DNA of 64,000 bases from Acinetobacter sp. C32I (GTDB lineage Bacteria > Pseudomonadota > Gammaproteobacteria > Pseudomonadales > Moraxellaceae). The notes beneath the pieces were generated by a model that saw only the letters and a list, made by a program, of their open reading frames with translations, did no database searches and was not told the DNA's origin. A program made the translations under genes and the position numbers. Of the stretch, positions 1 through 64,000 are shown piece after piece (positions within the stretch are counted from its first letter, which is position 1; every line of letters begins with the position of its first letter). The stretch covers positions 3,100,001 to 3,164,000 of the forward strand of contig NZ_CP098480.1 of assembly GCF_023702715.1 (NCBI RefSeq), written 5' to 3'.

Positions 1-514
1 ACGCCCTGCCGATACCGAGATCCAATTGATCGTTATTCATAATATTAGTTTGCCGCCCTCACAGTTCGGCGGAGGCTATATTCAGCAATTCTTTCAGAAC
101 CAATTGGATTGGTCTGTACATCCTTATTTTCAAACCATTGAAGGGATGCAGGTCTCTGCGCATCTATTAATTTTGCGCACAGGTGAAGTGATTCAGTTTG
201 TGAATTTTAATGATCGCTCGTGGCATGCAGGTCGTTCCAGTTACCTTGCACAAAAAGAATGTAATGATTATTCGATTGGGATTGAGCTGGAAGGGAGTGA
301 TGATTTGCCTTTTGAGCCTGAACAATATCAAGCTTTGGTTGAAGTGGTCGGTACTTTGCAACAGGCTTATCCAAAGATTCAACATCATATTGCAGGTCAT
401 TCCGACATTGCGCCAAAACGTAAAACCGATCCTGGGGAACACTTTGATTGGCAATTATTCCGAAATTTGCTTGCTCAACAAAAATTAGCCGAAAAAACAG
501 CATCGAATTTATAA
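1..514 (+). CDS. ampD: 1,6-anhydro-N-acetylmuramyl-L-alanine amidase AmpD (5' end cut by window)
   Basis: Cytoplasmic zinc amidase of peptidoglycan recycling that removes the peptide from anhydro-muropeptides. The reading frame is open from base 2, and the residues before the first possible internal start (TTG at 26) already fit the family, so the true start lies left of the window. Amidase_2 features are visible: the HNIS metal-binding histidine near the start, SIGIELEG in the middle, and GHSDIAPKRKTDPG near the end, which supplies the second histidine, the lysine and the aspartate of the active site. It is followed by murJ on the same strand after about 70 bases. Identification is firm. Confidence 0.95.
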   Translation, partial: RPADTEIQLIVIHNISLPPSQFGGGYIQQFFQNQLDWSVHPYFQTIEGMQVSAHLLILRTGEVIQFVNFNDRSWHAGRSSYLAQKECNDYSIGIELEGSDDLPFEPEQYQALVEVVGTLQQAYPKIQHHIAGHSDIAPKRKTDPGEHFDWQLFRNLLAQQKLAEKTASNL

Positions 515-585
515 TTTCACAACGAAATCTATTCGGACTTTCATTACAATAACGCTTTTTAAAAGATAAGCCGTAGGTGAATGCG

Positions 586-2127
586 ATGGCATTGTGGCGA
601 TCGACTGTAATTGTCAGTGCAATGACGATGTTATCTCGAGTATTGGGTTTAGTCCGTGATGTGGTGCTACTCAATGTATTTGGTGCAGGTAAGGACTTCG
701 ATACCTTCGTTGTTGCCTTTCGTATTCCCAACTTTTTTCGGCGCTTATTTGCGGAAGGGGCTTTTTCTCAGGCTTTCATTCCTGTTCTGACTGAATATAA
801 GACCAGCCGTGCCCATGCCGAAGTCCAGATTCTGATTAGTCGGGTGTTTGGCTGTTTGCTCACGGCGATGTCCTTATTGACCTTTGTGGCGATGGTTGCT
901 GCACCCGCGATTATTTATTTATATGCGCCGGGTTTCCATAACGATCCAGAGAAATTCGATCTTGCCGTGGACATGTTCCGCCTGACCATTCCCTACTTAA
1001 TGTTCATGTCATTGACGGCTTTTGCCAGCAGTATCCTCAACAGTTATGGCTCATTTGCTTCACCAGCATTTTCACCTGTATTGCTGAATGTGGCGATGAT
1101 TGCTGGAGCGTGGTGGTTAACGCCGTATATGGCGGAGCCGATCATGGCGCTAGGTTGGGCGGTGGTTGCAGCGGGTGTTTTACAATTAGCGATTCAAATT
1201 CCTGAATTATGGAAAAAGAATTTACTGATTCCACCTAAAGTCGATTTTAAACATGAAGGTGTAGACCGTATTTTAAAACTGATGTTACCCGCCTTGTTTG
1301 GTGTCTCGGTGACTCAGATTAACTTATTGCTCAACACCATTTGGGCATCGTTTATGCAAGATGGTTCGGTATCGTGGTTATACAGTGCTGAGCGCATGAC
1401 CGAGTTACCCCTAGGACTCATTGGAGTGGCGATTGGTACAGTGATTTTACCTTCGTTATCTGCACGTCATGCCGAGCAGGATCAGACCAAGTTTAGAAGC
1501 ATGATTGATTGGGCAGCCAAGGTGATTATGTTGGTCGGTATTCCTGCCAGTATCGCGCTATTTATGCTCTCGACCCCAATTATTCAAGCCTTGTTCCAGC
1601 GCGGTGAATTTACCGTGGAAGATACGCGAATGACAGCATTGGCCTTGCAATGTATGAGTGCAGGGGTAATCTCATTTATGTTGATTAAAGTCTTTGCGCC
1701 AGGCTTCTATGCACAGCAAGATACCAAAACCCCAGTCCGTGTTGGCTTAATGGCGGTTGCAGCCAATGCCATTTTAAACGTGGTGTTTATAGGCTTGTTT
1801 AAGTTGATCGATTGGCAAGCAGAGCATATGGCACTGGCACTGGCATCTTCAGGGTCTGCTCTGGTCAATGCGGGGATGCTATATTTCTATTTGCATAAAC
1901 GTAATATTTATCGTTTTGGTGCGCATTGGAAGAAACTGGTATTTCAATATGCGGTTGCCAATATCACCATGATTGCAGCACTTTGGTATGGTTTAACCTG
2001 GTATCAAGGTGAGATTTCACAATGGATACGCGTTGCCGAAGTAGTTGGTTTATGTGTGCTCGGTGTGGTGGCCTACGTGATTGGATTATTGGTGACAGGT
2101 TTCCGACCAAGACATTTAAAAGCTTAA
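586..2127 (+). CDS. murJ: Lipid II flippase MurJ (MviN)
   Basis: Polytopic inner-membrane protein of the MOP superfamily that flips lipid II to the periplasm for peptidoglycan synthesis. The sequence is hydrophobic throughout, consistent with about 14 membrane segments, and opens with the family-typical run MALWRSTVIVSAMTMLSRV and the conserved RDVVLLNVFGAG and FRRLFAEGAFSQAF blocks. I chose the ATG at 586 rather than the in-frame GTG at 577, because an AGGTGA Shine-Dalgarno ends 5-6 bases before 586 and would overlap the GTG. The product is 513 residues, a normal length. It ends at a shared bidirectional terminator facing the FKBP genes. Confidence 0.96.
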   Translation: MALWRSTVIVSAMTMLSRVLGLVRDVVLLNVFGAGKDFDTFVVAFRIPNFFRRLFAEGAFSQAFIPVLTEYKTSRAHAEVQILISRVFGCLLTAMSLLTFVAMVAAPAIIYLYAPGFHNDPEKFDLAVDMFRLTIPYLMFMSLTAFASSILNSYGSFASPAFSPVLLNVAMIAGAWWLTPYMAEPIMALGWAVVAAGVLQLAIQIPELWKKNLLIPPKVDFKHEGVDRILKLMLPALFGVSVTQINLLLNTIWASFMQDGSVSWLYSAERMTELPLGLIGVAIGTVILPSLSARHAEQDQTKFRSMIDWAAKVIMLVGIPASIALFMLSTPIIQALFQRGEFTVEDTRMTALALQCMSAGVISFMLIKVFAPGFYAQQDTKTPVRVGLMAVAANAILNVVFIGLFKLIDWQAEHMALALASSGSALVNAGMLYFYLHKRNIYRFGAHWKKLVFQYAVANITMIAALWYGLTWYQGEISQWIRVAEVVGLCVLGVVAYVIGLLVTGFRPRHLKA

Positions 2128-2147
2128 AATTATAAGTTGAAAAAATT

Positions 2148-2171
2148 AAACCCTCCATTTGGAGGGTTTTT
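2148..2171. terminator. Bidirectional rho-independent terminator between murJ and the first FKBP gene
   Basis: Nine-base stem (AAACCCTCC / GGAGGGTTT) with an ATTT loop, an A-run on the left and a T-run on the right. It can end transcripts of murJ from the left and of the leftward FKBP gene from the right. Confidence 0.85.
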
Positions 2172-2172
2172 A

Positions 2173-2856
2173 TTATTTCACTTCAAGTAATTCAATATCG
2201 AAAATTAAAGTGCTGTTAGGCCCAATCGCATCGCCAGAACCGACATCACCATACGCTAGATTTGCGGGAATAAAGAAACGGCTTTTGCCACCTTCCTTCA
2301 TGGTTTGAACTCCTTCAGTCCAGCCTGCAATCACTTGGCTAAGTTTGAATTCAAGTGGATGGTTACGTGCAATTGAACTGTCGAACACGGTTCCATCGAG
2401 CAAGCGGCCTTCGTAGTTTACTTTAACCGTTGAGGTCGCTTTTGGTGATTTACCTTGGCCTTGTTGTAGCACTTGATATTGTAGCCCTGACTTCGTGGTC
2501 ATGATATCTGCTTTTTTGCCATTTTCAGCTAAAAAGGCTTTGCCAGCTTGATCATTTTTTTGTGCTTGTTCTTGAAACTCAATTAACTGTTTCGCTTCAA
2601 GACGCTTTTTATATTGGTTGAGAGCCGTTGCCATTTCTTCATCGGTTAATGAAGCCGCTTTCCCTTGAACGGCTTCTTGCAGACCTTGTACAAAAGTTTC
2701 GATATTTAAATCTTTTAAGGTTTCGGCATTGCCACGCCCCATAAGATAACCGTAGCTATAGCCCAATTGATCTTTCTGTGAACTTTTTTGTGTAATGGGT
2801 GCAGCCTGAACCGTTCCGATGGTTGCAGTAATTAAAATGAGAGCTAATCTTTTCAT
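2173..2856 (-). CDS. fklB: Periplasmic FKBP-type peptidyl-prolyl isomerase (FklB/Mip-like), copy 1
   Basis: Predicted exported prolyl isomerase of 227 residues. The signal peptide [18 protein letters not shown] is followed by an N-terminal dimerisation region with a coiled-coil stretch (roughly residues 60-110) and a C-terminal FKBP domain with [14 protein letters not shown] and AYGDVGSGDAIGPNSTL. The ATG at 2856 is preferred over the TTG four codons upstream because a GGAAGAA Shine-Dalgarno lies just before the ATG. It is the last of three tandem FKBP genes reading leftwards. Acinetobacter K loci are normally bordered by fkpA with a second FKBP gene next to it, so this copy is the probable fklB. 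The exact symbol is an assignment by position. Confidence 0.85.
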   Translation of the reverse strand: MKRLALILITATIGTVQAAPITQKSSQKDQLGYSYGYLMGRGNAETLKDLNIETFVQGLQEAVQGKAASLTDEEMATALNQYKKRLEAKQLIEFQEQAQKNDQAGKAFLAENGKKADIMTTKSGLQYQVLQQGQGKSPKATSTVKVNYEGRLLDGTVFDSSIARNHPLEFKLSQVIAGWTEGVQTMKEGGKSRFFIPANLAYGDVGSGDAIGPNSTLIFDIELLEVK

Positions 2857-2878
2857 TATTTCTTCCAAAAAATAAAGG

Positions 2879-2892
2879 AGAGCACAGGCTCT
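2879..2892 (-). repeat. Decayed copy of the inter-FKBP terminator
   Basis: Leftward AGAGC-CTGT-GCTCT hairpin followed by a T-rich tract, just upstream of FKBP copy 1. The surrounding bases closely match the stronger terminator at 3559-3580 upstream of FKBP copy 2, including the stretch into the start codon and signal peptide. This marks the duplicated segment. The stem here is only about five pairs, so termination is probably weak. Confidence 0.6.
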
Positions 2893-2899
2893 ACTTGAA

Positions 2900-3541
2900 T
2901 CACTGACGAACAGCGATTAATTCTACATCAAAAATTAAGATGCTATTGGGGGGGATCGAAGCAACCCCTTGTTCACCGTAACCTAAGTTCGCAGGAATAT
3001 AAAGTGTTGCCTTGCTACCTTCTTTCATTAACTGTAAGCCTTCAGCCCAGCCTGAAATGACTTGATTCAGCGGAAATTCAATCGGTTCACCGCGTTCATA
3101 AGAACTATCAAATACCGTTCCATCGATCAGTTGACCTTTATAATTAACTTTGACAGTAGAGCTTAGCCGAGGTGACGGGCCTTTACCAACTTGAGTAATT
3201 TTATACTGTAAACCTGATGCTGTCGTTTTGATGCCTTCTTTTTTGGCATTTTCTGCAAAAAACTGTTTACTGACGACTTCCGCATGCTGAGATGCTTGGC
3301 GTTGTTGTTGTTCTAGGTTTTTTTGGAATTCAGAATAAGCAACTTTTAATTCCTCATCCGTATACGCTGCAGGCTTTTTGGCATACGCATCGCGGATACC
3401 TTGAATAAAGGACTTTACATTTATCTCAGATGGTATTTGTTGTTTAATTTCATAGCCTAAAGCATAGCTAATTTTATCTACAGGTGCTGCGTGAACTGTT
3501 CCGATGGTTGCACTAATTAAAATGAGCGCTAATCTTTTCAT
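2900..3541 (-). CDS. Periplasmic FKBP-type peptidyl-prolyl isomerase, middle copy (apparent chimaera)
   Basis: Exported FKBP-type prolyl isomerase of 213 residues starting at the ATG at 3541; an in-frame TTG four codons upstream has no better ribosome site. The signal peptide [18 protein letters not shown] and the leader DNA almost duplicate those of copy 1. The mature part ([44 protein letters not shown]) instead resembles the third copy, fkpA. The FKBP domain is complete, ending [15 protein letters not shown]. The simplest reading is recombination between tandem neighbours, leaving an fkpA-like body behind an fklB-like export signal. Function is probably periplasmic folding; substrates are unknown. 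Confidence 0.82.
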
Positions 3542-3558
3542 TATTTTTTCCAAAAAAT

Positions 3559-3580
3559 AAGGAGAGCACGAGCTCTCCTT
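3559..3580 (-). terminator. Rho-independent terminator downstream of fkpA
   Basis: Leftward stem of nine pairs (AAGGAGAGC / GCTCTCCTT, four-base loop) followed on the minus strand by TATTTTTT. It lies only about 18 bases before the start codon of the middle FKBP gene, so that gene depends on read-through or on very short leader transcription. Confidence 0.75.
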
Positions 3581-3587
3581 AGATCAT

Positions 3588-4298
3588 TTACTTAACAGAG
3601 ATTAATTCTACATCAAAAATTAATGTGCTATTTGGAGGGATCGAGCCAGGAACACCTTGTTCACCGTAACCTAAGTTTGCCGGAATATAAAGCGTTGCCT
3701 TACCACCTTCTTTCATCAACTGTAAGCCTTCAGTCCAACCAGGAATCACTTGATTCAATGGGAACTCAATTGGCTCACCGCGGTCATAAGAGCTATCAAA
3801 CACTTTACCGTCAGTCAGCTGGCCTTTGTAGTGAACTTTCACAACAGAAGTTGCAGCAGGTTGCTTACCTGTACCTTCTTGGATGATTTTATATTGCAAA
3901 CCAGAAGCCGTGGTTTTCACACCTTCTTTTTTGGCATTTTCAGCTAAGAAACTATTATTGCTTGCCTCAGCTTTTTTAGTTTCATTGACTTGCTTTTGTT
4001 GTAGCTCTTTTTGGAACTCAACATAAGCTGCTTGTAACTCTTCTTCTGTGTACGCTGCTGGTTTTTGTGCATGCGCATCACGGAAACCTGTAATAAATGC
4101 ACTGGTTTCTAACTCAGGTGGCGTTTGTTTTGCAACTTCATAGCCTAGTGCGTAACTGATTTTTGCAACAGGTGCTGCATTTTTATCAGCTTTTGCTCCG
4201 CCAAGTTCAGTCGCTGGGTGTTGAGTTGCATAATAGACAGGAACTAGCGCTGCACCGCCTAAAACGGCTGCGACAACGAAAGGTAAAGCTTTACTCAT
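3588..4298 (-). CDS. fkpA: Periplasmic FKBP-type peptidyl-prolyl isomerase FkpA
   Basis: Prolyl isomerase and chaperone of the periplasm, 236 residues, the usual left boundary gene of the Acinetobacter K locus. An N-terminal hydrophobic anchor or signal (residues 2-25, [18 protein letters not shown]) is followed by an alpha-helical dimerisation region and the FKBP domain ([49 protein letters not shown]). The ATG at 4298 replaces a four-codon longer open frame that starts at a non-ATG codon. Its promoter must lie in 4299-4450, since the wzc terminator sits upstream. It is the most canonical of the three tandem FKBP genes. Confidence 0.92.
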
Positions 4299-4450
4299 GA
4301 GATGTCCCAAACTGAGATTTGAATAAAAAATATGGCATTGATCTTAGCATGTATAGGCTTAGGCATTGAATAATTAACAGCAAAATTGCATGGATTTTTT
4401 GTATGGGGACTGGGCCATTTGTTAAATCAGTAAGTATTCTTGTTGCAATA

Positions 4451-4485
4451 AAAAAACCAGAGAATTTAAAACGCTCTGGTTTTTT
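4451..4485 (-). terminator. Terminator of the wza-wzc transcript
   Basis: Twelve-base stem AAAAAACCAGAG / CTCTGGTTTTTT with an 11-base loop, just beyond the wzc stop codon in the leftward direction. Confidence 0.85.
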
Positions 4486-4505
4486 AAACACAATGTTTAG
4501 GTAAA

Positions 4506-6626
4506 TTATTTGCTGGTCTGATATTGATATTGGGTAACTTGATAGCTAGGGATTTGATCTAAGATAAGACCATCAATTTCTAGTCCTGCATTCACAAAAT
4601 AAGATTTTGCGAGTTCAATATCTTTAAGTTGTGTTTGACCATATTGCACTAAACAGAGATTAAAACCTGTAAATTGAGCAAGATTCAAACTATCAGACGT
4701 TGCAAGTATAGGAGTGGAGTTGATTAATATATAATCATATTGTTTGCTGACCTGCTGCATCAATTGAGCAAAAATCGATTGATGTGAGCAGATTGAAGCC
4801 TCATCATTGCTTTGTCCATGGCTAATTAAACTTAAATTTGGATAAGTCGTATTCACCACAATTTGATCTAAGTTGGCTTGACCACGTAAATATTCAGATA
4901 AGCCTACTTTTGAAGTACTCTTAAAAAGTAGGTCGAGTTGACCCTGATAAAGATCGCTATCTATAACTAAGACTTTCTGCCCAGTTTGACTGAGATAAAG
5001 TGCCAAATGTTGAGCAATGATACCTTGGTTCTGATCAGGTGTAACACTTGTTAAGAGTGTAACGTTATGTTGTTTTTGTTGTAACTTAAAACGTAAAGTT
5101 GGGATAAATGTTTTGAGGGCTTGTAACTCAGGAGTTGACTTATGCTTTGCTTTAGGTAATTCAGCATAAGTTTTAAGTCCAACAGCATGCTCAATTTCCT
5201 CACGCTGGCGTACCCCTGTTTGGAGTAAATTACGGACTAATGCAATTAAGACACCAATGAAACCACCCACAAGAATAGAGAGAATTAAAATAATTAATTT
5301 ACGGGGTTTGATCGGTTTGGTCGGTTCTACAGGATAATCTAAAACACGTAGATTCCCTGTTTCGCCTGCTTTAGCTAAGCTTAATGATTGATATGTTCCT
5401 AACAGGTTGGTGTACATCTGAGTTTGAACTTGCACATCTCGATAATATTGCAAATACTGGCTTTGTGTATTTGGCAGTTTTTTTAATGCACTATTTAACT
5501 CATTAATTTTATTGTTAAAAACGCCAATTTGTGCATTAATTTCCTGCATCATTGGATGTTGTGCAGTATATTGTGCTGCTAACTGAGCTTGCTTTTGCTC
5601 TAGTTGAACTTTCTGTGTTTCCAGTTCAACACTTTGTTTTAAATAAAGAGCTGCCTCTTGTTGAATATCAATAGTACCGTGAGTTTCACGGAAAGCATTA
5701 AACTTTTGTTCAGCCTGCTCTAAGCTATCTTTCAGTTGAGGTAGCTGCTTGTTCAAAAAGCTTAAAGTCTTTTCTTTTTCTGCAGACTTTGTTGCAAGGT
5801 TCTGTTCTTGGTAAATTTGGAGAATATGATTTAACACTTTCATGATATGGGCTTTATCGGTCCCATCATAATTAATCGTGATAATTCCTGTTTGTTTTGC
5901 AAGTTCGGCGGCTTTAAAGCTGAGTAGAATTGCCTTGACTGCTGCAAGCATCGATTGTTTCTGTACAATATACTTGCCGTCTAATGGTTGTTGAGCTGAT
6001 ATGCTAATTTTCCATGATGTGCCAATCGGATTAGAGACAGCTTTTTGATTGAGGGATCCTTTATATACTTCTAACCCCGTCTTTTCTGAAACCAGACTAA
6101 AACTTTGTCCATTGAAACTTAAAATTAGGTTTTGATCAAGATATTGTGATGGAACATCAAATTGATGGATAGAAAAAGCCGTTTTATAATTTCTAATTTT
6201 TACCTGATCAGCAAGATAATTGGTATGAAACTGATCCGTATTAAAAAGACTGTCAAAAAAAGATTGATCAGGTTGAATCTGAATATCAAGATTTAGGTCT
6301 TGAATCGTTTTGGTTAGAATAGAACGAGACTGTAAAATTTCAATTTCAGTCTGAATAGACTGTTGACTCCCACCAAGATTAATCCCTGCTAAACTACCTA
6401 AAGAGGCTAATTGAGGGCTGAGACTTGCTAACCCGCTTTGCTTATTATCAATAATTTGAATTTTTGCATCAACAGAATAGGTTTTTTTTGCAATTTTAAG
6501 ATAAGCACCTGCACAGATTAAGCTCAGTACAGTACAAAAAACGACTAGTTTCCATTGTACGATAAGTGAGAAAAATAACTCTCTGAGGTCAATCGTGTCA
6601 TCAGTCAGTTGCGTATTTTGATTCAT
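4506..6626 (-). CDS. wzc: Capsule polysaccharide co-polymerase Wzc, with eroded tyrosine-kinase motifs
   Basis: Inner-membrane PCP-2a protein of 706 residues that normally couples Wzy polymerisation to export through Wza and carries a cytoplasmic BY-kinase domain. Visible in order: membrane segment about 26-46; Wzz domain; long coiled coil about 290-385; proline-rich PVEPTKPIKPRK (432-443) leading into the second membrane segment 443-465; kinase-like domain from about 500. In that domain Walker A is lost: SVTPDQNQG (527-535) stands where GxxxxGK[ST] is expected, with Gln534 at the lysine position. Walker A' DSD (556-558) persists. Walker B reads YILIN, with Asn636 in place of Asp. Only three C-terminal tyrosines (695, 700, 702) remain. 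No wzb gene lies beside it. I infer a co-polymerase that has lost or reduced kinase activity. Confidence 0.9.
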   Translation of the reverse strand: MNQNTQLTDDTIDLRELFFSLIVQWKLVVFCTVLSLICAGAYLKIAKKTYSVDAKIQIIDNKQSGLASLSPQLASLGSLAGINLGGSQQSIQTEIEILQSRSILTKTIQDLNLDIQIQPDQSFFDSLFNTDQFHTNYLADQVKIRNYKTAFSIHQFDVPSQYLDQNLILSFNGQSFSLVSEKTGLEVYKGSLNQKAVSNPIGTSWKISISAQQPLDGKYIVQKQSMLAAVKAILLSFKAAELAKQTGIITINYDGTDKAHIMKVLNHILQIYQEQNLATKSAEKEKTLSFLNKQLPQLKDSLEQAEQKFNAFRETHGTIDIQQEAALYLKQSVELETQKVQLEQKQAQLAAQYTAQHPMMQEINAQIGVFNNKINELNSALKKLPNTQSQYLQYYRDVQVQTQMYTNLLGTYQSLSLAKAGETGNLRVLDYPVEPTKPIKPRKLIILILSILVGGFIGVLIALVRNLLQTGVRQREEIEHAVGLKTYAELPKAKHKSTPELQALKTFIPTLRFKLQQKQHNVTLLTSVTPDQNQGIIAQHLALYLSQTGQKVLVIDSDLYQGQLDLLFKSTSKVGLSEYLRGQANLDQIVVNTTYPNLSLISHGQSNDEASICSHQSIFAQLMQQVSKQYDYILINSTPILATSDSLNLAQFTGFNLCLVQYGQTQLKDIELAKSYFVNAGLEIDGLILDQIPSYQVTQYQYQTSK

Positions 6627-6710
6627 AAGGAAACAACTATTTAAAATTTGAAGAAGCAGTGTGCAGAGTCTTTGATATTTCAGTCATGAGAATGACATAC
6701 TCATGTCTAT

Positions 6711-7808
6711 TTACTTACCTAATTGGTCAAAACTATAAAGTGCTGTAGAGAACGGTATAATTTGATTGACCATACGTTGCCAACGAGTCAAGCCTGTTGC
6801 ATCAATATAGACAATGTCATTTTTCTGCATTGCAAATTGATTGGCTAAAGCAAGATTACCCAAGCTACTCAAATTCAATTGGTAAATAGTCGAGTGTTGA
6901 GTTTTCAAATCTGTTCGCATTACATAAATGCGGGCAGCACTAGCTGTGTACGGGTTGATGCCTTCGCTTTCACCAAGAACATCGCTTAGGGTCATACCTT
7001 GATCGCGTAAGGGTAAAGCTTGACTTTTACTTGATTCGCCCATTACATAAAGTTTCTGGTTTTGTTTAGTATTTACAAAAATTGTATCATTCGGTTGAAT
7101 CATTAATTTATGTAGAGAATAACCATTTTTTTCTAAGGCAACTAAATTTAAATTATAGGTGATGCCTCTTCGAATCAATTGTATTGATGTGTTATCGCCA
7201 GTTTCGGTGTTAATCCCGCCCGCCATGCCAAGTGCCGTATATAAGCTAATTGGCTGATCATTTAGCGTATATTGTCCACTCTTCATGACTTGTCCATTTA
7301 CAAAGTAACGATTTCCTTCATAGGATAAGACACGAACAATGACATCTGGTGTTTTTAAATATTTTGCAAACTGCGAGCGTAGGTAACGGTTAGTTTCAGC
7401 AAGGGTTTTTCCAGAAATATGTACTTGCCCAACCAAAGGTAATTGAATATTTCCATTACTATCAACTACATAACCTGTGCTTCTTATGTTATTTCCATCT
7501 TGAAGTGGAGGGGTGATTTCAGGATAGGCCCATAACTGGATAGATAAAATATCACCTGTGTTTAAGTGATACTGTGTATGTGATTGCTGAAATAATGAAG
7601 TTAAATTATTTTGGTTGATGTTAACAGATTCAAGGTTTAGAGACGGCACGTTTTCTTGTGTCAGTTGTACAACAGTAAGGTTGACACCTTGTTCTGTGGT
7701 AAAGTCCCCATTTTCAGGTAAGTCATGTGTCTGAAGACCTGAAGTGATTGCACAACTTACAGCACTAATACTAAGAGTAAGAATCGAAAAAAGTTGGTAA
7801 TACTTCAC
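6711..7808 (-). CDS. wza: Outer-membrane capsule export lipoprotein Wza
   Basis: Octameric outer-membrane translocon for capsule polysaccharide (OPX family). I chose the GTG at 7808: an AAGGG Shine-Dalgarno lies six bases upstream, and this start gives a compact lipoprotein signal, MKYYQLFSILTLSISAVSC, with the modified cysteine at 19. The TTG at 7841 would give 376 residues; the GTG gives 365, close to my recollection of the genus. The polysaccharide-export domain (YHLNTGDILSIQLWAYPE) is followed by SLBB repeats (YFVNGQVMKSGQYTL, KLYVMGESS). Only 84 bases separate it from wzc, where wzb usually sits, so wzb is absent. Confidence 0.92.
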   Translation of the reverse strand: MKYYQLFSILTLSISAVSCAITSGLQTHDLPENGDFTTEQGVNLTVVQLTQENVPSLNLESVNINQNNLTSLFQQSHTQYHLNTGDILSIQLWAYPEITPPLQDGNNIRSTGYVVDSNGNIQLPLVGQVHISGKTLAETNRYLRSQFAKYLKTPDVIVRVLSYEGNRYFVNGQVMKSGQYTLNDQPISLYTALGMAGGINTETGDNTSIQLIRRGITYNLNLVALEKNGYSLHKLMIQPNDTIFVNTKQNQKLYVMGESSKSQALPLRDQGMTLSDVLGESEGINPYTASAARIYVMRTDLKTQHSTIYQLNLSSLGNLALANQFAMQKNDIVYIDATGLTRWQRMVNQIIPFSTALYSFDQLGK

Positions 7809-8312
7809 ATGAAACCCTTGGATAATCTTATTTTTAATCAATACCTATCGCCCTGTATGAATCATCAATAGGCAAAGGATGCTAAATCGCGATGATTTTA
7901 TCCCAAAAGATTAAAAAAACATAATAATCTTTTCGTGGGATTGTTGAGAAATCAGATATAAACAATTTGCTTTATAAAACAATTTGATTTAATTCAATAT
8001 TTAGTGAAAAGTAATCAATGGATAGATTTAATTTAAAGTGGAAGTCATTTAAATAAAATAGAGTGAAGCGCTAACAAATTGATGAAATTTGTTATATTAT
8101 GCCGCATTGTATTCTCCTCACTAATTTGAAGTGTTTTAAGTCTTATTTTCTCATTTTTTCAGTGAAATAGGATGAAATCCAAAGTAAACAATCTAGTGCC
8201 TACATAGCCGATATTTTTCGAAATATTTTATGGGTTGTTCATGGATGCTTTAAGTTGTGTGGAAGATATCAAGCTTAGATAGAGTCTATTCGATGCAGTA
8301 TAGTGGAAAAAT
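7809..8312. promoter_or_regulatory. Divergent regulatory region between wza-wzc and the capsule biosynthesis operon
   Basis: AT-rich non-coding stretch of about 500 bases without a plausible gene. It must carry promoters for both directions. Two inverted repeats stand out. At 7900-7912 / 7926-7941, ATCCC-AAAAGATT pairs with AATCTTTT-CGT-GGGAT around an A-rich loop. At 8073-8079 / 8087-8093, AACAAAT pairs with ATTTGTT immediately before a TATATTAT tract. The second could be an operator or transcript-start hairpin for the rightward operon. No consensus JUMPstart/ops sequence was found. Confidence 0.5.
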
Positions 8313-9371
8313 ATGAAAATATTATTAACTGGTGGCGCTGGATTTATTGGTTCTGCTGTTGTACGCCATATTATAAAAACAACGAATGATACCGTTTTAA
8401 ATATAGATAAATTGACCTATGCTGGTAATTTAGATTCATTAAAAGAAATTGATGAAGATCCTCGCTACCAATTTCAACAAGTAGATATTTGCGACGCATT
8501 CAAACTGGAACAAATTTTTGAGCAGTTCCGACCTGATGCTGTGATGCATCTGGCTGCAGAATCTCACGTTGATCGTTCAATTGATGGTCCAAGTGCATTT
8601 ATTCAGACCAATATTGTAGGCACATATACTCTATTAGAGGCTGCACGTAAGTACTGGCAAGTACTAGAAGAAAATAGAAAAACGAGTTTCCGTTTTCACC
8701 ATATTTCTACAGATGAGGTCTATGGTGACTTAGATGGCACAACTGATTTATTTACGGAAACCACACCTTATGCACCGAGCTCTCCTTATTCAGCCAGTAA
8801 GGCGAGTTCGGATCATTTGGTTCGCGCTTGGCAGCGTACCTATGGTTTGCCGACGATTGTGACCAATTGCTCTAATAATTATGGTCCTTACCACTTTCCT
8901 GAAAAATTAATTCCTTTAGTGATTTTAAATGCTTTAGATGGTAAGGCATTACCAATCTATGGAAAGGGTAATCAGATCCGTGATTGGTTGTTTGTTGAAG
9001 ATCATGCCCGTGCACTGTATCAAGTTGTCACTCAAGGTGTGATTGGTGAAACTTATAATATTGGTGGGCACAATGAAAAGCAGAATATTGAAGTGGTTAA
9101 GACCATTTGCAAAATTCTAGATGAGCTGAGACCACAAGCGAATACTCAATCTTATGAAAGTTTAATTACCTTTGTGAAGGATCGACCAGGACATGATCTT
9201 CGCTATGCAATTGATGCTGCAAAAATAGAAAGAGAGCTTGGTTGGAAGCCTCAGGAAACATTTGAAACGGGTATCCGTAAAACAGTTGAATGGTATTTAA
9301 ATAATTTAGAATGGTGTCGCCGTGTACAAGATGGCAGTTATCAACGTGAAAGATTAGGGGTAAATGTCTAA
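8313..9371 (+). CDS. rmlB: dTDP-glucose 4,6-dehydratase RmlB
   Basis: Short-chain dehydrogenase family enzyme that turns dTDP-glucose into dTDP-4-keto-6-deoxyglucose, the branch-point for many capsule sugars. The NAD-binding motif GGAGFIG is at residues 7-13, the catalytic Thr-Asp-Glu at 133-135 and the YxxxK pair at Tyr159/Lys163. The 352-residue length is normal. It is the first gene of the rightward operon and overlaps rmlA by one base (TAATG). Since rmlC and rmlD are absent, the keto sugar is not used for rhamnose here but is passed to the VioA-like aminotransferase two genes on. Confidence 0.96.
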
Positions 9372-10246
9372 TGTCGACGAAAGGGATTATTCTTGCTGGT
9401 GGCTCAGGTACACGCTTATATCCAATCACTAAGGGTGTATCTAAGCAACTGTTGCCGATCTATGATAAACCGATGGTGTATTACCCTTTGTCGGTCTTGA
9501 TGTTGGCAGGCATTCGCGAAGTTTTGATTATCAGTACACCTGATGATATTGATGGGTTTAAACGGTTATTGGGTGATGGTTCACAATTTGGTGTTGAACT
9601 GAGTTATGCAGTTCAACCAAGCCCAGATGGTTTAGCTCAGGCTTTTATTATTGGTGAAGCGTTTATTGGCACGAGTAATGTGTGTTTAGTGCTTGGCGAT
9701 AATATTTTTTATGGCCAAGGTTTTACGCCAATGCTTCGTCAGGCAGTTGCACGCCAAAAGGGTGCAACTGTCTTTGGCTATCAAGTGAAAGATCCTGAGC
9801 GTTTTGGGGTTGTTGAGTTTGATGGGCAAAAACGTGCAGTTTCTTTAGAAGAAAAACCTAAGTATCCAAAATCACATTTTGCTGTAACTGGTCTTTATTT
9901 CTACGACAATGATGTTGTTGAAATCGCGAAACAAGTTAAACCATCTGAGCGTGGTGAATTAGAAATCACGACCGTCAATCAAATGTACCTAGAGCGTGGT
10001 GACTTAAATGTTGAGTTACTCGGTCGAGGGTTTGCTTGGCTCGACACCGGTACTCACGCAAGTTTACTTGAAGCCGCACAATTTGTAGAAACCATTGAAA
10101 AACGCCAAGGTTATAAGGTGGCTTGTTTAGAAGAAATTGCCTTTAATAATGGTTGGCTAAGCAAAGAGCACGTTTTAGCAATTGGTCAAAGTATGAATAA
10201 AAATGATTATGGCCAATATCTGATTTCTTTGGTGAAAGACGTATGA
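9371..10246 (+). CDS. rmlA: Glucose-1-phosphate thymidylyltransferase RmlA
   Basis: Makes dTDP-glucose from dTTP and glucose-1-phosphate, the substrate of RmlB. The nucleotidyltransferase signature [11 protein letters not shown] is at residues 10-20, with [10 protein letters not shown] and the EEKPKYPKS and WLDTGTH blocks of the family. It has 291 residues, as usual. It is translationally coupled on both sides: the start overlaps the rmlB stop, and its own stop overlaps the ATGA start of the next gene. Confidence 0.96.
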
Positions 10247-11340
10247 AGACCCCGATTTATGTAACGCAGCCAGTTTTACCTGAATTGGATGAGTTTATTC
10301 CTTATTTAAAAGAAATTTGGGATAATAAAATTCTAACGAATTGTGGTCCCCTACATCAGCGATTAGAGCAAGCATTATGTGAGTATTTAGGTGTTCCATA
10401 TATCTCATTATTTAATAATGGAACAATAGCGCTTGTTACAGCATTACAAGCTTTGGGCTTAGAGCAAGGTGAAGTGATTACGACACCTTATACTTTTGTT
10501 GCAACTGCTCACTCGATTGTTTGGAATAAATTAACCCCTGTTTTTGTTGATATTGATCCAAACACATCCAATATTGATCCAGAAGCTGTAGAAGCTGCGA
10601 TTACAGATAAAACAGTCGCAATTTTACCTGTTCATTGTTATGGGATTCCATGTGCAGTTGACGCTTTACAGACAATCGCTGATCAATATCAATTAAAACT
10701 AATTTATGATGCTGCACATGCTTTTGGTATTAAGCACCAAGGACGAAGTATTCTGGATTATGGCGATTTAAGTGTAATTAGCTTTCATGCAACTAAAGTA
10801 TTTAATACCTTTGAGGGCGGTGCTATCGTAAGTCATGGTGCTGATATGAAGCAACGAATTGATCAATTAAGAAATTTTGGCATTGTGAATGAGGCAACTA
10901 TTAATGATATTTCTCTCAATGGAAAATTGAGCGAAGTTCATGCTGCATTAGGATTGTTACAACTCAAAACGATTGAGGATACATTACAATCACGCCAGAA
11001 TATTGATCAAATATATCGAGCAGCTTTAGAGAATATTGATGGGATTGATTGTGTAAGTCGACCTGTTTTAGATAAGGATAATTATTCCTATTTTCCAATA
11101 GTAATAACTGAGAATTATCCTTTAAGTCGTGATGAATTATTTGAGAAACTAAAGGCGAAGAATATTTTTGCTCGTAAATATTTTTTTCCATTGATGACTG
11201 AGCTAAGTATATATCAAGATTTTTATACAGAAACGCCGAAAGCAAAAAAACTCTCTGAACAGGTATTGTGTTTACCAATGTATCCGACATTATCTATAGA
11301 TGAGTGTAAATATATTTCTAACATTATTAAGGATATATAA
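10243..11340 (+). CDS. vioA: dTDP-4-amino-4,6-dideoxy-D-glucose transaminase (VioA-like)
   Basis: PLP-dependent DegT/DnrJ/EryC1/StrS aminotransferase, 365 residues. The PLP-binding lysine is Lys185 in SFHATK, with Asp156 in YDAAHAFG holding the cofactor ring and the family-specific FNNGTIAL and [16 protein letters not shown] segments. The opening [13 protein letters not shown] and overall pattern match VioA of E. coli O7 as I remember it, which makes dTDP-Qui4N from the RmlB product. No 3,4-ketoisomerase (FdtA/QdtA type) is present, which argues against a 3-amino sugar. A WecE-type (Fuc4N) activity is the main alternative. The following acetyltransferase fits Qui4NAc synthesis. Confidence 0.82.
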
Positions 11341-11970
11341 GTGAAGAAAATTATAGTTGTTGGTGCAGGTGGTTTTGGGAAAGAAGTTGCTTGGATGGCT
11401 AAGCGTTGTGGCCGTGAAGTCTTGGGTTTTTTGGATAGTACACCAGATAAGCAAAATACTAAAATTATGGGACTAGATGTCTTAGGACCAATTGAACATG
11501 CAGAGCAATTTCTTGACTATGAGTTTGTGATCGCAATTGGCAATCCTAGAGCAAGAAAGAAAATTATAGATGTTTTTTTTAAAGATGAGCGATTTTCTTT
11601 TGCGACATTGATCGATCCATCGTCGATAGTTGGTGAAAACATATCGATTGCCACAGGCTCAATCATTTGTGCTGGAGTAATACTTACCGTAGATATTTCA
11701 GTTGGAAAGCATACTATCATCAATATAAATAGTACAATTGGACATGATGTAATTATAAAAGACTTTGTAACAATTGCTCCAAATGCTTCAGTATCTGGAA
11801 ATATTGTTTTAAATGACTTTGTTGAAATTGGTACAAATGCCACATTGCGAGAAAAACTTAATGTTTATGAGGGTGCAATGATTGGTATGGGAGCTGTATT
11901 AACAAAGGATGTAGAAAAAAATCATGTCATGGTTGGTAATCCCGCTAAACTTTTAAAGATCATGGATTGA
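11341..11970 (+). CDS. vioB: Sugar O/N-acyltransferase of the PglD/NeuD family, predicted dTDP-Qui4N acetyltransferase (VioB-like)
   Basis: 209-residue two-domain enzyme. The N-terminal Rossmann-like part has GAGGFGKEV (8-16); the C-terminal left-handed beta-helix has hexapeptide repeats from about residue 95. The likely catalytic histidine is His135 in STIGHDV. GTG start directly after the vioA stop, with an AAGG about eight bases upstream. Position after vioA suggests that it N-acetylates dTDP-Qui4N to dTDP-Qui4NAc. The family also acts on other amino sugars, so the substrate rests on context. Confidence 0.8.
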   Translation: MKKIIVVGAGGFGKEVAWMAKRCGREVLGFLDSTPDKQNTKIMGLDVLGPIEHAEQFLDYEFVIAIGNPRARKKIIDVFFKDERFSFATLIDPSSIVGENISIATGSIICAGVILTVDISVGKHTIININSTIGHDVIIKDFVTIAPNASVSGNIVLNDFVEIGTNATLREKLNVYEGAMIGMGAVLTKDVEKNHVMVGNPAKLLKIMD

Positions 11971-11986
11971 TTTTGAGTGTAAAAAA

Positions 11987-13492
11987 TTGTCAAAACTCAA
12001 AATAAATATTTTTGCCAGCTATATCAGCCAAATTTATATTATTGTGATTAGCCTTCTTATTCTGCCGCTATACATGAAATATATGGGAGCAGAAGCTTAT
12101 GGCTTGGTTGGCTTTTTTACCATGTTACAAGGTCTGTTCATGCTACTTGATTTTGGTCTAACCCCAACAATTAGCAGACAAACAGCTCAATTTAATGCTG
12201 GGGTGGGAACAGCTTTAGTTTTCCGTCAATTATTCAGAGCATTAAGCATAATTTTTGTAGCAATCTCACTAATCGGTACAACATTGATTTTGAGTCTTGA
12301 TAATTATATTGCTTTGAACTGGCTTAAACTTCAGAGCCTAAATATTACGGATGTTTTATTTGCATTACAGGTCATGGCAATTTGCGTTGCACTACGTTGG
12401 ATGACGGGTTTGTATCGAGGGGTGATATCTGGCTTTGAAAAAATTATGTGGTTGAGTGGGATAAATACTCTAGTTGCCACACTCAGATTTCCTGGTGTAT
12501 TAATATACATGTATTGCTTTGGTTTTAATGTAAATAATTTTTTTATTTTTCAACTTATTATAGCTATTTTTGAGTTCTTTATATTTTTAATAAAAACTTA
12601 TACGTTATTACCTAAAATTAATTCTGGTGATGTTTTGAGTTGGTCCTTGGCTCCCGTTAAGCCTTTGTTAGGCTTTGCTTTAACAATTGCTTTTACCTCT
12701 TCAGTATGGGTTTTGCTGACCCAATTAGATAAATTTGTTTTATCAGGCATTTTAACTTTATCTGATTATGGATATTTCTCTTTGGCGGTGTTAGTTGCTG
12801 GTGGAGTATTGCAAATTAGCACACCAATTAGTTCAGTTATTATGCCAAGAATGGCTCACTTACAAGGCGAGCAAAAATTTGCTGAGATGCGCGAAGTTTA
12901 TTTAAACTCGACTCAGCTTATAGCTGTTATAGTTGTTTCTGCTGGCATTGTTCTATCTGCACTGGCTGAGCCAATACTATATGTTTGGACTGGAGATACA
13001 TTGTTAGCGGCGAAAACTGCACCAATATTGAAATTATATGCTTTAGGTAATGCTTTATTAGCGTTAGGTGCTTTCCCTTATTATTTGCAATATGCAAAAG
13101 GTGATCTAAAATATCATTTTTTAGGCAATATCATCAGTGTTGTTTTGTTGATACCTGTTATAATTTGGTTTGCTCAAATTTATGGGGCAATTGGAGCAGG
13201 ATGGGTTTGGCTTATATTTCAAATAGTCTATTTATTAAGTTGGGTAAGCTTTGTTCATATGAAAATAGAAACTGGTATTAATACTAAATGGTTTAAATCT
13301 TTTTTGCCGACTATTTTTATGGTATCTCTTTTTGCTTTTTCAATATCATATTTTTTTAACTTTTCTCAGCTTCGTTTAGTTGCATTTATGCAAATAGCCA
13401 TCTTTAGTATCATGAGTCTATTTATTGCACTATTGTGCTCGAATTCAGTAAGAAGCGTACTAAAACATAAATTATTAAAGAGTGCGTCATGA
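11987..13492 (+). CDS. wzx: Capsule repeat-unit flippase Wzx
   Basis: Polysaccharide-specific MOP-family transporter of 501 residues with about 12-14 hydrophobic segments; carries undecaprenyl-linked K units across the inner membrane. Typical features are the opening segment with YISQIYIIVISLLILP, then MGAEAYGLVGFF, and LDFGLTPTISRQTA. Start is a TTG at 11987 with GAGTG seven bases upstream; no convincing ATG lies near. AT-rich and lineage-specific, like the rest of the variable block. Its stop overlaps the next start (ATGA). Confidence 0.88.
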   Translation: MSKLKINIFASYISQIYIIVISLLILPLYMKYMGAEAYGLVGFFTMLQGLFMLLDFGLTPTISRQTAQFNAGVGTALVFRQLFRALSIIFVAISLIGTTLILSLDNYIALNWLKLQSLNITDVLFALQVMAICVALRWMTGLYRGVISGFEKIMWLSGINTLVATLRFPGVLIYMYCFGFNVNNFFIFQLIIAIFEFFIFLIKTYTLLPKINSGDVLSWSLAPVKPLLGFALTIAFTSSVWVLLTQLDKFVLSGILTLSDYGYFSLAVLVAGGVLQISTPISSVIMPRMAHLQGEQKFAEMREVYLNSTQLIAVIVVSAGIVLSALAEPILYVWTGDTLLAAKTAPILKLYALGNALLALGAFPYYLQYAKGDLKYHFLGNIISVVLLIPVIIWFAQIYGAIGAGWVWLIFQIVYLLSWVSFVHMKIETGINTKWFKSFLPTIFMVSLFAFSISYFFNFSQLRLVAFMQIAIFSIMSLFIALLCSNSVRSVLKHKLLKSAS

Positions 13493-14337
13493 ATAATACT
13501 GATATTCAGGTTTCAGTTTGTGTTGTAACATATAATCAGGAAAATTATATTGCTGAGTGTTTAGAAAGCTTAGTTTCGCAGCAAACGAAATTTAAATTTG
13601 AAATAATTGTAGGTGAAGACTGTTCCACAGATCGCACTAGAGAAATTGTGCAAAAATATATCGAAAAATATCCTGATTTGATTGTTCCTTTGTTCTATAA
13701 AAAAAATGTTGGCGCAGTTGAAAATATTAAGCAAGTATATAAATTAGCCAAAGGTAAATACATTGCTCATATAGATGGTGATGATTTTTCTTTGCCAAAT
13801 AAATTACAAAAACAATATGAGAAAATGGAACAGGGCTTTGCTATTTGTTCACATAATGTTTGTTCTATTGATCAATATGGTGATACGGATAAGGCATTTT
13901 GGCATTTTAAAGATGGAGAGTATAGTTGGAAATTTTATATGAAAAATATGCCTTTTTTTGCGCATTCATCTAAAATGTTTGTTAAAGAACATTTAATTAA
14001 ATTTATTGAGTGTATGGAGGAAAATACATATGATTTCGAATTGCATTTAGAGAGTTTAAAGTTTGGTTCAATATATCATATTGGTGAGAATTTAGGCGTT
14101 TATCGCTTAAATGTTGGATTAATGGCGAATGATAAACAAATTTTAATCAAAATGATTGACACAAAAATTAGAGTCTATGAAAAAAGTTTAAGCTATTTTA
14201 ATGATTTTATGTTTGTAAAAAAAAGCTATATTTTGGCTTTGCTTAAGATGCTAAAATTATGCTTTATTCAAAAAAAGTATAGTAAAATTAATCAAATATT
14301 AATTAAACTCATGTCAGTAATGGTGAGATTCAAATGA
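13489..14337 (+). CDS. Family 2 glycosyltransferase (capsule repeat-unit assembly)
   Basis: GT-A fold transferase, 282 residues. The N-terminal nucleotide-binding strand VCVVTYNQENYIAECLESL is followed by EDCSTDRT, and the metal-binding DGDD motif sits in HIDGDDF (about residues 93-99). It starts in the wzx stop and overlaps the next gene by four bases, so it is part of a tightly coupled operon. Sugar and linkage cannot be read from the sequence. Strongly AT-rich, as is usual for variable capsule genes. Confidence 0.85.
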   Translation: MNNTDIQVSVCVVTYNQENYIAECLESLVSQQTKFKFEIIVGEDCSTDRTREIVQKYIEKYPDLIVPLFYKKNVGAVENIKQVYKLAKGKYIAHIDGDDFSLPNKLQKQYEKMEQGFAICSHNVCSIDQYGDTDKAFWHFKDGEYSWKFYMKNMPFFAHSSKMFVKEHLIKFIECMEENTYDFELHLESLKFGSIYHIGENLGVYRLNVGLMANDKQILIKMIDTKIRVYEKSLSYFNDFMFVKKSYILALLKMLKLCFIQKKYSKINQILIKLMSVMVRFK

Positions 14338-15434
14338 AGGTTTTACTTTTAGTTCCTGATTTAGTTGTTGGTGGAGTAACAACGATAGTTGGAAATTTAG
14401 TAAAACATTTAAAAGTAAGAAACTATCAAGTTGTTGTTGTATCTATTTTTGATAAACCGGCTGATATCTTAGAACCTAATGTGAAAACTTTAGGTGTGAA
14501 AAATATTTTAGATTTACCTCAAGCAATTTTTAAACTAAGAAAAATTATATTAAATGAAAGTCCAGATGTAGTTCATAGTCATACTATATTTAGTCATCTA
14601 TTGGTTTCTATCATTAAGAAGTTTTTTGTTAATAATATAAAGTTAATATGTACAGAACATGGGACTTTGAGCAAAAGTGAATCTCAAACTCATTATATGA
14701 AAATATTTAAGAAAATAAATCATGTTGTTGATTTAATGACATTTGTTAGTTCTGCTAGCCTAAAAAGTTATGAGAAATACAATATTATTAATAACAACTT
14801 AAAGAGCCAAGTTGTATATAATGGCATTGATATAAAAAAATTTGAAGAAAACAATGAGATAAGAAATTTTATGCGTAGTCAATATTCTATTGATGAAGAG
14901 ACTACCGTGTATGGCTCATTTGGGAGATTGGCACCTGAGAAAAATATTGAATTGTTTCTAAAAGCTCTTGTAAGGTTGAAAGGAAGAGTCAAGTTTAAAT
15001 TTTTTTTAATTGGAAATGGTACGGAAAAAGATAGTGTCTTAAGTGCAGTAAAAGAGTTAAATCTGACAAATGAACTGATTTATATTCCTTTTACAGATAA
15101 AATTGCAGACTATATGAACGCTATAGATATTTTATGTCTAAGTAGTACAACGGAAGGACTACCCACAGTAATTATAGAAGCCATGAGTTGTAAAAAAATG
15201 GTTGTAGCTACGGAGGTTGGTGGTGTGGTTGAAATTTTACCAGAAGGCCAACGATTTCTTGTTAAGAGTGGTGATGAAATCGATCTAAGCAATCAATTGA
15301 TAAAAGTCTCTTTATTAGGAAACAAGAGTCAACTTGGAAGCTTATATCATCAGATTGCTGTAGAAAAGTTTAGCGTAGACGTTATGCTTGAGCAATGGAT
15401 TCAAGTATATGAACAATCATGCTTTAAGCATTGA
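14334..15434 (+). CDS. Family 4 glycosyltransferase (capsule repeat-unit assembly)
   Basis: GT-B fold retaining transferase of 366 residues. The N-terminal domain opens with LLVPDLVVGGVTTIVGNL. The C-terminal donor-binding domain has GSFGRLAPEKNIELFLKAL (about 197-215) and the E-x7-E element in SSTTEGLPTVIIEAMSCKK. Starts in the ATGA overlap with the preceding gene and ends close to the start of wzy. Specificity unknown. Confidence 0.87.
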   Translation: MKVLLLVPDLVVGGVTTIVGNLVKHLKVRNYQVVVVSIFDKPADILEPNVKTLGVKNILDLPQAIFKLRKIILNESPDVVHSHTIFSHLLVSIIKKFFVNNIKLICTEHGTLSKSESQTHYMKIFKKINHVVDLMTFVSSASLKSYEKYNIINNNLKSQVVYNGIDIKKFEENNEIRNFMRSQYSIDEETTVYGSFGRLAPEKNIELFLKALVRLKGRVKFKFFLIGNGTEKDSVLSAVKELNLTNELIYIPFTDKIADYMNAIDILCLSSTTEGLPTVIIEAMSCKKMVVATEVGGVVEILPEGQRFLVKSGDEIDLSNQLIKVSLLGNKSQLGSLYHQIAVEKFSVDVMLEQWIQVYEQSCFKH

Positions 15435-15438
15435 TAAA

Positions 15439-16668
15439 ATGGCTATATGTAGGTGTGCTGTGATAAATGATGGAGTTTTTAAAAATTTTATTTTCTTTAT
15501 TTTATTATTTATTTATTTAATTAATATTAAGTTATTTTTTTCTGATTTACCTATTTTTTATTTTTTATCTCCTTTAGGTTTGCTGTTACTGGGAAAAGAC
15601 TTTTTAACTGGTAAAGCATACAAAGGGGTAGTTAATTTTTTTATACTGATTTTTATTTTTTTTGTTATTGGATTAATATCTTTTTTAGTAAACCAGTATA
15701 ATGATTTCTTCTTTTTTAGAGAATTTTTTATATATACAATTCTATCTCTTTTTTACGTTAGATTTTTAGTATACCTTTATTTTAAATTTTTCCCTGCTGG
15801 TAATATTGATAAGATCTTTTATTTGGGTGTATTTTGTGTTTTTCTTCAGTTATGTTTGAGTCTTGCTGCATTTTTAAATCCTGCTTTTTATAATATTTTA
15901 TTTTCGATATTTTCTGATAATGTGCAGTTAGATAATGTTGAAAGTTTTGCTAAAATGCGTTTGATTGCATTGGGGACACCTTTTTTTGGCTCGGCTATTT
16001 TAAACTGCTTTATCTTAATTGTTGCAGCTGAATATTTAATAAAAAATGAAAAAAAATACTTATTTTTTCTAATGGCTTTGGTCATTATGATGCTAGGTCT
16101 TTTTAGTGCAAGAAGTACCATATTTGGTATCATTTGTTTTGTTCTCTTAGTATTGACTCAATTTTTTAATAAGTCTACATATAAATATTTTGTTTTTGGT
16201 GGTGGTGTTTTATTTTTGGGTTCAATAGTTATTTCATCCTATTTACAAAATTTAGATGCTTTAATTAAATTTGGTTTTGGTTTTTTAACAGACTTTTCTT
16301 CTTCGCAAGCTTCAGACTCTGTGTCTGATTTGCAAAGTATGTATGAGATACTTCCTAATAACATCAAAACTTGGCTGATAGGAGATAGCTTATACCGTGA
16401 TGTAAATACAGGATTCTACTACCAAGATACTGATGTAGGTTTTTTACGAATTATTTTTGTAAATGGTATAATTGGCCTGATTATTTTCTTGTCTATTCAC
16501 TTTTATGTGCTATTAGAAATAAATAAGAAATATATTAGTACTATAGCTAAGTTACTCTTAGCTGGCATACTTGTTGTGCTAAATGCTAAAGGTGTAACCA
16601 ATCTTCTGCCATATCTCTTACTTATCTATCTTTTTTCGATCTATGATCCGAATAAGATAAAAGTATAA
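15439..16668 (+). CDS. wzy: Predicted K-unit polymerase Wzy
   Basis: Very hydrophobic protein of about 410 residues with 10-12 predicted membrane spans and one larger extracytoplasmic loop (roughly residues 285-330). It is the only such protein in the locus, so it fills the Wzy role that joins repeat units on the periplasmic face. Wzy proteins are highly divergent, and the call rests on topology and position. The start is uncertain: in-frame options are ATG 15388 or 15409 (both inside the upstream gene), ATG 15439, and GTG 15460, the last having an AGG six bases before it. Confidence 0.75.
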   Translation: MAICRCAVINDGVFKNFIFFILLFIYLINIKLFFSDLPIFYFLSPLGLLLLGKDFLTGKAYKGVVNFFILIFIFFVIGLISFLVNQYNDFFFFREFFIYTILSLFYVRFLVYLYFKFFPAGNIDKIFYLGVFCVFLQLCLSLAAFLNPAFYNILFSIFSDNVQLDNVESFAKMRLIALGTPFFGSAILNCFILIVAAEYLIKNEKKYLFFLMALVIMMLGLFSARSTIFGIICFVLLVLTQFFNKSTYKYFVFGGGVLFLGSIVISSYLQNLDALIKFGFGFLTDFSSSQASDSVSDLQSMYEILPNNIKTWLIGDSLYRDVNTGFYYQDTDVGFLRIIFVNGIIGLIIFLSIHFYVLLEINKKYISTIAKLLLAGILVVLNAKGVTNLLPYLLLIYLFSIYDPNKIKV

Positions 16669-16694
16669 ATCTGTATTTGTTTGGAAATAGTTTT

Positions 16695-17561
16695 ATGATC
16701 TCTATCGGAATACCTTTTTTTAATGCTGCAGCATATCTTGAAGATGCAATTAAATCGGTATTGGCACAAACTTTCCAAGAGTGGGAGCTGATATTGGTCG
16801 ATGATGGTTCATCAGATGGTTCACTAGATATAGCAAAAAAATATGAGCAATTGGACTCTAGAGTACGTGTAATATCTGATGGTTTAAATAAAAAACTCCC
16901 AACTCGACTGAATGAAATCATCAAGGAAGCAAAATTTAACCTAATTGCTCGCATGGATGCTGATGATTTAATGGATGTTGAGCGATTAGAAAAACAATAT
17001 GCTTTTTTAAGTGCAAACCCAGAATATGATTTGGTTACAACAGGTATGTATTCAATTGATCAGAGTAACGAGGTATTGGGAAAAAGATTACCTGAAAATC
17101 GGATCATGCAAGCGAATGAGATTCTTGGTGGATTAACAAATTTATTACATGCATCTATGCTCGCAAAAAAGCAATGGTGTTTACGAAATCCGTATAGAGA
17201 AGATAATGCGTTGGCGGAGGATTATGAGCTATGGCTTTCTGCTGCAATAAAAAATGATTTAAAATACAATGTGTTACAGGAGCCTCTTTACTATTATCGT
17301 GAGGTGGAAAATGTCAAAAAAGAAAAGATGATTAAAGGTTATAATACACAAATAGAAGTAATCAATAGGTATTACGCTGGAGTTATTTCTAATAACTTGA
17401 AAAATAAAATAGTTTTTAAGTTTGAACTAAAAAAAATTATTGTGAAAATATTTAACTTCTTTAATTTAATGTTTATTCTACAGATGCGTAGAGTAAACAA
17501 TATTACTGTTTCTGATCAAGCGCGATATAAAGCAAATTTAGATAAAATTTTAAGTGTTTAA
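16695..17561 (+). CDS. Family 2 glycosyltransferase (capsule repeat-unit assembly)
   Basis: GT-A transferase of 288 residues. Opens MISIGIPFFNAAAYLEDAI, with VDDGSSDGS and the metal-binding DADD in ARMDADDL. The ATG at 16695 is preferred over the TTG six codons earlier because a GGAA element lies between them at suitable spacing. The C-terminal part is basic and helical, as in WaaV/AmsE-like capsule transferases. Substrate unknown. Confidence 0.86.
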   Translation: MISIGIPFFNAAAYLEDAIKSVLAQTFQEWELILVDDGSSDGSLDIAKKYEQLDSRVRVISDGLNKKLPTRLNEIIKEAKFNLIARMDADDLMDVERLEKQYAFLSANPEYDLVTTGMYSIDQSNEVLGKRLPENRIMQANEILGGLTNLLHASMLAKKQWCLRNPYREDNALAEDYELWLSAAIKNDLKYNVLQEPLYYYREVENVKKEKMIKGYNTQIEVINRYYAGVISNNLKNKIVFKFELKKIIVKIFNFFNLMFILQMRRVNNITVSDQARYKANLDKILSV

Positions 17562-17562
17562 A

Positions 17563-18738
17563 ATGACAGTTAATAGTAAAAAAGTTGTTCTAATTGGAAA
17601 CACGGCATCAAGTTTGCTAGGGTTTCGCTTGGATATGATCAAGCAGTTAATTGGTTTGGGATACGAGGTTTATACTTTTACTAGTGAGTATTCTTCGAAT
17701 GAACTTGAACAATTAAGAGAATTAGGTTGTATACCGATTCCTTATCAAATGAGTCGAGGAGGTGTCAATCCTTTTGCTGACTTAAAAACACTTATCGAGT
17801 TGAAGTCTAAGATTGCTCAAATTCAACCGATACTCGTTTTTTCATACTTTACCAAACCAATTATATACGGATCATTGGCTGCGAAGCTAAGTCATACTCC
17901 GAAGATCATAGGAATGGTGGAAGGGCTAGGTACTCCATTTACAATTCACAAAAATGGGCAAAGTTTAAAAGTTAAACTTATTCGTTTTATACAAATCTGT
18001 TTATATAGAATAGTTTTTCCATTTTTGGATAAGATTATTTTTTTAAACTCGGATGATCCTGTAGATTTAATTAAAAAGCATAAGATTTGGCATAAAAATA
18101 GTGCTGTTAATATATTAGGACCTATTGGTCTTAATTTAGATGAATATTCGTATACAAAATGGAATGAGACGGAGCCAGTTTCATTTATTTTTATTGCCCG
18201 CTTATTGGCAGAAAAGGGAATTTATGAATATATTGAAGCTGCTAAAATTGTAAAAAATAAATATCCACAAGCGATTTTTAAGATTATTGGGGGGCTTGAT
18301 AAGGAAAACCCATATGGTTTAACACAAAGTCAGCTTGATGAATTGGTGAGCTTAAATATTGTAGAATATGCTGGATTTGTAAAAGATGTAGCACAACGTA
18401 TAAAAAATACATCAGTTTTTGTTTTACCTTCATATTACCGGGAGGGTGTACCACGCAGTACTCAAGAGGCAATGGCAATCGGACGTCCTGTAATTACCAC
18501 AAATGTACCTGGTTGTAGGGAAACTGTCATCGATGGGATAAATGGTTTTCTTGTACCAAAGTGGAATGTTCAAGTATTAGCTGATAAAATGTGCTATTTC
18601 ATTGAGCATCCTGAACAGGTCAATATTATGGGGCGGGAAAGTTACAGAATTGCTCAAGAAAAGTTCGATGTAAATAAAGTAAATGAAAAATTATTTGAAA
18701 TTATGGGTTTAAATGCTGAAAATGAAAAGACTCGTTGA
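17563..18738 (+). CDS. Family 4 glycosyltransferase adjoining the initiating transferase
   Basis: GT-B transferase, 391 residues: N-terminal NTASSLLGFRLDMIKQL, then GMVEGLGTPFT, then FIARLLAEKGIYEYIEAAK and the donor-site EGVPRSTQEAMAIGRPVITT. This type of GT4 is commonly placed right before the phosphoglycosyltransferase and often adds the second sugar to the lipid-linked primer. That role is inferred from position. It overlaps the next gene by 17 bases. Confidence 0.86.
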   Translation: MTVNSKKVVLIGNTASSLLGFRLDMIKQLIGLGYEVYTFTSEYSSNELEQLRELGCIPIPYQMSRGGVNPFADLKTLIELKSKIAQIQPILVFSYFTKPIIYGSLAAKLSHTPKIIGMVEGLGTPFTIHKNGQSLKVKLIRFIQICLYRIVFPFLDKIIFLNSDDPVDLIKKHKIWHKNSAVNILGPIGLNLDEYSYTKWNETEPVSFIFIARLLAEKGIYEYIEAAKIVKNKYPQAIFKIIGGLDKENPYGLTQSQLDELVSLNIVEYAGFVKDVAQRIKNTSVFVLPSYYREGVPRSTQEAMAIGRPVITTNVPGCRETVIDGINGFLVPKWNVQVLADKMCYFIEHPEQVNIMGRESYRIAQEKFDVNKVNEKLFEIMGLNAENEKTR

Positions 18739-19339
18739 TATTGTTGTTGCATCAATAGCAATTCTACTTCTTAGTCCGGTTTTTATTTTTGTTGCTTACA
18801 AAGTCCGTAAGCATTTAGGTTCACCTATCTTTTTTTGCCAAGAACGACCTGGAATAAATGGTAAAATCTTTAAAATGATTAAATTTCGGTCAATGAAAAA
18901 TGCGGTTGATTCACAAGGCAATTTTTTACCAGATGAACAGCGTATTACACCATTTGGCCAAAAATTGCGTGCAACAACGTTGGATGAAATGCCACAATTA
19001 TTCAATGTATTAAAGGGTGACATGAGTATTGTTGGACCTCGACCACAAATGCCAGAGTTTCTTGAATACTATACAGCCGATCAAATGCGTAGGCATGAGG
19101 TCAAACCTGGTATGACTGGGCTCGCTCAAGTGAGTGGACGTAATAATTTATCTTGGGAGGAAAAGTTTGATTTAGATGTCCAGTATGTGGAAAAACATAA
19201 TACAGTATTGGATTTTAAAATCATGCTGAAAACCGTTGATGTTATGATGAAAAGAGAAGGGATTAATGCGCCAGATCAACAAGTTGGGGCGAGTCGTTTC
19301 ACTGGTACAGAGTCACAATCTAGTTCTATTGTAAAGTAA
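18722..19339 (+). CDS. Initiating phosphoglycosyltransferase (ItrA/PglC-type small sugar transferase)
   Basis: Monotopic phosphoglycosyltransferase of 205 residues that loads the first sugar-phosphate onto undecaprenyl phosphate. One N-terminal membrane-embedded helix (residues 7-27) is followed by the catalytic core: KFRSMKNAVD with the basic patch, LDEMPQLFNVLKGDMSIVGPRP with the Asp-Glu pair, and PGMTGLAQVSGRN. Start at ATG 18722; an ATG three codons upstream (18713) is also possible. In Acinetobacter this slot holds an Itr protein whose type sets the first sugar. I cannot tell which from the sequence alone. Confidence 0.88.
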   Translation: MKRLVDIVVASIAILLLSPVFIFVAYKVRKHLGSPIFFCQERPGINGKIFKMIKFRSMKNAVDSQGNFLPDEQRITPFGQKLRATTLDEMPQLFNVLKGDMSIVGPRPQMPEFLEYYTADQMRRHEVKPGMTGLAQVSGRNNLSWEEKFDLDVQYVEKHNTVLDFKIMLKTVDVMMKREGINAPDQQVGASRFTGTESQSSSIVK

Positions 19340-19350
19340 AGATTTTAAAT

Positions 19351-20226
19351 ATGATCAAAAAAGCAATTTTACCTGTCGCAGGTTTAGGCACACGTTTTTT
19401 ACCAGCAAGCAAGTCTATTCCAAAGGAAATGGTAACGGTTGTGGATCGTCCTGCGATTGAATATGTGGTGCGTGAGGCGATTGAAGCTGGTATTGAGCAA
19501 ATCATTTTGGTCACGCATTCATCTAAAGCATCGATTGAGAATTATTTTGATCGTAATTTTGAGCTTGAAACAACATTAGAACAAAAAAAGAAATTTGATT
19601 TACTCAAAGAGATTACTGATATTTTGCCGAAGCATGTCAGTGTAGTTAGCGTACGCCAACCACAACCTTTAGGGCTTGGACATGCTGTACTTTGTGCAAA
19701 AGACATCGTTGGAGATGAGGCTTTTGCTGTGTTATTACCAGACGTTTTAGTCAAAAATCAGACGTCTGATAATGATTTGTCTCGCATGATCCAACGTTTT
19801 GATCAATCCCAAGCCGCGCAAATTATGGTTGAGGCCGTGCCCGATCATTTGGTTGATCAATATGGTATTGTAGATGTTGCTGTTTCTCTGAAAGAAGGTG
19901 AAAGTACGATTATGCAGGGAATTGTTGAAAAACCTGCGGTCGGTACAGCACCTTCAAATCTATCTGTGGTTGGTCGTTATATTTTACCAGCACAGATTAT
20001 GGCGCTTTTAGAAAATACCCCACGTGGAGCTGGAAATGAAATTCAGCTCACTGATGCCATCGCAGCATTACAGCAAGCAGAAGCTGTTGAAGCGTATCGA
20101 ATGAAAGGGCAGACTTTCGATTGTGGTAGTAAGCTTGGATACCTAAAAGCTGTATTACACTATGGTATTGAGCATCCCAAATTGGGCGCAGATTTTAAGG
20201 GCTTAATTCAAGAATTGGCCCTGTAG
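19351..20226 (+). CDS. galU: UTP-glucose-1-phosphate uridylyltransferase GalU
   Basis: Makes UDP-glucose. The N-terminal signature GLGTRFLPASKSIPKEM and the VDRPAIEYVVREA, EKPAVG and GNEIQLTDAI segments are all present; 291 residues is standard. First gene of the conserved right-hand sugar-nucleotide module (galU-ugd-pgi-galE, pgm) that closes most Acinetobacter K loci. Its product feeds GalE and can also serve the second capsule cluster. Confidence 0.96.
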   Translation: MIKKAILPVAGLGTRFLPASKSIPKEMVTVVDRPAIEYVVREAIEAGIEQIILVTHSSKASIENYFDRNFELETTLEQKKKFDLLKEITDILPKHVSVVSVRQPQPLGLGHAVLCAKDIVGDEAFAVLLPDVLVKNQTSDNDLSRMIQRFDQSQAAQIMVEAVPDHLVDQYGIVDVAVSLKEGESTIMQGIVEKPAVGTAPSNLSVVGRYILPAQIMALLENTPRGAGNEIQLTDAIAALQQAEAVEAYRMKGQTFDCGSKLGYLKAVLHYGIEHPKLGADFKGLIQELAL

Positions 20227-20242
20227 TTTAGGGCATGTGGTT

Positions 20243-21502
20243 ATGAAAGTTGCAATCTTTGGCAATACATTATATGCAGGCGTGATGTCTGCATTATTGT
20301 CTGAATCTGGGCACTTTGTGTATTGGTGCTCACATCTCAATGATAATTCCGCTGATCAGCAGTACTCATTTCATGATGAAAATGTTAGCCGTTTACTGGA
20401 ACAACAGTTAAACAGTGGTTTTCTCAGTTATCGTGATTTGGATGCTATCCCTTTAGATATAGATGCCTATTTATTTAGTTTTAATCAAACACAAGAACAA
20501 CAAGTTTTTCAACTGCTACAGTCGTTAAAACAGCGCCCGATTATTCATCCAAAACTGATGATTAATGCTTCAACCTTTGGTTTACAGGGGACTGATCACT
20601 TTAAGCAAATCCTTTCCGAAGATGACTGGGTCTATTTACCAGATACGATTCAAGAAGGAAATGCTTTACAGAGTTTAACTCAAGCAAAACAAATGATTGT
20701 AGGATGTACTCAACCCGATGTTCAGATCAAAGTAAAAGAATTGCTTCGGCCTTTTTTCCCTTTGGCCCAGCAATATCTGTTTATGCCGATTTTAGATGCT
20801 GAATTTACCAAGCTCAGTATTTCAGGTATGTTGGCGACACGGATTAGCTATATCAATGATTTGGCGGTAGTGGCAGAGAAACTGGGAATTGATATTGCGT
20901 CTGTGCGCCAAGGCATGGCGGCGGATAACCGGATTGGTTCAGCTTACTTAGCCCCTGGTGCTGGTTTTGGTGGTGAAAATTTTTCTCATGATATTTTGAC
21001 ACTTTCTAATACCGTTGCAAATACAGGGTTGAAAAGCCAATTGCTTGCACAAGTATGGGAAATTAACGAGCAACAAAAAGAAATCCTATTCCGTAAGTTT
21101 TGGAATTATTATCATGGTGATTTAAAGGGCAAGTCTGTTGCGATTTGGGGGGCTTCTTTTAAAGAAAATACCTCAAGTATTCAGCAATCACCCATTCACC
21201 AAATGCTTGCAGCACTATGGGCACAAGGGGTGACGGTTCATCTACATGATCCGCAGGCTTTGGATGAAATTAAACAGATGTATGGGCAGCGTGACGATTT
21301 AGTCCTCTGTGATGATCAGTATGATGCGGTGAAAAATGTGCACGGTCTATGTGTGTTAACCGCATGGAAACAATATTGGAGTCCGGACTTTAAACAGCTC
21401 GAACAACTGATGGCACATCCTTTGATATTGGATGGTCGCAATATTTATGATCCAGACTATGTGAAATTACAAGGTTTCGCATATATGGGCGTGGGGCGTT
21501 AA
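20243..21502 (+). CDS. ugd: UDP-glucose 6-dehydrogenase homologue (Ugd) lacking the catalytic cysteine
   Basis: Member of the UDP-glucose/GDP-mannose dehydrogenase family by length (419 residues) and domain order: N-terminal dinucleotide-binding part, central domain from about residue 180, and C-terminal UDP-binding domain with [15 protein letters not shown]. Several catalytic positions are altered. The active-site block normally written FGGSCFPKD reads FGGENFSHD, putting Asn246 where the nucleophilic cysteine belongs. The N-terminal GxGYxG motif reads FGNTLYAG, and the Asn after the conserved Lys190 is a Ser. The ATG at 20243 has AGGG nine bases upstream. It occupies the usual ugd slot, but activity must be doubted: it may be a pseudoenzyme or use another chemistry. 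Confidence 0.85.
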
Positions 21503-23178
21503 TGATGATCAAGCAAATTCAGCCTTTTGCCGTTAAGGCACCAGCGTTAGTGCTTGAGCATTTATCATCTTTGCAAAAGCAAATTAAAGAGGTTCATCTC
21601 AAGACTTTATTTGCAGCAGATCCCTCACGCTTTAAACGGTTCTCAGTTGAACATGATCAAATTGTTCTAGATTTTAGTAAACATCGTATTGATCAAAATA
21701 TTTTAAATGGCTTGGTCGACTTAGCTCAGGCACAAGATTTAAAACAATGGATTAAGACATTATTTTCTTCGGAACAAATCAATTATACCGAGCATCGTGC
21801 AGCCATGCATTGGGCTCTACGCTTGCCACAATCGAGTCCAGATTTTCCTCATGAGAATCAACAGGTACAGCAACAGCTGGAGCGGATGTATGCTTTGGTG
21901 GATAAAATCCATGCTGGACAATACCGTGGCGCAACAGGTGAAGTCATTCAGGATGTGGTCAATATTGGAGTCGGGGGTTCTGATCTCGGCCCACTCATGG
22001 TGACCCATGCACTCTCCGATTTTAAGGTGACGAGTACAAAGCCTTTAGATGTGCACTTTGTCTCGACCATGGACGGTAGTCAACTGTCTGACCTGCTACA
22101 TCAGCTGCGCCCAGAAACGACATTATTTATTATTTCCTCGAAGTCATTTGGCACCATTGATACCTTGTCGAATGCACAAACTGTGCGTCAATGGTTAGAA
22201 AAGTCGCTTGGACAGAATGAAAAAATTCTGCAGAATCATTTTATTGGGGTCTCGACCAAACCTGAAAAAATGACGGAATGGGGTATTGCCGCTGATAAAC
22301 AGCTGTTGCTATGGGACTGGGTCGGTGGTCGTTATTCACTGTGGTCATGTATTGGTCTGCCGATTGCGCTGACGATTGGGGTTGATGGTTTTAAGCAGTT
22401 GTTAGCGGGCGCGCACGAGATTGATCAACATTTTCAAACAGCACCATTTCAGCAGAATATTCCGGTATTGATGGGATTGTTAGGGGCATGGAATAATAAT
22501 TTCCTTGAAATCCAAACCCATGCTGTGTTGCCCTATGACGGCCGACTCAAATATTTCGCTGCTTATTTGCAGCAGCTTGAAATGGAGTCCAATGGTAAAT
22601 CGATTCAGCGTAATGGCGAAAAGGTGAATACCGCAACTTGCCCGATTGTGTGGGGGGAGGTTGGACCTAATGCTCAGCATGCCTTTTATCAGTTGCTGCA
22701 TCAAGGCACGCATTCAGTCAGTTGTGACTTTATTGCCCCTGTGAAACGCTATAATGCCAATCAATTTACTTATGCTGAAAGTGCAGAGGCTTTGGTAGAA
22801 CAGCATCATCTGGCCTTATCGAATTGTTTGGCGCAGTCGCGATTATTGGCCTTTGGCAATCAAGCTTTGGCAGCAGATGAACTTGAAGATTTACCTGCTT
22901 ATAAGCAATACGAAGGCAATCAGCCAAGTTCAACCATTTTACTCAAAGAGCTGAATCCTTATAGTTTAGGGATGCTGATCGCGACGTATGAACACAAAGT
23001 TTTTGTGCAGTCGGTATTGTGGAATATTAATCCCTTTGACCAATGGGGCGTTGAAAAAGGTAAAGAGATTGCCAATCAACTGTTACCGATTTTAAACCGT
23101 GAGCAAGATGATTTATCTGCTTTTGATACATCGACGCAAGGTTTGTTGAAAATATTGTTAGGAAAAATAGATGGCTAA
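21502..23178 (+). CDS. pgi: Glucose-6-phosphate isomerase
   Basis: Interconverts glucose-6-phosphate and fructose-6-phosphate, linking glycolytic intermediates to the hexose-1-phosphate pool. Family signatures are clear: [39 protein letters not shown], and [14 protein letters not shown] near the C-terminus. The 558-residue length is normal. Start at the first of two tandem ATGs (21502 or 21505), the first overlapping the ugd stop; it overlaps galE by eight bases. Confidence 0.96.
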
Positions 23179-24187
23179 AATTTTAGTCACAGGTGGTGCG
23201 GGTTATATTGGCTCCCATACCTGTTTAGAGTTGCTTACTGCAGGTCACGAGGTGATTGCCTTTGATAACCTCTCAAACAGCTCAGATGAATCTTTACGTC
23301 GAGTAGAAGCGTTAGCAAATAAAAGTTTGGTGTTTGTGCAGGGTGATATTCGCAATCAGGCTGAGTTAGATTCAGTTTTCCAAGACCATCAGATTGATGC
23401 GGTGATTCATTTTGCTGGTCTGAAAGCGGTTGGTGAAAGCCAGCAGATTCCATTGGCTTATTTTGATAATAATATTGCGGGTAGTATCCAGTTGGTCAAG
23501 GCGATGGAGCGCGCGGGTGTATTCCGCTTGGTATTCAGCTCATCTGCCACGGTTTATGACGAAGCTAATCTTTCGCCTTTGAATGAAGATATGCCAACAG
23601 GAATGCCAAATAACAATTATGGTTATACCAAACTGATTGTTGAGCAAATGCTGCAAAAACTGGCACAAGCAGATGCACGTTGGTCGATTGCTTTACTTCG
23701 TTATTTTAACCCTGTTGGCGCGCATAAAAGCGGTCAGATTGGTGAAGATCCGCAGGGGATTCCAAATAACCTGATGCCGTATGTCACACAGGTCGCGGTG
23801 GGCCGTCGTGAAAAATTGTCCATTTATGGCAATGATTATGACACCGTCGATGGTACAGGGGTTCGCGATTATATCCATGTGGTCGATTTGGCCAATGCGC
23901 ATTTGTGTGCCTTAAATAATCGCTTATCTGCGCAAGGCTGTCGTGCTTGGAACATTGGAACGGGCAATGGCTCATCTGTATTACAAGTTAAAAATACCTT
24001 TGAGCAAATCAATGCTGTGCCTGTTGCATTTGAATTTGCACCACGTCGTGCAGGCGATGTCGCCACTTCATTTGCAGACAATACACGTGCATTGAGCGAG
24101 CTCGGTTGGCAGCCTCAATATACGTTGGAAGATATGCTGGCGGATAGTTGGAATTGGCAGAAGCAGAATCCCAACGGCTTTAACTAA
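23171..24187 (+). CDS. galE: UDP-glucose/UDP-GlcNAc 4-epimerase (GalE/Gne family)
   Basis: Converts UDP-glucose to UDP-galactose, and in Acinetobacter K loci commonly also UDP-GlcNAc to UDP-GalNAc (often called gne1). NAD motif [10 protein letters not shown] (7-16), SSSATVYD, the YxxxK pair in [12 protein letters not shown], and [25 protein letters not shown] are all present. 338 residues. Last rightward gene of the operon, ended by the terminator at 24201-24227. Acetylated-substrate use cannot be decided by eye. Confidence 0.93.
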
Positions 24188-24200
24188 ATAGAACAGCAAT

Positions 24201-24227
24201 AAAAAAGGAGCAATATGCTCCTTTTTT
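24201..24227. terminator. Bidirectional terminator between galE and pgm
   Basis: Twelve-base stem AAAAAAGGAGCA / TGCTCCTTTTTT with a three-base loop between two convergent genes, suitable for both strands. Confidence 0.9.
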
Positions 24228-24239
24228 TATTGGGCTGAA

Positions 24240-25610
24240 TTAACCCTGAATTAACCCCGTTAATTCATCGACATAATATTGCATCGGTTGTGGGTTTCGA
24301 TCGGCACGGCTTTCAATATTTAAACGCAGTAACGGCTCGGTATTCGAAGCACGGACATTTAAACGCCATGCGCCAAAATCAAGGCTGACACCATCGGTAC
24401 GGTCTACTTGCGGATTTTGATCGGCATAATGATCAAAGATCTTTTGTACAGTGGCTTGTGTATCCGCCACTTTAAAATTGATTTCACCACTACATGGGAA
24501 TTTGGCAATCATGTTTTCAACTAAAGTTGAAAGCGATTGGCCTGTTTCCGAAAGCAGGGCAATGGTCAGTAACCAAGGGATCATACCGCTATCGCAATAG
24601 GCAAAGTCACGGAAATAGTGATGTGCGCTCATTTCCCCGCCGTACACGGCATTGTGTTCACGCATGACATCTTTAATGAAAGCATGTCCAGATTTAGACT
24701 GTACTGCGATGCCTTGGTATTGATCGACGATGTCAAAGGTATTCCAGACCAGACGCGGGTCATGCACAATCTTTTCACCTGATTGTTTGATCAGGAAGGC
24801 CTGTGCCAATAAGCCAACGATGTAATAACCTTCGATAAACTGGCCTTTTTCATCAAACAGGAAGCAACGGTCAAAGTCACCATCCCAAGCAATACCCATA
24901 TCAGCCTGATGTTGCAGCACTGCGTCACGGGTACTGTCGCGGTTTTCAATCAAGATTGGGTTCGGAATACCATTCGGGAAGCGACCATCTGCTTCGTGGT
25001 GAATTTTAATAAATTCTACCGGAATATTTAGTTGCTGGAATTTTTGTTCGATGGCGTCAATCACATGACCTGCTGCGCCATTGCCCGCATTGACCACAAG
25101 TTTAAGCGGTTTAATTTTTTGTGGATCAATATAGGTGAGTAGGTGTTCAATAAACTCAGGCAAAATATTGTAGGGTTGGGTAGTGCCTTTATTTGTAACT
25201 TCAATGAATTGACCTGATTCAGCCAGTGCCTGAATTTCTTTTAAGCCTGTTTCCGCACTGATTGGACGTGCATTTTCACGCACCAATTTCATGCCGTTGT
25301 AATCCATTGGGTTGTGGCTGGCAGTCACTTCGATACCGCCTTGTACATCCAAATGAAAAGCTGCGAAATAGACTTCTTCTGTGCCGGTCATACCTAAATC
25401 AAGCACATTCACTCCTGCATCATTTAAACCGCGAATGGTTGACTGTTTTAAACCTTCACTGCTTAAGCGGATATCACAACCAATCACCACGGTTTTTGGC
25501 TGATAGATTTGTCCATAGGCACGACCAATGTTATAGGCAATCTCTTCATTCAGTTCGGTACCGAGTTTGCCGCGAATATCGTAGGCTTTAAAGCAAGTCA
25601 GTTGCGTCAT
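24240..25610 (-). CDS. pgm: Phosphomannomutase/phosphoglucomutase (Pgm/ManB/AlgC family)
   Basis: Alpha-D-phosphohexomutase of 456 residues that interconverts hexose-6- and hexose-1-phosphates, feeding GalU and RmlA with glucose-1-phosphate. The phosphoserine loop is [11 protein letters not shown] (Ser98), the metal loop DGDFDRCF, the sugar-specificity loop [10 protein letters not shown], and the C-terminal phosphate-binding loop [14 protein letters not shown]. The ATG at 25610 is used; an upstream in-frame TTG would add three residues. It is transcribed opposite to the K operon, the usual arrangement next to lldP. Confidence 0.94.
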
Positions 25611-25810
25611 TTTGTTCAATTCAATCGCTGTTTTGAGTTGTGAACAGATTATACAGATATCGTTTAAAAGTCATATTTATAGTTTTGTCTTTCATTATTG
25701 GTGACCTGAACCATACACATGATAGATGGGGCGGATATTTTTTATCAGACTTTAGTCGAATGCTGAAAGTCCACAGCAACAGAAAAGGATTGATTTGACA
25801 TTAATTATTT

Positions 25811-25823
25811 TTGGTCTTACCAA
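25811..25823. promoter_or_regulatory. LldR operator, upstream site
   Basis: TTGGTCTTACCAA, matching the core of the E. coli LldR operator (TTGGCCCTACCAA as I recall it). The same 13 bases recur at 25917-25929, 106 bases downstream, just before lldP. Spaced pairs like this are known in lactate operons, where LldR bridges two sites. Confidence 0.8.
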
Positions 25824-25916
25824 TATTGCTGTGCCATCAAGGGTTGCTCCTGATAATTCATATAATTAAGATGGATTGCTTGTGTAAATGGATAAGTTTT
25901 ACCAATAAAATTTATA

Positions 25917-25929
25917 TTGGTCTTACCAA
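25917..25929. promoter_or_regulatory. LldR operator, lldP-proximal site
   Basis: TTGGTCTTACCAA inside a longer palindrome ATATTGGTCTTACCAATAT (25914-25932), about 65 bases before the lldP start. An extra half-site (TTACCAAT, near 25899-25906) lies just upstream. No other gene lies in 25611-25995; the rest of that stretch is AT-rich promoter sequence. Confidence 0.82.
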
Positions 25930-25995
25930 TATATGTAGTGATGTTTTATCTCGAAGCGAAAACAAAATAGCGCCCAGCATTTCAAGGAGATGAGA

Positions 25996-27657
25996 ATGCT
26001 TAATGTGTGGCAACAACTTTATGATCCTTTGAATAATATTTGGTTATCTAGTGCCGTTGCACTGATTCCGATTATCTTTTTCTTTTTGGCTTTGGCGGTC
26101 TTTCGTTTAAAGGGCAGTATTGCAGGAACTTGTACCGTGATTCTTGCCCTTGTCATCGCTTTAGTGTTTTATCAGATGCCCGTAGAAATGGCATTTGCTT
26201 CCGTGGTTTATGGTTTTTTTTATGGTTTATGGCCGATCTCATGGATTATTATCGGGGCGGTTTTTCTGTATAAAATTTCGGTAAAAACGGGGCAGTTTGA
26301 TGTGATTCGCTCCAGTATTCTATCGATTACTGAAGATCAGCGTTTACAGATGCTATTGGTTGGCTTCGCTTTTGGAACTTTTCTGGAGGGTGCGGCAGGC
26401 TTTGGCGCACCAGTTGCGATTACCGCAGCATTATTAGTTGGACTAGGTTTTAAACCGCTTTATGCAGCTGGTCTCTGTTTGATTGTAAATACAGCACCTG
26501 TGGCCTTTGGTGCCATGGGGATTCCGATTATTGTGGCTGGGCAGGTTTCAGGTGTCGATACCATGGAAATCAGCCAGATGGTGGGGCGCCAATTGCCTTT
26601 TTTAACCATTATTGTGCTGTTCTGGATTATGGCAATCATGGATGGCTGGCGTGGCGTGAAAGAGACTTGGCCTGCGGTACTGGTCGGTGGTAGTGCTTTT
26701 GCCATTGCACAATATTTGACGTCAAACTTTTTGGGACCAGAACTGCCTGATATTACCGCTGCAATTGCCTCATTGGTCAGTTTGACCTTGCTGTTCCGTG
26801 TCTGGAAACCGAAACATATTTTCCGTTTTGAAATGACTGATGAACAAGCAGCTAGCTATGCGGCCTCATCACAACAGCGTTATAGCATTGCACAGATTGC
26901 CAAAGCATGGTCGCCGTTTATGATTTTGACGTTGATGGTGACGATTTGGAGTATCAAACCATTCAAGTCATTATTTGCCAAAGACGGTGCCTTGGCCGAT
27001 TGGATTTTTAAAATCGAAGTCCCGTATCTGCATAAGCTGGTGGAAAAAATGCCACCGATTGTGCCCGAAACCACAGCTTATGAAGCGATCTATAAATTTG
27101 ACTGGTTCTCTGCCACAGGTACAGCGATTTTTATTGCCGCCATCATCACCATCATATTTCTGAAAATGAAAACCCTTGATGCGGTCAGTACCTTTGCGGA
27201 AACTTTAAATGAGCTAAAAACACCGATTTATTCGATCGGCATGGTATTGGCCTTTGCCTTTATTGCCAACTACTCAGGTCTCTCTGCGACCTTGGCTTTA
27301 GCGTTATCACATACAGGTCATGCATTTACTTTTTTCTCGCCCTTCTTGGGTTGGCTGGGGGTATTCCTGACCGGTTCCGATACCTCATCCAATGCGCTGT
27401 TTTCGGCATTGCAAGCCACCACAGCCCAGCAAATTGGTATTCCAGAAGTGTTGTTGGTGGCAGCCAATACCAGTGGTGGGGTAACGGGCAAGATGATTTC
27501 ACCGCAATCGATTGCGATTGCCTGTGCAGCCGTGGGCTTGGTTGGAAAAGAATCGGACCTGTTCCGTTTCACGGTAAAACATAGCATCATATTTACAGTC
27601 TTTGTTGGCATCATTGTCACGGTTCAGGCTTATCTGGTGCCGTGGATGATTCCATAA
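25996..27657 (+). CDS. lldP: L-lactate permease LldP
   Basis: Inner-membrane lactate:proton symporter of the LctP family, 553 residues with 12 or more hydrophobic segments. The typical [24 protein letters not shown] block (residues about 131-154, partly quoted by family) and the SDTSSNALF and [16 protein letters not shown] segments are present. Start is the ATG at 25996, because AAGGAGA at 25984-25990 would collide with the ATG at 25990. First gene of lldP-lldR-lldD under the two upstream LldR operators. It marks the right border of the K locus. Confidence 0.95.
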
Positions 27658-27676
27658 CGCTAATCAAGGAAATGTG

Positions 27677-28429
27677 ATGAGAATCTCCGATCAAGTGGTC
27701 ATGAAATTACAGGCACTCATTGAGCAACGCCAGATGAAACAAGGTGATCGCTTGCCTGCCGAGCGTCAACTTGCGACCAGCTTGGGCGTATCTCGTCCGT
27801 CCTTACGTGAAGCGATCCAACAGTTGAATAGTCAGGGCGTGCTCAGTAGCCGCCGTGGTGATGGCACCTATATTCAACAATTACCCGAGCAGTGGCCGCA
27901 ACAGCTGATCGTTAATCCGATCAGTCATTTGATTGAAGAAGATCCGTTGTACCGTTTTGATGTACAGGAAGCGCGGCTTTTGCTAGAAGGCGGCACTGCA
28001 TGGTACGCTGCACTGCGTTCGACCCCTGAAGATCGTGCCAAAATCCATCATTGTTTTGATGAGATCAGCCGTTATCAAAATGCTGGGGATTCAGCTCGGG
28101 CGGCGGTGGCGGATGCTGAATTTCATTTAGCGATTGCCGAAGCTTCACACAATATTGTGCTGATTCAAATGATGCGTAGTCTGTTTGACTTGCTGCAATA
28201 CAACGTTTTACTCGGGCGTAACAAAGTTTATAACCATCCTGTCAATGGTGACTTGCTCAGTGAGCAGCATTTTCAGGTGATGGATGCGATTGATCGTCAA
28301 GATCCCGAGGCCGCACGCCAAGCCGTGTGTGGTCATATTGAATTTGTGATTAATCATGTACGTGCTCTGGGCGAAGATGAAGCTCGCCAGAAACGTGCAA
28401 CACGTTTAACTAGAGTTGATTCAAAATGA
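27677..28429 (+). CDS. lldR: L-lactate-responsive GntR-family regulator LldR
   Basis: FadR-subgroup transcription factor, 250 residues. N-terminal winged helix-turn-helix ([20 protein letters not shown], then [10 protein letters not shown]), and a C-terminal FCD ligand domain with the metal-binding residues spread over [11 protein letters not shown] and the last helices. ATG at 27677 has AAGGA six bases before it. It presumably binds the TTGGTCTTACCAA sites ahead of lldP and releases them with L-lactate. Overlaps lldD by four bases. Confidence 0.94.
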
Positions 28430-29571
28430 TTATTTCTTCTGGCAATGATTATCGTGCTGCGGCGCAACGTCGGTTACCGCCCTTTTTATTTCACTATATC
28501 GATGGTGGAGCATATTCGGAACATACCTTAAAACGTAATGTGCAGGATCTTTCTGAAATTGCCTTGCGCCAACGGGTGCTGAATGACATGTCGGCATTGA
28601 GTCTGGAAACCAAGCTGTTTAATGAAACCTTGTCGATGCCAGTGGCTTTGGCACCTGTTGGTTTAACAGGTATGTATGCACGCCGTGGTGAAGTGCAGGC
28701 CGCGGTGGCTGCGGATCAAAAAGGCATTCCGTTTACTTTATCGACGGTTTCAGTCTGTCCGATTGAGGAAGTGGCACCTGCCATTCAGCGTCCAATGTGG
28801 TTCCAGCTGTATGTGTTGCGTGATCGTGGCTTTATGCGTAATGCTTTGGAACGTGCTAAAGCCGCAGGCTGTTCGACATTGGTGTTTACTGTGGATATGC
28901 CAGTCCCAGGGGCGCGTTATCGTGATGCCCATTCAGGTATGAGCGGTCCCAATGCTGCCATGCGTCGTTATCTACAATCGATGTTGCATCCGCATTGGGC
29001 ATGGAATGTCGGGATGTGTGGCCGTCCGCATGATTTGGGCAATATCTCGAAATACTTAGGTAAACCGACAGGGCTTGAGGACTATATCGGCTGGTTAGGC
29101 TCTAACTTTGATCCATCAATTTCATGGAAAGATCTGGAGTGGATTCGTGAGTTTTGGGATGGTCCGATGGTGATTAAGGGCATTCTGGACCCTGAAGATG
29201 CCAAAGATGCGGTGCGCTTTGGTGCCGATGGTATCGTGGTCTCCAATCATGGTGGGCGTCAGCTGGATGGGGTGATGTCCTCTGCACGGGCCTTGCCTGC
29301 GATTGCCGATGCGGTCAAAGGCGATCTAGCGATTCTGGCAGATTCAGGCATCCGTAATGGTCTGGATGTGGTTCGTATGTTGGCACTTGGTGCGGATACA
29401 GTGTTATTGGGTCGTGCCTTTGTGTATGCCTTGGCTGCTGCGGGTGGGCAAGGGGTGTCGAATTTACTGGATTTGATTGAGAAGGAAATGCGGGTGGCAA
29501 TGACGTTGACGGGTGCTAAGTCGATTCAAGAGATTAATGCGGATTGTTTGGTACAGGCTTTGAAACTCTAA
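28426..29571 (+). CDS. lldD: L-lactate dehydrogenase (quinone) LldD
   Basis: FMN-dependent, membrane-associated alpha-hydroxyacid oxidase, 381 residues, that oxidises L-lactate to pyruvate and passes electrons to the quinone pool. The active-site signature [10 protein letters not shown] (catalytic His and Arg) is present, with [18 protein letters not shown] and the FMN phosphate site [19 protein letters not shown]. Starts in the ATGA overlap with lldR. Confidence 0.96.
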
Positions 29572-29617
29572 ATTTTCGTATTAATACGTCGCTTGTCTAT
29601 TTCTGATGAGATTGGTG

Positions 29618-29836
29618 CGACGGAGTCTTATCGAGAAAAGTTCGATATAAGCCGTTAACAGACGTTACTTTTTTAAAAAAGTAACCAAAAACCTTTGCTT
29701 CGATGACGGTACGTCCTTGCTACCGCATTGAAGCAGGCGGCATCCTTGCCGCCAACCGCGATAGTAAATATAGGGCTGATTCAAATTGAAGAATGAGCTA
29801 CTCAAATGATAAATGACAAACAGTAAGACTCCGTCG
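29618..29836. repeat. Dispersed non-coding repeat, copy A, bounded by 13-base inverted repeats
   Basis: The intergenic stretch 29572-29878 holds no credible gene. It contains a 219-base unit whose ends are perfect 13-base inverted repeats (CGACGGAGTCTTA and TAAGACTCCGTCG). Inside are TTACTTTT...AAAAGTAA, CAAAAACCTTTG, TGACGGTACGTCCTT and GGCGGCATCCTTGCCGCC. The same internal landmarks recur in the same order, on the opposite strand, at about 34980-35190. The first genuine base of dld comes 42 bases after the element. Confidence 0.65.
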
Positions 29837-29878
29837 TGTTGGTCTAGTTTTATAAATGGATGATCCAAAGGAGCCATC

Positions 29879-31585
29879 ATGCAAACATTTTCTCCCAAAG
29901 CGGTGATTGATCGTTTACAGCAGATCGTTGGGCGACAACATGTGCTGAGTGATGATCAAAGTACCCGCCAGTATCGGCAAGGTCGTCGTTTTGGTGAGGG
30001 GAAAGTCTTTGCGGTGGTGATCCCCGGCACTTTGCTGGAACAATGGCAGGTGCTACAAGCCGCGATTGAAGCGGACTGTATCGTCATCATGCAAGCGGCC
30101 AATACGGGGCTGACGGGTGGTTCAACACCGTATGGCGATAATTATGATCGACCTGTTTTGGTGATGAGTACGCGCCGTTTAAAAGGCATTCAAGTCATTC
30201 ATGAGGGTAAGCAGGTGATTTGTTTACCGGGGGCGACCTTGGATAATCTGGAGCAGCTACTGAAAGGCTATGATCGTGAGCCACATTCGGTGATTGGGTC
30301 TTCCTGTATTGGTGCTTCGGTCTTAGGCGGGGTGTGTAACAATTCAGGTGGCGCCTTGGTACGTCGTGGGCCTGCTTATACCGAACTGGCGCTGTATGCA
30401 CAGGTCAATGCGCAAGGTCAGCTGGAGTTGGTCAATCATCTGGGTGTGAATTTAGGCTCAAGCCCAGAAGAAATCCTGACCCGTTTAGAGCAGCAGCGCT
30501 ATCAAGCCACAGATATTTTAGATGATATTGAAAAGCAGGCATCCGATCAACGTTATGCGCAAGATGTCACCCAAGTTGATGCCGATAGCCCGGCACGTTT
30601 TAATGCTGATCCCTCACGTTTGTTTGAAGCCTCAGGTTCAGCGGGAAAAGTCTGCGTGTTTGCAGTGCGTCTTGATACTTATGAAAAGGTAGAGAGCAGT
30701 GTCTTTTATATTGGTACAAATGATGCCGATGATCTAACCGCGATTCGTCGTTATTTACTGACTTCATTGCCAAGCTTGCCGATTGCAGGGGAATACATTC
30801 ACCGCGATGCTTATCATATTGGTGAAAAATACGGCAAAGATACCTTCCTGTTTATTGAGAAATTTGGCACCGCCAATGTGCCCAAAGCCTTTGCACTTAA
30901 AGACAAGGTCGATGGCTTTTTAGAACAATTTAAAATCAAAGGGCTGACCGATCATCTGTTACAAGCGATCACGGCCTTGTTGCCGAGTCATTTACCTAAA
31001 CGAATGACCGAATATCGCGATCATTATGAGCATCACCTGATGTTGCGCGTTGAAAATAATTGCAAAGCCCAGACCGAGCAATTTTTACAAGACTATTTTG
31101 CGGTACATGCTTCGGGCAATTTTTTTCTTTGTGATGCTGATGAAGGACGTAAAGCCTTTTTGCATCGTTTTGCGGTAGCAGGTGCTGCGATTCGTTATCG
31201 TGATACCCATCGAGATGAGGTTGAAGATATTGTGGCTTTGGACATTGCCTTACGTCGTAATGATCGTGAATGGGTCGAGCAATTGCCTGCGCAGATGGAA
31301 CAACAGATCATTCATAAACTCTATTATGGGCACTTTTTTTGTCATGTGTTTCATCAGGATTACATCCTTAAAAAGGGCAATGATCCTTTAGCGATGGAAC
31401 ATCAAATGTGGCATTTACTGGATGCTCGTCGCGCAGAGTATCCTGCCGAACACAATGTTGGGCATCTATATATTGCCAAGCCTGCTTTGGCCAATTTCTA
31501 TCAGAAACTTGATCCGAATAATTGTTTTAATGTCGGGATTGGACAGACTTCTAAATTGAAGTATTGGGGCAAGACCAAGTCCTAA
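29879..31585 (+). CDS. dld: D-lactate dehydrogenase (quinone-dependent) Dld
   Basis: Peripheral membrane FAD enzyme, 568 residues, that oxidises D-lactate to pyruvate. The PCMH-type FAD domain is at the N-terminus (MQAANTGLTGGSTPYGDNYD; GSSCIGASVLGGVCNNSGG) and the Lact-deh-memb substrate domain follows from about residue 275. An AAAGGAG Shine-Dalgarno precedes the ATG. It complements lldD for growth on racemic lactate but has its own leader containing repeat copy A. Ended by a bidirectional terminator. Confidence 0.95.
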   Translation: MQTFSPKAVIDRLQQIVGRQHVLSDDQSTRQYRQGRRFGEGKVFAVVIPGTLLEQWQVLQAAIEADCIVIMQAANTGLTGGSTPYGDNYDRPVLVMSTRRLKGIQVIHEGKQVICLPGATLDNLEQLLKGYDREPHSVIGSSCIGASVLGGVCNNSGGALVRRGPAYTELALYAQVNAQGQLELVNHLGVNLGSSPEEILTRLEQQRYQATDILDDIEKQASDQRYAQDVTQVDADSPARFNADPSRLFEASGSAGKVCVFAVRLDTYEKVESSVFYIGTNDADDLTAIRRYLLTSLPSLPIAGEYIHRDAYHIGEKYGKDTFLFIEKFGTANVPKAFALKDKVDGFLEQFKIKGLTDHLLQAITALLPSHLPKRMTEYRDHYEHHLMLRVENNCKAQTEQFLQDYFAVHASGNFFLCDADEGRKAFLHRFAVAGAAIRYRDTHRDEVEDIVALDIALRRNDREWVEQLPAQMEQQIIHKLYYGHFFCHVFHQDYILKKGNDPLAMEHQMWHLLDARRAEYPAEHNVGHLYIAKPALANFYQKLDPNNCFNVGIGQTSKLKYWGKTKS

Positions 31586-31605
31586 ATCCAAAAAAAACAG
31601 GCAAT

Positions 31606-31632
31606 AAAAAAGGCGCTTCAAGCGCCTTTTTT
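31606..31632. terminator. Bidirectional terminator between dld and the aminotransferase
   Basis: Twelve-base stem AAAAAAGGCGCT / AGCGCCTTTTTT with a TCA loop between convergent genes. Confidence 0.9.
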
Positions 31633-31644
31633 ATGCGTTACAAC

Positions 31645-32859
31645 TTAAGCGGTTGCAGCAGATTTTGCTAAAACTTCAGCCACTGCTTTGGCAACTTTGT
31701 ATACGTTGTTCATGTTCAGACCTGCAACACAGATACGGCCACTGCGTACCAAGTAGATTGCATATTCTTCACGAAGAATGTCCACTTGCTCAGCGGTTAA
31801 ACCAGTGTAGCTGAACATGCCTTTTTGGTTCACAAGGTAGCTAAAGTCACGCTCAGGAAGGGCTTTAGTTAGCTCATCTTTTAAGATGCTACGCATTTTG
31901 ATAATACGCTCACGCATCTCTTTGACTTCGCCTTGCCATTGTTGGTTGAGATCAGCGTCATTTAACACTTGATCAACCAACCAAGCACCTGTTGTAGGTG
32001 GGCTAGAATAGATACGACGTACTGTTGCTTTCAACTGACCGAATGTGCATTTTGCTGCTTCTGCATCATCACATACGAAAGTCAAACCACCGACACGCTC
32101 GCCGTAAAGTGAGAAGATTTTAGAGAACGAGTTGCTGACAATAAAGTTTAGACCTGCTTGGTCTAATGCACGAATGGCATAAGCATCTTGTTCCATATCA
32201 TCGCCAAAACCTTGGTAGGCGATGTCGAGGAATGGAATCAGGTTACGCTCTTTTAATACCACAATCACTTGATCCCATTGTGCTGGGTTCAAGTCTGCAC
32301 CTGTTGGGTTATGGCAGCATGGGTGCAATAACACAATGCTTTGTTCTGGCAATGTTTTCAGCGTAGACAACATCCCATCAAAATCAACGCCACGTGTTTC
32401 AGCATCGAAGTACGGGTAGAAGTTGCTCTTGATGCCTGCACCATTGAAGATGGCAACGTGGTTATCCCAAGTTGGCTGGCTCACCCAAACTTCTGAATTT
32501 GGGAAGTAGGTTTTTAAGAAGTCTGCACCGACTTTTAATGCGCCAGAACCACCAAGCGTTTGAATCGTTGCAACACGACCTTGTTGAATTGCAGGGCTGT
32601 TTGCACCAAACAATAAGGCTTGAATCGCATCACGGTAAGGTTTGAAACCTTCCATTGGTAAATAAAGCTTGGTTTGCGTATTTTTAGGTGCAATACGTTT
32701 TTGCGCTTCGATAATGGTATCAAGCTGAGGAACGATACTGTCTTCGTTATAGTACAAACCAATACTGAGGTTTACCTTTTCAGCACGTGGATCAGCATTG
32801 AACTGTTCCATCAATGAAAGGATTGGATCGCCTGCATAAGGTGGGATATGTTGAAACAT
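31645..32859 (-). CDS. tyrB: Aromatic amino acid / aspartate aminotransferase (class I)
   Basis: PLP enzyme of 404 residues that transfers amino groups between aromatic amino acids or aspartate and 2-oxoglutarate. PLP lysine is Lys247 in [24 protein letters not shown] and [10 protein letters not shown] are the family cofactor motifs. The ATG at 32859 is used, with AGGA eight bases upstream; a longer frame starts at a poorly placed codon. Whether it is better called tyrB or aspC cannot be told by eye. Confidence 0.9.
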
Positions 32860-33034
32860 TAACAATGTCCTTTTCTTCAACAAAGTGCATAGATGTCTGG
32901 AGAGGTTGGCGCTTTAGAAGCGGAACCTTTGATGCCCAATAATGTATCAATAAAGACTGCATGAAGCACGCTGTTATTTACATTTTGGTGCAGTATTTAC
33001 TTACAAAATTTGTCGCTACAAGCTGATTATAAAG

Positions 33035-33046
33035 ATTGTCTACAAT
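33035..33046. promoter_or_regulatory. Distal operator for the GntR-type propionate regulator
   Basis: ATTGTCTACAAT, within GATTGTCTACAATC (33034-33047). Same palindrome class as the two ATTGTCGACAAT sites nearer the regulator gene, with one central base changed. It lies in the divergent region 32860-33312, so it may also touch the aminotransferase promoter. Confidence 0.6.
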
Positions 33047-33237
33047 CAAGCTGTCATACCATGGTCGTAGCATTAACAGTCTAAGCCTGTTCAGCCGATC
33101 AAAGCTTAGGGTTGGGTGATGAGTGGAAATACTATTAAGCTATTGTTTTTTCTATTTTTATATAAGGTTTTTGGCAGTCTATTGATCAGCCACTGAGTGA
33201 TCACAATCAGGTCGGATTGAAAGCATCAGTCTAATTT

Positions 33238-33249
33238 ATTGTCGACAAT
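33238..33249. promoter_or_regulatory. Middle operator for the GntR-type propionate regulator
   Basis: Perfect 12-base palindrome ATTGTCGACAAT, 63 bases (about six helical turns) from an identical site at the regulator start codon. The remainder of 32860-33312 is AT-rich promoter DNA without a gene. Confidence 0.75.
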
Positions 33250-33300
33250 CCTATTGCATTTTTTCTTTTATCTGGTTATAAAATCATAAAAATTGTAGAG

Positions 33301-33312
33301 ATTGTCGACAAT
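33301..33312. promoter_or_regulatory. Start-codon-adjacent operator for the GntR-type propionate regulator
   Basis: ATTGTCGACAAT ends directly before the ATG at 33313 and so occupies the place of the ribosome binding site. Binding here would block elongation or initiation of the regulator-prpB transcript, suggesting autoregulation. Confidence 0.75.
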
Positions 33313-34023
33313 ATGCAAGATACCCTTGTTCCTCAAGCCCTCAGCACAAGTCAGGGAATGACCCTGACGGAACACGTATTCAAGCAAATTCAGTCGGCGA
33401 TTGTATTGGGACATATTCCTGCGGGCAGCAAGATTTCAGAACCTGAACTGGCGCGTATTTATGGCATTAGTCGCGGGCCTTTACGTGAAGCGATTCACCG
33501 TCTGGAAGGGCAAAAATTGGTGGAGCGAACTGCGCATGTCGGTGCGCGGGTAGTCTCGCTTTCATTGCAACAGTTTCAAGAACTCTATCAAATTCGTGCC
33601 TCTTTAGAAGGTTTAGCCTGCAAACTTGCAGCACAGCATATTGATAAAAAACAGATTCTGGCCTTACGTGATGTATTGCGCATGCATGCCGAAGATGAAA
33701 ACTTTAAAGCAGGTAAAGGCTACTATCTGCAAGAAGGTCAGGACGATTTCCATTACTGCATTATCAAAAGCAGTGGCAATAAAACCTTAGAAAAAATGTT
33801 ATGCGATGAGCTGTATCACCTCATCCGTATGTATCGAATCCAGTTTTCAAATACCCCAGATCGACCAAGTAAAGCTTGGGATGAACATATCCGCATATTA
33901 GATGCGATTGCTGAAGGTGACGGTGAGCTTGCCGAAATGCTGATGCACCGTCACATCAATGCATCCTACAAAATTGTTGAGCAAACATTGCTACAAAATC
34001 AAGGAGAACAACAACATGGCTAA
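33313..34023 (+). CDS. GntR-family (FCD) regulator of the 2-methylcitrate genes
   Basis: Transcription factor of 236 residues with an N-terminal winged helix ([19 protein letters not shown], then [11 protein letters not shown]) and a C-terminal FCD domain ([11 protein letters not shown] and the terminal metal-ligand helices). It precedes prpB and overlaps its start by eight bases, so it very likely controls propionate catabolism in response to a pathway metabolite. This role is inferred from context; the classic sigma54-type PrpR is unrelated. The ATG follows the ATTGTCGACAAT palindrome with no clear Shine-Dalgarno (a GTAGAG lies 12 bases upstream); an alternative ATG is at 33358. Confidence 0.86.
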
Positions 34024-34900
34024 ACAGTCTGCTGGTCAGCTATTCCGCGACGCGGTCGCAAATGAAAAACCATTACAAGTGGTCGGTGCGATCAATGCCA
34101 ACCATGCATTATTGGCAAAGCGTGCAGGCTACAAGGCGATCTATTTGTCTGGTGGTGGTGTTGCCGCAGGTTCTTTGGGCCTACCTGATTTGGGCATCAG
34201 TAACCTTGATGATGTCTTGACCGATGTACGCCGTATTACCGATGTGTGTGACCTGCCATTATTGGTTGATGTCGACACGGGTTTTGGTGCTTCTGCCTTT
34301 AATATCGCGCGTACCACTAAGTCGATGATCAAGTTTGGTGCTGCTGCGATGCATATCGAAGACCAAGTCGGTGCTAAACGTTGTGGTCACCGTCCGAATA
34401 AAGCCATCGTGACTCAACAAGAAATGGTCGATCGTATTAAAGCCGCAGTCGATGCTCGTACTGATGATAGCTTTGTGATCATGGCACGTACTGATGCACT
34501 TGCGGTTGAAGGCTTGCAGGCGGCGATTGACCGTGCAGGGGCGTATATCGAGGCGGGTGCAGACATGCTGTTCCCAGAAGCGATCACTGAATTGGCCATG
34601 TATAAGCAATTTGCGGATCTAACTAAAGTCCCTGTTTTAGCCAATATCACTGAATTTGGTTCAACGCCATTATTTACTACTGAAGAATTGGCTTCTGCCG
34701 ATGTCAGCATTGCGCTGTATCCACTTTCTGCATTCCGTGCCATGAATAAGGCCGCAGAAAATGTTTATGAGACCCTGCGTAAAGAAGGCACGCAAAAGAA
34801 TGTGGTCGATACCATGCAAACCCGTCAGGAGTTGTATGAACGCATTAACTATCATGCGTTTGAACAATATCTTGATGGAACTTTTGCGAAGAATAAATAA
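34016..34900 (+). CDS. prpB: 2-methylisocitrate lyase PrpB
   Basis: Splits 2-methylisocitrate to pyruvate and succinate, the last step of the 2-methylcitrate cycle. PEP mutase/isocitrate lyase family, 294 residues, with [25 protein letters not shown] for metal binding and the catalytic cysteine loop KRCGHRPNK. The ATG at 34016 is preceded by AAGGAG at good spacing and lies eight bases inside the regulator gene. A longer frame running back to 33959 is not the start. Confidence 0.95.
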
Positions 34901-35226
34901 TTTTACCCCCTCCTAACCTCCCCCAGAGGGAGAGGGATTTCACGAATTGAAGACTTTTGAATAGAGATAAAAAGCGTATTTTTTATCAGTTTCATGAAGG
35001 TCTGATCGTGAAGGCGGCATGGATGCCGCCACGTTGGGCTGCCTTGCGCTGCTTTCAAAGTGATGCTTTGAAGTTGCTCAGGACGTACCGTCAGGCCAAC
35101 AAAGGATTTTTGCTTACTTTTGATCCATCAAAAGTAAGTCCAGCCGAAGGCTTATCCTCAAATAAGATGAGAGTTCGGTAAGACACCGCTACTAAATTCA
35201 CCTAAGGATATAAAAAGGACAATCTT
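34901..35226. repeat. Intergenic region prpB-prpC with dispersed repeat, copy B
   Basis: No credible gene. The left part (about 34904-34940) carries an A/C-rich stretch and an AGAGGGAGAGGGATT tract of the kind scattered in many genomes. From about 34980 to 35190 the sequence is, read on the minus strand, a diverged copy of the element at 29618-29836: GTCTTACCGA, GGATAAGCC, TTACTTTTGATGGATCAAAA, CCTTTGTTGG, TGACGGTACGTCCT and GGCGGCATCCATGCCGCC occur in the same order. The terminal inverted repeat seen in copy A is not preserved. A 74-codon open frame here is a by-product of the repeat. Confidence 0.6.
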
Positions 35227-36384
35227 ATGAGCAGTAATGAAACGCCAACAGGCTTCAAACCAAAAAAATCAGTTGCACTCAGCGGACAAGTCGCAGGTAA
35301 CACCGCACTCTGTACCGTAGGCCGCAGCGGCAATGACTTACACTACCGTGGCTATGACATTCTCGATCTTGCCGTCGGTAGCCAATTTGAAGAAGTGGCA
35401 CACCTTCTTGTACACGGCAAATTACCAAACAAAGCCGAACTCAAAGCCTATAAAGCAAAATTAAAAGCACTACGTGGCTTACCTGCAGCATTGAAAACTG
35501 CACTTGAGCAACTGCCACCGTCTGCACACCCAATGGATGTGATGCGTACTGGCGTATCTGTACTGGGTTGCTTAACCCCAGAACATGAAGACCACAATGA
35601 AGCTGGCGCAAAAGACATCGCTGATAAATTGATGGCAAGCTTGGGTTCAATGTTGTTGTATTGGTACCATTTCAGCAACAACGGTCGTCGTATCGAAGTT
35701 GAAACCAATGATGACTCGATTGCTGCACATTTCTTGCATCTCCTGCATGGCGAAGCGCCATCGGAAGAATGGATTCAAGCCATGCATACCTCTTTGATTC
35801 TGTATGCAGAGCATGAGTTCAATGCATCAACCTTTACTTCACGTGTGGTGGCAGGGACAGGTTCAGACATGTACTCAGCCATCACAGGTGGTATCGGTGC
35901 ATTGCGTGGGCCTAAACACGGTGGTGCCAATGAAGTTGCGTTTGTGATTCAGCAACGCTATGACAATGCAGACGAAGCAGAAGCAGACATCCGTAGCCGT
36001 GTTGAGAAAAAAGAAGTGGTGATTGGTTTTGGTCATCCAGTCTATACCGTTTCTGATCCACGTAATGAAGTGATCAAGCAAGTGGCGCGTGAACTTGCTG
36101 AAGCGCAAGAAAATACCAAGATGTATGTGATCGCTGAACGTTTAGAAGCGGTGATGAAAGAGGTGAAGAATATGTTCCCGAACCTCGACTGGTTCAGTGC
36201 GGTGAGCTATCACTTGATGGGTGTGCCAACGGCAATGTTCACGCCATTATTCGTGATTGCACGTACTGCGGGTTGGTCTGCACATGTGATCGAACAACGT
36301 CAAGACGGCAAGATCATTCGTCCAAGCGCGAACTATACTGGCCCTGAAAATCTTGAATTCAAACCATTGGCGGAGCGTGGTTAA
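35227..36384 (+). CDS. prpC: 2-methylcitrate synthase PrpC
   Basis: Citrate-synthase family enzyme, 385 residues, that condenses propionyl-CoA with oxaloacetate. [10 protein letters not shown] at the N-terminus, the catalytic histidines in [10 protein letters not shown] and GPKHGGANE, and the aspartate region near [12 protein letters not shown] are visible. AAAAGGAC precedes the ATG. Couples to acnD by one base (TTAATGAACA). Confidence 0.95.
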
Positions 36385-39002
36385 TGAACACAAAATATCG
36401 TAAACCGCTGGCAGGTACCCAGCTCGAATATTATGACGTGCGTCAAGCCGTTGAAGATATTCAGCCAGGCGCATATGAAAAGCTACCATATACCTCGAAA
36501 GTACTGGCTGAACAGCTGGTGCGTAAAGCTGATGCCGAGAATTTAACAGCCTATTTAACCCAGTTGATCGAACGCCGTCAGGATCTTGATTTTCCTTGGT
36601 ATCCAGCACGTGTAGTCTGTCACGACATTTTGGGTCAAACCGCATTGGTGGATCTTGCTGGTCTGCGTGATGCGATTGCAGACAAAGGCGGTGATCCTTC
36701 CAAAGTGAATCCTGTGGTGCCAACGCAGTTGATCGTGGATCACTCTTTGGCAGTAGAATTCGGTGGCTTTGACCCTGATGCATTTGAGAAAAACCGCGCA
36801 ATCGAAGATCGTCGTAACGAAGACCGTTTCCACTTTATTGAGTGGACCAAAACAGCCTTTAAAAATGTCGACGTGATTCCTGCGGGCAACGGCATCATGC
36901 ATCAGATCAACTTGGAAAAAATGTCTCCAGTGATTCAAAACCGTGATGGCTTGGCTTTCCCTGATACCTGTGTTGGTACAGATTCACATACCCCACATAC
37001 CGATGCACTTGGCGTGATTTCAGTTGGTGTCGGTGGTTTGGAAGCAGAAAACGTGATGTTGGGTCGCGCGTCTTGGATGCGTCTGCCAGACATCATTGGT
37101 GTTGAGTTTGTTGGTCAGCGTCAAGCAGGCATTACTGCAACGGATATCGTGTTGGCATTGACTGAGTTCTTGCGTAAAGAACGTGTCGTTGGTGCTTACC
37201 TCGAGTTCTTTGGTGAAGGTGCTGACAGCATGTCTGTGGGCGACCGTGCTACCATCTCGAATATGACGCCTGAATATGGTGCAACTGCGGCAATGTTCTA
37301 CATCGATCAGAACACCATCGATTATTTACGTCTAACAGGCCGTGAAGATGCGCAAGTGGCGTTGGTTGAGCAATATGCCAAAGAAATTGGGCTTTGGGCA
37401 TCGGATATGACCCAAGCTGAGTACCCACGTGTGCTTCGTTTTGATCTTTCAACGGTGACGCGTAACATTGCAGGCCCATCAAACCCACATGCACGTGTCT
37501 CTACGGCTGATTTGAAAGCAAAAGGCATTGCAGGCAATTTAGAGCTTGCCAAGGCACAAGAAGCAGAAGGTTTAATTCCTGATGGTGCCGTGATTATTGC
37601 TGCAATTACCTCTTGTACCAATACTTCTAACCCACGTAATACCGTTGCTGCAGGCTTACTGGCACGTAAAGCCAATGAATTGGGCTTGGTACGTAAACCT
37701 TGGGTGAAATCATCATTTGCACCAGGTTCTAAGGCAGCTGCGCTGTATTTAGAAGAAGCAGGCGTGTTAGGTGATCTTGAGAAACTTGGTTTTGGTATCG
37801 TCGCTTATGCATGTACCACCTGTAACGGGATGTCAGGCGCACTTGATCCTGTGATTCAACAAGAAATCATTGAGCGTGACCTGTATGCGACAGCGGTGCT
37901 ATCGGGTAACCGTAACTTCGATGGTCGTATCCATCCATATGCAAAACAAGCGTTCTTGGCATCTCCGCCACTGGTAGTAGCGTATGCGATTGCAGGAACC
38001 ATTCGTTTTGATATCGAAACAGATTCGCTCGGAAATGACAAAGACGGTAATCCAATTTACCTGAAAGATATCTGGCCTTCGGATGCTGAAATTGATGCGC
38101 TGGTGAAAGAAGCAGTGAAGCCTGAACAGTTCCGTAAAATCTACATTCCAATGTTCGATTTGGGTGTCAATGAAGAAGCGGCAAGCCCGCTATATGATTG
38201 GCGTCCAATGAGTACCTATATCCGCCGTCCTCCATATTGGGAAGGGGCGTTGGCTGCACCGCGTACTTTAGCCAACATGCGTCCGCTTGCGATTTTGGGT
38301 GACAACATCACCACCGATCATTTGTCTCCATCGAATGCGATTGTGCTAGACAGTGCTTCTGGTGAATATTTGGCGAAAATGGGTGTGCCTGAGGAAGACT
38401 TTAACTCATATGCTACCCATCGTGGTGATCACCTAACCACACAACGTGCGACCTTTGCCAACCCGAAACTGTTTAATGAAATGGTGGTTCGTTCAGACGG
38501 CACCATTAAGCAGGGTTCAAAAGCACGTGTCGAGCCAGAAGGCGAAGTGATGCGTATGTGGGAAGCGATTGAAACCTACATGAATCGTAAGCAACCGTTG
38601 ATCATTGTTGCGGGTGCGGATTATGGTCAGGGTTCAAGCCGTGACTGGGCAGCGAAAGGTGTTCGTCTTGCAGGTGTTGAAGCGATTGTTGCCGAAGGTT
38701 TTGAGCGTATTCACCGTACTAACTTAGTCGGTATGGGCGTTCTACCGCTTGAGTTTAAGCCGGGTGTTAACCGCAAAACTTTAAAGCTGGATGGTACTGA
38801 GCTGTATAGCGTGATTGGTAATATTGCACCGCGTTCGACTTTAACGTTGGTCATTGAACGTGCCACAGCAGATGGTAAGGAAGAGATTGTTGAAGTGCCT
38901 GTGACTTGCCGCCTAGATACAGAAGAAGAGGTTTCTGTGTATGAAGCGGGTGGGGTATTACAGCGTTTTGCACAAGACTTTTTAGAAGGTCAAGTGGCTT
39001 AA
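36384..39002 (+). CDS. acnD: Fe/S-dependent 2-methylcitrate dehydratase AcnD
   Basis: Aconitase-superfamily enzyme of 872 residues that dehydrates 2-methylcitrate to 2-methyl-aconitate. The 4Fe-4S ligands are the cysteine in AAITSCTNTSNP and the pair in YACTTCNG; substrate residues lie in TDSHTPHTDALG and GADYGQGSSRDWAAKG. The sequence follows AcnD rather than AcnA/AcnB. AcnD usually works with the isomerase PrpF, normally encoded next to it; here the operon ends at acnD and no prpF is in the window. Confidence 0.93.
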   Translation: MNTKYRKPLAGTQLEYYDVRQAVEDIQPGAYEKLPYTSKVLAEQLVRKADAENLTAYLTQLIERRQDLDFPWYPARVVCHDILGQTALVDLAGLRDAIADKGGDPSKVNPVVPTQLIVDHSLAVEFGGFDPDAFEKNRAIEDRRNEDRFHFIEWTKTAFKNVDVIPAGNGIMHQINLEKMSPVIQNRDGLAFPDTCVGTDSHTPHTDALGVISVGVGGLEAENVMLGRASWMRLPDIIGVEFVGQRQAGITATDIVLALTEFLRKERVVGAYLEFFGEGADSMSVGDRATISNMTPEYGATAAMFYIDQNTIDYLRLTGREDAQVALVEQYAKEIGLWASDMTQAEYPRVLRFDLSTVTRNIAGPSNPHARVSTADLKAKGIAGNLELAKAQEAEGLIPDGAVIIAAITSCTNTSNPRNTVAAGLLARKANELGLVRKPWVKSSFAPGSKAAALYLEEAGVLGDLEKLGFGIVAYACTTCNGMSGALDPVIQQEIIERDLYATAVLSGNRNFDGRIHPYAKQAFLASPPLVVAYAIAGTIRFDIETDSLGNDKDGNPIYLKDIWPSDAEIDALVKEAVKPEQFRKIYIPMFDLGVNEEAASPLYDWRPMSTYIRRPPYWEGALAAPRTLANMRPLAILGDNITTDHLSPSNAIVLDSASGEYLAKMGVPEEDFNSYATHRGDHLTTQRATFANPKLFNEMVVRSDGTIKQGSKARVEPEGEVMRMWEAIETYMNRKQPLIIVAGADYGQGSSRDWAAKGVRLAGVEAIVAEGFERIHRTNLVGMGVLPLEFKPGVNRKTLKLDGTELYSVIGNIAPRSTLTLVIERATADGKEEIVEVPVTCRLDTEEEVSVYEAGGVLQRFAQDFLEGQVA

Positions 39003-39033
39003 TGCCTTAGCTAAAAGCGATCATAGTGTGATT

Positions 39034-39062
39034 AAAAGACTCTACTTTGCGTAGGGTCTTTT
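39034..39062 (+). terminator. Terminator after acnD
   Basis: Imperfect 12-base stem AAAAGACTCTAC / GTAGGGTCTTTT (one G-T pair) followed by TATTTTT, about 30 bases past the acnD stop. Confidence 0.75.
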
Positions 39063-39189
39063 ATTTTTATATATAAAAGAAATCCGGCTTCATCTTTTTT
39101 TTAATTTTGAAGATGAATGACGTTAAGTATTTAGCTGTATTTGGCTTTATTTATTTTAATCAAATATTGTTGGTAAAATGATCAAATAG

Positions 39190-39205
39190 TACCTATCATA
39201 AGGTA
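39190..39205. promoter_or_regulatory. Probable VapB/VapBC operator
   Basis: Inverted repeat TACCT-ATCATA-AGGTA about 28 bases before the vapB start. Toxin-antitoxin pairs of this type repress themselves through such palindromes. A Shine-Dalgarno-like GGAG follows at 39221-39224. Confidence 0.6.
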
Positions 39206-39232
39206 TATATCAGAACGGTTGGAGTAGCGACA

Positions 39233-39463
39233 ATGTCTACCGCAAAAGTTTTTATGACCGGTCGTAGTCAAGCAATTCGCTTACCGAAAGAGTTTCGATT
39301 TGAAGGCACAGAAGTTGAAATATTTCGCCGTGGCGATGAAGTGATCCTACGTGAAAAACCAATCACTGCAGAACGCTTATTCAATGTATTAGCACAGATG
39401 CCAGATGATTTTTATGCAGAAGAAAGAGTGGATCAACCACCGCAAGAACGAGAAGAGTTTTAA
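39233..39463 (+). CDS. vapB: Antitoxin VapB (AbrB/SpoVT fold)
   Basis: 76-residue antitoxin: N-terminal swapped-hairpin DNA-binding domain (AKVFMTGRSQAIRLPKEFRF, residues 4-23; EVEIFRRGDEVILRE) and an acidic C-terminal tail that wraps the toxin. It overlaps vapC by one base. It represses its own promoter, probably through the TACCT/AGGTA palindrome upstream. Confidence 0.92.
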   Translation: MSTAKVFMTGRSQAIRLPKEFRFEGTEVEIFRRGDEVILREKPITAERLFNVLAQMPDDFYAEERVDQPPQEREEF

Positions 39464-39882
39464 TGCAGACACAATATTTATTGGATACCAATATTTGTAT
39501 TTATATCAGCAAACATCAGCCTGAAAGTGTCCGCCAGCATTTTGAAAAACATCTTCCCAATCGAAATATTTTAATCTCGGTGATTACCTTGGGTGAACTA
39601 CGTTTTGGTGCTGAAAAAAGTCAAAGCAAAGAAAAAGCATTAAAAGTCATTGATGAGTTTATCTCAATGATTCAAGTAGCCGAATTAGATGAAGATGTTG
39701 CGGATCATTATGCGCAAATACGTCAAGCGCTTTCTTCTAAAGGTCAGATTATTGGATCTAACGATTTATGGCTTGCAGCGCATGCCAGAGCAAATAATTG
39801 GGTAATGGTCACCAATAATGAAAAAGAGTTTTTACGTGTTGATGGACTGCGTGTGGAGAATTGGGTGTCGACTCCCTTATAA
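39463..39882 (+). CDS. vapC: Toxin VapC (PIN-domain ribonuclease)
   Basis: 139-residue PIN-domain endoribonuclease. The acidic catalytic residues are all visible: Asp8 in LLDTNICIY, Glu45 in TLGELRFGAE, Asp101 in GSNDLWLAAHA, and the TNNEKEF motif near 117-123. So it appears intact. VapC toxins cut tRNA or rRNA when VapB is lost. The pair sits between a metabolic operon and a stretch of small genes, which suggests acquisition there. Confidence 0.93.
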   Translation: MQTQYLLDTNICIYISKHQPESVRQHFEKHLPNRNILISVITLGELRFGAEKSQSKEKALKVIDEFISMIQVAELDEDVADHYAQIRQALSSKGQIIGSNDLWLAAHARANNWVMVTNNEKEFLRVDGLRVENWVSTPL

Positions 39883-39914
39883 CTCGTTTAAATTGTAAAT
39901 AACCCTCATCCTTC

Positions 39915-39946
39915 ACCTTTCCGCCACCACCATCCGTCGGAAAGGT
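39915..39946. repeat. Inverted repeat downstream of vapC
   Basis: ACCTTTCCG and CGGAAAGGT form a nine-base perfect stem around 14 bases. No T-run follows, so it is more likely a repeat fragment or transcript-stabilising hairpin than a terminator. Confidence 0.4.
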
Positions 39947-40012
39947 CAATAAATAATCAAAACTATCACGCTATAGTATATGTACCATTTCTAAAATCTA
40001 TGGAGAACAAAG

Positions 40013-40156
40013 ATGGTAACTGCTGGCGAAAAACCTGGAACAGGCTTCTATTTTTGTGTTCAATGCGGACACCGCACCTATTTAGAAATTGGTACTGATC
40101 GTTTACCTCCGTGTACCAAATGCCTTGGCAATCAATTCAACAGTAAGAATGCCTAA
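40013..40156 (+). CDS. Small zinc-ribbon protein
   Basis: 47-residue protein with two CxxC knuckles: Cys15/Cys18 (FCVQCGHRT) and Cys34/Cys37 (PPCTKCLGN), the layout of a rubredoxin-like zinc ribbon. A GGAG Shine-Dalgarno ends about eight bases before the ATG, and a strong terminator follows within 40 bases, so it forms a complete monocistronic unit. Function unknown; such proteins may bind nucleic acid or a partner protein. Confidence 0.85.
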   Translation: MVTAGEKPGTGFYFCVQCGHRTYLEIGTDRLPPCTKCLGNQFNSKNA

Positions 40157-40192
40157 GCCGCAAAATACCAAACAGTTACCCACTGTTTGAAT

Positions 40193-40221
40193 AAAAGCCC
40201 TATCCCTTGATAGGGCTTTTT
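40193..40221 (+). terminator. Terminator after the zinc-ribbon gene
   Basis: Twelve-base perfect stem AAAAGCCCTATC / GATAGGGCTTTT with CCTT loop and trailing T's. Confidence 0.9.
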
Positions 40222-40280
40222 GTTACCTTAAAAATAAGATTTAAATAACAAGACCTGTCATAGGCATAGAAAGGTAATCC

Positions 40281-40859
40281 ATGATGGAAACAATTTTAGG
40301 ACTCTGTATTGGCGTTGGACTCAGCGCAGCTTGTGGTTTTCGTGTTTTTGTTCCGCTATTGGCGATGAGTATTGCTACCTTGATGGGATGGTATCAACCT
40401 GCGCAAGGCTTTGAATGGTTGGCACTTCCATCAGTGTGTATGGCATTGGGTTTTGCTACCATCTGTGAAATTGCAGCTTACTATGTACCGTGGGTAGATA
40501 ACCTATTAGATACTATTGCCACACCTGCAGCTGTGGTGGCAGGGACACTGACCACCATGGCAGTGAGTAGTGGTGAAATGTCCCAGTTTGCGACTTGGGC
40601 TGCTGCATTGATTGTCGGTGGTGGGACTGCAGGCGTGGTGCAAATGAGTACCGTAGCGGCGCGTGGCGTCTCGACGGCAACCACCGGTGGATTGGGGAAT
40701 TTTGTGATCTCGACAGGTGAGTTGATTGGCTCTATTGTATTGTCGATTTTGGCCTTCATCATGCCTGTGGTGATTACCGTCTTGGTGATTATTTTTATCA
40801 TTGTTGCCGCACGTTGGATTCGTTCAAAACGTCAAGAGAAACTGAGCCATTCCATATAA
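40281..40859 (+). CDS. DUF4126 family membrane protein
   Basis: 192-residue integral membrane protein with about five hydrophobic segments, starting GLCIGVGLSAACGFRVFVPLL. Contains the glycine/alanine-rich LIVGGGTAGVVQMSTVAARG and a C-terminal basic tail (RWIRSKRQEKLSHSI). This matches the DUF4126 family; role unknown. Start at ATG 40281 or 40284. The last 60 bases of the gene are repeated at 41630-41689 as part of a local duplication. Confidence 0.8.
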   Translation: MMETILGLCIGVGLSAACGFRVFVPLLAMSIATLMGWYQPAQGFEWLALPSVCMALGFATICEIAAYYVPWVDNLLDTIATPAAVVAGTLTTMAVSSGEMSQFATWAAALIVGGGTAGVVQMSTVAARGVSTATTGGLGNFVISTGELIGSIVLSILAFIMPVVITVLVIIFIIVAARWIRSKRQEKLSHSI

Positions 40860-40901
40860 ATGCAATAAGTCTGATAACAACCCGAATGAAGAAATAAAAA
40901 G

Positions 40902-41603
40902 ATGATAAAGATGCGATGCATTGCCATGTTATTAGGCTGTTTAAGCCTATCTGCACTGCCACAAGTCAGCTTTGCTCAAGAGCAACCGACAGTAGAAGAG
41001 CTTAAACTGCGCAAAGACCAAGTCACTTATCAAGCCTATATCCCTGCAAAATATCGCTTATTTAAAGCCATTGAAGGTGACTTGAATAAAGATGGCGTGA
41101 AGGATGTGGTGCTGATGGTTAAAGCAACCGATCCCAAGGCTTTTGTTGAACATGAGTATCGTGGCCGTTTAGATATCAACCGTCGTGGCGTGATTGTATT
41201 GCTCAATGAAAAAGGTACTTACAGGCCGATTGTCAGTAACTTAAATTGTTTTTACTCGGAAAATGAAGACGGTGGTGTTTATTTCGCCCCTGATATAAGC
41301 TTAGAAATTAACAATAATGTGCTGAATGTACACTTTGCCCATGGACGCTATGGCTATTGGCGTTATCTATTTCGCTTGGAAGGCAATGATCTACGCCTGA
41401 TTGGTTATGATGATTCAAGTAATCATGGACCTTATGTTGAAAGCCAAACCAGTATTAACTTTTTAACAGCAAACAAAGTGATTCGTGAAAATTTAAGTCA
41501 AGACTTTGAAGGTGATCCAAAATTTAAAGAGAATTGGAGTAGAATTAATCAAGCGCCATTCTATTTATCGAAAATTAAAGAGTTTGATTATTTAAGCTTT
41601 TAA
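40902..41603 (+). CDS. Secreted protein of unknown function, tandem copy 1
   Basis: 233 residues with a Sec signal peptide (LLGCLSLSALPQVSFA, cleavage before QEQP). The mature part carries a calcium-binding-like loop, EGDLNKDGVKDVVLMV, as in FG-GAP or dockerin-type repeats. It also has conserved ENEDGGVYF and HGRYGYWRYLFRLEGNDLRL blocks, so a beta-rich periplasmic or surface fold is likely. No function can be assigned. The next gene is a close paralogue about 830 bases downstream. Confidence 0.8.
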   Translation: MIKMRCIAMLLGCLSLSALPQVSFAQEQPTVEELKLRKDQVTYQAYIPAKYRLFKAIEGDLNKDGVKDVVLMVKATDPKAFVEHEYRGRLDINRRGVIVLLNEKGTYRPIVSNLNCFYSENEDGGVYFAPDISLEINNNVLNVHFAHGRYGYWRYLFRLEGNDLRLIGYDDSSNHGPYVESQTSINFLTANKVIRENLSQDFEGDPKFKENWSRINQAPFYLSKIKEFDYLSF

Positions 41604-41629
41604 GGTAAGGGCGGGTGATGAGTTTGAAT

Positions 41630-41689
41630 ATTGTTGCTGCACGTTGGATTCATGCAAAACGCCAAGAGAAACTCAACCATTGTTTATAA
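41630..41689 (+). pseudogene. Remnant of the 3' end of the DUF4126 gene
   Basis: Translates to IVAARWIHAKRQEKLNHCL and a stop, closely matching the last 19 codons of the gene at 40281-40859. It sits in front of the second secreted-protein copy just as the intact end sits before the first, and the leader bases after it also match. It is the junction scar of a tandem duplication. Confidence 0.85.
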
Positions 41690-41731
41690 AAGAAATAGCA
41701 TCAATAACGACCTGAATGATGAAATAAAAAG

Positions 41732-42433
41732 ATGATAAAGACTCAACTCATTACCGCACTATTAGCATTCTCAAGCCTATCTGCACTGCCGCAAGTCAGC
41801 TTTGCCCAAGAACAACCGACAGAGGAAGAAATTAAATTAGGTCAAGATAAAGTCACCTATCAAGCCTATATCCCTGCAAAATACCAACTCTTTAAAGCCA
41901 TTGAAGGCGATCTGAATAAAGATGGCTTGAAAGATGTGGTGTTGATGGTCAAAGCGACGGATCCCAAAGCCTTGGTTGAACATGAATATTATGGACATTT
42001 AGACCGCAACCGCCGTGGCGTGATTGTATTGCTGAATCAAAAAGGCAAATACAAAGCTATTGTCAGCAATCTCAATTGTTTTAGCTCAGAAAATGAAGAT
42101 GGCGGTGTCTATTTCCCACCCGAGCTATGGATGGAAATTAAAAATAATCTGCTGAGCGTTTATTATTCGCATGGACGTTATGGCTACTGGCGTTATCTAT
42201 TTCGCTTGGAAGGCAATGATCTGCGCCTGATTGGATATGATAATTCAAGCAATCATGGACCGCTCATTCAAAGTGAAACCAGTATTAATTTTTTAACAGG
42301 CAAAAAGGTTTTTCGTGAAAATTTAAGCCAAGACCCAGAACAAGATCCACGGTTTAAAGAAACATGGAGCAAAATCAATCAGGTGCCCATCTATCTATCC
42401 AAAGTGAAGGACTTTGATGATTTAAGCTTTTAA
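41732..42433 (+). CDS. Secreted protein of unknown function, tandem copy 2
   Basis: 233-residue paralogue of the preceding gene: same signal peptide type (SSLSALPQVSFA), same EGDLNKDGLKDVVLMV loop, same HGRYGYWRYLFRLEGNDLRL core. Differences are spread along the protein and reading frame is fully kept, suggesting that both copies are under selection. Preceded by AATAAAAAG and an ATG in the same setting as copy 1. Confidence 0.8.
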   Translation: MIKTQLITALLAFSSLSALPQVSFAQEQPTEEEIKLGQDKVTYQAYIPAKYQLFKAIEGDLNKDGLKDVVLMVKATDPKALVEHEYYGHLDRNRRGVIVLLNQKGKYKAIVSNLNCFSSENEDGGVYFPPELWMEIKNNLLSVYYSHGRYGYWRYLFRLEGNDLRLIGYDNSSNHGPLIQSETSINFLTGKKVFRENLSQDPEQDPRFKETWSKINQVPIYLSKVKDFDDLSF

Positions 42434-42505
42434 GCACTGACGCCTATCGAAAAACCAGTCAGAACAGCGTAAATTAGCGGCACTGACAATATTGCGTTCA
42501 AGCTT

Positions 42506-43393
42506 ATGATGCTTACTTGGATTCTGTTCACGCTCATGGCTGCATTTATGCAGGCTTGGCGCAATGCATTTCAAAAACAACTCAGTACCAGCGTGGATGT
42601 CTATGGCACCACACTGGCTCGCTTTATCTTTTCACCGATCTTTGCTTTTAGCTATTTGGCCTTTCTCTACTGGCATCAACCGGTTACAGCATCGGTGCAT
42701 TTTTCCGATAAATTCTGGTTGTATATCGTGATTGCAGGCATTAGCCAAATCTATGCGACTGCCCTGATGGTGAAACTATTCCAGCAAAAGAACTATGCCA
42801 TTGGGGTGGGACTGGCCAAAAGTGAAGCGATCTTGGCCGCTTTGGTCGGTGTTTTGTTTTTACAGGAACATCTCAGCACATGGGGCTGGGTTGGGGTAGC
42901 GATTGGTGGACTTGCGGTATTTTTACTGAGCAAAGGCAAGCAACAGTCCGATCTCTCCTTTAAAACCTTGATGATTGGACTTGGGAGTGGCCTGTGTTTT
43001 GCGATTACCTCTTTATTGGTGCGCGAAGCCAGTTTAGAACTGAGCATGTTGCCATTCTTACATCGTGCGGCTTGGGTACTGTGTAGTCTGATCAGTTTTC
43101 AATGCATCGTACTGTTGGTCTATCTCGGATTTTTCAGCCGCCCGACATTGTTTAAAATGTGGCAACGTGTTGGCTTAACCTTAAGAGTGAGTATCTGTAG
43201 CTTTTTGGCTTCAGTCGGCTGGTTTAGCGCCATGAGTATGCAGACTGTGGCGATTGTGAAAACGCTGGGTCAGGTCGAAATTCTATTTAGTCTATTAATC
43301 TCAGCCTTCTTTTTTAAAGAAAAGCTCGCCAAAACTGATCATTTAGGCCTGTGGCTGGTGATTGTGGCAGCGATTATGGTGATTTGGGCATAA
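42506..43393 (+). CDS. EamA/DMT-family transporter
   Basis: Inner-membrane protein of 295 residues with ten hydrophobic segments in two EamA repeats (AFMQAWRNAFQKQLS at the start; second repeat from about residue 150). The drug/metabolite transporter family exports amino acids or other small molecules; substrate not deducible. Start at ATG 42506 or 42509. Followed by a 570-base gene-free stretch. Confidence 0.85.
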   Translation: MMLTWILFTLMAAFMQAWRNAFQKQLSTSVDVYGTTLARFIFSPIFAFSYLAFLYWHQPVTASVHFSDKFWLYIVIAGISQIYATALMVKLFQQKNYAIGVGLAKSEAILAALVGVLFLQEHLSTWGWVGVAIGGLAVFLLSKGKQQSDLSFKTLMIGLGSGLCFAITSLLVREASLELSMLPFLHRAAWVLCSLISFQCIVLLVYLGFFSRPTLFKMWQRVGLTLRVSICSFLASVGWFSAMSMQTVAIVKTLGQVEILFSLLISAFFFKEKLAKTDHLGLWLVIVAAIMVIWA

Positions 43394-43963
43394 ATCAAAA
43401 GTTCTTTTTGAAAAAATACACATGTAAATTTGGATTTATCGGAATTTAAATCGTGGTTCTTTGTTAGATATGGGAAATATTTTAACTTTTAGAATAGAGT
43501 GTGCAAAATTATTTCATTGATCACCAAAAAAAGCTGTTTTTAGGAAAACAATCCCACCGTGATCTGCCTAAACTATGTCTCAAGGGTGTGAAAGGGATCG
43601 AAAAGAGTAGCATGCACCGACGCTTATAAAGCAAGTGTGTACGAACCCAAAAGGTCTCGATTCGGCTTAGGACGCTATAGATCAAAAGTTTATAGGCAAA
43701 GGTTATGGCTTACAAAGTCATAGGTGTTGAAGTAAACAACCTCTGTTTTCCCTTGATACCCTAAAAAATTTAGTAAATATAAAATCAGCCATCAGGCTTA
43801 AATAATAAAAACTAGATCAATAAAACCAAAATTGAATGTGAAGTAAATCCTGAAATCCTGTCATTGTGAATATAAGTCGATATTTTTATATTAAAAAACA
43901 AAATGATATAATTATTTTTATATTAATAAATCAAAAAAATCACAGCAATAGGTCAGCACCATT
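43394..43963. other. Gene-free 570-base stretch with a GC-richer internal block
   Basis: No credible gene on either strand. The edges are very AT-rich, while about 43540-43720 is visibly more balanced in composition. On the minus strand that block is open for about 60 codons without a convincing start or Shine-Dalgarno. It contains short self-complementary parts such as TATGGCT / AGTCATA near 43703-43722. It could be a structured RNA, a dispersed repeat or a decayed gene; I cannot decide. Confidence 0.35.
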
Positions 43964-44416
43964 ATGAATGAGTTCGAGCTTAAAATCCGCTATCCACATC
44001 AAATGAATCATAATGACATCGATCATGTCGGTCGCTTTGATTTGGCAACGATTTTAACCAAGTTTGACGAGATGACTTGGCGTCAGCAGTTGGTTCGTCA
44101 ATTACAACTCAATGGTGCCGATACCAGTTTTATTGTCAGCGATCATCGGACAGAACAGACCATTTCTATTACCCTTGATGCCTATGCTAAATCACAGCAG
44201 CTTGAATTCAAACTGGACAGTGATATCCCAGTCATTATTCCTAAAAAAGATCTATTTGGCTTGGTCACGCGTAAAAGCAAAGATAGCATTTCATTTAAAC
44301 AATTGAGCTTGGCGCGTGCCAAAGATTATCTGATTGCATTTTTAAATCGGGACATTGCCACATTAGAAGAGCTCTATAAACAAGGCTTGGGCAAGGGGTT
44401 AAAAACACCATCTTGA
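43964..44416 (+). CDS. Conserved hypothetical protein
   Basis: 150-residue soluble protein without signal peptide or membrane segment; not recognised. Mixed alpha/beta composition, starting MNEFELKIRYPHQMNHNDID and ending with a helical part (FLNRDIATLEELYKQGLGKG). Its leader is extremely AT-rich. It stands alone before rluA on the same strand. Confidence 0.65.
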   Translation: MNEFELKIRYPHQMNHNDIDHVGRFDLATILTKFDEMTWRQQLVRQLQLNGADTSFIVSDHRTEQTISITLDAYAKSQQLEFKLDSDIPVIIPKKDLFGLVTRKSKDSISFKQLSLARAKDYLIAFLNRDIATLEELYKQGLGKGLKTPS

Positions 44417-44440
44417 TCAAGACAACGATGAGGAAAATCA

Positions 44441-45178
44441 GTGGTTGCGAAAGCCGTTGACGCAACTATAATCACTTCCCATCCTGTACCTGATTGCATT
44501 TGTTCTGTTGCTATGGCTCTAAACGACAATTTTATTTATACACCGCCACAAGATGCTTTAGAGATCGTCTATGAAGATGAAGATTTGCTGGTGATTAATA
44601 AGCCTGCTGGGCTATTGTCGGTGATGGGGCGCTTGCCTGAACATCAGGACAGTGCTTATTTACGGGTTTTGGAAAAATATCCCGCGGCTAAAGTCACGCA
44701 TCGTCTGGATATGGCAACTTCGGGCTTACTCATGTTTGCCAAACACCGTGATGCAGAAGTGGCGATCAGTAAAATGTTTCAGGCGCGTACTGTCAAAAAA
44801 TATTATGTGGCTTTGGTACAGGGACAGATTCAGAGCGAGGGCAGTGTGGAAGTCCCGCTCATTACTGATTGGGAAAACCGTCCGCGTCAGATGGTGCATT
44901 TTGAATTGGGTAAGTCTGCCAAAACCTTATTTCAACTGATGCAATATGATGCTGCAACGGACCAAAGTCGTGTGCGTTTAGAGCCGGTCACAGGACGTTC
45001 CCATCAGTTGCGGGTGCATATGATGCATATCGGCCATCCGATTATGGGGGATAAGCTTTATCATCCTGAACCTACCAAGTTCCATTTAAAACGCATGGCG
45101 CTACATGCGGCTTATCTGGCATTTCAGCATCCTTTAAAAATGCATGCAGTTGAAATTCATTCTGAGCTAAAGTTCTAA
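44441..45178 (+). CDS. rluA: Pseudouridine synthase RluA (23S rRNA U746 / tRNA U32 type)
   Basis: Isomerises uridine in 23S rRNA and certain tRNAs. The catalytic aspartate motif HRLDMATSG is present, with NKPAGLLSVMGR, LITDWENRPRQ and TGRSHQLRVHM, which match RluA better than RluC/D; no S4 domain. The GTG at 44441 has GAGGA six bases upstream and gives 245 residues. The ATG at 44513 (221 residues) lacks a ribosome site but would match E. coli RluA length better, so the start is open. Confidence 0.9.
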   Translation: MVAKAVDATIITSHPVPDCICSVAMALNDNFIYTPPQDALEIVYEDEDLLVINKPAGLLSVMGRLPEHQDSAYLRVLEKYPAAKVTHRLDMATSGLLMFAKHRDAEVAISKMFQARTVKKYYVALVQGQIQSEGSVEVPLITDWENRPRQMVHFELGKSAKTLFQLMQYDAATDQSRVRLEPVTGRSHQLRVHMMHIGHPIMGDKLYHPEPTKFHLKRMALHAAYLAFQHPLKMHAVEIHSELKF

Positions 45179-45202
45179 GCACAACCACCAATAGGCAAGC
45201 GC

Positions 45203-45676
45203 ATGTATTCGATTCAACACGCTGAATGGACAGCACTCTCAGAGATACAGCAACTGCAATTAAAGGCACTTTTATTAGAGGCCGATCCAAGTTGGCAGCA
45301 GATCTCAACCTATTTATTGCAGTCGAATCTGTTCTTTATATTGAATGATCAGGGGCAGATCATTGCGCAACTTTGTTTATTCAGAACGGATGATCAAGCT
45401 GAAATTAAAAATCTAGCCGTGGATTCCCGCTATAAAAAACAGGGTCTTGCCAAGGCATTGATTCAATTTGCCATTGAAAATACTAAAGATCAAAATATCC
45501 AAACATTATGGGTCAAAACTGGTAATTCCAGTCTGGATCAGTTGGCGCTTTACCAGAAATGCGGCTTCCGTTTGTCGCATATTGAGCCTAATGTATTTAT
45601 AGATTATCCAGAAGCCATTTATGAAAATGGCATTCGCTGCCTTGACCAAGTGGTCCTTCGGCTTGAGTTTGCATAG
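45203..45676 (+). CDS. GNAT-family N-acetyltransferase
   Basis: 157 residues. Acetyl-CoA-binding motif A is seen in IKNLAVDSRYKKQGLAKALI (about 71-90) and motif B in GNSSLDQLALYQKCGFRLS. Substrate unknown. Follows rluA by 24 bases on the same strand. Confidence 0.85.
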   Translation: MYSIQHAEWTALSEIQQLQLKALLLEADPSWQQISTYLLQSNLFFILNDQGQIIAQLCLFRTDDQAEIKNLAVDSRYKKQGLAKALIQFAIENTKDQNIQTLWVKTGNSSLDQLALYQKCGFRLSHIEPNVFIDYPEAIYENGIRCLDQVVLRLEFA

Positions 45677-45813
45677 CATCTAGCTCGGTCTATAGTTTTT
45701 ATTTTGATCATTTTTTGACTACAATATTTATATTAATGCGTATAAAAACTGACATAAAAATCGGTTAATCTATAGCCAAATATCAAGCCCAAAACACAAC
45801 AAAGGATATTTCT

Positions 45814-46179
45814 ATGACACGCGACTATGACCAATTCCCTGATAATGATAACGGCAATGTGCTGTGGCAAATGGTTGAGGATGGCAATGACCTGAGCGAG
45901 CCGCATGAAGTCGAATTTTCGATTGTTTTTGAGAAGCAGGAACAGGTCGAAAAATGTGCCCTGCATTTGTTACACCAAGAACAGAAAATCTCTTTCTTTC
46001 AGGAAGAGGTTCATTCCGATGGTTCAGATCTATGGGTGCTGAACATCCATGTGAATATGATTTTGGAATATGAAGACATTGCAGACTTGGAAGAATGGAT
46101 GACCAAGATCGCTAAAGAGTTCAATGGCGAGTATGATGGCTGGGGCTGTATGAGCTATATTTACGACGAAGATGAATAA
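45814..46179 (+). CDS. rraB: RraB-family protein (ribonuclease E inhibitor homologue)
   Basis: 121-residue acidic protein of the RraB family: conserved YDQFPDNDNGNVLW at the start and KEFNGEYDGWGCM near the end. RraB binds RNase E and modulates mRNA decay in E. coli; the same role is assumed here. An AAAGGA Shine-Dalgarno precedes the ATG. Marks the left edge of the second capsule cluster. Confidence 0.85.
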   Translation: MTRDYDQFPDNDNGNVLWQMVEDGNDLSEPHEVEFSIVFEKQEQVEKCALHLLHQEQKISFFQEEVHSDGSDLWVLNIHVNMILEYEDIADLEEWMTKIAKEFNGEYDGWGCMSYIYDEDE

Positions 46180-46188
46180 CTTAATTAT

Positions 46189-46216
46189 GTGAATTGTTAT
46201 CGAAATAACAATTCAC
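46189..46216. terminator. Perfect 12-base hairpin after rraB
   Basis: GTGAATTGTTAT / ATAACAATTCAC around CGAA, ten bases past the rraB stop. A classic T-run is missing, so termination strength is uncertain. It separates rraB from the kps promoter region. Confidence 0.55.
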
Positions 46217-46393
46217 TACATTATTTTGATCTGTTTTTACCTAGAGTGAATTGATTTTTTGTTGAATAAGTAACTGAAATTTAATTGTTTTAATTTTCTG
46301 TGTGATCTATTTGCATGTTTTAAATTAATTTGTGTCCTAATTTATCGTTTTTTAATGCAAGAACTTTCTCGTAATTTGAAATTATGGAACATT

Positions 46394-46422
46394 TTGAAAC
46401 TTTAACTTTTTGAAAAAATAAT
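46394..46422 (+). promoter_or_regulatory. Predicted promoter of the kpsMTED cluster
   Basis: TTGAAA (-35) and AATAAT (-10) separated by exactly 17 bases, each one base from consensus, placed about 58 bases before the kpsM start. The surrounding 46217-46479 is AT-rich and gene-free. An AGGGGG ribosome site lies just before the ATG at 46480. Confidence 0.5.
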
Positions 46423-46479
46423 TTAAGCTTCGCTGGAAAATAACGCCAGTGCAAAGATTAAGCACTCACAGGGGGTCGG

Positions 46480-47301
46480 ATGGATGAGCAAACATCCAGT
46501 TTAAAAGGATTACCACGGTTAAAACCCCGTGGCGGACTGCAAGTCATGTATGCAGCAGTTCGTGCACTTTTTTTACGCGAGTTGCAAACCCGTTTTGGTC
46601 AATACCGTCTTGGTTATGTCTGGATTTTACTTGAGCCAGCGCTACATATAGGGGTTTTACTAATTCTTTTAGGACGCATTAGTAGAGCTTTACCAGGGAT
46701 AGATTTTGAGGTCTTTTTGGTCAATGGGATTATCCCATTTTTCTTATTCCGTACGACTGTAAGTGCTTCATTAGGAGCGGTTCAAGCCAATCAAGGTTTA
46801 TTTAGTTACCGGCCAGTAAAACCGATTGATACGCTAATTGCACGTAGCTTTTTAGAGCTGTTTTTATATTTTGTGGCATATCTCTTTTTTAGTACAATTT
46901 TACTTTGGTTTGGATTTCATATTAATTTTGACTCAATTCCACAATTATTAGGATATTGGTTTTTATTGTTTAGCTTAGCCTTTAGTTTATCATTAGTATT
47001 TATGGTCGTTGGCAGTATTTCACATGAACTAAATAAATTCATCCCAGTACTTTTTCTTCTGCTCTATGTCTTATCTGCTGTCATTTATACTATTCATTTA
47101 GTTCCAATTGAATATCAACAATATCTATTATGGAACCCAATTATTCATCTTTTAGAGTTGATGCGCCATGCAGTTGCACCCAATTATCCGCTAGTTCAAG
47201 GTATTTCTTTAACTTATGTGTTGGAATGGATTATTGGCTCACTATTCTTAGGTTTGTTGCTCTATAAACGTTTTGAACAGCGTATGGTAAAAACAAAATG
47301 A
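46480..47301 (+). CDS. kpsM: Capsule ABC-2 transporter permease KpsM (Wzm family)
   Basis: Membrane subunit of a group 2-type capsule exporter, 273 residues with six hydrophobic segments. Amphipathic N-terminus RALFLRELQTRFGQYRLGYV then WILLEPALHIGVL, the ABC2_membrane pattern typical of KpsM/CtrC/BexB. Overlaps kpsT by four bases. It pairs with KpsT to move lipid-linked polysaccharide across the inner membrane. This mechanism differs from the Wzx/Wzy system encoded at 8.3-24 kb. Confidence 0.94.
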   Translation: MDEQTSSLKGLPRLKPRGGLQVMYAAVRALFLRELQTRFGQYRLGYVWILLEPALHIGVLLILLGRISRALPGIDFEVFLVNGIIPFFLFRTTVSASLGAVQANQGLFSYRPVKPIDTLIARSFLELFLYFVAYLFFSTILLWFGFHINFDSIPQLLGYWFLLFSLAFSLSLVFMVVGSISHELNKFIPVLFLLLYVLSAVIYTIHLVPIEYQQYLLWNPIIHLLELMRHAVAPNYPLVQGISLTYVLEWIIGSLFLGLLLYKRFEQRMVKTK

Positions 47302-47969
47302 TTGAGCTACGCAATCTAACCAAATCCTATGTGACTCCTAAAGGGCGGCACTATGTTTTTAAAGATTTAAATGTCACTTTACCCGAAAACAAAAGCGTAG
47401 CGATCTTAGGTAAAAATGGTGCAGGTAAAAGTACGCTACTGAGAATTATTGGTGGGATTGACTTTGCTGATAGTGGCAAAGTAGTGACCAATAAGTCCAT
47501 TTCTTGGCCTGTAGCATTATCGGGTGGCTTTCAAGGTAGCCTGACTGCACGACAAAATGTTCGTTTTGTTGCTCGACTTTATTTAAGTAATGAGGATGAG
47601 GTAAACCAAATTATTGATTTTGTCGAATCCTTTGCTGACATTGGTAAATATTTTGATATGCCGATTAAAAGCTATTCATCGGGTATGCGTGGTCGTATTG
47701 GTTTTGGCCTGAGTATGGCATTTAATTTCGATTATTATCTACTTGATGAAGCAGGGGCTGTTGGTGATGCCAATTTTAGGAAGAAGAGCCAAGTCCTATT
47801 GGATGAGTTAAAACAGAAATCCAATATTATTATGGTGTCGCACGATTTAAAGGACTTAACCCGAAATTGTGATGTGGCTTTTTTGATGCGGAATGGTCAA
47901 GCGGAATTTTTTGCAGATATTGCAGAGGCAATAGAGGTTTATAAAGCATATGCGGTCAATAACAAATAA
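47298..47969 (+). CDS. kpsT: Capsule ABC transporter ATP-binding subunit KpsT
   Basis: ATPase subunit of 223 residues. Walker A GKNGAGKS (38-45), signature YSSGMRGR (126-133), Walker B YYLLDEA (146-152) and the switch histidine His182 are all intact. Lacks the long C-terminal extension of carbohydrate-binding Wzt, so it is of the KpsT type. Overlaps both neighbours, which points to strict co-translation with kpsM and kpsE. Confidence 0.95.
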   Translation: MIELRNLTKSYVTPKGRHYVFKDLNVTLPENKSVAILGKNGAGKSTLLRIIGGIDFADSGKVVTNKSISWPVALSGGFQGSLTARQNVRFVARLYLSNEDEVNQIIDFVESFADIGKYFDMPIKSYSSGMRGRIGFGLSMAFNFDYYLLDEAGAVGDANFRKKSQVLLDELKQKSNIIMVSHDLKDLTRNCDVAFLMRNGQAEFFADIAEAIEVYKAYAVNNK

Positions 47970-49050
47970 GGGTTTGGTGATTAGTTACATCGCCATTGTG
48001 ATGTTGCCAATATTGCTCATCATTATCTATCTCTGTTTCTTTGCTCAAGAGCGTTTTGTATCTCAATCGACTTTATTGGTGAAGCAAGTAGGTGAAGTAT
48101 CTGATGTATCAGCTTCAAATGGCCTAAGTACTTTACTTGGTGTTAGTAATACCAGTAATGAGGATGCACATATTTTAACGGCTTATATTAGTTCGCGTAA
48201 TATGGTCGAAAGTCTGGATAAAAAACTTAACTTGCGTAAAGCCTTTATTGCACAAAATGATCCCATTTTTGGCTTAAACTCTGATGCGTCAATTGAAGAC
48301 TTAGTAAAGTATTTTAACCAACGAGTCCAAGTATCTTTGGATGAAAAAACCATGATGATGACCATTGCATCGCAGGGTTTTAGTTCAGGTTTTGCTCTGC
48401 GTCTTAACCAAGAAATTCTAAAGAATAGTGAAAGTTTTATTAATGATCTTTCACAACAAATTGCGGAAGAGCAACTTAAGTTTGCCGAAAAGCAATTAAG
48501 TGAGGCAAAAGAGCAGTTAGATGCTTCGCGTGATGCGCTATTGGATTATCAGAATAAGAATCAGATGTATGATCCACAGGCGCAAGCGCAAGTTGTAGCA
48601 ACCGTGGTTGCTAGCCTCGAATCTAATCTGGCACAACTACGCACTGAGGAAAGAACCTTATTAAGCTACTTAAATGAAACCGCTCCACAAGTGGTGGCGA
48701 TCCGTAGTCAGATTGAATCGGTGCAAAAGCAAATTGCCGATGAAAAGGCTAAATTGACTTCACCAAATACCAGCAAACTCAATAAGAGTGTAGCAGATTT
48801 TGAAGCCTTAAAAGCCAATGTCGACTTTGCAACTGATCTTTATAAACTTTCATTGGCATCGCTTGAAAAAGCCCGTTTGGAAGCTTCGCGCAAGCTGAAA
48901 AAACTGGTGGTAGTGTCTACCCCAGAGTTGGCACAAGATGCAGTTTATCCAAAAACACTCTATTTGATCGCGACTTATTTTTTGGTCTTAAATATTTTAT
49001 TTGGTATCACGATGTTGATTTACTCGATTATCCGTGAGCATAAGGAGTAA
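47950..49050 (+). CDS. kpsE: Capsule polysaccharide co-polymerase KpsE (PCP-3)
   Basis: 366-residue inner-membrane protein with one hydrophobic segment at each end (about 10-30 and 336-358) and a periplasmic domain with a long coiled coil (about 170-290). This is the KpsE/CtrB/BexC topology that bridges the exporter to the outer-membrane channel. Begins 20 bases inside kpsT. There is no kinase domain, as expected for PCP-3. Confidence 0.92.
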   Translation: MRSITNKGLVISYIAIVMLPILLIIIYLCFFAQERFVSQSTLLVKQVGEVSDVSASNGLSTLLGVSNTSNEDAHILTAYISSRNMVESLDKKLNLRKAFIAQNDPIFGLNSDASIEDLVKYFNQRVQVSLDEKTMMMTIASQGFSSGFALRLNQEILKNSESFINDLSQQIAEEQLKFAEKQLSEAKEQLDASRDALLDYQNKNQMYDPQAQAQVVATVVASLESNLAQLRTEERTLLSYLNETAPQVVAIRSQIESVQKQIADEKAKLTSPNTSKLNKSVADFEALKANVDFATDLYKLSLASLEKARLEASRKLKKLVVVSTPELAQDAVYPKTLYLIATYFLVLNILFGITMLIYSIIREHKE

Positions 49051-49055
49051 GCACA

Positions 49056-50732
49056 ATGAAAAAAATATTATTCACCAGTATGTTTGCATTGTCTTCTTTT
49101 TATAGCTTTGCCGCAGATACACAGTCTCTTTTACCACAAGAGTTAGCAAATAATTTACCTCAAGTAAATAATGAGGTTCCAGATAATACCATTTTACCAA
49201 GTCAATCTGTGGTTGGCTTGTCTCCAAGCAGTGCACAAAAGTATCCCACAGCAACCAAAATGTTTGGTGAACAGCTGTTTAAAGGTGCGTTTGCCAGTAC
49301 TGCAGGTTCGACATTTAACGACAGCTATGTACTGAATCCTGGCGATAATATCAATTTACGTCTATGGGGCGCTTACCAGTTTGCCGGCACTCTAACCGTG
49401 GACCCGCAAGGTAATATTTTTATTCCCAATGTAGGTCCTGTTAAAGTGGCAGGTACCACCAATGGCCGCTTGCAATCCTTGATTGAAGGCTATGTCCGTA
49501 AAACCTATGTCGCCAATGTTGGGGTCTATGCTGCCTTGGTCCAGTCGCAGCCGGTTAAAGTCATGGTTACAGGTTTTGTGAATCAGCCTGGCTCTTATGG
49601 TGGTGTCGCCAATGACAGCGTACTGGCATATCTTGACCGTGCCGGTGGTGTCGATGCGCAACGTGGTAGTTATGTTGATATCCGTATCATGCGCAATGGC
49701 CAGCTCAAGCAATACGTCAATCTGTATGACTTTTTAATTGCAGGCAAACTACAGCCTTATAGTTTCCGAGATGGTGATGTCATTGTGGTTGCGCCACGAA
49801 GTCATACCTTCTCGGTCTCGGGTGAGGTGTTTAATGCCTATGACTTTGAATTTAATGTGCCTGAAGTCACCGTTGCACAGGCGTTATCGGTAGCGAAACT
49901 AAAACCAGGGGCGACCAATGTCAGCATTATGCGTCGTCAGGGTACAGAGTACCGCAGTGAATATTATCCGCTCTCTGCTGCAAATAATGTAGTGATTGAA
50001 GATGGTGATATCTTAACGGTGACGGCTGACCGTTATGCTGGCACGATTCAGGTACGCATTGAAGGGGCTCATAATGGTGCACATGCGGTGGTATTGCCAT
50101 ATGGTTCCAAACTATCTGAAGTGATGAAACAGATTCAGCCGAATACCTTGTCAGAGGTCAATGCATTACAGCTTTTCCGTCCATCGGTTGCCAAGCGACA
50201 AAAGGAAATGCTAAACGTTTCTTTAGATAAACTTGAAGAAGCAACACTTTCTGTACGCTCAACCACGCAGGAAGAGGCTAATCTACGCGTAAAAGATGCT
50301 GAACTGGTTAAACAGTTTATTGCAAAAGCCCGTACGATTCAGCCAAAGGGCCAAGTGGTATTGGATCCGAAAGACTTTGATGATGTCATTTTAGAAAATG
50401 GGGATATATTAAATATTCCTGAAAAAACTTCGGTCATTATGGTGCATGGTGAAGTGACTTTCCCGAATGGGGTGGTATGGCAACCCAATATGACGGCACA
50501 GTCTTATATTGATCAGGTCGGTGGTTTTACCCAGAAGTCGAATAAATCGAAACTAGTGGTGATTCATCAGAATGGTGAGTCTGAGCTGGTCAGTAAACGC
50601 TATAAGATTCAACAGGGGGATGAAATTTTAGTTCTTCCTAAAGTACAGACCAAAGTGGTGGAATTAACGCGGGGCATTACCCAAGTATTATTCCAAATTG
50701 CGGTTGCAGCCAAAGTGGCATTGGATTTATAG
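49056..50732 (+). CDS. kpsD: Capsule outer-membrane/periplasmic export protein KpsD (OPX)
   Basis: 558 residues with a cleavable signal peptide (MKKILFTSMFALSSFYSFA) and no lipobox. Polysaccharide-export domain around YVLNPGDNINLRLWGAYQF, then SLBB repeats (VMVTGFVNQPGSY; FSVSGEVFNAYD; IMVHGEVTFPN). Works with KpsE to carry the polymer through the periplasm and outer membrane. The order kpsM-T-E-D on one transcript is clear. About 135 bases separate it from wecB. Confidence 0.94.
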   Translation: MKKILFTSMFALSSFYSFAADTQSLLPQELANNLPQVNNEVPDNTILPSQSVVGLSPSSAQKYPTATKMFGEQLFKGAFASTAGSTFNDSYVLNPGDNINLRLWGAYQFAGTLTVDPQGNIFIPNVGPVKVAGTTNGRLQSLIEGYVRKTYVANVGVYAALVQSQPVKVMVTGFVNQPGSYGGVANDSVLAYLDRAGGVDAQRGSYVDIRIMRNGQLKQYVNLYDFLIAGKLQPYSFRDGDVIVVAPRSHTFSVSGEVFNAYDFEFNVPEVTVAQALSVAKLKPGATNVSIMRRQGTEYRSEYYPLSAANNVVIEDGDILTVTADRYAGTIQVRIEGAHNGAHAVVLPYGSKLSEVMKQIQPNTLSEVNALQLFRPSVAKRQKEMLNVSLDKLEEATLSVRSTTQEEANLRVKDAELVKQFIAKARTIQPKGQVVLDPKDFDDVILENGDILNIPEKTSVIMVHGEVTFPNGVVWQPNMTAQSYIDQVGGFTQKSNKSKLVVIHQNGESELVSKRYKIQQGDEILVLPKVQTKVVELTRGITQVLFQIAVAAKVALDL

Positions 50733-50768
50733 GGATAAATTGATTTTTTGCATGGATTGCTTATAGCG

Positions 50769-50792
50769 CCTTGATGGGTACTTGGATCAAGG
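50769..50792. other. Hairpin between kpsD and wecB
   Basis: CCTTGAT / ATCAAGG, seven pairs around ten bases, followed by a run of A's rather than T's. Possible mRNA processing or attenuation point between export and biosynthesis genes; termination rightwards is unlikely. Confidence 0.35.
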
Positions 50793-50867
50793 TAAAAAAA
50801 TATGTTGAGAGTATATGGTGTTGAAACAATAATTTTTAAATAAATTATTGAATAACTTGGTGAAAGT

Positions 50868-51989
50868 ATGAAAGTGTTAGTTGTGTTTGGAACCAGACCT
50901 GAGGCGATTAAAATGGCGCCTTTGGTAAAACTGTTAAGTGCAGATCCTTTTTTTGAAACAAAGGTATGTATTACGGCTCAGCATCGACAAATGCTGGATT
51001 CTGTTTTATCTGTATTTGATATTCAACCCGACTATGACCTCAATATTATGAAAGCAGGTCAAAGCCTGACGGAACTGAATGCCAGAATGATGCTGGCACT
51101 TGAGGAGGTTTTGGTGGATTGCAAACCAGATCTGGTACTGGTACATGGGGATACATCAACAACACTCAGTACAGCAATGGCGGCTTTCTATCAAAAAATT
51201 GATGTCGGCCATGTCGAAGCGGGTTTACGTACTTATGATATTTACTCGCCATGGCCAGAAGAGGCCAATCGTCAGTTGACCAGTGTAATTGCCAAATGGC
51301 ATTTCTGCCCAACTGAAACCTCTGCCAACCATTTACTTCAAGAGCACATCAATAAAAGCAAAATTTGTATTACAGGCAATACCGTAATTGATGCACTATT
51401 TTATGTAAAAGACCAACTGAATAATAATGAAGCTTTACAGCAAGAAATGCGTGCGCATTTTCATATGTTGGACCTCGACAAAAAGCGTGTTCTGATTACT
51501 GGCCACCGTCGTGAAAATTTTGGTGAAGGTTTTGAGAATATCTGTAAAGCGATCAAAGCACTTGCGGAAAGCTATCCAGAAGTTGAATTTGTATATCCGG
51601 TACATATGAACCCGAATGTGATGCAACCTGTATATCAATACCTTGATGGTGTAGACAATATTAAATTGATTGAGCCGCAAGAATACGTCCAGTTTATTTG
51701 GTTAATGCAACATAGCCATATTATTTTAACTGACTCAGGTGGTATTCAAGAAGAAGCACCATCTTTGGGTATTCCGGTTTTGGTGATGCGTGATACCACA
51801 GAACGTCAAGAGGCTGTTGAAGCAGGCACGGTAAAACTGGTGGGGACCTCAAAAGAATTAATTATTCAGCAGACCTCAGCTTTGTTAGATGATCAAGCAC
51901 TACATCAGCAAATGAGTCTTGCGCACAATCCTTATGGTGATGGCTTGGCGTGTCAACGAATTATTGAACATCTAAAGCAATTTGCTTAA
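50868..51989 (+). CDS. wecB: UDP-N-acetylglucosamine 2-epimerase (non-hydrolysing) WecB
   Basis: Interconverts UDP-GlcNAc and UDP-ManNAc. 373 residues, GT-B-like fold: [14 protein letters not shown] at the N-terminus, [38 protein letters not shown], and the UDP site in [20 protein letters not shown]. Followed directly by wecC, together giving UDP-ManNAcA for the second polysaccharide. Confidence 0.95.
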
Positions 51990-52044
51990 TTGTAAATTGT
52001 TAATGAAAAGTAGAACCATATTTTAAATATTGCAGAGAATATTC

Positions 52045-53286
52045 ATGTCAGAGTTAAAAATTTCAGTAAGTGGCCTAGGTTATATTGGCTTACCAACAGC
52101 AACAATGTTTGCAAATGCTGGAGCGCAAGTAATCGGGCTAGATGTGAATCAATATGCGATTGATACCATTAATGAAGGTAAGATCCATATTGTTGAGCCT
52201 GGTCTGGAAGAGATTGTAAAAAAAGTAGTATCTTCTGGCCATTTAAGAGCATCTCTAATAGCGGAAAAAGCCGATGCGTTTTTGATTGCAGTACCAACGC
52301 CTTTTAAAGGTGAAGATTACACACCAGATCTTTCTTATATTGAAGCGGCAGTAAATACCATTGCACCTGTACTAGAGAAAGGCAATATCATCATTTTAGA
52401 GTCAACCTCTCCTGTTGGAGCGACGGAACAGATGGTTGAGTGGTTGTCTGTCCTACGTCCAGATTTAACATTTCCAAAACAAGCAACTGATACAAATATA
52501 GATATTAATGTTGCTTATTGCCCTGAACGTGTCTTACCTGGTCATGTGATTCGTGAATTGGTGGAAAACAACCGTACCATCGGCGGGATGACTGCAGCAT
52601 GTACTCAAAAAGCAAAAGAGGTTTATCGCATCTTTGTTAAAGGTGAGTTGTTAGAAACCAATGCGCGTACTGCAGAAATGACCAAACTCACTGAAAATGC
52701 CTTCCGTGATGTCAATATTGCGTTTGCCAACGAACTTTCTTTGATTTGTGACAGTCTCGATATTGATGTATGGGAGCTAATTAAACTGGCGAACCATCAC
52801 CCACGTGTGAATATCTTAAGACCAGGTGCGGGTGTTGGTGGGCACTGTATCGCAGTAGATCCATGGTTTATTGTTAACAAAACCCCTGAATTGGCAAAAA
52901 TGGTACGTTCAGCCCGTGAAGTAAATGATTACAAACCAAAATGGGTTATTCAGCAAATTGAAAATAAAATAGAAGAGCTTGGTACGTTGGGTCGTAAACC
53001 AAAAGTAGCTTTACTTGGTTTAGCATTTAAACCAGATATTGACGATTTACGTGAAAGCCCTGCAATTGAAATTGCAAAAATTGTAGGAAGTAATAGCGAA
53101 ATTGAACTTTTATTAGTAGAACCAAATATTCATAAATTACCATCAGAAATAACAAAAGGAACATTAGTGGATTTAAATACAGCTCTTCAAGAGGCTGATG
53201 TTGCGGCTGTTTTAGTAAAACATTTACAGTTTAGCCAACTAAGTAGTCAAGATTTGAATAAAATTATTGATGTAGTTGGACTTTAA
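52045..53286 (+). CDS. wecC: UDP-N-acetyl-D-mannosamine dehydrogenase WecC
   Basis: NAD-dependent oxidase of UDP-ManNAc to UDP-ManNAcA, 413 residues. Intact Rossmann motif GLGYIGLPTA, PTPFKGEDYTPD, and the catalytic cysteine in GVGGHCIAVDPWF. So the active-site nucleophile is present here, unlike the Ugd homologue at 20243-21502. ATG at 52045 replaces a TTG five codons upstream. The sequence closely follows E. coli WecC. Confidence 0.94.
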   Translation: MSELKISVSGLGYIGLPTATMFANAGAQVIGLDVNQYAIDTINEGKIHIVEPGLEEIVKKVVSSGHLRASLIAEKADAFLIAVPTPFKGEDYTPDLSYIEAAVNTIAPVLEKGNIIILESTSPVGATEQMVEWLSVLRPDLTFPKQATDTNIDINVAYCPERVLPGHVIRELVENNRTIGGMTAACTQKAKEVYRIFVKGELLETNARTAEMTKLTENAFRDVNIAFANELSLICDSLDIDVWELIKLANHHPRVNILRPGAGVGGHCIAVDPWFIVNKTPELAKMVRSAREVNDYKPKWVIQQIENKIEELGTLGRKPKVALLGLAFKPDIDDLRESPAIEIAKIVGSNSEIELLLVEPNIHKLPSEITKGTLVDLNTALQEADVAAVLVKHLQFSQLSSQDLNKIIDVVGL

Positions 53287-53310
53287 TCGGATTGGGGGAG
53301 TGACTTAACT

Positions 53311-56300
53311 GTGGTAAATAAGCAAATGACCTATGAAGAAATCTTAGATGAAATTCAAAAGCTTCAAACTGAAGTTTTAATTAATCAAAGAAAAATTAAG
53401 TTTTTAACTGAACAGCTGACGTCTGGAAATGTTAAACATGAAAATGCCTTGAGCGTGAAAAATACACTCTCGTATAAGTTAGGCAATTTATTGATTAATA
53501 CTAAAAAAGACTATACTGGTTTTGGGGAAATTCTGAAAGGCGTGGTTGGTTTGCGAGTTGAGTCACTTCAACGTAAGCAGAAAAAGGGAGGAGAGTTAAA
53601 TAAAATTGATAAGTTACTCTGTAATTTATTTGAGGTGGAAAAACTTCAAATTGATTACAAAGAAAATAATCAATTTATTGATATTAATGGTGATTTTAGC
53701 AAGTATTCTTGGGTGGATTTGTTAATTAATGAACATGTTTCTAATTTTCTTAGCATAAAGTCTCTTCCAATTGGCGAGTATGAATTCAAAATAAAATATA
53801 AGGATAAAGCTTTATCAGTAAATAGAAAGTCTATTTATATTGGTTTTGGCTTAGAAAACTCTGATGAGATTAAGTCATCTACTGGTTTGGGTTTTTCAGA
53901 AAAGGCTGGACCATTTTTTTATATAGGTAGCGGTTCAAGTAATCATGATAATTCATATTTTGAACAGACCTATAGGCTTAAAGTTTCAAAAGAATTAAAA
54001 AATATTCAAATTAAAATTTTCTGTGCTAAACCAAATGTAACTATTGACGCGTTGGAGTTGGATTTTTACAAAGAGCCAATTAAAAAAAATATACTTGAGG
54101 CCCCGAAGAAAGAAGATAAAATTGAAATTAGTAAAATTAATTTTGATAAACTAGCTGATATAAATGTTGAGTATGTTCTTTATGCAGATATTAATGTAAA
54201 TGTTGTAGATGGTTCGTCTGTATGGTTCTCTTCAATGGCATCAGTATTGTCTTCATTGGGAAGTGTTGCGATTATTTTAAAGGAAAATCCTAGAAGTCAA
54301 CAAATTTTATCTAATATTAAAGGTAGTAATCCTATAACTTATATTGATCCAAAATCTTTAGATTATAAAGGGATCTTTAATATTGATGACTCAATTACTA
54401 TAATAAAACATATTGACTCTTATTCTTCGAATTTGAGTTTAATTGTTGTTCGCGGTATAGATGTAGCTTATTCACTTCATCAAGATAACCAATTCTTAAA
54501 TCGAACAGCCAGCTATGTTACTGATTTTTATTCTATTGATGATAATAAGTTGTTGATAAATGAAGATAAATTAAGAAAGCTGAAACTCATTGCGGAAAAA
54601 ACTGAGTATTTAATCACGCAAACTGAGGCCATTAAAAATAAAATATTTGAGTTAACTAACAGTACTGCTAAAGATATTGACTTTGTACCTTGTTTACCTG
54701 TAGATAGCCTTAAGTATTTCAAAGTTAAGAATTCGTTTTATACTAGTAAACGTGAAATAAAAATAGGATATGCAGGAAAAATTACTCCATCTTGGGGTGT
54801 AATAGAACTTTTAGAGTGGTCAAAGAGAATTCAAGAAGAAAGTAACATTAAGATAAAATTATTTATTGCTTCAAATAAAATTTCATCACCAGTAGATGGT
54901 AAGAAGTTTAGGCATTATATTCATTCCTTTATGAAGGAGTTAAATGCTGACTATCGTAGTGATCTCAATCGAGAGCAATGCATGGAAATGCTAAACGAGA
55001 TGGATTTTGTTTGGTGCTGGAGACCTGCTGAATTAGAAAATAATACATTAGAGCTTTCGACAAAATTAATAGAGGCAGCTGTAACAGGTGCAAGAATTAT
55101 TAATTATCCAAGTACTATTAATACAGAGGTGTTGAGTGCAGATTATCCCTTTTATGTAGAAACATATGCAGAATTTAAGTCATTGTTGAACAAGAAGTTT
55201 TTTAAACTTTTCAATGGTGAGAATATTGCTCAACAAGTTTTCTCAAAGCATACTCTTGAGAGACAAGTAGATATATTTTCAAAAGTAGTTTTGTGTGATC
55301 AAACTAAAATTAAAGAGCATAAAAATATACTTTTTGCTTCTCATGATTTTAAATTTATTGATTCTTATATTTCTTTTTTAAAGGCTAAAGGTTATTCAAT
55401 CCGAAAAGAAACATGGGAGTGGGGTGGCCATAAAAATGAAAAGAAATTAATGGAAAATTATAAATGGGCTGATATGATTTTCTGTGAATGGGGATTAGCT
55501 AATGCTACGTGGTATTCAAAAATTAACTCAGCGAAAAAACCGCTCTTTATCAGAATGCATGCTCAAGAAGTAAGGGATCGTGCCCGTAAATTTGGTAATC
55601 AAATAGTGTGGGAAAATGTAAGCAAAACGATATTTGTTTCAAATGAGATTAAGAATCAGGCTATGAATCTTTGGCAGAAAATGCCAGAAAATAAAATTAT
55701 AAAAATTCCAAATTATATCTTGGATTCTAAATTAACTTATGTTCAGGATAAGTTTGATAATTTAAATGAAATCCGTATTGGGATGCTAGGAATAGTACCA
55801 CAAACTAAACGTTTTGATTTAGCCGTAGAATTACTGAAGCAGCTAAGAGAACAAAACATTAATGCTAAATTATATATCAAAGGTTATAGACCTGAAGATT
55901 TAGAGTTTATGCATGCTCCTTCTAGAAAGCATGAGCTTGAATATTACTATGATATTTATAAGAATATTGAAAGCAATAATCTTACTAATTTTGTAGAATA
56001 TGAAGGGTGGGGGAACGATGTAAACCAATGGTACAGTAATAAACATTTTATATTATCCCCTTCAGATAATGAATCTTTTCATTATGCATTAGCTGATGGT
56101 ATTGTTGCCGGATGTTATCCAATACTTTGGAACTGGCCTAGCCATGATGAAAGTTATCCTTTTATTAAAAATTTTGTTTCTTCAGTAGATGAGGCAAAAC
56201 AATTAATTGAAAAAGTGATTAAGAAAAAACCTGAAACTATAGTCAGAGAGATAAAGAGATTTCGAACATCTTTATTAAATTTAAATTCTCAAAAAGTTGT

Positions 56301-56334
56301 TTTTGAGCAGCTGAATAGTGAGATTATATTGTGA
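53311..56334 (+). CDS. Large two-module glycosyltransferase of the second capsule cluster
   Basis: 1007-residue protein, very AT-rich gene. An N-terminal coiled coil (about 7-37) is followed by a beta-rich segment (about 110-255) and then two GT-B-like modules. Module 1 (about 285-660) has IGYAGKITPSWGVIELLEW at 484-502. Module 2 (about 670-1000) has IGMLGIVPQTKRFDLAVELL at 823-842 and an acidic donor-site stretch SPSDNESFHYALADG at 916-930. Two fused transferases would suit a polymerase making a two-sugar repeat, with ManNAcA from WecB/WecC as one candidate. That is inference. GTG start at 53311 with GGGGGAG ten bases upstream; ATG 53326 is an alternative. Confidence 0.75.
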   Translation: MVNKQMTYEEILDEIQKLQTEVLINQRKIKFLTEQLTSGNVKHENALSVKNTLSYKLGNLLINTKKDYTGFGEILKGVVGLRVESLQRKQKKGGELNKIDKLLCNLFEVEKLQIDYKENNQFIDINGDFSKYSWVDLLINEHVSNFLSIKSLPIGEYEFKIKYKDKALSVNRKSIYIGFGLENSDEIKSSTGLGFSEKAGPFFYIGSGSSNHDNSYFEQTYRLKVSKELKNIQIKIFCAKPNVTIDALELDFYKEPIKKNILEAPKKEDKIEISKINFDKLADINVEYVLYADINVNVVDGSSVWFSSMASVLSSLGSVAIILKENPRSQQILSNIKGSNPITYIDPKSLDYKGIFNIDDSITIIKHIDSYSSNLSLIVVRGIDVAYSLHQDNQFLNRTASYVTDFYSIDDNKLLINEDKLRKLKLIAEKTEYLITQTEAIKNKIFELTNSTAKDIDFVPCLPVDSLKYFKVKNSFYTSKREIKIGYAGKITPSWGVIELLEWSKRIQEESNIKIKLFIASNKISSPVDGKKFRHYIHSFMKELNADYRSDLNREQCMEMLNEMDFVWCWRPAELENNTLELSTKLIEAAVTGARIINYPSTINTEVLSADYPFYVETYAEFKSLLNKKFFKLFNGENIAQQVFSKHTLERQVDIFSKVVLCDQTKIKEHKNILFASHDFKFIDSYISFLKAKGYSIRKETWEWGGHKNEKKLMENYKWADMIFCEWGLANATWYSKINSAKKPLFIRMHAQEVRDRARKFGNQIVWENVSKTIFVSNEIKNQAMNLWQKMPENKIIKIPNYILDSKLTYVQDKFDNLNEIRIGMLGIVPQTKRFDLAVELLKQLREQNINAKLYIKGYRPEDLEFMHAPSRKHELEYYYDIYKNIESNNLTNFVEYEGWGNDVNQWYSNKHFILSPSDNESFHYALADGIVAGCYPILWNWPSHDESYPFIKNFVSSVDEAKQLIEKVIKKKPETIVREIKRFRTSLLNLNSQKVVFEQLNSEIIL

Positions 56335-56400
56335 TTAATAAGCTATAAATCTCTTCAGTGCAGTTTTTTTAGATTTTAGTTTAATAGGTTTTATCTTTTA

Positions 56401-56438
56401 ATATAGGAAGAAAAGTTTTTTAACTTTACTTCCTATAT
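56401..56438. terminator. Long hairpin between the large glycosyltransferase and the SGNH gene
   Basis: ATATAGGAAG-AAAAGTT pairs with AACTTTA-CTTCCTATAT around TTTT: 17 pairs with a single A-A mismatch. The 318-base gap 56335-56652 holds no gene. The hairpin may end the kpsMTED-wec-GT transcript, though no T-run follows it. Confidence 0.5.
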
Positions 56439-56652
56439 GTATTGATTAATAAAATATTCTTCTAAAAGAATCAGTAAATGATTGCCTTAACAGGTATTTT
56501 TTCTGGTGTGTTACTTGTAATGAGATTAGTTATGTCTTATTCGGTTGATAATTTTATATTTAAGTTGCTAATGTAGTTGTAATAAATTGGTTTTAAATTT
56601 TTAGAATCGTTATTTAATAACTATATACTCAATTCATTCGTTGGAGTTTTTC

Positions 56653-57885
56653 ATGAAAAGAAATATCAGATTGAAAGAGCAGCAAGCTCTGTCAACTGTA
56701 ATTCATACGCCTAGGAATACTTATTGGGAGATTAGACCAACTTTAGATAAAAAATTGCAATTTAGATGTAATACAGATCAAGATGGATTTATAACTACAG
56801 GAAACTATGTTTCTTCTTCTAAAAGAATTTTTATTATGGGGGATTCATTTGTTGAATCTATGTATTCAACTGAATACTTAAGAATTAGCTCATGCTTAGA
56901 GAGGGAGCTATTTAATCATGGTCTGGATTTTCAAGTTTTTAATACTGGTGTATCTGGAACTACATCACTAAATATTCTAAACTCACTTTTAAATAAAGTG
57001 GTTTTATATAAGCCATCGCTAATTGTTGTGTTTATTCCTACTAATGATGTATATGCGAATAATTATAAGGATGGAATGTGGAATAAGACAAAATTATTTG
57101 GTAATATAGCGCCCCCATTAATTGATTCTGATTTTGATAATATATTAACAGCAGAAAAAATTGAAGATACCGTAAAAATTTATGAAATAATGAATAATGT
57201 TTGTAAAGTTTTTAATATAAAGTTGTTGGTATCGGCATCACCATTTATTGATGTTATCGATGATAATTTCTATAAAATCTCTAAAGCAGCTCATCAAGAT
57301 GCTTGTGTTAAAAGAAAAACACTGTATAAATCTATTTTTGAATTTTGTAAGCAAAATAACGTATCTTATTTTGAAACCAAAGATATTGTGGATAGAAAAT
57401 TTTTCTATGATGATGTGCATTTAAATGATTGTGGTGGAAGAGTATTTTCTGATTTAATTTTTAATAATATAGTGAAATTTTTACCAAAAGAAACTAAGTC
57501 ACTATCTGAAGAATTTATAATAGATGATATTAATGTGCTAACAGATGATACTATCTGGATGGCTATTGGGTCAACTCAATATGAAATCGCTCATATAGTG
57601 CTTTACTACCAAACTGATTGTAATGAAGATGCAATAAAAAATAATGCCTTATTTTGTTTGAAATTCAATACTGATGATAGTACCCATGATTTAGAGGGTC
57701 TTAGATATTCTAATTCTGTTGGGTATTTTAATTATTTGAATACTGATAAAAATCTAAAAGTTGGGTGCTCCTTAAAATTTAAAACACCACAATATACAAA
57801 ATCTTTCAAAATAGGTTTCCGTAGTTGGCATAAGACTGAAACTGTTAAATTGAAAAATATTAAAGTAGTAGTTTTTTATAAATAA
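56653..57885 (+). CDS. SGNH/GDSL-type hydrolase (predicted polysaccharide O-acetyl esterase)
   Basis: 410 residues. SGNH catalytic blocks are in place: nucleophile Ser65 in IMGDSF, oxyanion residues Gly99 (NTGVSG) and Asn131 (PTND), and Asp253/His256 in DDVHLND. A C-terminal beta-rich domain (about 290-410) may bind carbohydrate. The ATG at 56653 has GGAG seven bases before it; no export signal is evident. In capsule clusters such enzymes remove or transfer O-acyl groups. The absence of a signal peptide suggests action on cytoplasmic intermediates, or unconventional export. Confidence 0.75.
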   Translation: MKRNIRLKEQQALSTVIHTPRNTYWEIRPTLDKKLQFRCNTDQDGFITTGNYVSSSKRIFIMGDSFVESMYSTEYLRISSCLERELFNHGLDFQVFNTGVSGTTSLNILNSLLNKVVLYKPSLIVVFIPTNDVYANNYKDGMWNKTKLFGNIAPPLIDSDFDNILTAEKIEDTVKIYEIMNNVCKVFNIKLLVSASPFIDVIDDNFYKISKAAHQDACVKRKTLYKSIFEFCKQNNVSYFETKDIVDRKFFYDDVHLNDCGGRVFSDLIFNNIVKFLPKETKSLSEEFIIDDINVLTDDTIWMAIGSTQYEIAHIVLYYQTDCNEDAIKNNALFCLKFNTDDSTHDLEGLRYSNSVGYFNYLNTDKNLKVGCSLKFKTPQYTKSFKIGFRSWHKTETVKLKNIKVVVFYK

Positions 57886-57908
57886 TCTTTAATTTGTGGA
57901 GTCTGGCT

Positions 57909-58655
57909 ATGAAAAATATTGCTACAAAACTCTTAATTAAATTTATTTTTTTAATTGGGTTAAGTAATTTCTCTTTTGCTGATTCAATTGTTGATTCAAA
58001 CCTGTGTTCATCAAAAATTGGACGAGGTGGAAACTTAATTTCAGAGCAAAATGGTTTTTTATATGGAAAGTGTCAAGGTAAAGTTTCTGCACCATCATCC
58101 TCTAATAAAATATTGACTTTCCAAACTGCTGCACAAACAAAGGAATCTGTAGTAAGTAGTAAAAAATCTGTTGATAGATCTGAGTTAGCATTTGTAAACA
58201 AGCCAATTTTAGTTGGCCAAACATACAATATTAATTATGATATAAAAATAGACCGAAGTTCTGATATTACGAATACATGGTTTTATGTTATGCAATTATG
58301 GCAAAATGAAAAATTGCCACCTGTTTTTTCAGGACGTATATCTAGAGGTACTTCAAAAAATCTTGCATTTGTAGTAAGGAATCCAGATGTTCATGTTACA
58401 GGGGCTGTAATAAAAAGATTAGATTTACCTCAAGATGATTGGACAAATTTTTCTATTAAAATCCTAATTGACTCTGATTATATTGGTCATATTAATATTT
58501 TGAAAAATGGTGAACAATTTGTAAATTGGGAAGGAAAGCTAGGGTACCCATCTATACAACCAAGCAATCAGTTCAGATTGAAGTTTGGAATGTATAAAGA
58601 ACATGAACAAAATAAAGACTTTAAGGTCTATTTTAGGAATATTAAACTTAATTAA
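57909..58655 (+). CDS. Secreted polysaccharide-lyase-like protein
   Basis: 248 residues with a Sec signal peptide (LLIKFIFLIGLSNFSFA). The mature part resembles the beta-jelly-roll heparin-lyase-I/glucuronan-lyase type family: VDRSELAFVNKPILVGQTYN, WFYVMQLWQ, and a closing DFKVYFRNIKLN strand. I recognise the fold pattern but cannot assign substrate or catalytic residues. A lyase for uronic-acid polymers would fit a ManNAcA-containing capsule. ATG at 57909 has GTGGAG upstream. Its stop overlaps by eight bases the stop of the convergent gene. Confidence 0.65.
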   Translation: MKNIATKLLIKFIFLIGLSNFSFADSIVDSNLCSSKIGRGGNLISEQNGFLYGKCQGKVSAPSSSNKILTFQTAAQTKESVVSSKKSVDRSELAFVNKPILVGQTYNINYDIKIDRSSDITNTWFYVMQLWQNEKLPPVFSGRISRGTSKNLAFVVRNPDVHVTGAVIKRLDLPQDDWTNFSIKILIDSDYIGHINILKNGEQFVNWEGKLGYPSIQPSNQFRLKFGMYKEHEQNKDFKVYFRNIKLN

Positions 58656-59634
58656 TTTTCAATCCCATTTCATCAGATATTATTTTTATCCAATTTTCGT
58701 AACTGTATTTTTTCTCAATTAAATCATACGCATGTTTTCTCATTTCATTATATTCTGAAGTATTGCCATTTCGAATATTCTCTAAATGGAATTCCAATTG
58801 ATCCTTATTTTCTATTTGTAAACAACAATCTGGAAATAAATTATCAATAGCTTCTGATTTATTAGAGAAAACAATACATCCTGATGCTATGCTTTCTAAT
58901 ATTCTCCTAGAAAACATAGTTGGAGAGTTAGTTATTGAATTAACATTTATGGAGTAGAGATAATTTCTCATAACTTTACCTGTTTCTTTATATTCTACTG
59001 CATCAAATATTCTAACATTATCATAACTAGGAAACTGGTAGTTTTTATTTTTTAATTTTGAATTTCTATCATATATATCTAGTCCATATTTTGAAAATAT
59101 AGGGAAATAGCTGTCTTGCCAAGCTTTTCTATTGGGATGATTATTTGTTAAATAACTACCCATAAATATACCATTTCTTGATCTGTTATTTATGTCAGTT
59201 ATTTTGAAATTATGAATCCTAGGTTGATAAGCAAAAGGTAAATAAAAAGAACCTTTTGCAGCAGAATATTTTTCGATACAGTTGGAGTCTGTAGTAGCTA
59301 CATATTCGAAAAGATTTGCACACTCTTGGAATTTTTCAAAGTGAATAGGGTCTTCCTTATTCCAAAAGATAACAGGAATTTTTTTTTCATTTGCCCATTC
59401 AAGCATTTTAACTATTATTTTTAGATCTGCTTTTTTATCTGGAAAATTAACAAGCTTATGTTTCCATATATTTCTATAACCAAACCATGCTGATTCGACT
59501 AGTATAAGATCGGGATTAAAAAATTTATTCAATATTATATTTCTTAGCATTGGGAATAAAATAATATTATTCTCCATTTTCAGACCAGTGTATGTTAATG
59601 AGTCTAAAAGGCAGAGTATTTTAAGTTTTTTCAT
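58648..59634 (-). CDS. Glycosyltransferase (CgeB-like, GT-B), AT-rich paralogue
   Basis: 328 residues. Shares a full-length pattern with the product at 62302-63312: LVESAWFGYRNIWKH, FWNKEDPIHFEKF, and NVNSITNSPTMFSRRILESIASG. The last block is the donor-binding region of the Glyco_trans_1_2 domain. Specificity unknown. The gene is more AT-rich than its paralogue and reads against the neighbouring lyase gene, overlapping it at the stop. Confidence 0.75.
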   Translation of the reverse strand: MKKLKILCLLDSLTYTGLKMENNIILFPMLRNIILNKFFNPDLILVESAWFGYRNIWKHKLVNFPDKKADLKIIVKMLEWANEKKIPVIFWNKEDPIHFEKFQECANLFEYVATTDSNCIEKYSAAKGSFYLPFAYQPRIHNFKITDINNRSRNGIFMGSYLTNNHPNRKAWQDSYFPIFSKYGLDIYDRNSKLKNKNYQFPSYDNVRIFDAVEYKETGKVMRNYLYSINVNSITNSPTMFSRRILESIASGCIVFSNKSEAIDNLFPDCCLQIENKDQLEFHLENIRNGNTSEYNEMRKHAYDLIEKKYSYENWIKIISDEMGLKIN

Positions 59635-60096
59635 GATTTAATCTTGGATTCAATGTGAAAAAATATGCTTGTCTTATTAATTTAAATAGTTAAAGAAAAA
59701 ATGGATTTCTAGCTTAAATTAATTGTTATTTATTATAGCTAATTTATTTAGCTGTTAAAAGTTTATTTTGTTTTGTAATTTATAATAAAATCAGATAAAT
59801 ACACTTCTTTTACATTTTAGTGAAATGTTTTACATGCATTTTTAACAAGGTATATTGAATCAACGATCATGAATTAAAGAATTGGTTTAACTGAAATGAA
59901 AAAATCAATAAATCAAGGCTTAAGTAATTGTTTTTATTCTTATTTTTGTAAAAAATTACAAAAAATTTATAAATTAATATTATTTTAATACAAAATATTT
60001 ACAATATGCAAAATTTTTTATGTTTAGGGCTGTATGTGGTTGTAGGTTTGACACCTCATCAGCATTTCAATTGAACATTTTTACCATAAGTATCTC
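59635..60096. promoter_or_regulatory. Divergent AT-rich intergenic region
   Basis: About 460 bases, extremely AT-rich, between a leftward glycosyltransferase and a rightward lipoprotein gene, so promoters for both are expected here. No strong operator, hairpin or RNA could be identified. A 30-codon open frame at 59896-59988 is low-complexity and not credible. Confidence 0.4.
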
Positions 60097-61287
60097 ATGA
60101 ATCTAAAAAAACTAATTTTGCTCCTTTCTTTATTTCTCGTTGGATGCGGAGGGGGGAGTGAAACAACTGTAAATAAGCCTGAAGTACCCAAGGTAGTTGA
60201 ACCTTCTAAACCAATAGATCCTGTTCCATGTAAGAAAGCTTTAGATCTTTCAAATCTGACTGATAATGGCGCAAAAATTATGCACTCCTTAGATGAGTGT
60301 GGTCAATATTTTCCAATACCTAGTGGTTTATTACCTAGCAAAGTTGGTAATGATATTTCAATTAATGATCTAGAAAAAAATACTCTCAACCAGAGAGATA
60401 AAATTCGTCTTGATACGCCATACTTTGTAAACGATCATGTTGTTCATCCAATTATTTTAGACTTTCAGAGCAAACTTGTAGAAAAGAATAGGTATTGGCT
60501 AGGTATTACGCCTTATCATAATACACAGGATGCGTATGAAAATCCGACAGTCTATGAGAGTAATAATTTAGAAAAGTTCAATCTTATTGCAAGGTTTAAA
60601 CAACCCTTGTCTGATGCGCCAAAAAAAATAAACACTGATGATAAAACATATAACTCGGATATTGATTTTGGTTATGATCCATTCAAGGGTGAGTTAATTA
60701 TGATGTGGAGAACTGTCACCTCTCTACATGGTAATGCTAGTAATAGACTATTTGACTTACGCTATGTTACATCCAGAGATGGGCTTAAGTGGTCTGAGGA
60801 AAAGGTACTATTTTCAAATAGCTATAAGGACCCAATTTTATCCCCTTCAATTTTATATAATACTGAAAACAATTTATGGTATTTATACTATGTTGGGTAT
60901 CGAAAGAATAAAACAACGCTTGCATACAGAACTGCATCGAATTTAGGTGGTATGTGGAGTGATGTGCATTTCATTGATAGTCCAAAAAATATTGAACCAT
61001 GGCACTTGGAAGCCCGATTTGTTGGACAACAAACTGTTCTATTAATTAACGATAATTTCTTCAGTAGAAACTTATATTTTGCTTTAAGTCAAGATGGTGA
61101 AAATTTCAAAGTTTCTGAGAAGCCATTGTTAATAGGTAAATGTTTGGCTCCTTATAAAGCCAGTTTTAGTCCAGTGTATAATGCAAATGGTAGTGTTTCA
61201 TTTAATGTATATTGGACCTCGAGTGCTTATAAAGAAAATGGATCACAGATATGGCAGTTATTTTATGACAAGATAGAAATTAAATAA
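60097..61287 (+). CDS. Lipoprotein with predicted five-bladed beta-propeller (glycosidase-like)
   Basis: 396 residues. Lipoprotein signal with lipobox LVGC (Cys17) followed by GGGSE, then a proline-rich linker (VNKPEVPKVVEPSKPIDPVP). From about residue 100, repeated blade-like segments occur: DFGYDPFKGELIMMWR, SRDGLKWSEEKVLF, LSPSILYNTENNLWYLYYVG, SQDGENFKVSEKPLL. This resembles GH43/GH32-type propellers and related sugar-binding proteins. Catalytic residues cannot be fixed by eye. Surface attachment within a capsule cluster suggests polymer trimming or anchoring. Confidence 0.65.
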   Translation: MNLKKLILLLSLFLVGCGGGSETTVNKPEVPKVVEPSKPIDPVPCKKALDLSNLTDNGAKIMHSLDECGQYFPIPSGLLPSKVGNDISINDLEKNTLNQRDKIRLDTPYFVNDHVVHPIILDFQSKLVEKNRYWLGITPYHNTQDAYENPTVYESNNLEKFNLIARFKQPLSDAPKKINTDDKTYNSDIDFGYDPFKGELIMMWRTVTSLHGNASNRLFDLRYVTSRDGLKWSEEKVLFSNSYKDPILSPSILYNTENNLWYLYYVGYRKNKTTLAYRTASNLGGMWSDVHFIDSPKNIEPWHLEARFVGQQTVLLINDNFFSRNLYFALSQDGENFKVSEKPLLIGKCLAPYKASFSPVYNANGSVSFNVYWTSSAYKENGSQIWQLFYDKIEIK

Positions 61288-61307
61288 TATAAGTGGCCAT
61301 AGGAATA

Positions 61308-62309
61308 TTATTTTCTCAATTTATGCCCTTGGATCTCAGCCCAAAGTGCTGAGTATTCAGGGCGGTTGAGAGAGTACTGTGTTAACAACTGACAGAATGC
61401 TTTCAATAGATAGGGGGGGGCTGTATCAATTAGCGTTCCATCTTCAATTTGTTGTTTAAGTTTCAGTTCAAAGCGCTGCTGATTCGCTTGCCGTTGTTGG
61501 TGGTAAAGGCTTTTTTTATCTTTTTCATGATAAATATGCAGGAAATATTCTTTTTGAAAGAGTTGCTCTAGCTGGCTCTCCGCCAAAATGGCTCGGAAAC
61601 CTGTGGCCATCATGGGTGCTAGATAGGTTTCATCAAGCAACAAAGCAGGTTGATATGTAATTAAGCCTTTATGCTGAAATAAGCGTAGCATGAAGTCAAA
61701 ATCTTCATAACCATGTCCAATAAATTGCTCATCAAAACCTTCGATTGTTTGTACAGACTTTAAGTCAGTAATGATGATGGATGATGGAAAGGCCAAGTGT
61801 AAAATCAGGTCTCGCCTAAAGTCATAATATGCGTGTCTAAATGCTGCTAATGTCAGGCGCTTGACCTGCTTGCTGCCTTTTTTACTCAAATACAGACATG
61901 GATACATGCATAACTGTGCAGGATGCTGTTGTACCTGAGCAAATGCATTGTGGATTTGCTCAAGATTGATATGAATATCGATATCAAGAAACATGACATA
62001 GTGTGTTTGTACTTGTGCCAATGCAATATTTCTTAGACGAGAAAGATGTCCACTGGCACTTGGATCAATCACCAACGTGATTTGTGGGCAGCCTGCAATC
62101 AGCTTTTTGAGTTGTTGCACTTGGCGTTCGGGCTGTGCATTACAACCTAAAATAAAACGAATGGGCTGGTCTTGTACTGTCGAAACCAGACACTTGATTC
62201 TTTGCAAAATATCACTACTACGATAGCTTAAGTCGATCGGAATGACGATGGATAAATCAACCCAGTCATGATCAGGTGTTTTCTTTTTCGAGAAAAAAAA
62301 TTTAAGCAT
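61308..62309 (-). CDS. Family 2-like glycosyltransferase of capsule synthesis
   Basis: 333 residues, GT-A fold. SIVIPIDLSYRS at the N-terminus, metal-binding DxD in MFLDIDIHI, and the acceptor-side motif IGHGYEDFDFMLRLF, which resembles the galactosyltransferase-like part of chondroitin-synthase-type enzymes. Overlaps the upstream gene (62302-63312) by eight bases, so the two form a leftward pair. Substrate unknown. Confidence 0.78.
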   Translation of the reverse strand: MLKFFFSKKKTPDHDWVDLSIVIPIDLSYRSSDILQRIKCLVSTVQDQPIRFILGCNAQPERQVQQLKKLIAGCPQITLVIDPSASGHLSRLRNIALAQVQTHYVMFLDIDIHINLEQIHNAFAQVQQHPAQLCMYPCLYLSKKGSKQVKRLTLAAFRHAYYDFRRDLILHLAFPSSIIITDLKSVQTIEGFDEQFIGHGYEDFDFMLRLFQHKGLITYQPALLLDETYLAPMMATGFRAILAESQLEQLFQKEYFLHIYHEKDKKSLYHQQRQANQQRFELKLKQQIEDGTLIDTAPPYLLKAFCQLLTQYSLNRPEYSALWAEIQGHKLRK

Positions 62310-63312
62310 ATAAATAAGGGTGATCGATTTGGCAGCTGTTTAGGATGTCTTTTAACCACTGTTTCACGGTATAGTGGGTGAATACATGATCACAAGCATA
62401 ACGTATTTTTTCATGTTGTTGCTGACTTAATCCAAAGCTGAGTTGAGTAAATAATTCATCTGCCTGTTCCTGTGTTTCAACCACTTCACACAGGTCTTGA
62501 AATAAATTCTGGAGTGCAAGGCTTGGATTGCTGATCACCAAACGACCACAGGCCATCCCTTCAACCACTCTTCTGGAGAGCATGGTGGGCGAGGTGGTGA
62601 CTGAGTTAACATTAATAATTTGTTGAAATTTACGCATAATATGTCCCGTCTCACGATAGGGAACAGAGTGTAAATATTCTGCTTTCAGTGTTTCGGGGAA
62701 CTTATAATTCTTGTCTTTTTTGTCATCGTGTCGATTGATAATGCATAAGCCATGTGGGGCTGCAGCTTGAAATAAGATATCCTGCCATTCACGACGTTCC
62801 GGGAACATATGGTGCATATAGCTGCCCATAAACAAGCTGGAGCGAGACACTGTTTGGCTGATCGGTGCAGGGTAGTGAATTTTGGGCTGAAACGGAAAAT
62901 TTAAATAATTAATTTTTGAGTCTGGGCACAAGTTTTGATAATTCGGGATGGATGCACGATCAGTAGTAAAAATAAAATCAAATAAGCGTGCAGAATCAAT
63001 AAATTGATCAAAATGATACGGGTCTTCCTTATTCCAGAAAATTGTTGGAATTTGATGTTTTTTGGCCCATTGAATCAGCGCTTTGACTTTATCATTATTG
63101 CGTCTTGGATGTTCTGGATAGTCTGCAATATGGTATTGCCATTTACGGTTCTGACCTAACCATGCAGATTCAACTAAAACAAAATCAATTTTTCCTGGGA
63201 AAAAATGATAAAACCAATGTTGGTATGAAATTAAGTTTACATTTGCTTCTAGCTCAAGCGCAGTAAAAGTAAAGTCATCCAAGACAGCCAAGATATTAAT
63301 TGATTTTTCCAT
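62302..63312 (-). CDS. Glycosyltransferase (CgeB-like, GT-B), paralogue of 58648-59634
   Basis: 336 residues with LVESAWLGQNRKWQYH, FWNKEDPYHFDQF and NVNSVTTSPTMLSRRVVEGM, the same landmarks as the product at 58648-59634 in identical order. Base composition is closer to the conserved chromosome than that of its AT-rich paralogue. Leads the two-gene leftward unit and lies 124 bases from the divergent kpsC start. Confidence 0.78.
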   Translation of the reverse strand: MEKSINILAVLDDFTFTALELEANVNLISYQHWFYHFFPGKIDFVLVESAWLGQNRKWQYHIADYPEHPRRNNDKVKALIQWAKKHQIPTIFWNKEDPYHFDQFIDSARLFDFIFTTDRASIPNYQNLCPDSKINYLNFPFQPKIHYPAPISQTVSRSSLFMGSYMHHMFPERREWQDILFQAAAPHGLCIINRHDDKKDKNYKFPETLKAEYLHSVPYRETGHIMRKFQQIINVNSVTTSPTMLSRRVVEGMACGRLVISNPSLALQNLFQDLCEVVETQEQADELFTQLSFGLSQQQHEKIRYACDHVFTHYTVKQWLKDILNSCQIDHPYLYA

Positions 63313-63392
63313 TAAAAAAACTTAATTTGAATTAGTGGTTTAGTTTCAAATTTCCCCTGCCATAGGTTAGAAAAATTTTCGAAAAGAATATG

Positions 63393-63401
63393 TGATATAA
63401 T
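63393..63401 (+). promoter_or_regulatory. Extended -10 promoter of kpsC
   Basis: TGATATAAT, a perfect extended -10 (TGnTATAAT), with no good -35. Transcription would begin near 63408, just past the in-frame ATG at 63407, so the ATG at 63437 is the likelier start of kpsC. Confidence 0.45.
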
Positions 63402-63436
63402 AGTAAATGAACTACACCAACATTGTAAATGTTCAT

Positions 63437-64000
63437 ATGTTAGATTACATTCCTTTTGGGATTAATAAGATATATTTTTTTAAAAACAATGATTTATATA
63501 ACTCATTGACTCAAGAGATTAAAAAACGCACAAACACGGGAAATAATAAAATATTTTGGGGGTGGGGGCGTAAAAATAGTTTTAAAAAAGCCCAAATACT
63601 GGCTGCGGAGCAGCATGGTGTTGCCATGTGTGCGGAAGATGGCTTTATCCGCTCTTTAGGTCTGGGTAAAGCGGGTTATCAACCCCTTTCCGTCGTTTTA
63701 GACCAGTCTGGTATCTATTTTGATGCGACACAATCCTCGGATTTAGAAAAAATCATCTTGGGGTTGTCACTTTCAAAAGATCAGGTATTACAAGCACAAG
63801 CACTCATTCAGAAGATTCTGAATGCGGGTATCAGCAAATACAATTTACATTACCAATCACTTGAATCAAGCAAATTTCAGCAGCAAAAAAATATCCTTGT
63901 GATAGATCAAACCGTGGGTGATCAATCAATTCGTTGTGCCATGGCTTCGGCAGAAAGTTTTAATCACATGCTGCAACAAGCACAACATGACCATCCTGAC
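63437..64000 (+). CDS. kpsC: Capsule beta-Kdo transferase KpsC (3' part beyond window)
   Basis: 188 codons visible, frame open to the edge. KpsC builds the short poly-Kdo linker on phosphatidylglycerol to which group 2 capsules are attached. The diagnostic block FWGWGRKNSFKKAQILAA, then CAEDGFIRSLGLG, and YQPLSVVLDQSGIYFDA match the first KpsC domain. A longer start at 63407 exists but overlaps the predicted transcription start. Presence of kpsC confirms that kpsMTED export a Kdo-linked, ABC-dependent polysaccharide. kpsS would be expected to the right. Confidence 0.92.
   Translation, partial: MLDYIPFGINKIYFFKNNDLYNSLTQEIKKRTNTGNNKIFWGWGRKNSFKKAQILAAEQHGVAMCAEDGFIRSLGLGKAGYQPLSVVLDQSGIYFDATQSSDLEKIILGLSLSKDQVLQAQALIQKILNAGISKYNLHYQSLESSKFQQQKNILVIDQTVGDQSIRCAMASAESFNHMLQQAQHDHPD

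What the first reader, a model, noticed from the sequence alone, without database searches (positions are those of the whole stretch)
4506..6626. Wzc has lost Walker A and Walker B residues, and wzb is missing
The nucleotide loop reads SVTPDQNQG, with Gln534 in place of the essential lysine. Walker B carries Asn636 instead of Asp, and only three C-terminal tyrosines remain. At the same time, the 84-base gap between wzc and wza has no room for the phosphatase gene wzb that normally lies there. Joint loss of kinase motifs and of the matching phosphatase is coherent, and suggests a capsule system that works without the tyrosine phosphorylation cycle. The rest of Wzc is intact, so this is not simple decay.
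Basis: partly seen in the sequence, partly recalled or inferred. Interest (0 to 1): 0.85.

Follow-up and report, generated by a model that had tools for sequence, protein, structure and literature searches.

The report
Capsule-controlling Wzc with a dead kinase
In some Acinetobacter species the protein that controls capsule building, normally an on-off enzyme with a partner phosphatase, has lost its enzyme parts and its partner together yet is kept intact, so it probably runs as a scaffold without the usual phosphorylation cycle.

Summary
No wzb lies in the 84-bp gap or elsewhere in the genome; its only LMW-phosphatase is a divergent gene beside a murB-like gene. In 161 Acinetobacter species genomes I read 174 Wzc copies: 164 keep the lysine, 10 do not. 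An adjacent wzb accompanies 0 of 9 testable lysine-less copies and 150 of 164 others. The 10 form one group on the pre-kinase part but are scattered over the rpoB tree. The dead domain is predicted to keep the kinase fold and is under strong purifying selection (dN/dS about 0.02-0.10), so this is neither error nor decay. Best reading: a permanently unphosphorylated, scaffold-type polysaccharide co-polymerase, a natural counterpart of the E. coli K540M mutant. Pseudokinase co-polymerases are known elsewhere (EcpK/EpsV, HfsA/HfsB, rhizobial proteins): a new variant of a known kind. Function without phosphorylation is inferred. Coupling is not strict: 14 lysine-bearing copies lack an adjacent wzb, and genome G118 has no wzb. 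An ABC-type (kps) capsule locus accompanies 7 of 10.

The parts
4506..6626 (-). wzc, 706-aa polysaccharide co-polymerase with a pseudokinase cytoplasmic domain
   Evidence: ORF; Pfam Wzz/GNVR/AAA_31; predicted fold
5103..5123 (-). residues 502-508, equivalent of EX2RX2R (E. coli 508-514), reads QALKTFI: lost
5019..5051 (-). residues 526-536, Walker A equivalent TSVTPDQNQGI; Q534 (5025-5027) replaces the lysine
4953..4961 (-). residues 556-558, Walker A' DxD pair, retained
4719..4721 (-). residue 636, Walker B aspartate replaced by Asn
4509..4547 (-). C-terminal tail, residues 694-706, three tyrosines (695, 700, 702)
6627..6710 (.). 84-bp wza-wzc gap where wzb lies in 150 of 164 lysine-bearing copies read; no wzb remnant
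6711..7841 (-). wza, outer-membrane export protein (376 aa)
   Evidence: Pfam SLBB_2 and Poly_export
11987..13492 (+). Wzx-type flippase of the same K locus (context)
   Evidence: Pfam PF01943
15388..16668 (+). putative Wzy polymerase (context); named from position and apparent membrane-rich sequence only
   Evidence: no Pfam or NCBIfam match
18713..19339 (+). initiating sugar-phosphate transferase (context)
   Evidence: PF02397; TIGR03025 below cut-off
46480..50732 (+). KpsM, KpsT, KpsE, KpsD-like genes: a second, ABC-transporter type capsule export locus (names from matches below NCBIfam cut-offs and from gene order)
   Evidence: distribution

Best explanation
This Wzc is a pseudokinase polysaccharide co-polymerase. 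Shown by sequence: the nucleotide-site lysine and Walker B aspartate, the EX2RX2R motif and most tail tyrosines are gone, and wzb is gone; the periplasmic and membrane parts, wza, a Wzx flippase and the initiating transferase are there, and the cytoplasmic domain is predicted to keep the BY-kinase fold and is under strong purifying selection. Inferred: it cannot phosphorylate itself, so it stays in the state that E. coli Wzc K540M adopts, an unphosphorylated octamer that can hold Wza and Wzy; the retained DxD pair and the few conserved tail tyrosines may still let one subunit's tail dock on its neighbour as a purely structural contact. With no phosphotyrosine to remove and the Wzb-recognition region (E. 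coli 508-514) lost, wzb became dispensable and disappeared. Chain growth and release would then be set by the co-polymerase itself, as in Wzz or EcpK/EpsV, not by a phosphorylation cycle.
Against: In E. coli both kinase and phosphatase are needed for capsule, so a K540M-like protein would be expected to fail (passages). EX2RX2R is also linked to ring assembly (recalled), so its loss could weaken the octamer. Three tyrosines remain. No expression, polymer or phosphorylation data exist. The Wzy assignment has no family match. 14 lysine-bearing copies lack an adjacent wzb, and G118 has an intact kinase motif without any wzb, so wzb loss alone is not diagnostic. The L156 copy keeps its Walker B Asp.
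Confidence: 0.66

Rival explanations
1. The kinase part is a fading relic: the kps (ABC-transporter) locus took over as the capsule, the K locus became secondary, and Wzc now serves only as a Wzz-like length regulator of a short or low-abundance polymer.
For: KpsE is present in 7 of 10 dead genomes, 16 of 151 lysine-bearing and 8 of 14 Wzc-less genomes (Fisher p 4.5e-5 and 1.1e-4, not corrected for kinship). Tail tyrosines fall to 2, 1 or 0 in other dead branches.
Against: Strong purifying selection and intact frames; 43 residues fixed in the 7 core copies are rare (under 2%) in lysine-bearing copies. Three of 10 dead genomes have no KpsE at E below 1e-100. On the rpoB tree only 2-3 independent pairs agree, none disagree, p 0.25 at best.
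Confidence: 0.2
2. Wzc is still phosphorylated, by residual non-canonical activity or by another kinase in trans, and the murB-linked LMW-PTP takes the place of Wzb.
For: Three tyrosines are kept in P0001-P0034 and DxD in all 10 dead copies (though P0040 has lost it); one LMW-PTP exists in the genome.
Against: No protein over the BY-kinase cut-off in 9 dead genomes. The LMW-PTP is 24-34% identical to Wzb and lies beside a murB-like gene in the 12 genomes where I found and read it: 9 dead (own, G099, G041, G022, G133, G074, G037, G097, G050) and 3 canonical (G118, G161, G063), so it is not a private substitute; in G130 it was not found. The putative Wzb-recognition region is lost.
Confidence: 0.09
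3. Assembly or sequencing artefact at the motif codons.
For: None found.
Against: Gln at this site in six other genomes at 74-85% protein identity and in 44 further protein clusters, P0002-P0045; these sets overlap in species.
Confidence: 0.005

Closest known systems
Wzc of E. coli and canonical Acinetobacter (PCP-2a BY-kinase)
   Same: Wzz and GNVR regions, predicted BY-kinase fold, place in the K locus beside wza and fkpA-like genes
   Different: No Walker A lysine, Walker B Asp, EX2RX2R or full Tyr tail; no wzb
Single-polypeptide PCP-2 with pseudokinase (S. meliloti SMc01795, Mlr8439, VV1_2305, as cited in PMC12004946; PssP2 of Rhizobium leguminosarum, PMC4182512)
   Same: PCP and pseudokinase in one chain; for PssP2, Walker motifs and Tyr cluster missing (passages)
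   Different: Not compared by sequence here. The Acinetobacter group sits beside wzb-bearing relatives with intact motifs in one genus and keeps DxD and usually 3 Tyr
EcpK/EpsV (Myxococcus) and HfsB/HfsA (Caulobacter)
   Same: BY pseudokinase acting with a PCP-2 in a Wzx/Wzy pathway, proposed scaffold without phosphorylation (passages)
   Different: There the pseudokinase is a separate protein; here it is fused
E. coli Wzc K540M (laboratory mutant)
   Same: Loss of the same lysine; stable unphosphorylated octamer (passages)
   Different: Artificial, otherwise wild type; in E. coli kinase loss is reported to stop capsule assembly (passages)

Membership tests
PCP-2a / Wzc by descent | Wzz and GNVR domains in one chain with a cytoplasmic BY-kinase fold | tested here: met
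Active BY-kinase | Walker A lysine and Walker B aspartate | tested here: not met
   Q534, N636; TIGR01007 95.3 bits under the 108.05 cut-off
Active BY-kinase | Walker A' DxD | tested here: met
   D556, D558 kept in all 10 dead copies
Active BY-kinase | Tyrosine-rich tail | tested here: not met
   3 Tyr here; dead copies 0-3, lysine-bearing copies 4-10 apart from one truncated
Wza-Wzb-Wzc cycle | Cognate Wzb phosphatase | tested here: not met
   No wzb in the gap or elsewhere; one murB-linked LMW-PTP only
Phosphorylation-independent PCP-2 (BY pseudokinase type) | BY-kinase fold without catalytic motifs, in a Wzx/Wzy locus | tested here: met
   Wzy assigned by position only
Phosphorylation-independent PCP-2 (BY pseudokinase type) | Needed for polymer although unphosphorylated | not testable with these tools
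   Needs mutants and phosphotyrosine assays

The most novel reading that the evidence does not exclude
The dead domain has become a new switch: its conserved PDQNQ loop and Gln-rich YQxxQYQYQ tail bind a new partner or ligand that sets octamer assembly in place of phosphorylation, and this wza-wzc module moves between species together with an ABC-type capsule locus, so that two export systems are run in one cell without a tyrosine cycle.
Probability: 0.18. Interest if true: 0.82.

Novelty: new variant of a known kind. Interest (0 to 1): 0.62.

Why it matters
The E. coli model says capsule polymer needs Wzc to cycle between phosphorylated and unphosphorylated forms. Here nature has removed kinase, tail and phosphatase together while keeping the machine, with motif-intact relatives in the same genus for comparison. 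That makes the question of what the cycle is for directly testable. It also warns that the A. baumannii rule (wza, wzb and wzc always present) does not hold for other Acinetobacter, and that some of these proteins carry a tyrosine-kinase name in public databases.

Tried and rejected
Sequencing error: rejected. Unlinked wzb: the PF01451 hit in the own genome looked like a candidate, but it is a murB-linked LMW-PTP. The second LMW-PTP of the other six core genomes and of G050, and the only one found in G130, lie next to an ArsR-like regulator and an ACR3-like transporter, hence arsC-like; G041 has a murB-linked one and two arsC-like ones, of which one (L065) lacks those neighbours. MurB, ArsR, ArsC and ACR3 are names recalled from the sequences, not from a family search. 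Gram-positive-type phosphatase PF19567: none in the own genome (the other dead genomes were not tested). A second BY-kinase: none over cut-off.

Two independent losses (K to Q and K to T): I first read L156 as independent. The pre-kinase tree puts all 18 lysine-less rows on one side of a branch (SH-aLRT 99; 58 of the then 140 lysine-bearing copies were used, thinned at 80% identity). In the kinase part the free tree needs two changes, but a tree holding them together scores higher, p-AU 0.78. One origin is favoured, not proven.

Vertical inheritance in one species clade: not borne out; on rpoB (one gene, 30 chosen genomes) the label needs 6 changes, 4 forced by supported branches.

kps as the cause: association only. 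Independent pairs 2-3 to 0, p 0.25 at best.

Not read: further Wzc copies in genomes with several; Wza trees; complexes; kinase-loss copies in other genera. One distant hit, P0060, also lacks the lysine and was not pursued.

Full report
What was checked. The window lies in an Acinetobacter genome (genus inferred from the relatives) of 4.19 Mb in 2 contigs, 100% complete. The reported gene is an open 706-aa frame, 4506-6626 on the minus strand, beside wza (6711-7841) and three FKBP-like genes, in a K locus with a Wzx-type flippase (11987-13492), a candidate Wzy and an initiating transferase. The candidate Wzy has no family match and is named from its position and apparent membrane-rich sequence.

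The motifs. phmmer against E. coli Wzc aligns the cytoplasmic part with an offset of six. K540 maps to Q534, D642 to N636, E508/R511/R514 to Q502/K505/I508, while D562 and D564 map to D556 and D558. The tail has Y695, Y700 and Y702.

wzb. The wza-wzc gap is 84 bp; in the eight other dead copies that could be measured it is 73-134 bp, with no Wzb-like remnant. The own genome has one LMW-PTP, 168 aa, beside a murB-like gene; it is 24-34% identical to 126 Acinetobacter Wzb proteins. The six other core dead genomes have a murB-linked and an arsC-like one, and so has G050. G041 has a murB-linked and two arsC-like ones; in G130 (91% complete) only an arsC-like one was found. So no wzb was found in any of the 10 dead genomes. 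No CpsB/CapC phosphatase was found in the own genome.

Genus survey. Of 175 Acinetobacter species genomes, 169 match Wzc at E up to 0.001; 8 of these only weakly (E 8e-5 to 9e-4), and 6 not at all, so 14 have no real Wzc and 161 do. I read 174 copies from all 161; genomes with several copies may have more that I did not read. 164 copies have the Walker A lysine and 10 do not (9 Gln, 1 Thr). All 164 have the Walker B aspartate, and 163 an intact EX2RX2R (one has Lys for the first Arg). 163 have 4-10 tail tyrosines; one is truncated at 661 aa. The 10 lysine-less copies have 0-3 tyrosines; 9 lack the Walker B Asp (L156 keeps it), and none has an intact EX2RX2R. DxD is kept in all 10; four lysine-bearing copies deviate there. 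An adjacent wzb, by active-site motif within the fetched flank, is present in 0 of 9 lysine-less copies (the tenth, L020, ends at a contig edge) and in 150 of 164 others.

Against a strict rule: 14 lysine-bearing copies, in 14 genomes, lack an adjacent wzb. In 11 of these genomes another copy that I read has wzb; in G161 and G063 a wzb lies between a wza and another wzc. G118 (99% complete) has only a murB-linked LMW-PTP, hence no wzb, although its Wzc keeps all motifs. So wzb can go while the kinase motifs stay; the reverse was not seen.

Wider. A search with the kinase part found 80 proteins. In my alignment P0001-P0045 (45, own included) have Gln at the lysine site, mostly as PDQNQ or a close variant; P0047-P0054 (8) carry the second, GTST form; P0046 is canonical. 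Source names place some of the first set in A. higginsii, A. proteolyticus and A. vivianii.

History. On residues 1-480 (76 rows, kinase part left out) all 18 lysine-less rows lie on one side of a branch, SH-aLRT 99. In the kinase part the free tree needs two changes, but holding them together scores higher, p-AU 0.78. On an rpoB tree of 30 genomes the dead label needs 6 changes, 4 forced. The likeliest history is one old origin and spread of the allele between species, or many replacements.

Second capsule locus. KpsM, KpsT, KpsE and KpsD-like genes lie at 46480-50732 (matches below the curated NCBIfam cut-offs). KpsE at E below 1e-100 occurs in 31 of 175 genomes: 7 of 10 dead, 16 of 151 lysine-bearing, 8 of 14 without Wzc. 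The seven core dead genomes are the top seven hits (87-100% identity, own included), with KpsE on the same contig 37-46 kb from wzc. Kinship is not removed from the Fisher values; on the rpoB tree 2-3 independent pairs agree and none disagree.

Literature (passages only, unless said). In E. coli both phosphorylation and dephosphorylation are needed, and K540M gives a stable octamer (PMC8285477; PMC11986026) and a stable Wza-Wzc complex (PMC12881504). PMC11986026 cites an NMR study, not held here, that places Wzb recognition at Wzc 508-514. EcpK/EpsV, HfsA/HfsB and fused PCP pseudokinases are described or cited in PMC12004946, PssP2 in PMC4182512. In A. baumannii wza, wzb and wzc are said to be always present (PMC9676051); three A. 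variabilis loci have a second wza and wzc (PMC12904642). Among the titles and abstract openings listed by the searches (capped lists of an open-access library) I saw no paper on a kinase-dead Acinetobacter Wzc.

Verdict. Filed as Wzc by descent, not as a BY-kinase; it works, I infer, like the phosphorylation-independent PCP-2 group.

Noticed in passing
46480-61287: A second, ABC-transporter type capsule locus (KpsM, KpsT, KpsE, KpsD-like, glycosyltransferase, a putative polysaccharide lyase at 57894-58655) in the same window as the Wzy-type K locus; KpsE occurs in 31 of 175 genomes.
   Followed up: partly
L113, L115, L120, L137, L162, L167, L177-L184: 14 lysine-bearing Wzc copies without an adjacent wzb; 13 of the 14 genomes have another wzc with wzb, but G118 has an intact kinase motif and no wzb found.
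   Followed up: partly
L014 and L018, 3' half of wzc: The pseudokinase half is nearly identical (dS 0.14) while the 5' half is saturated, which suggests exchange of the 3' half between species.
   Followed up: no
2173-4310: Three FKBP-like genes in tandem on the minus strand beside wzc; named from the translation only.
   Followed up: no
40902-42433: Two tandem paralogous 233-aa secreted-looking proteins of unknown function.
   Followed up: no
P0002, P0003, P0013, P0017, P0033, P0034: Source names of these kinase-dead proteins, some cut short in the output, still call them tyrosine kinases.
   Followed up: no
G013, G119, G124, G153, G155, G156, G027, G052, G072, G101, G112, G144, G162, G163: 14 of 175 Acinetobacter genomes have no real Wzc; 8 of them carry the kps locus.
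   Followed up: partly
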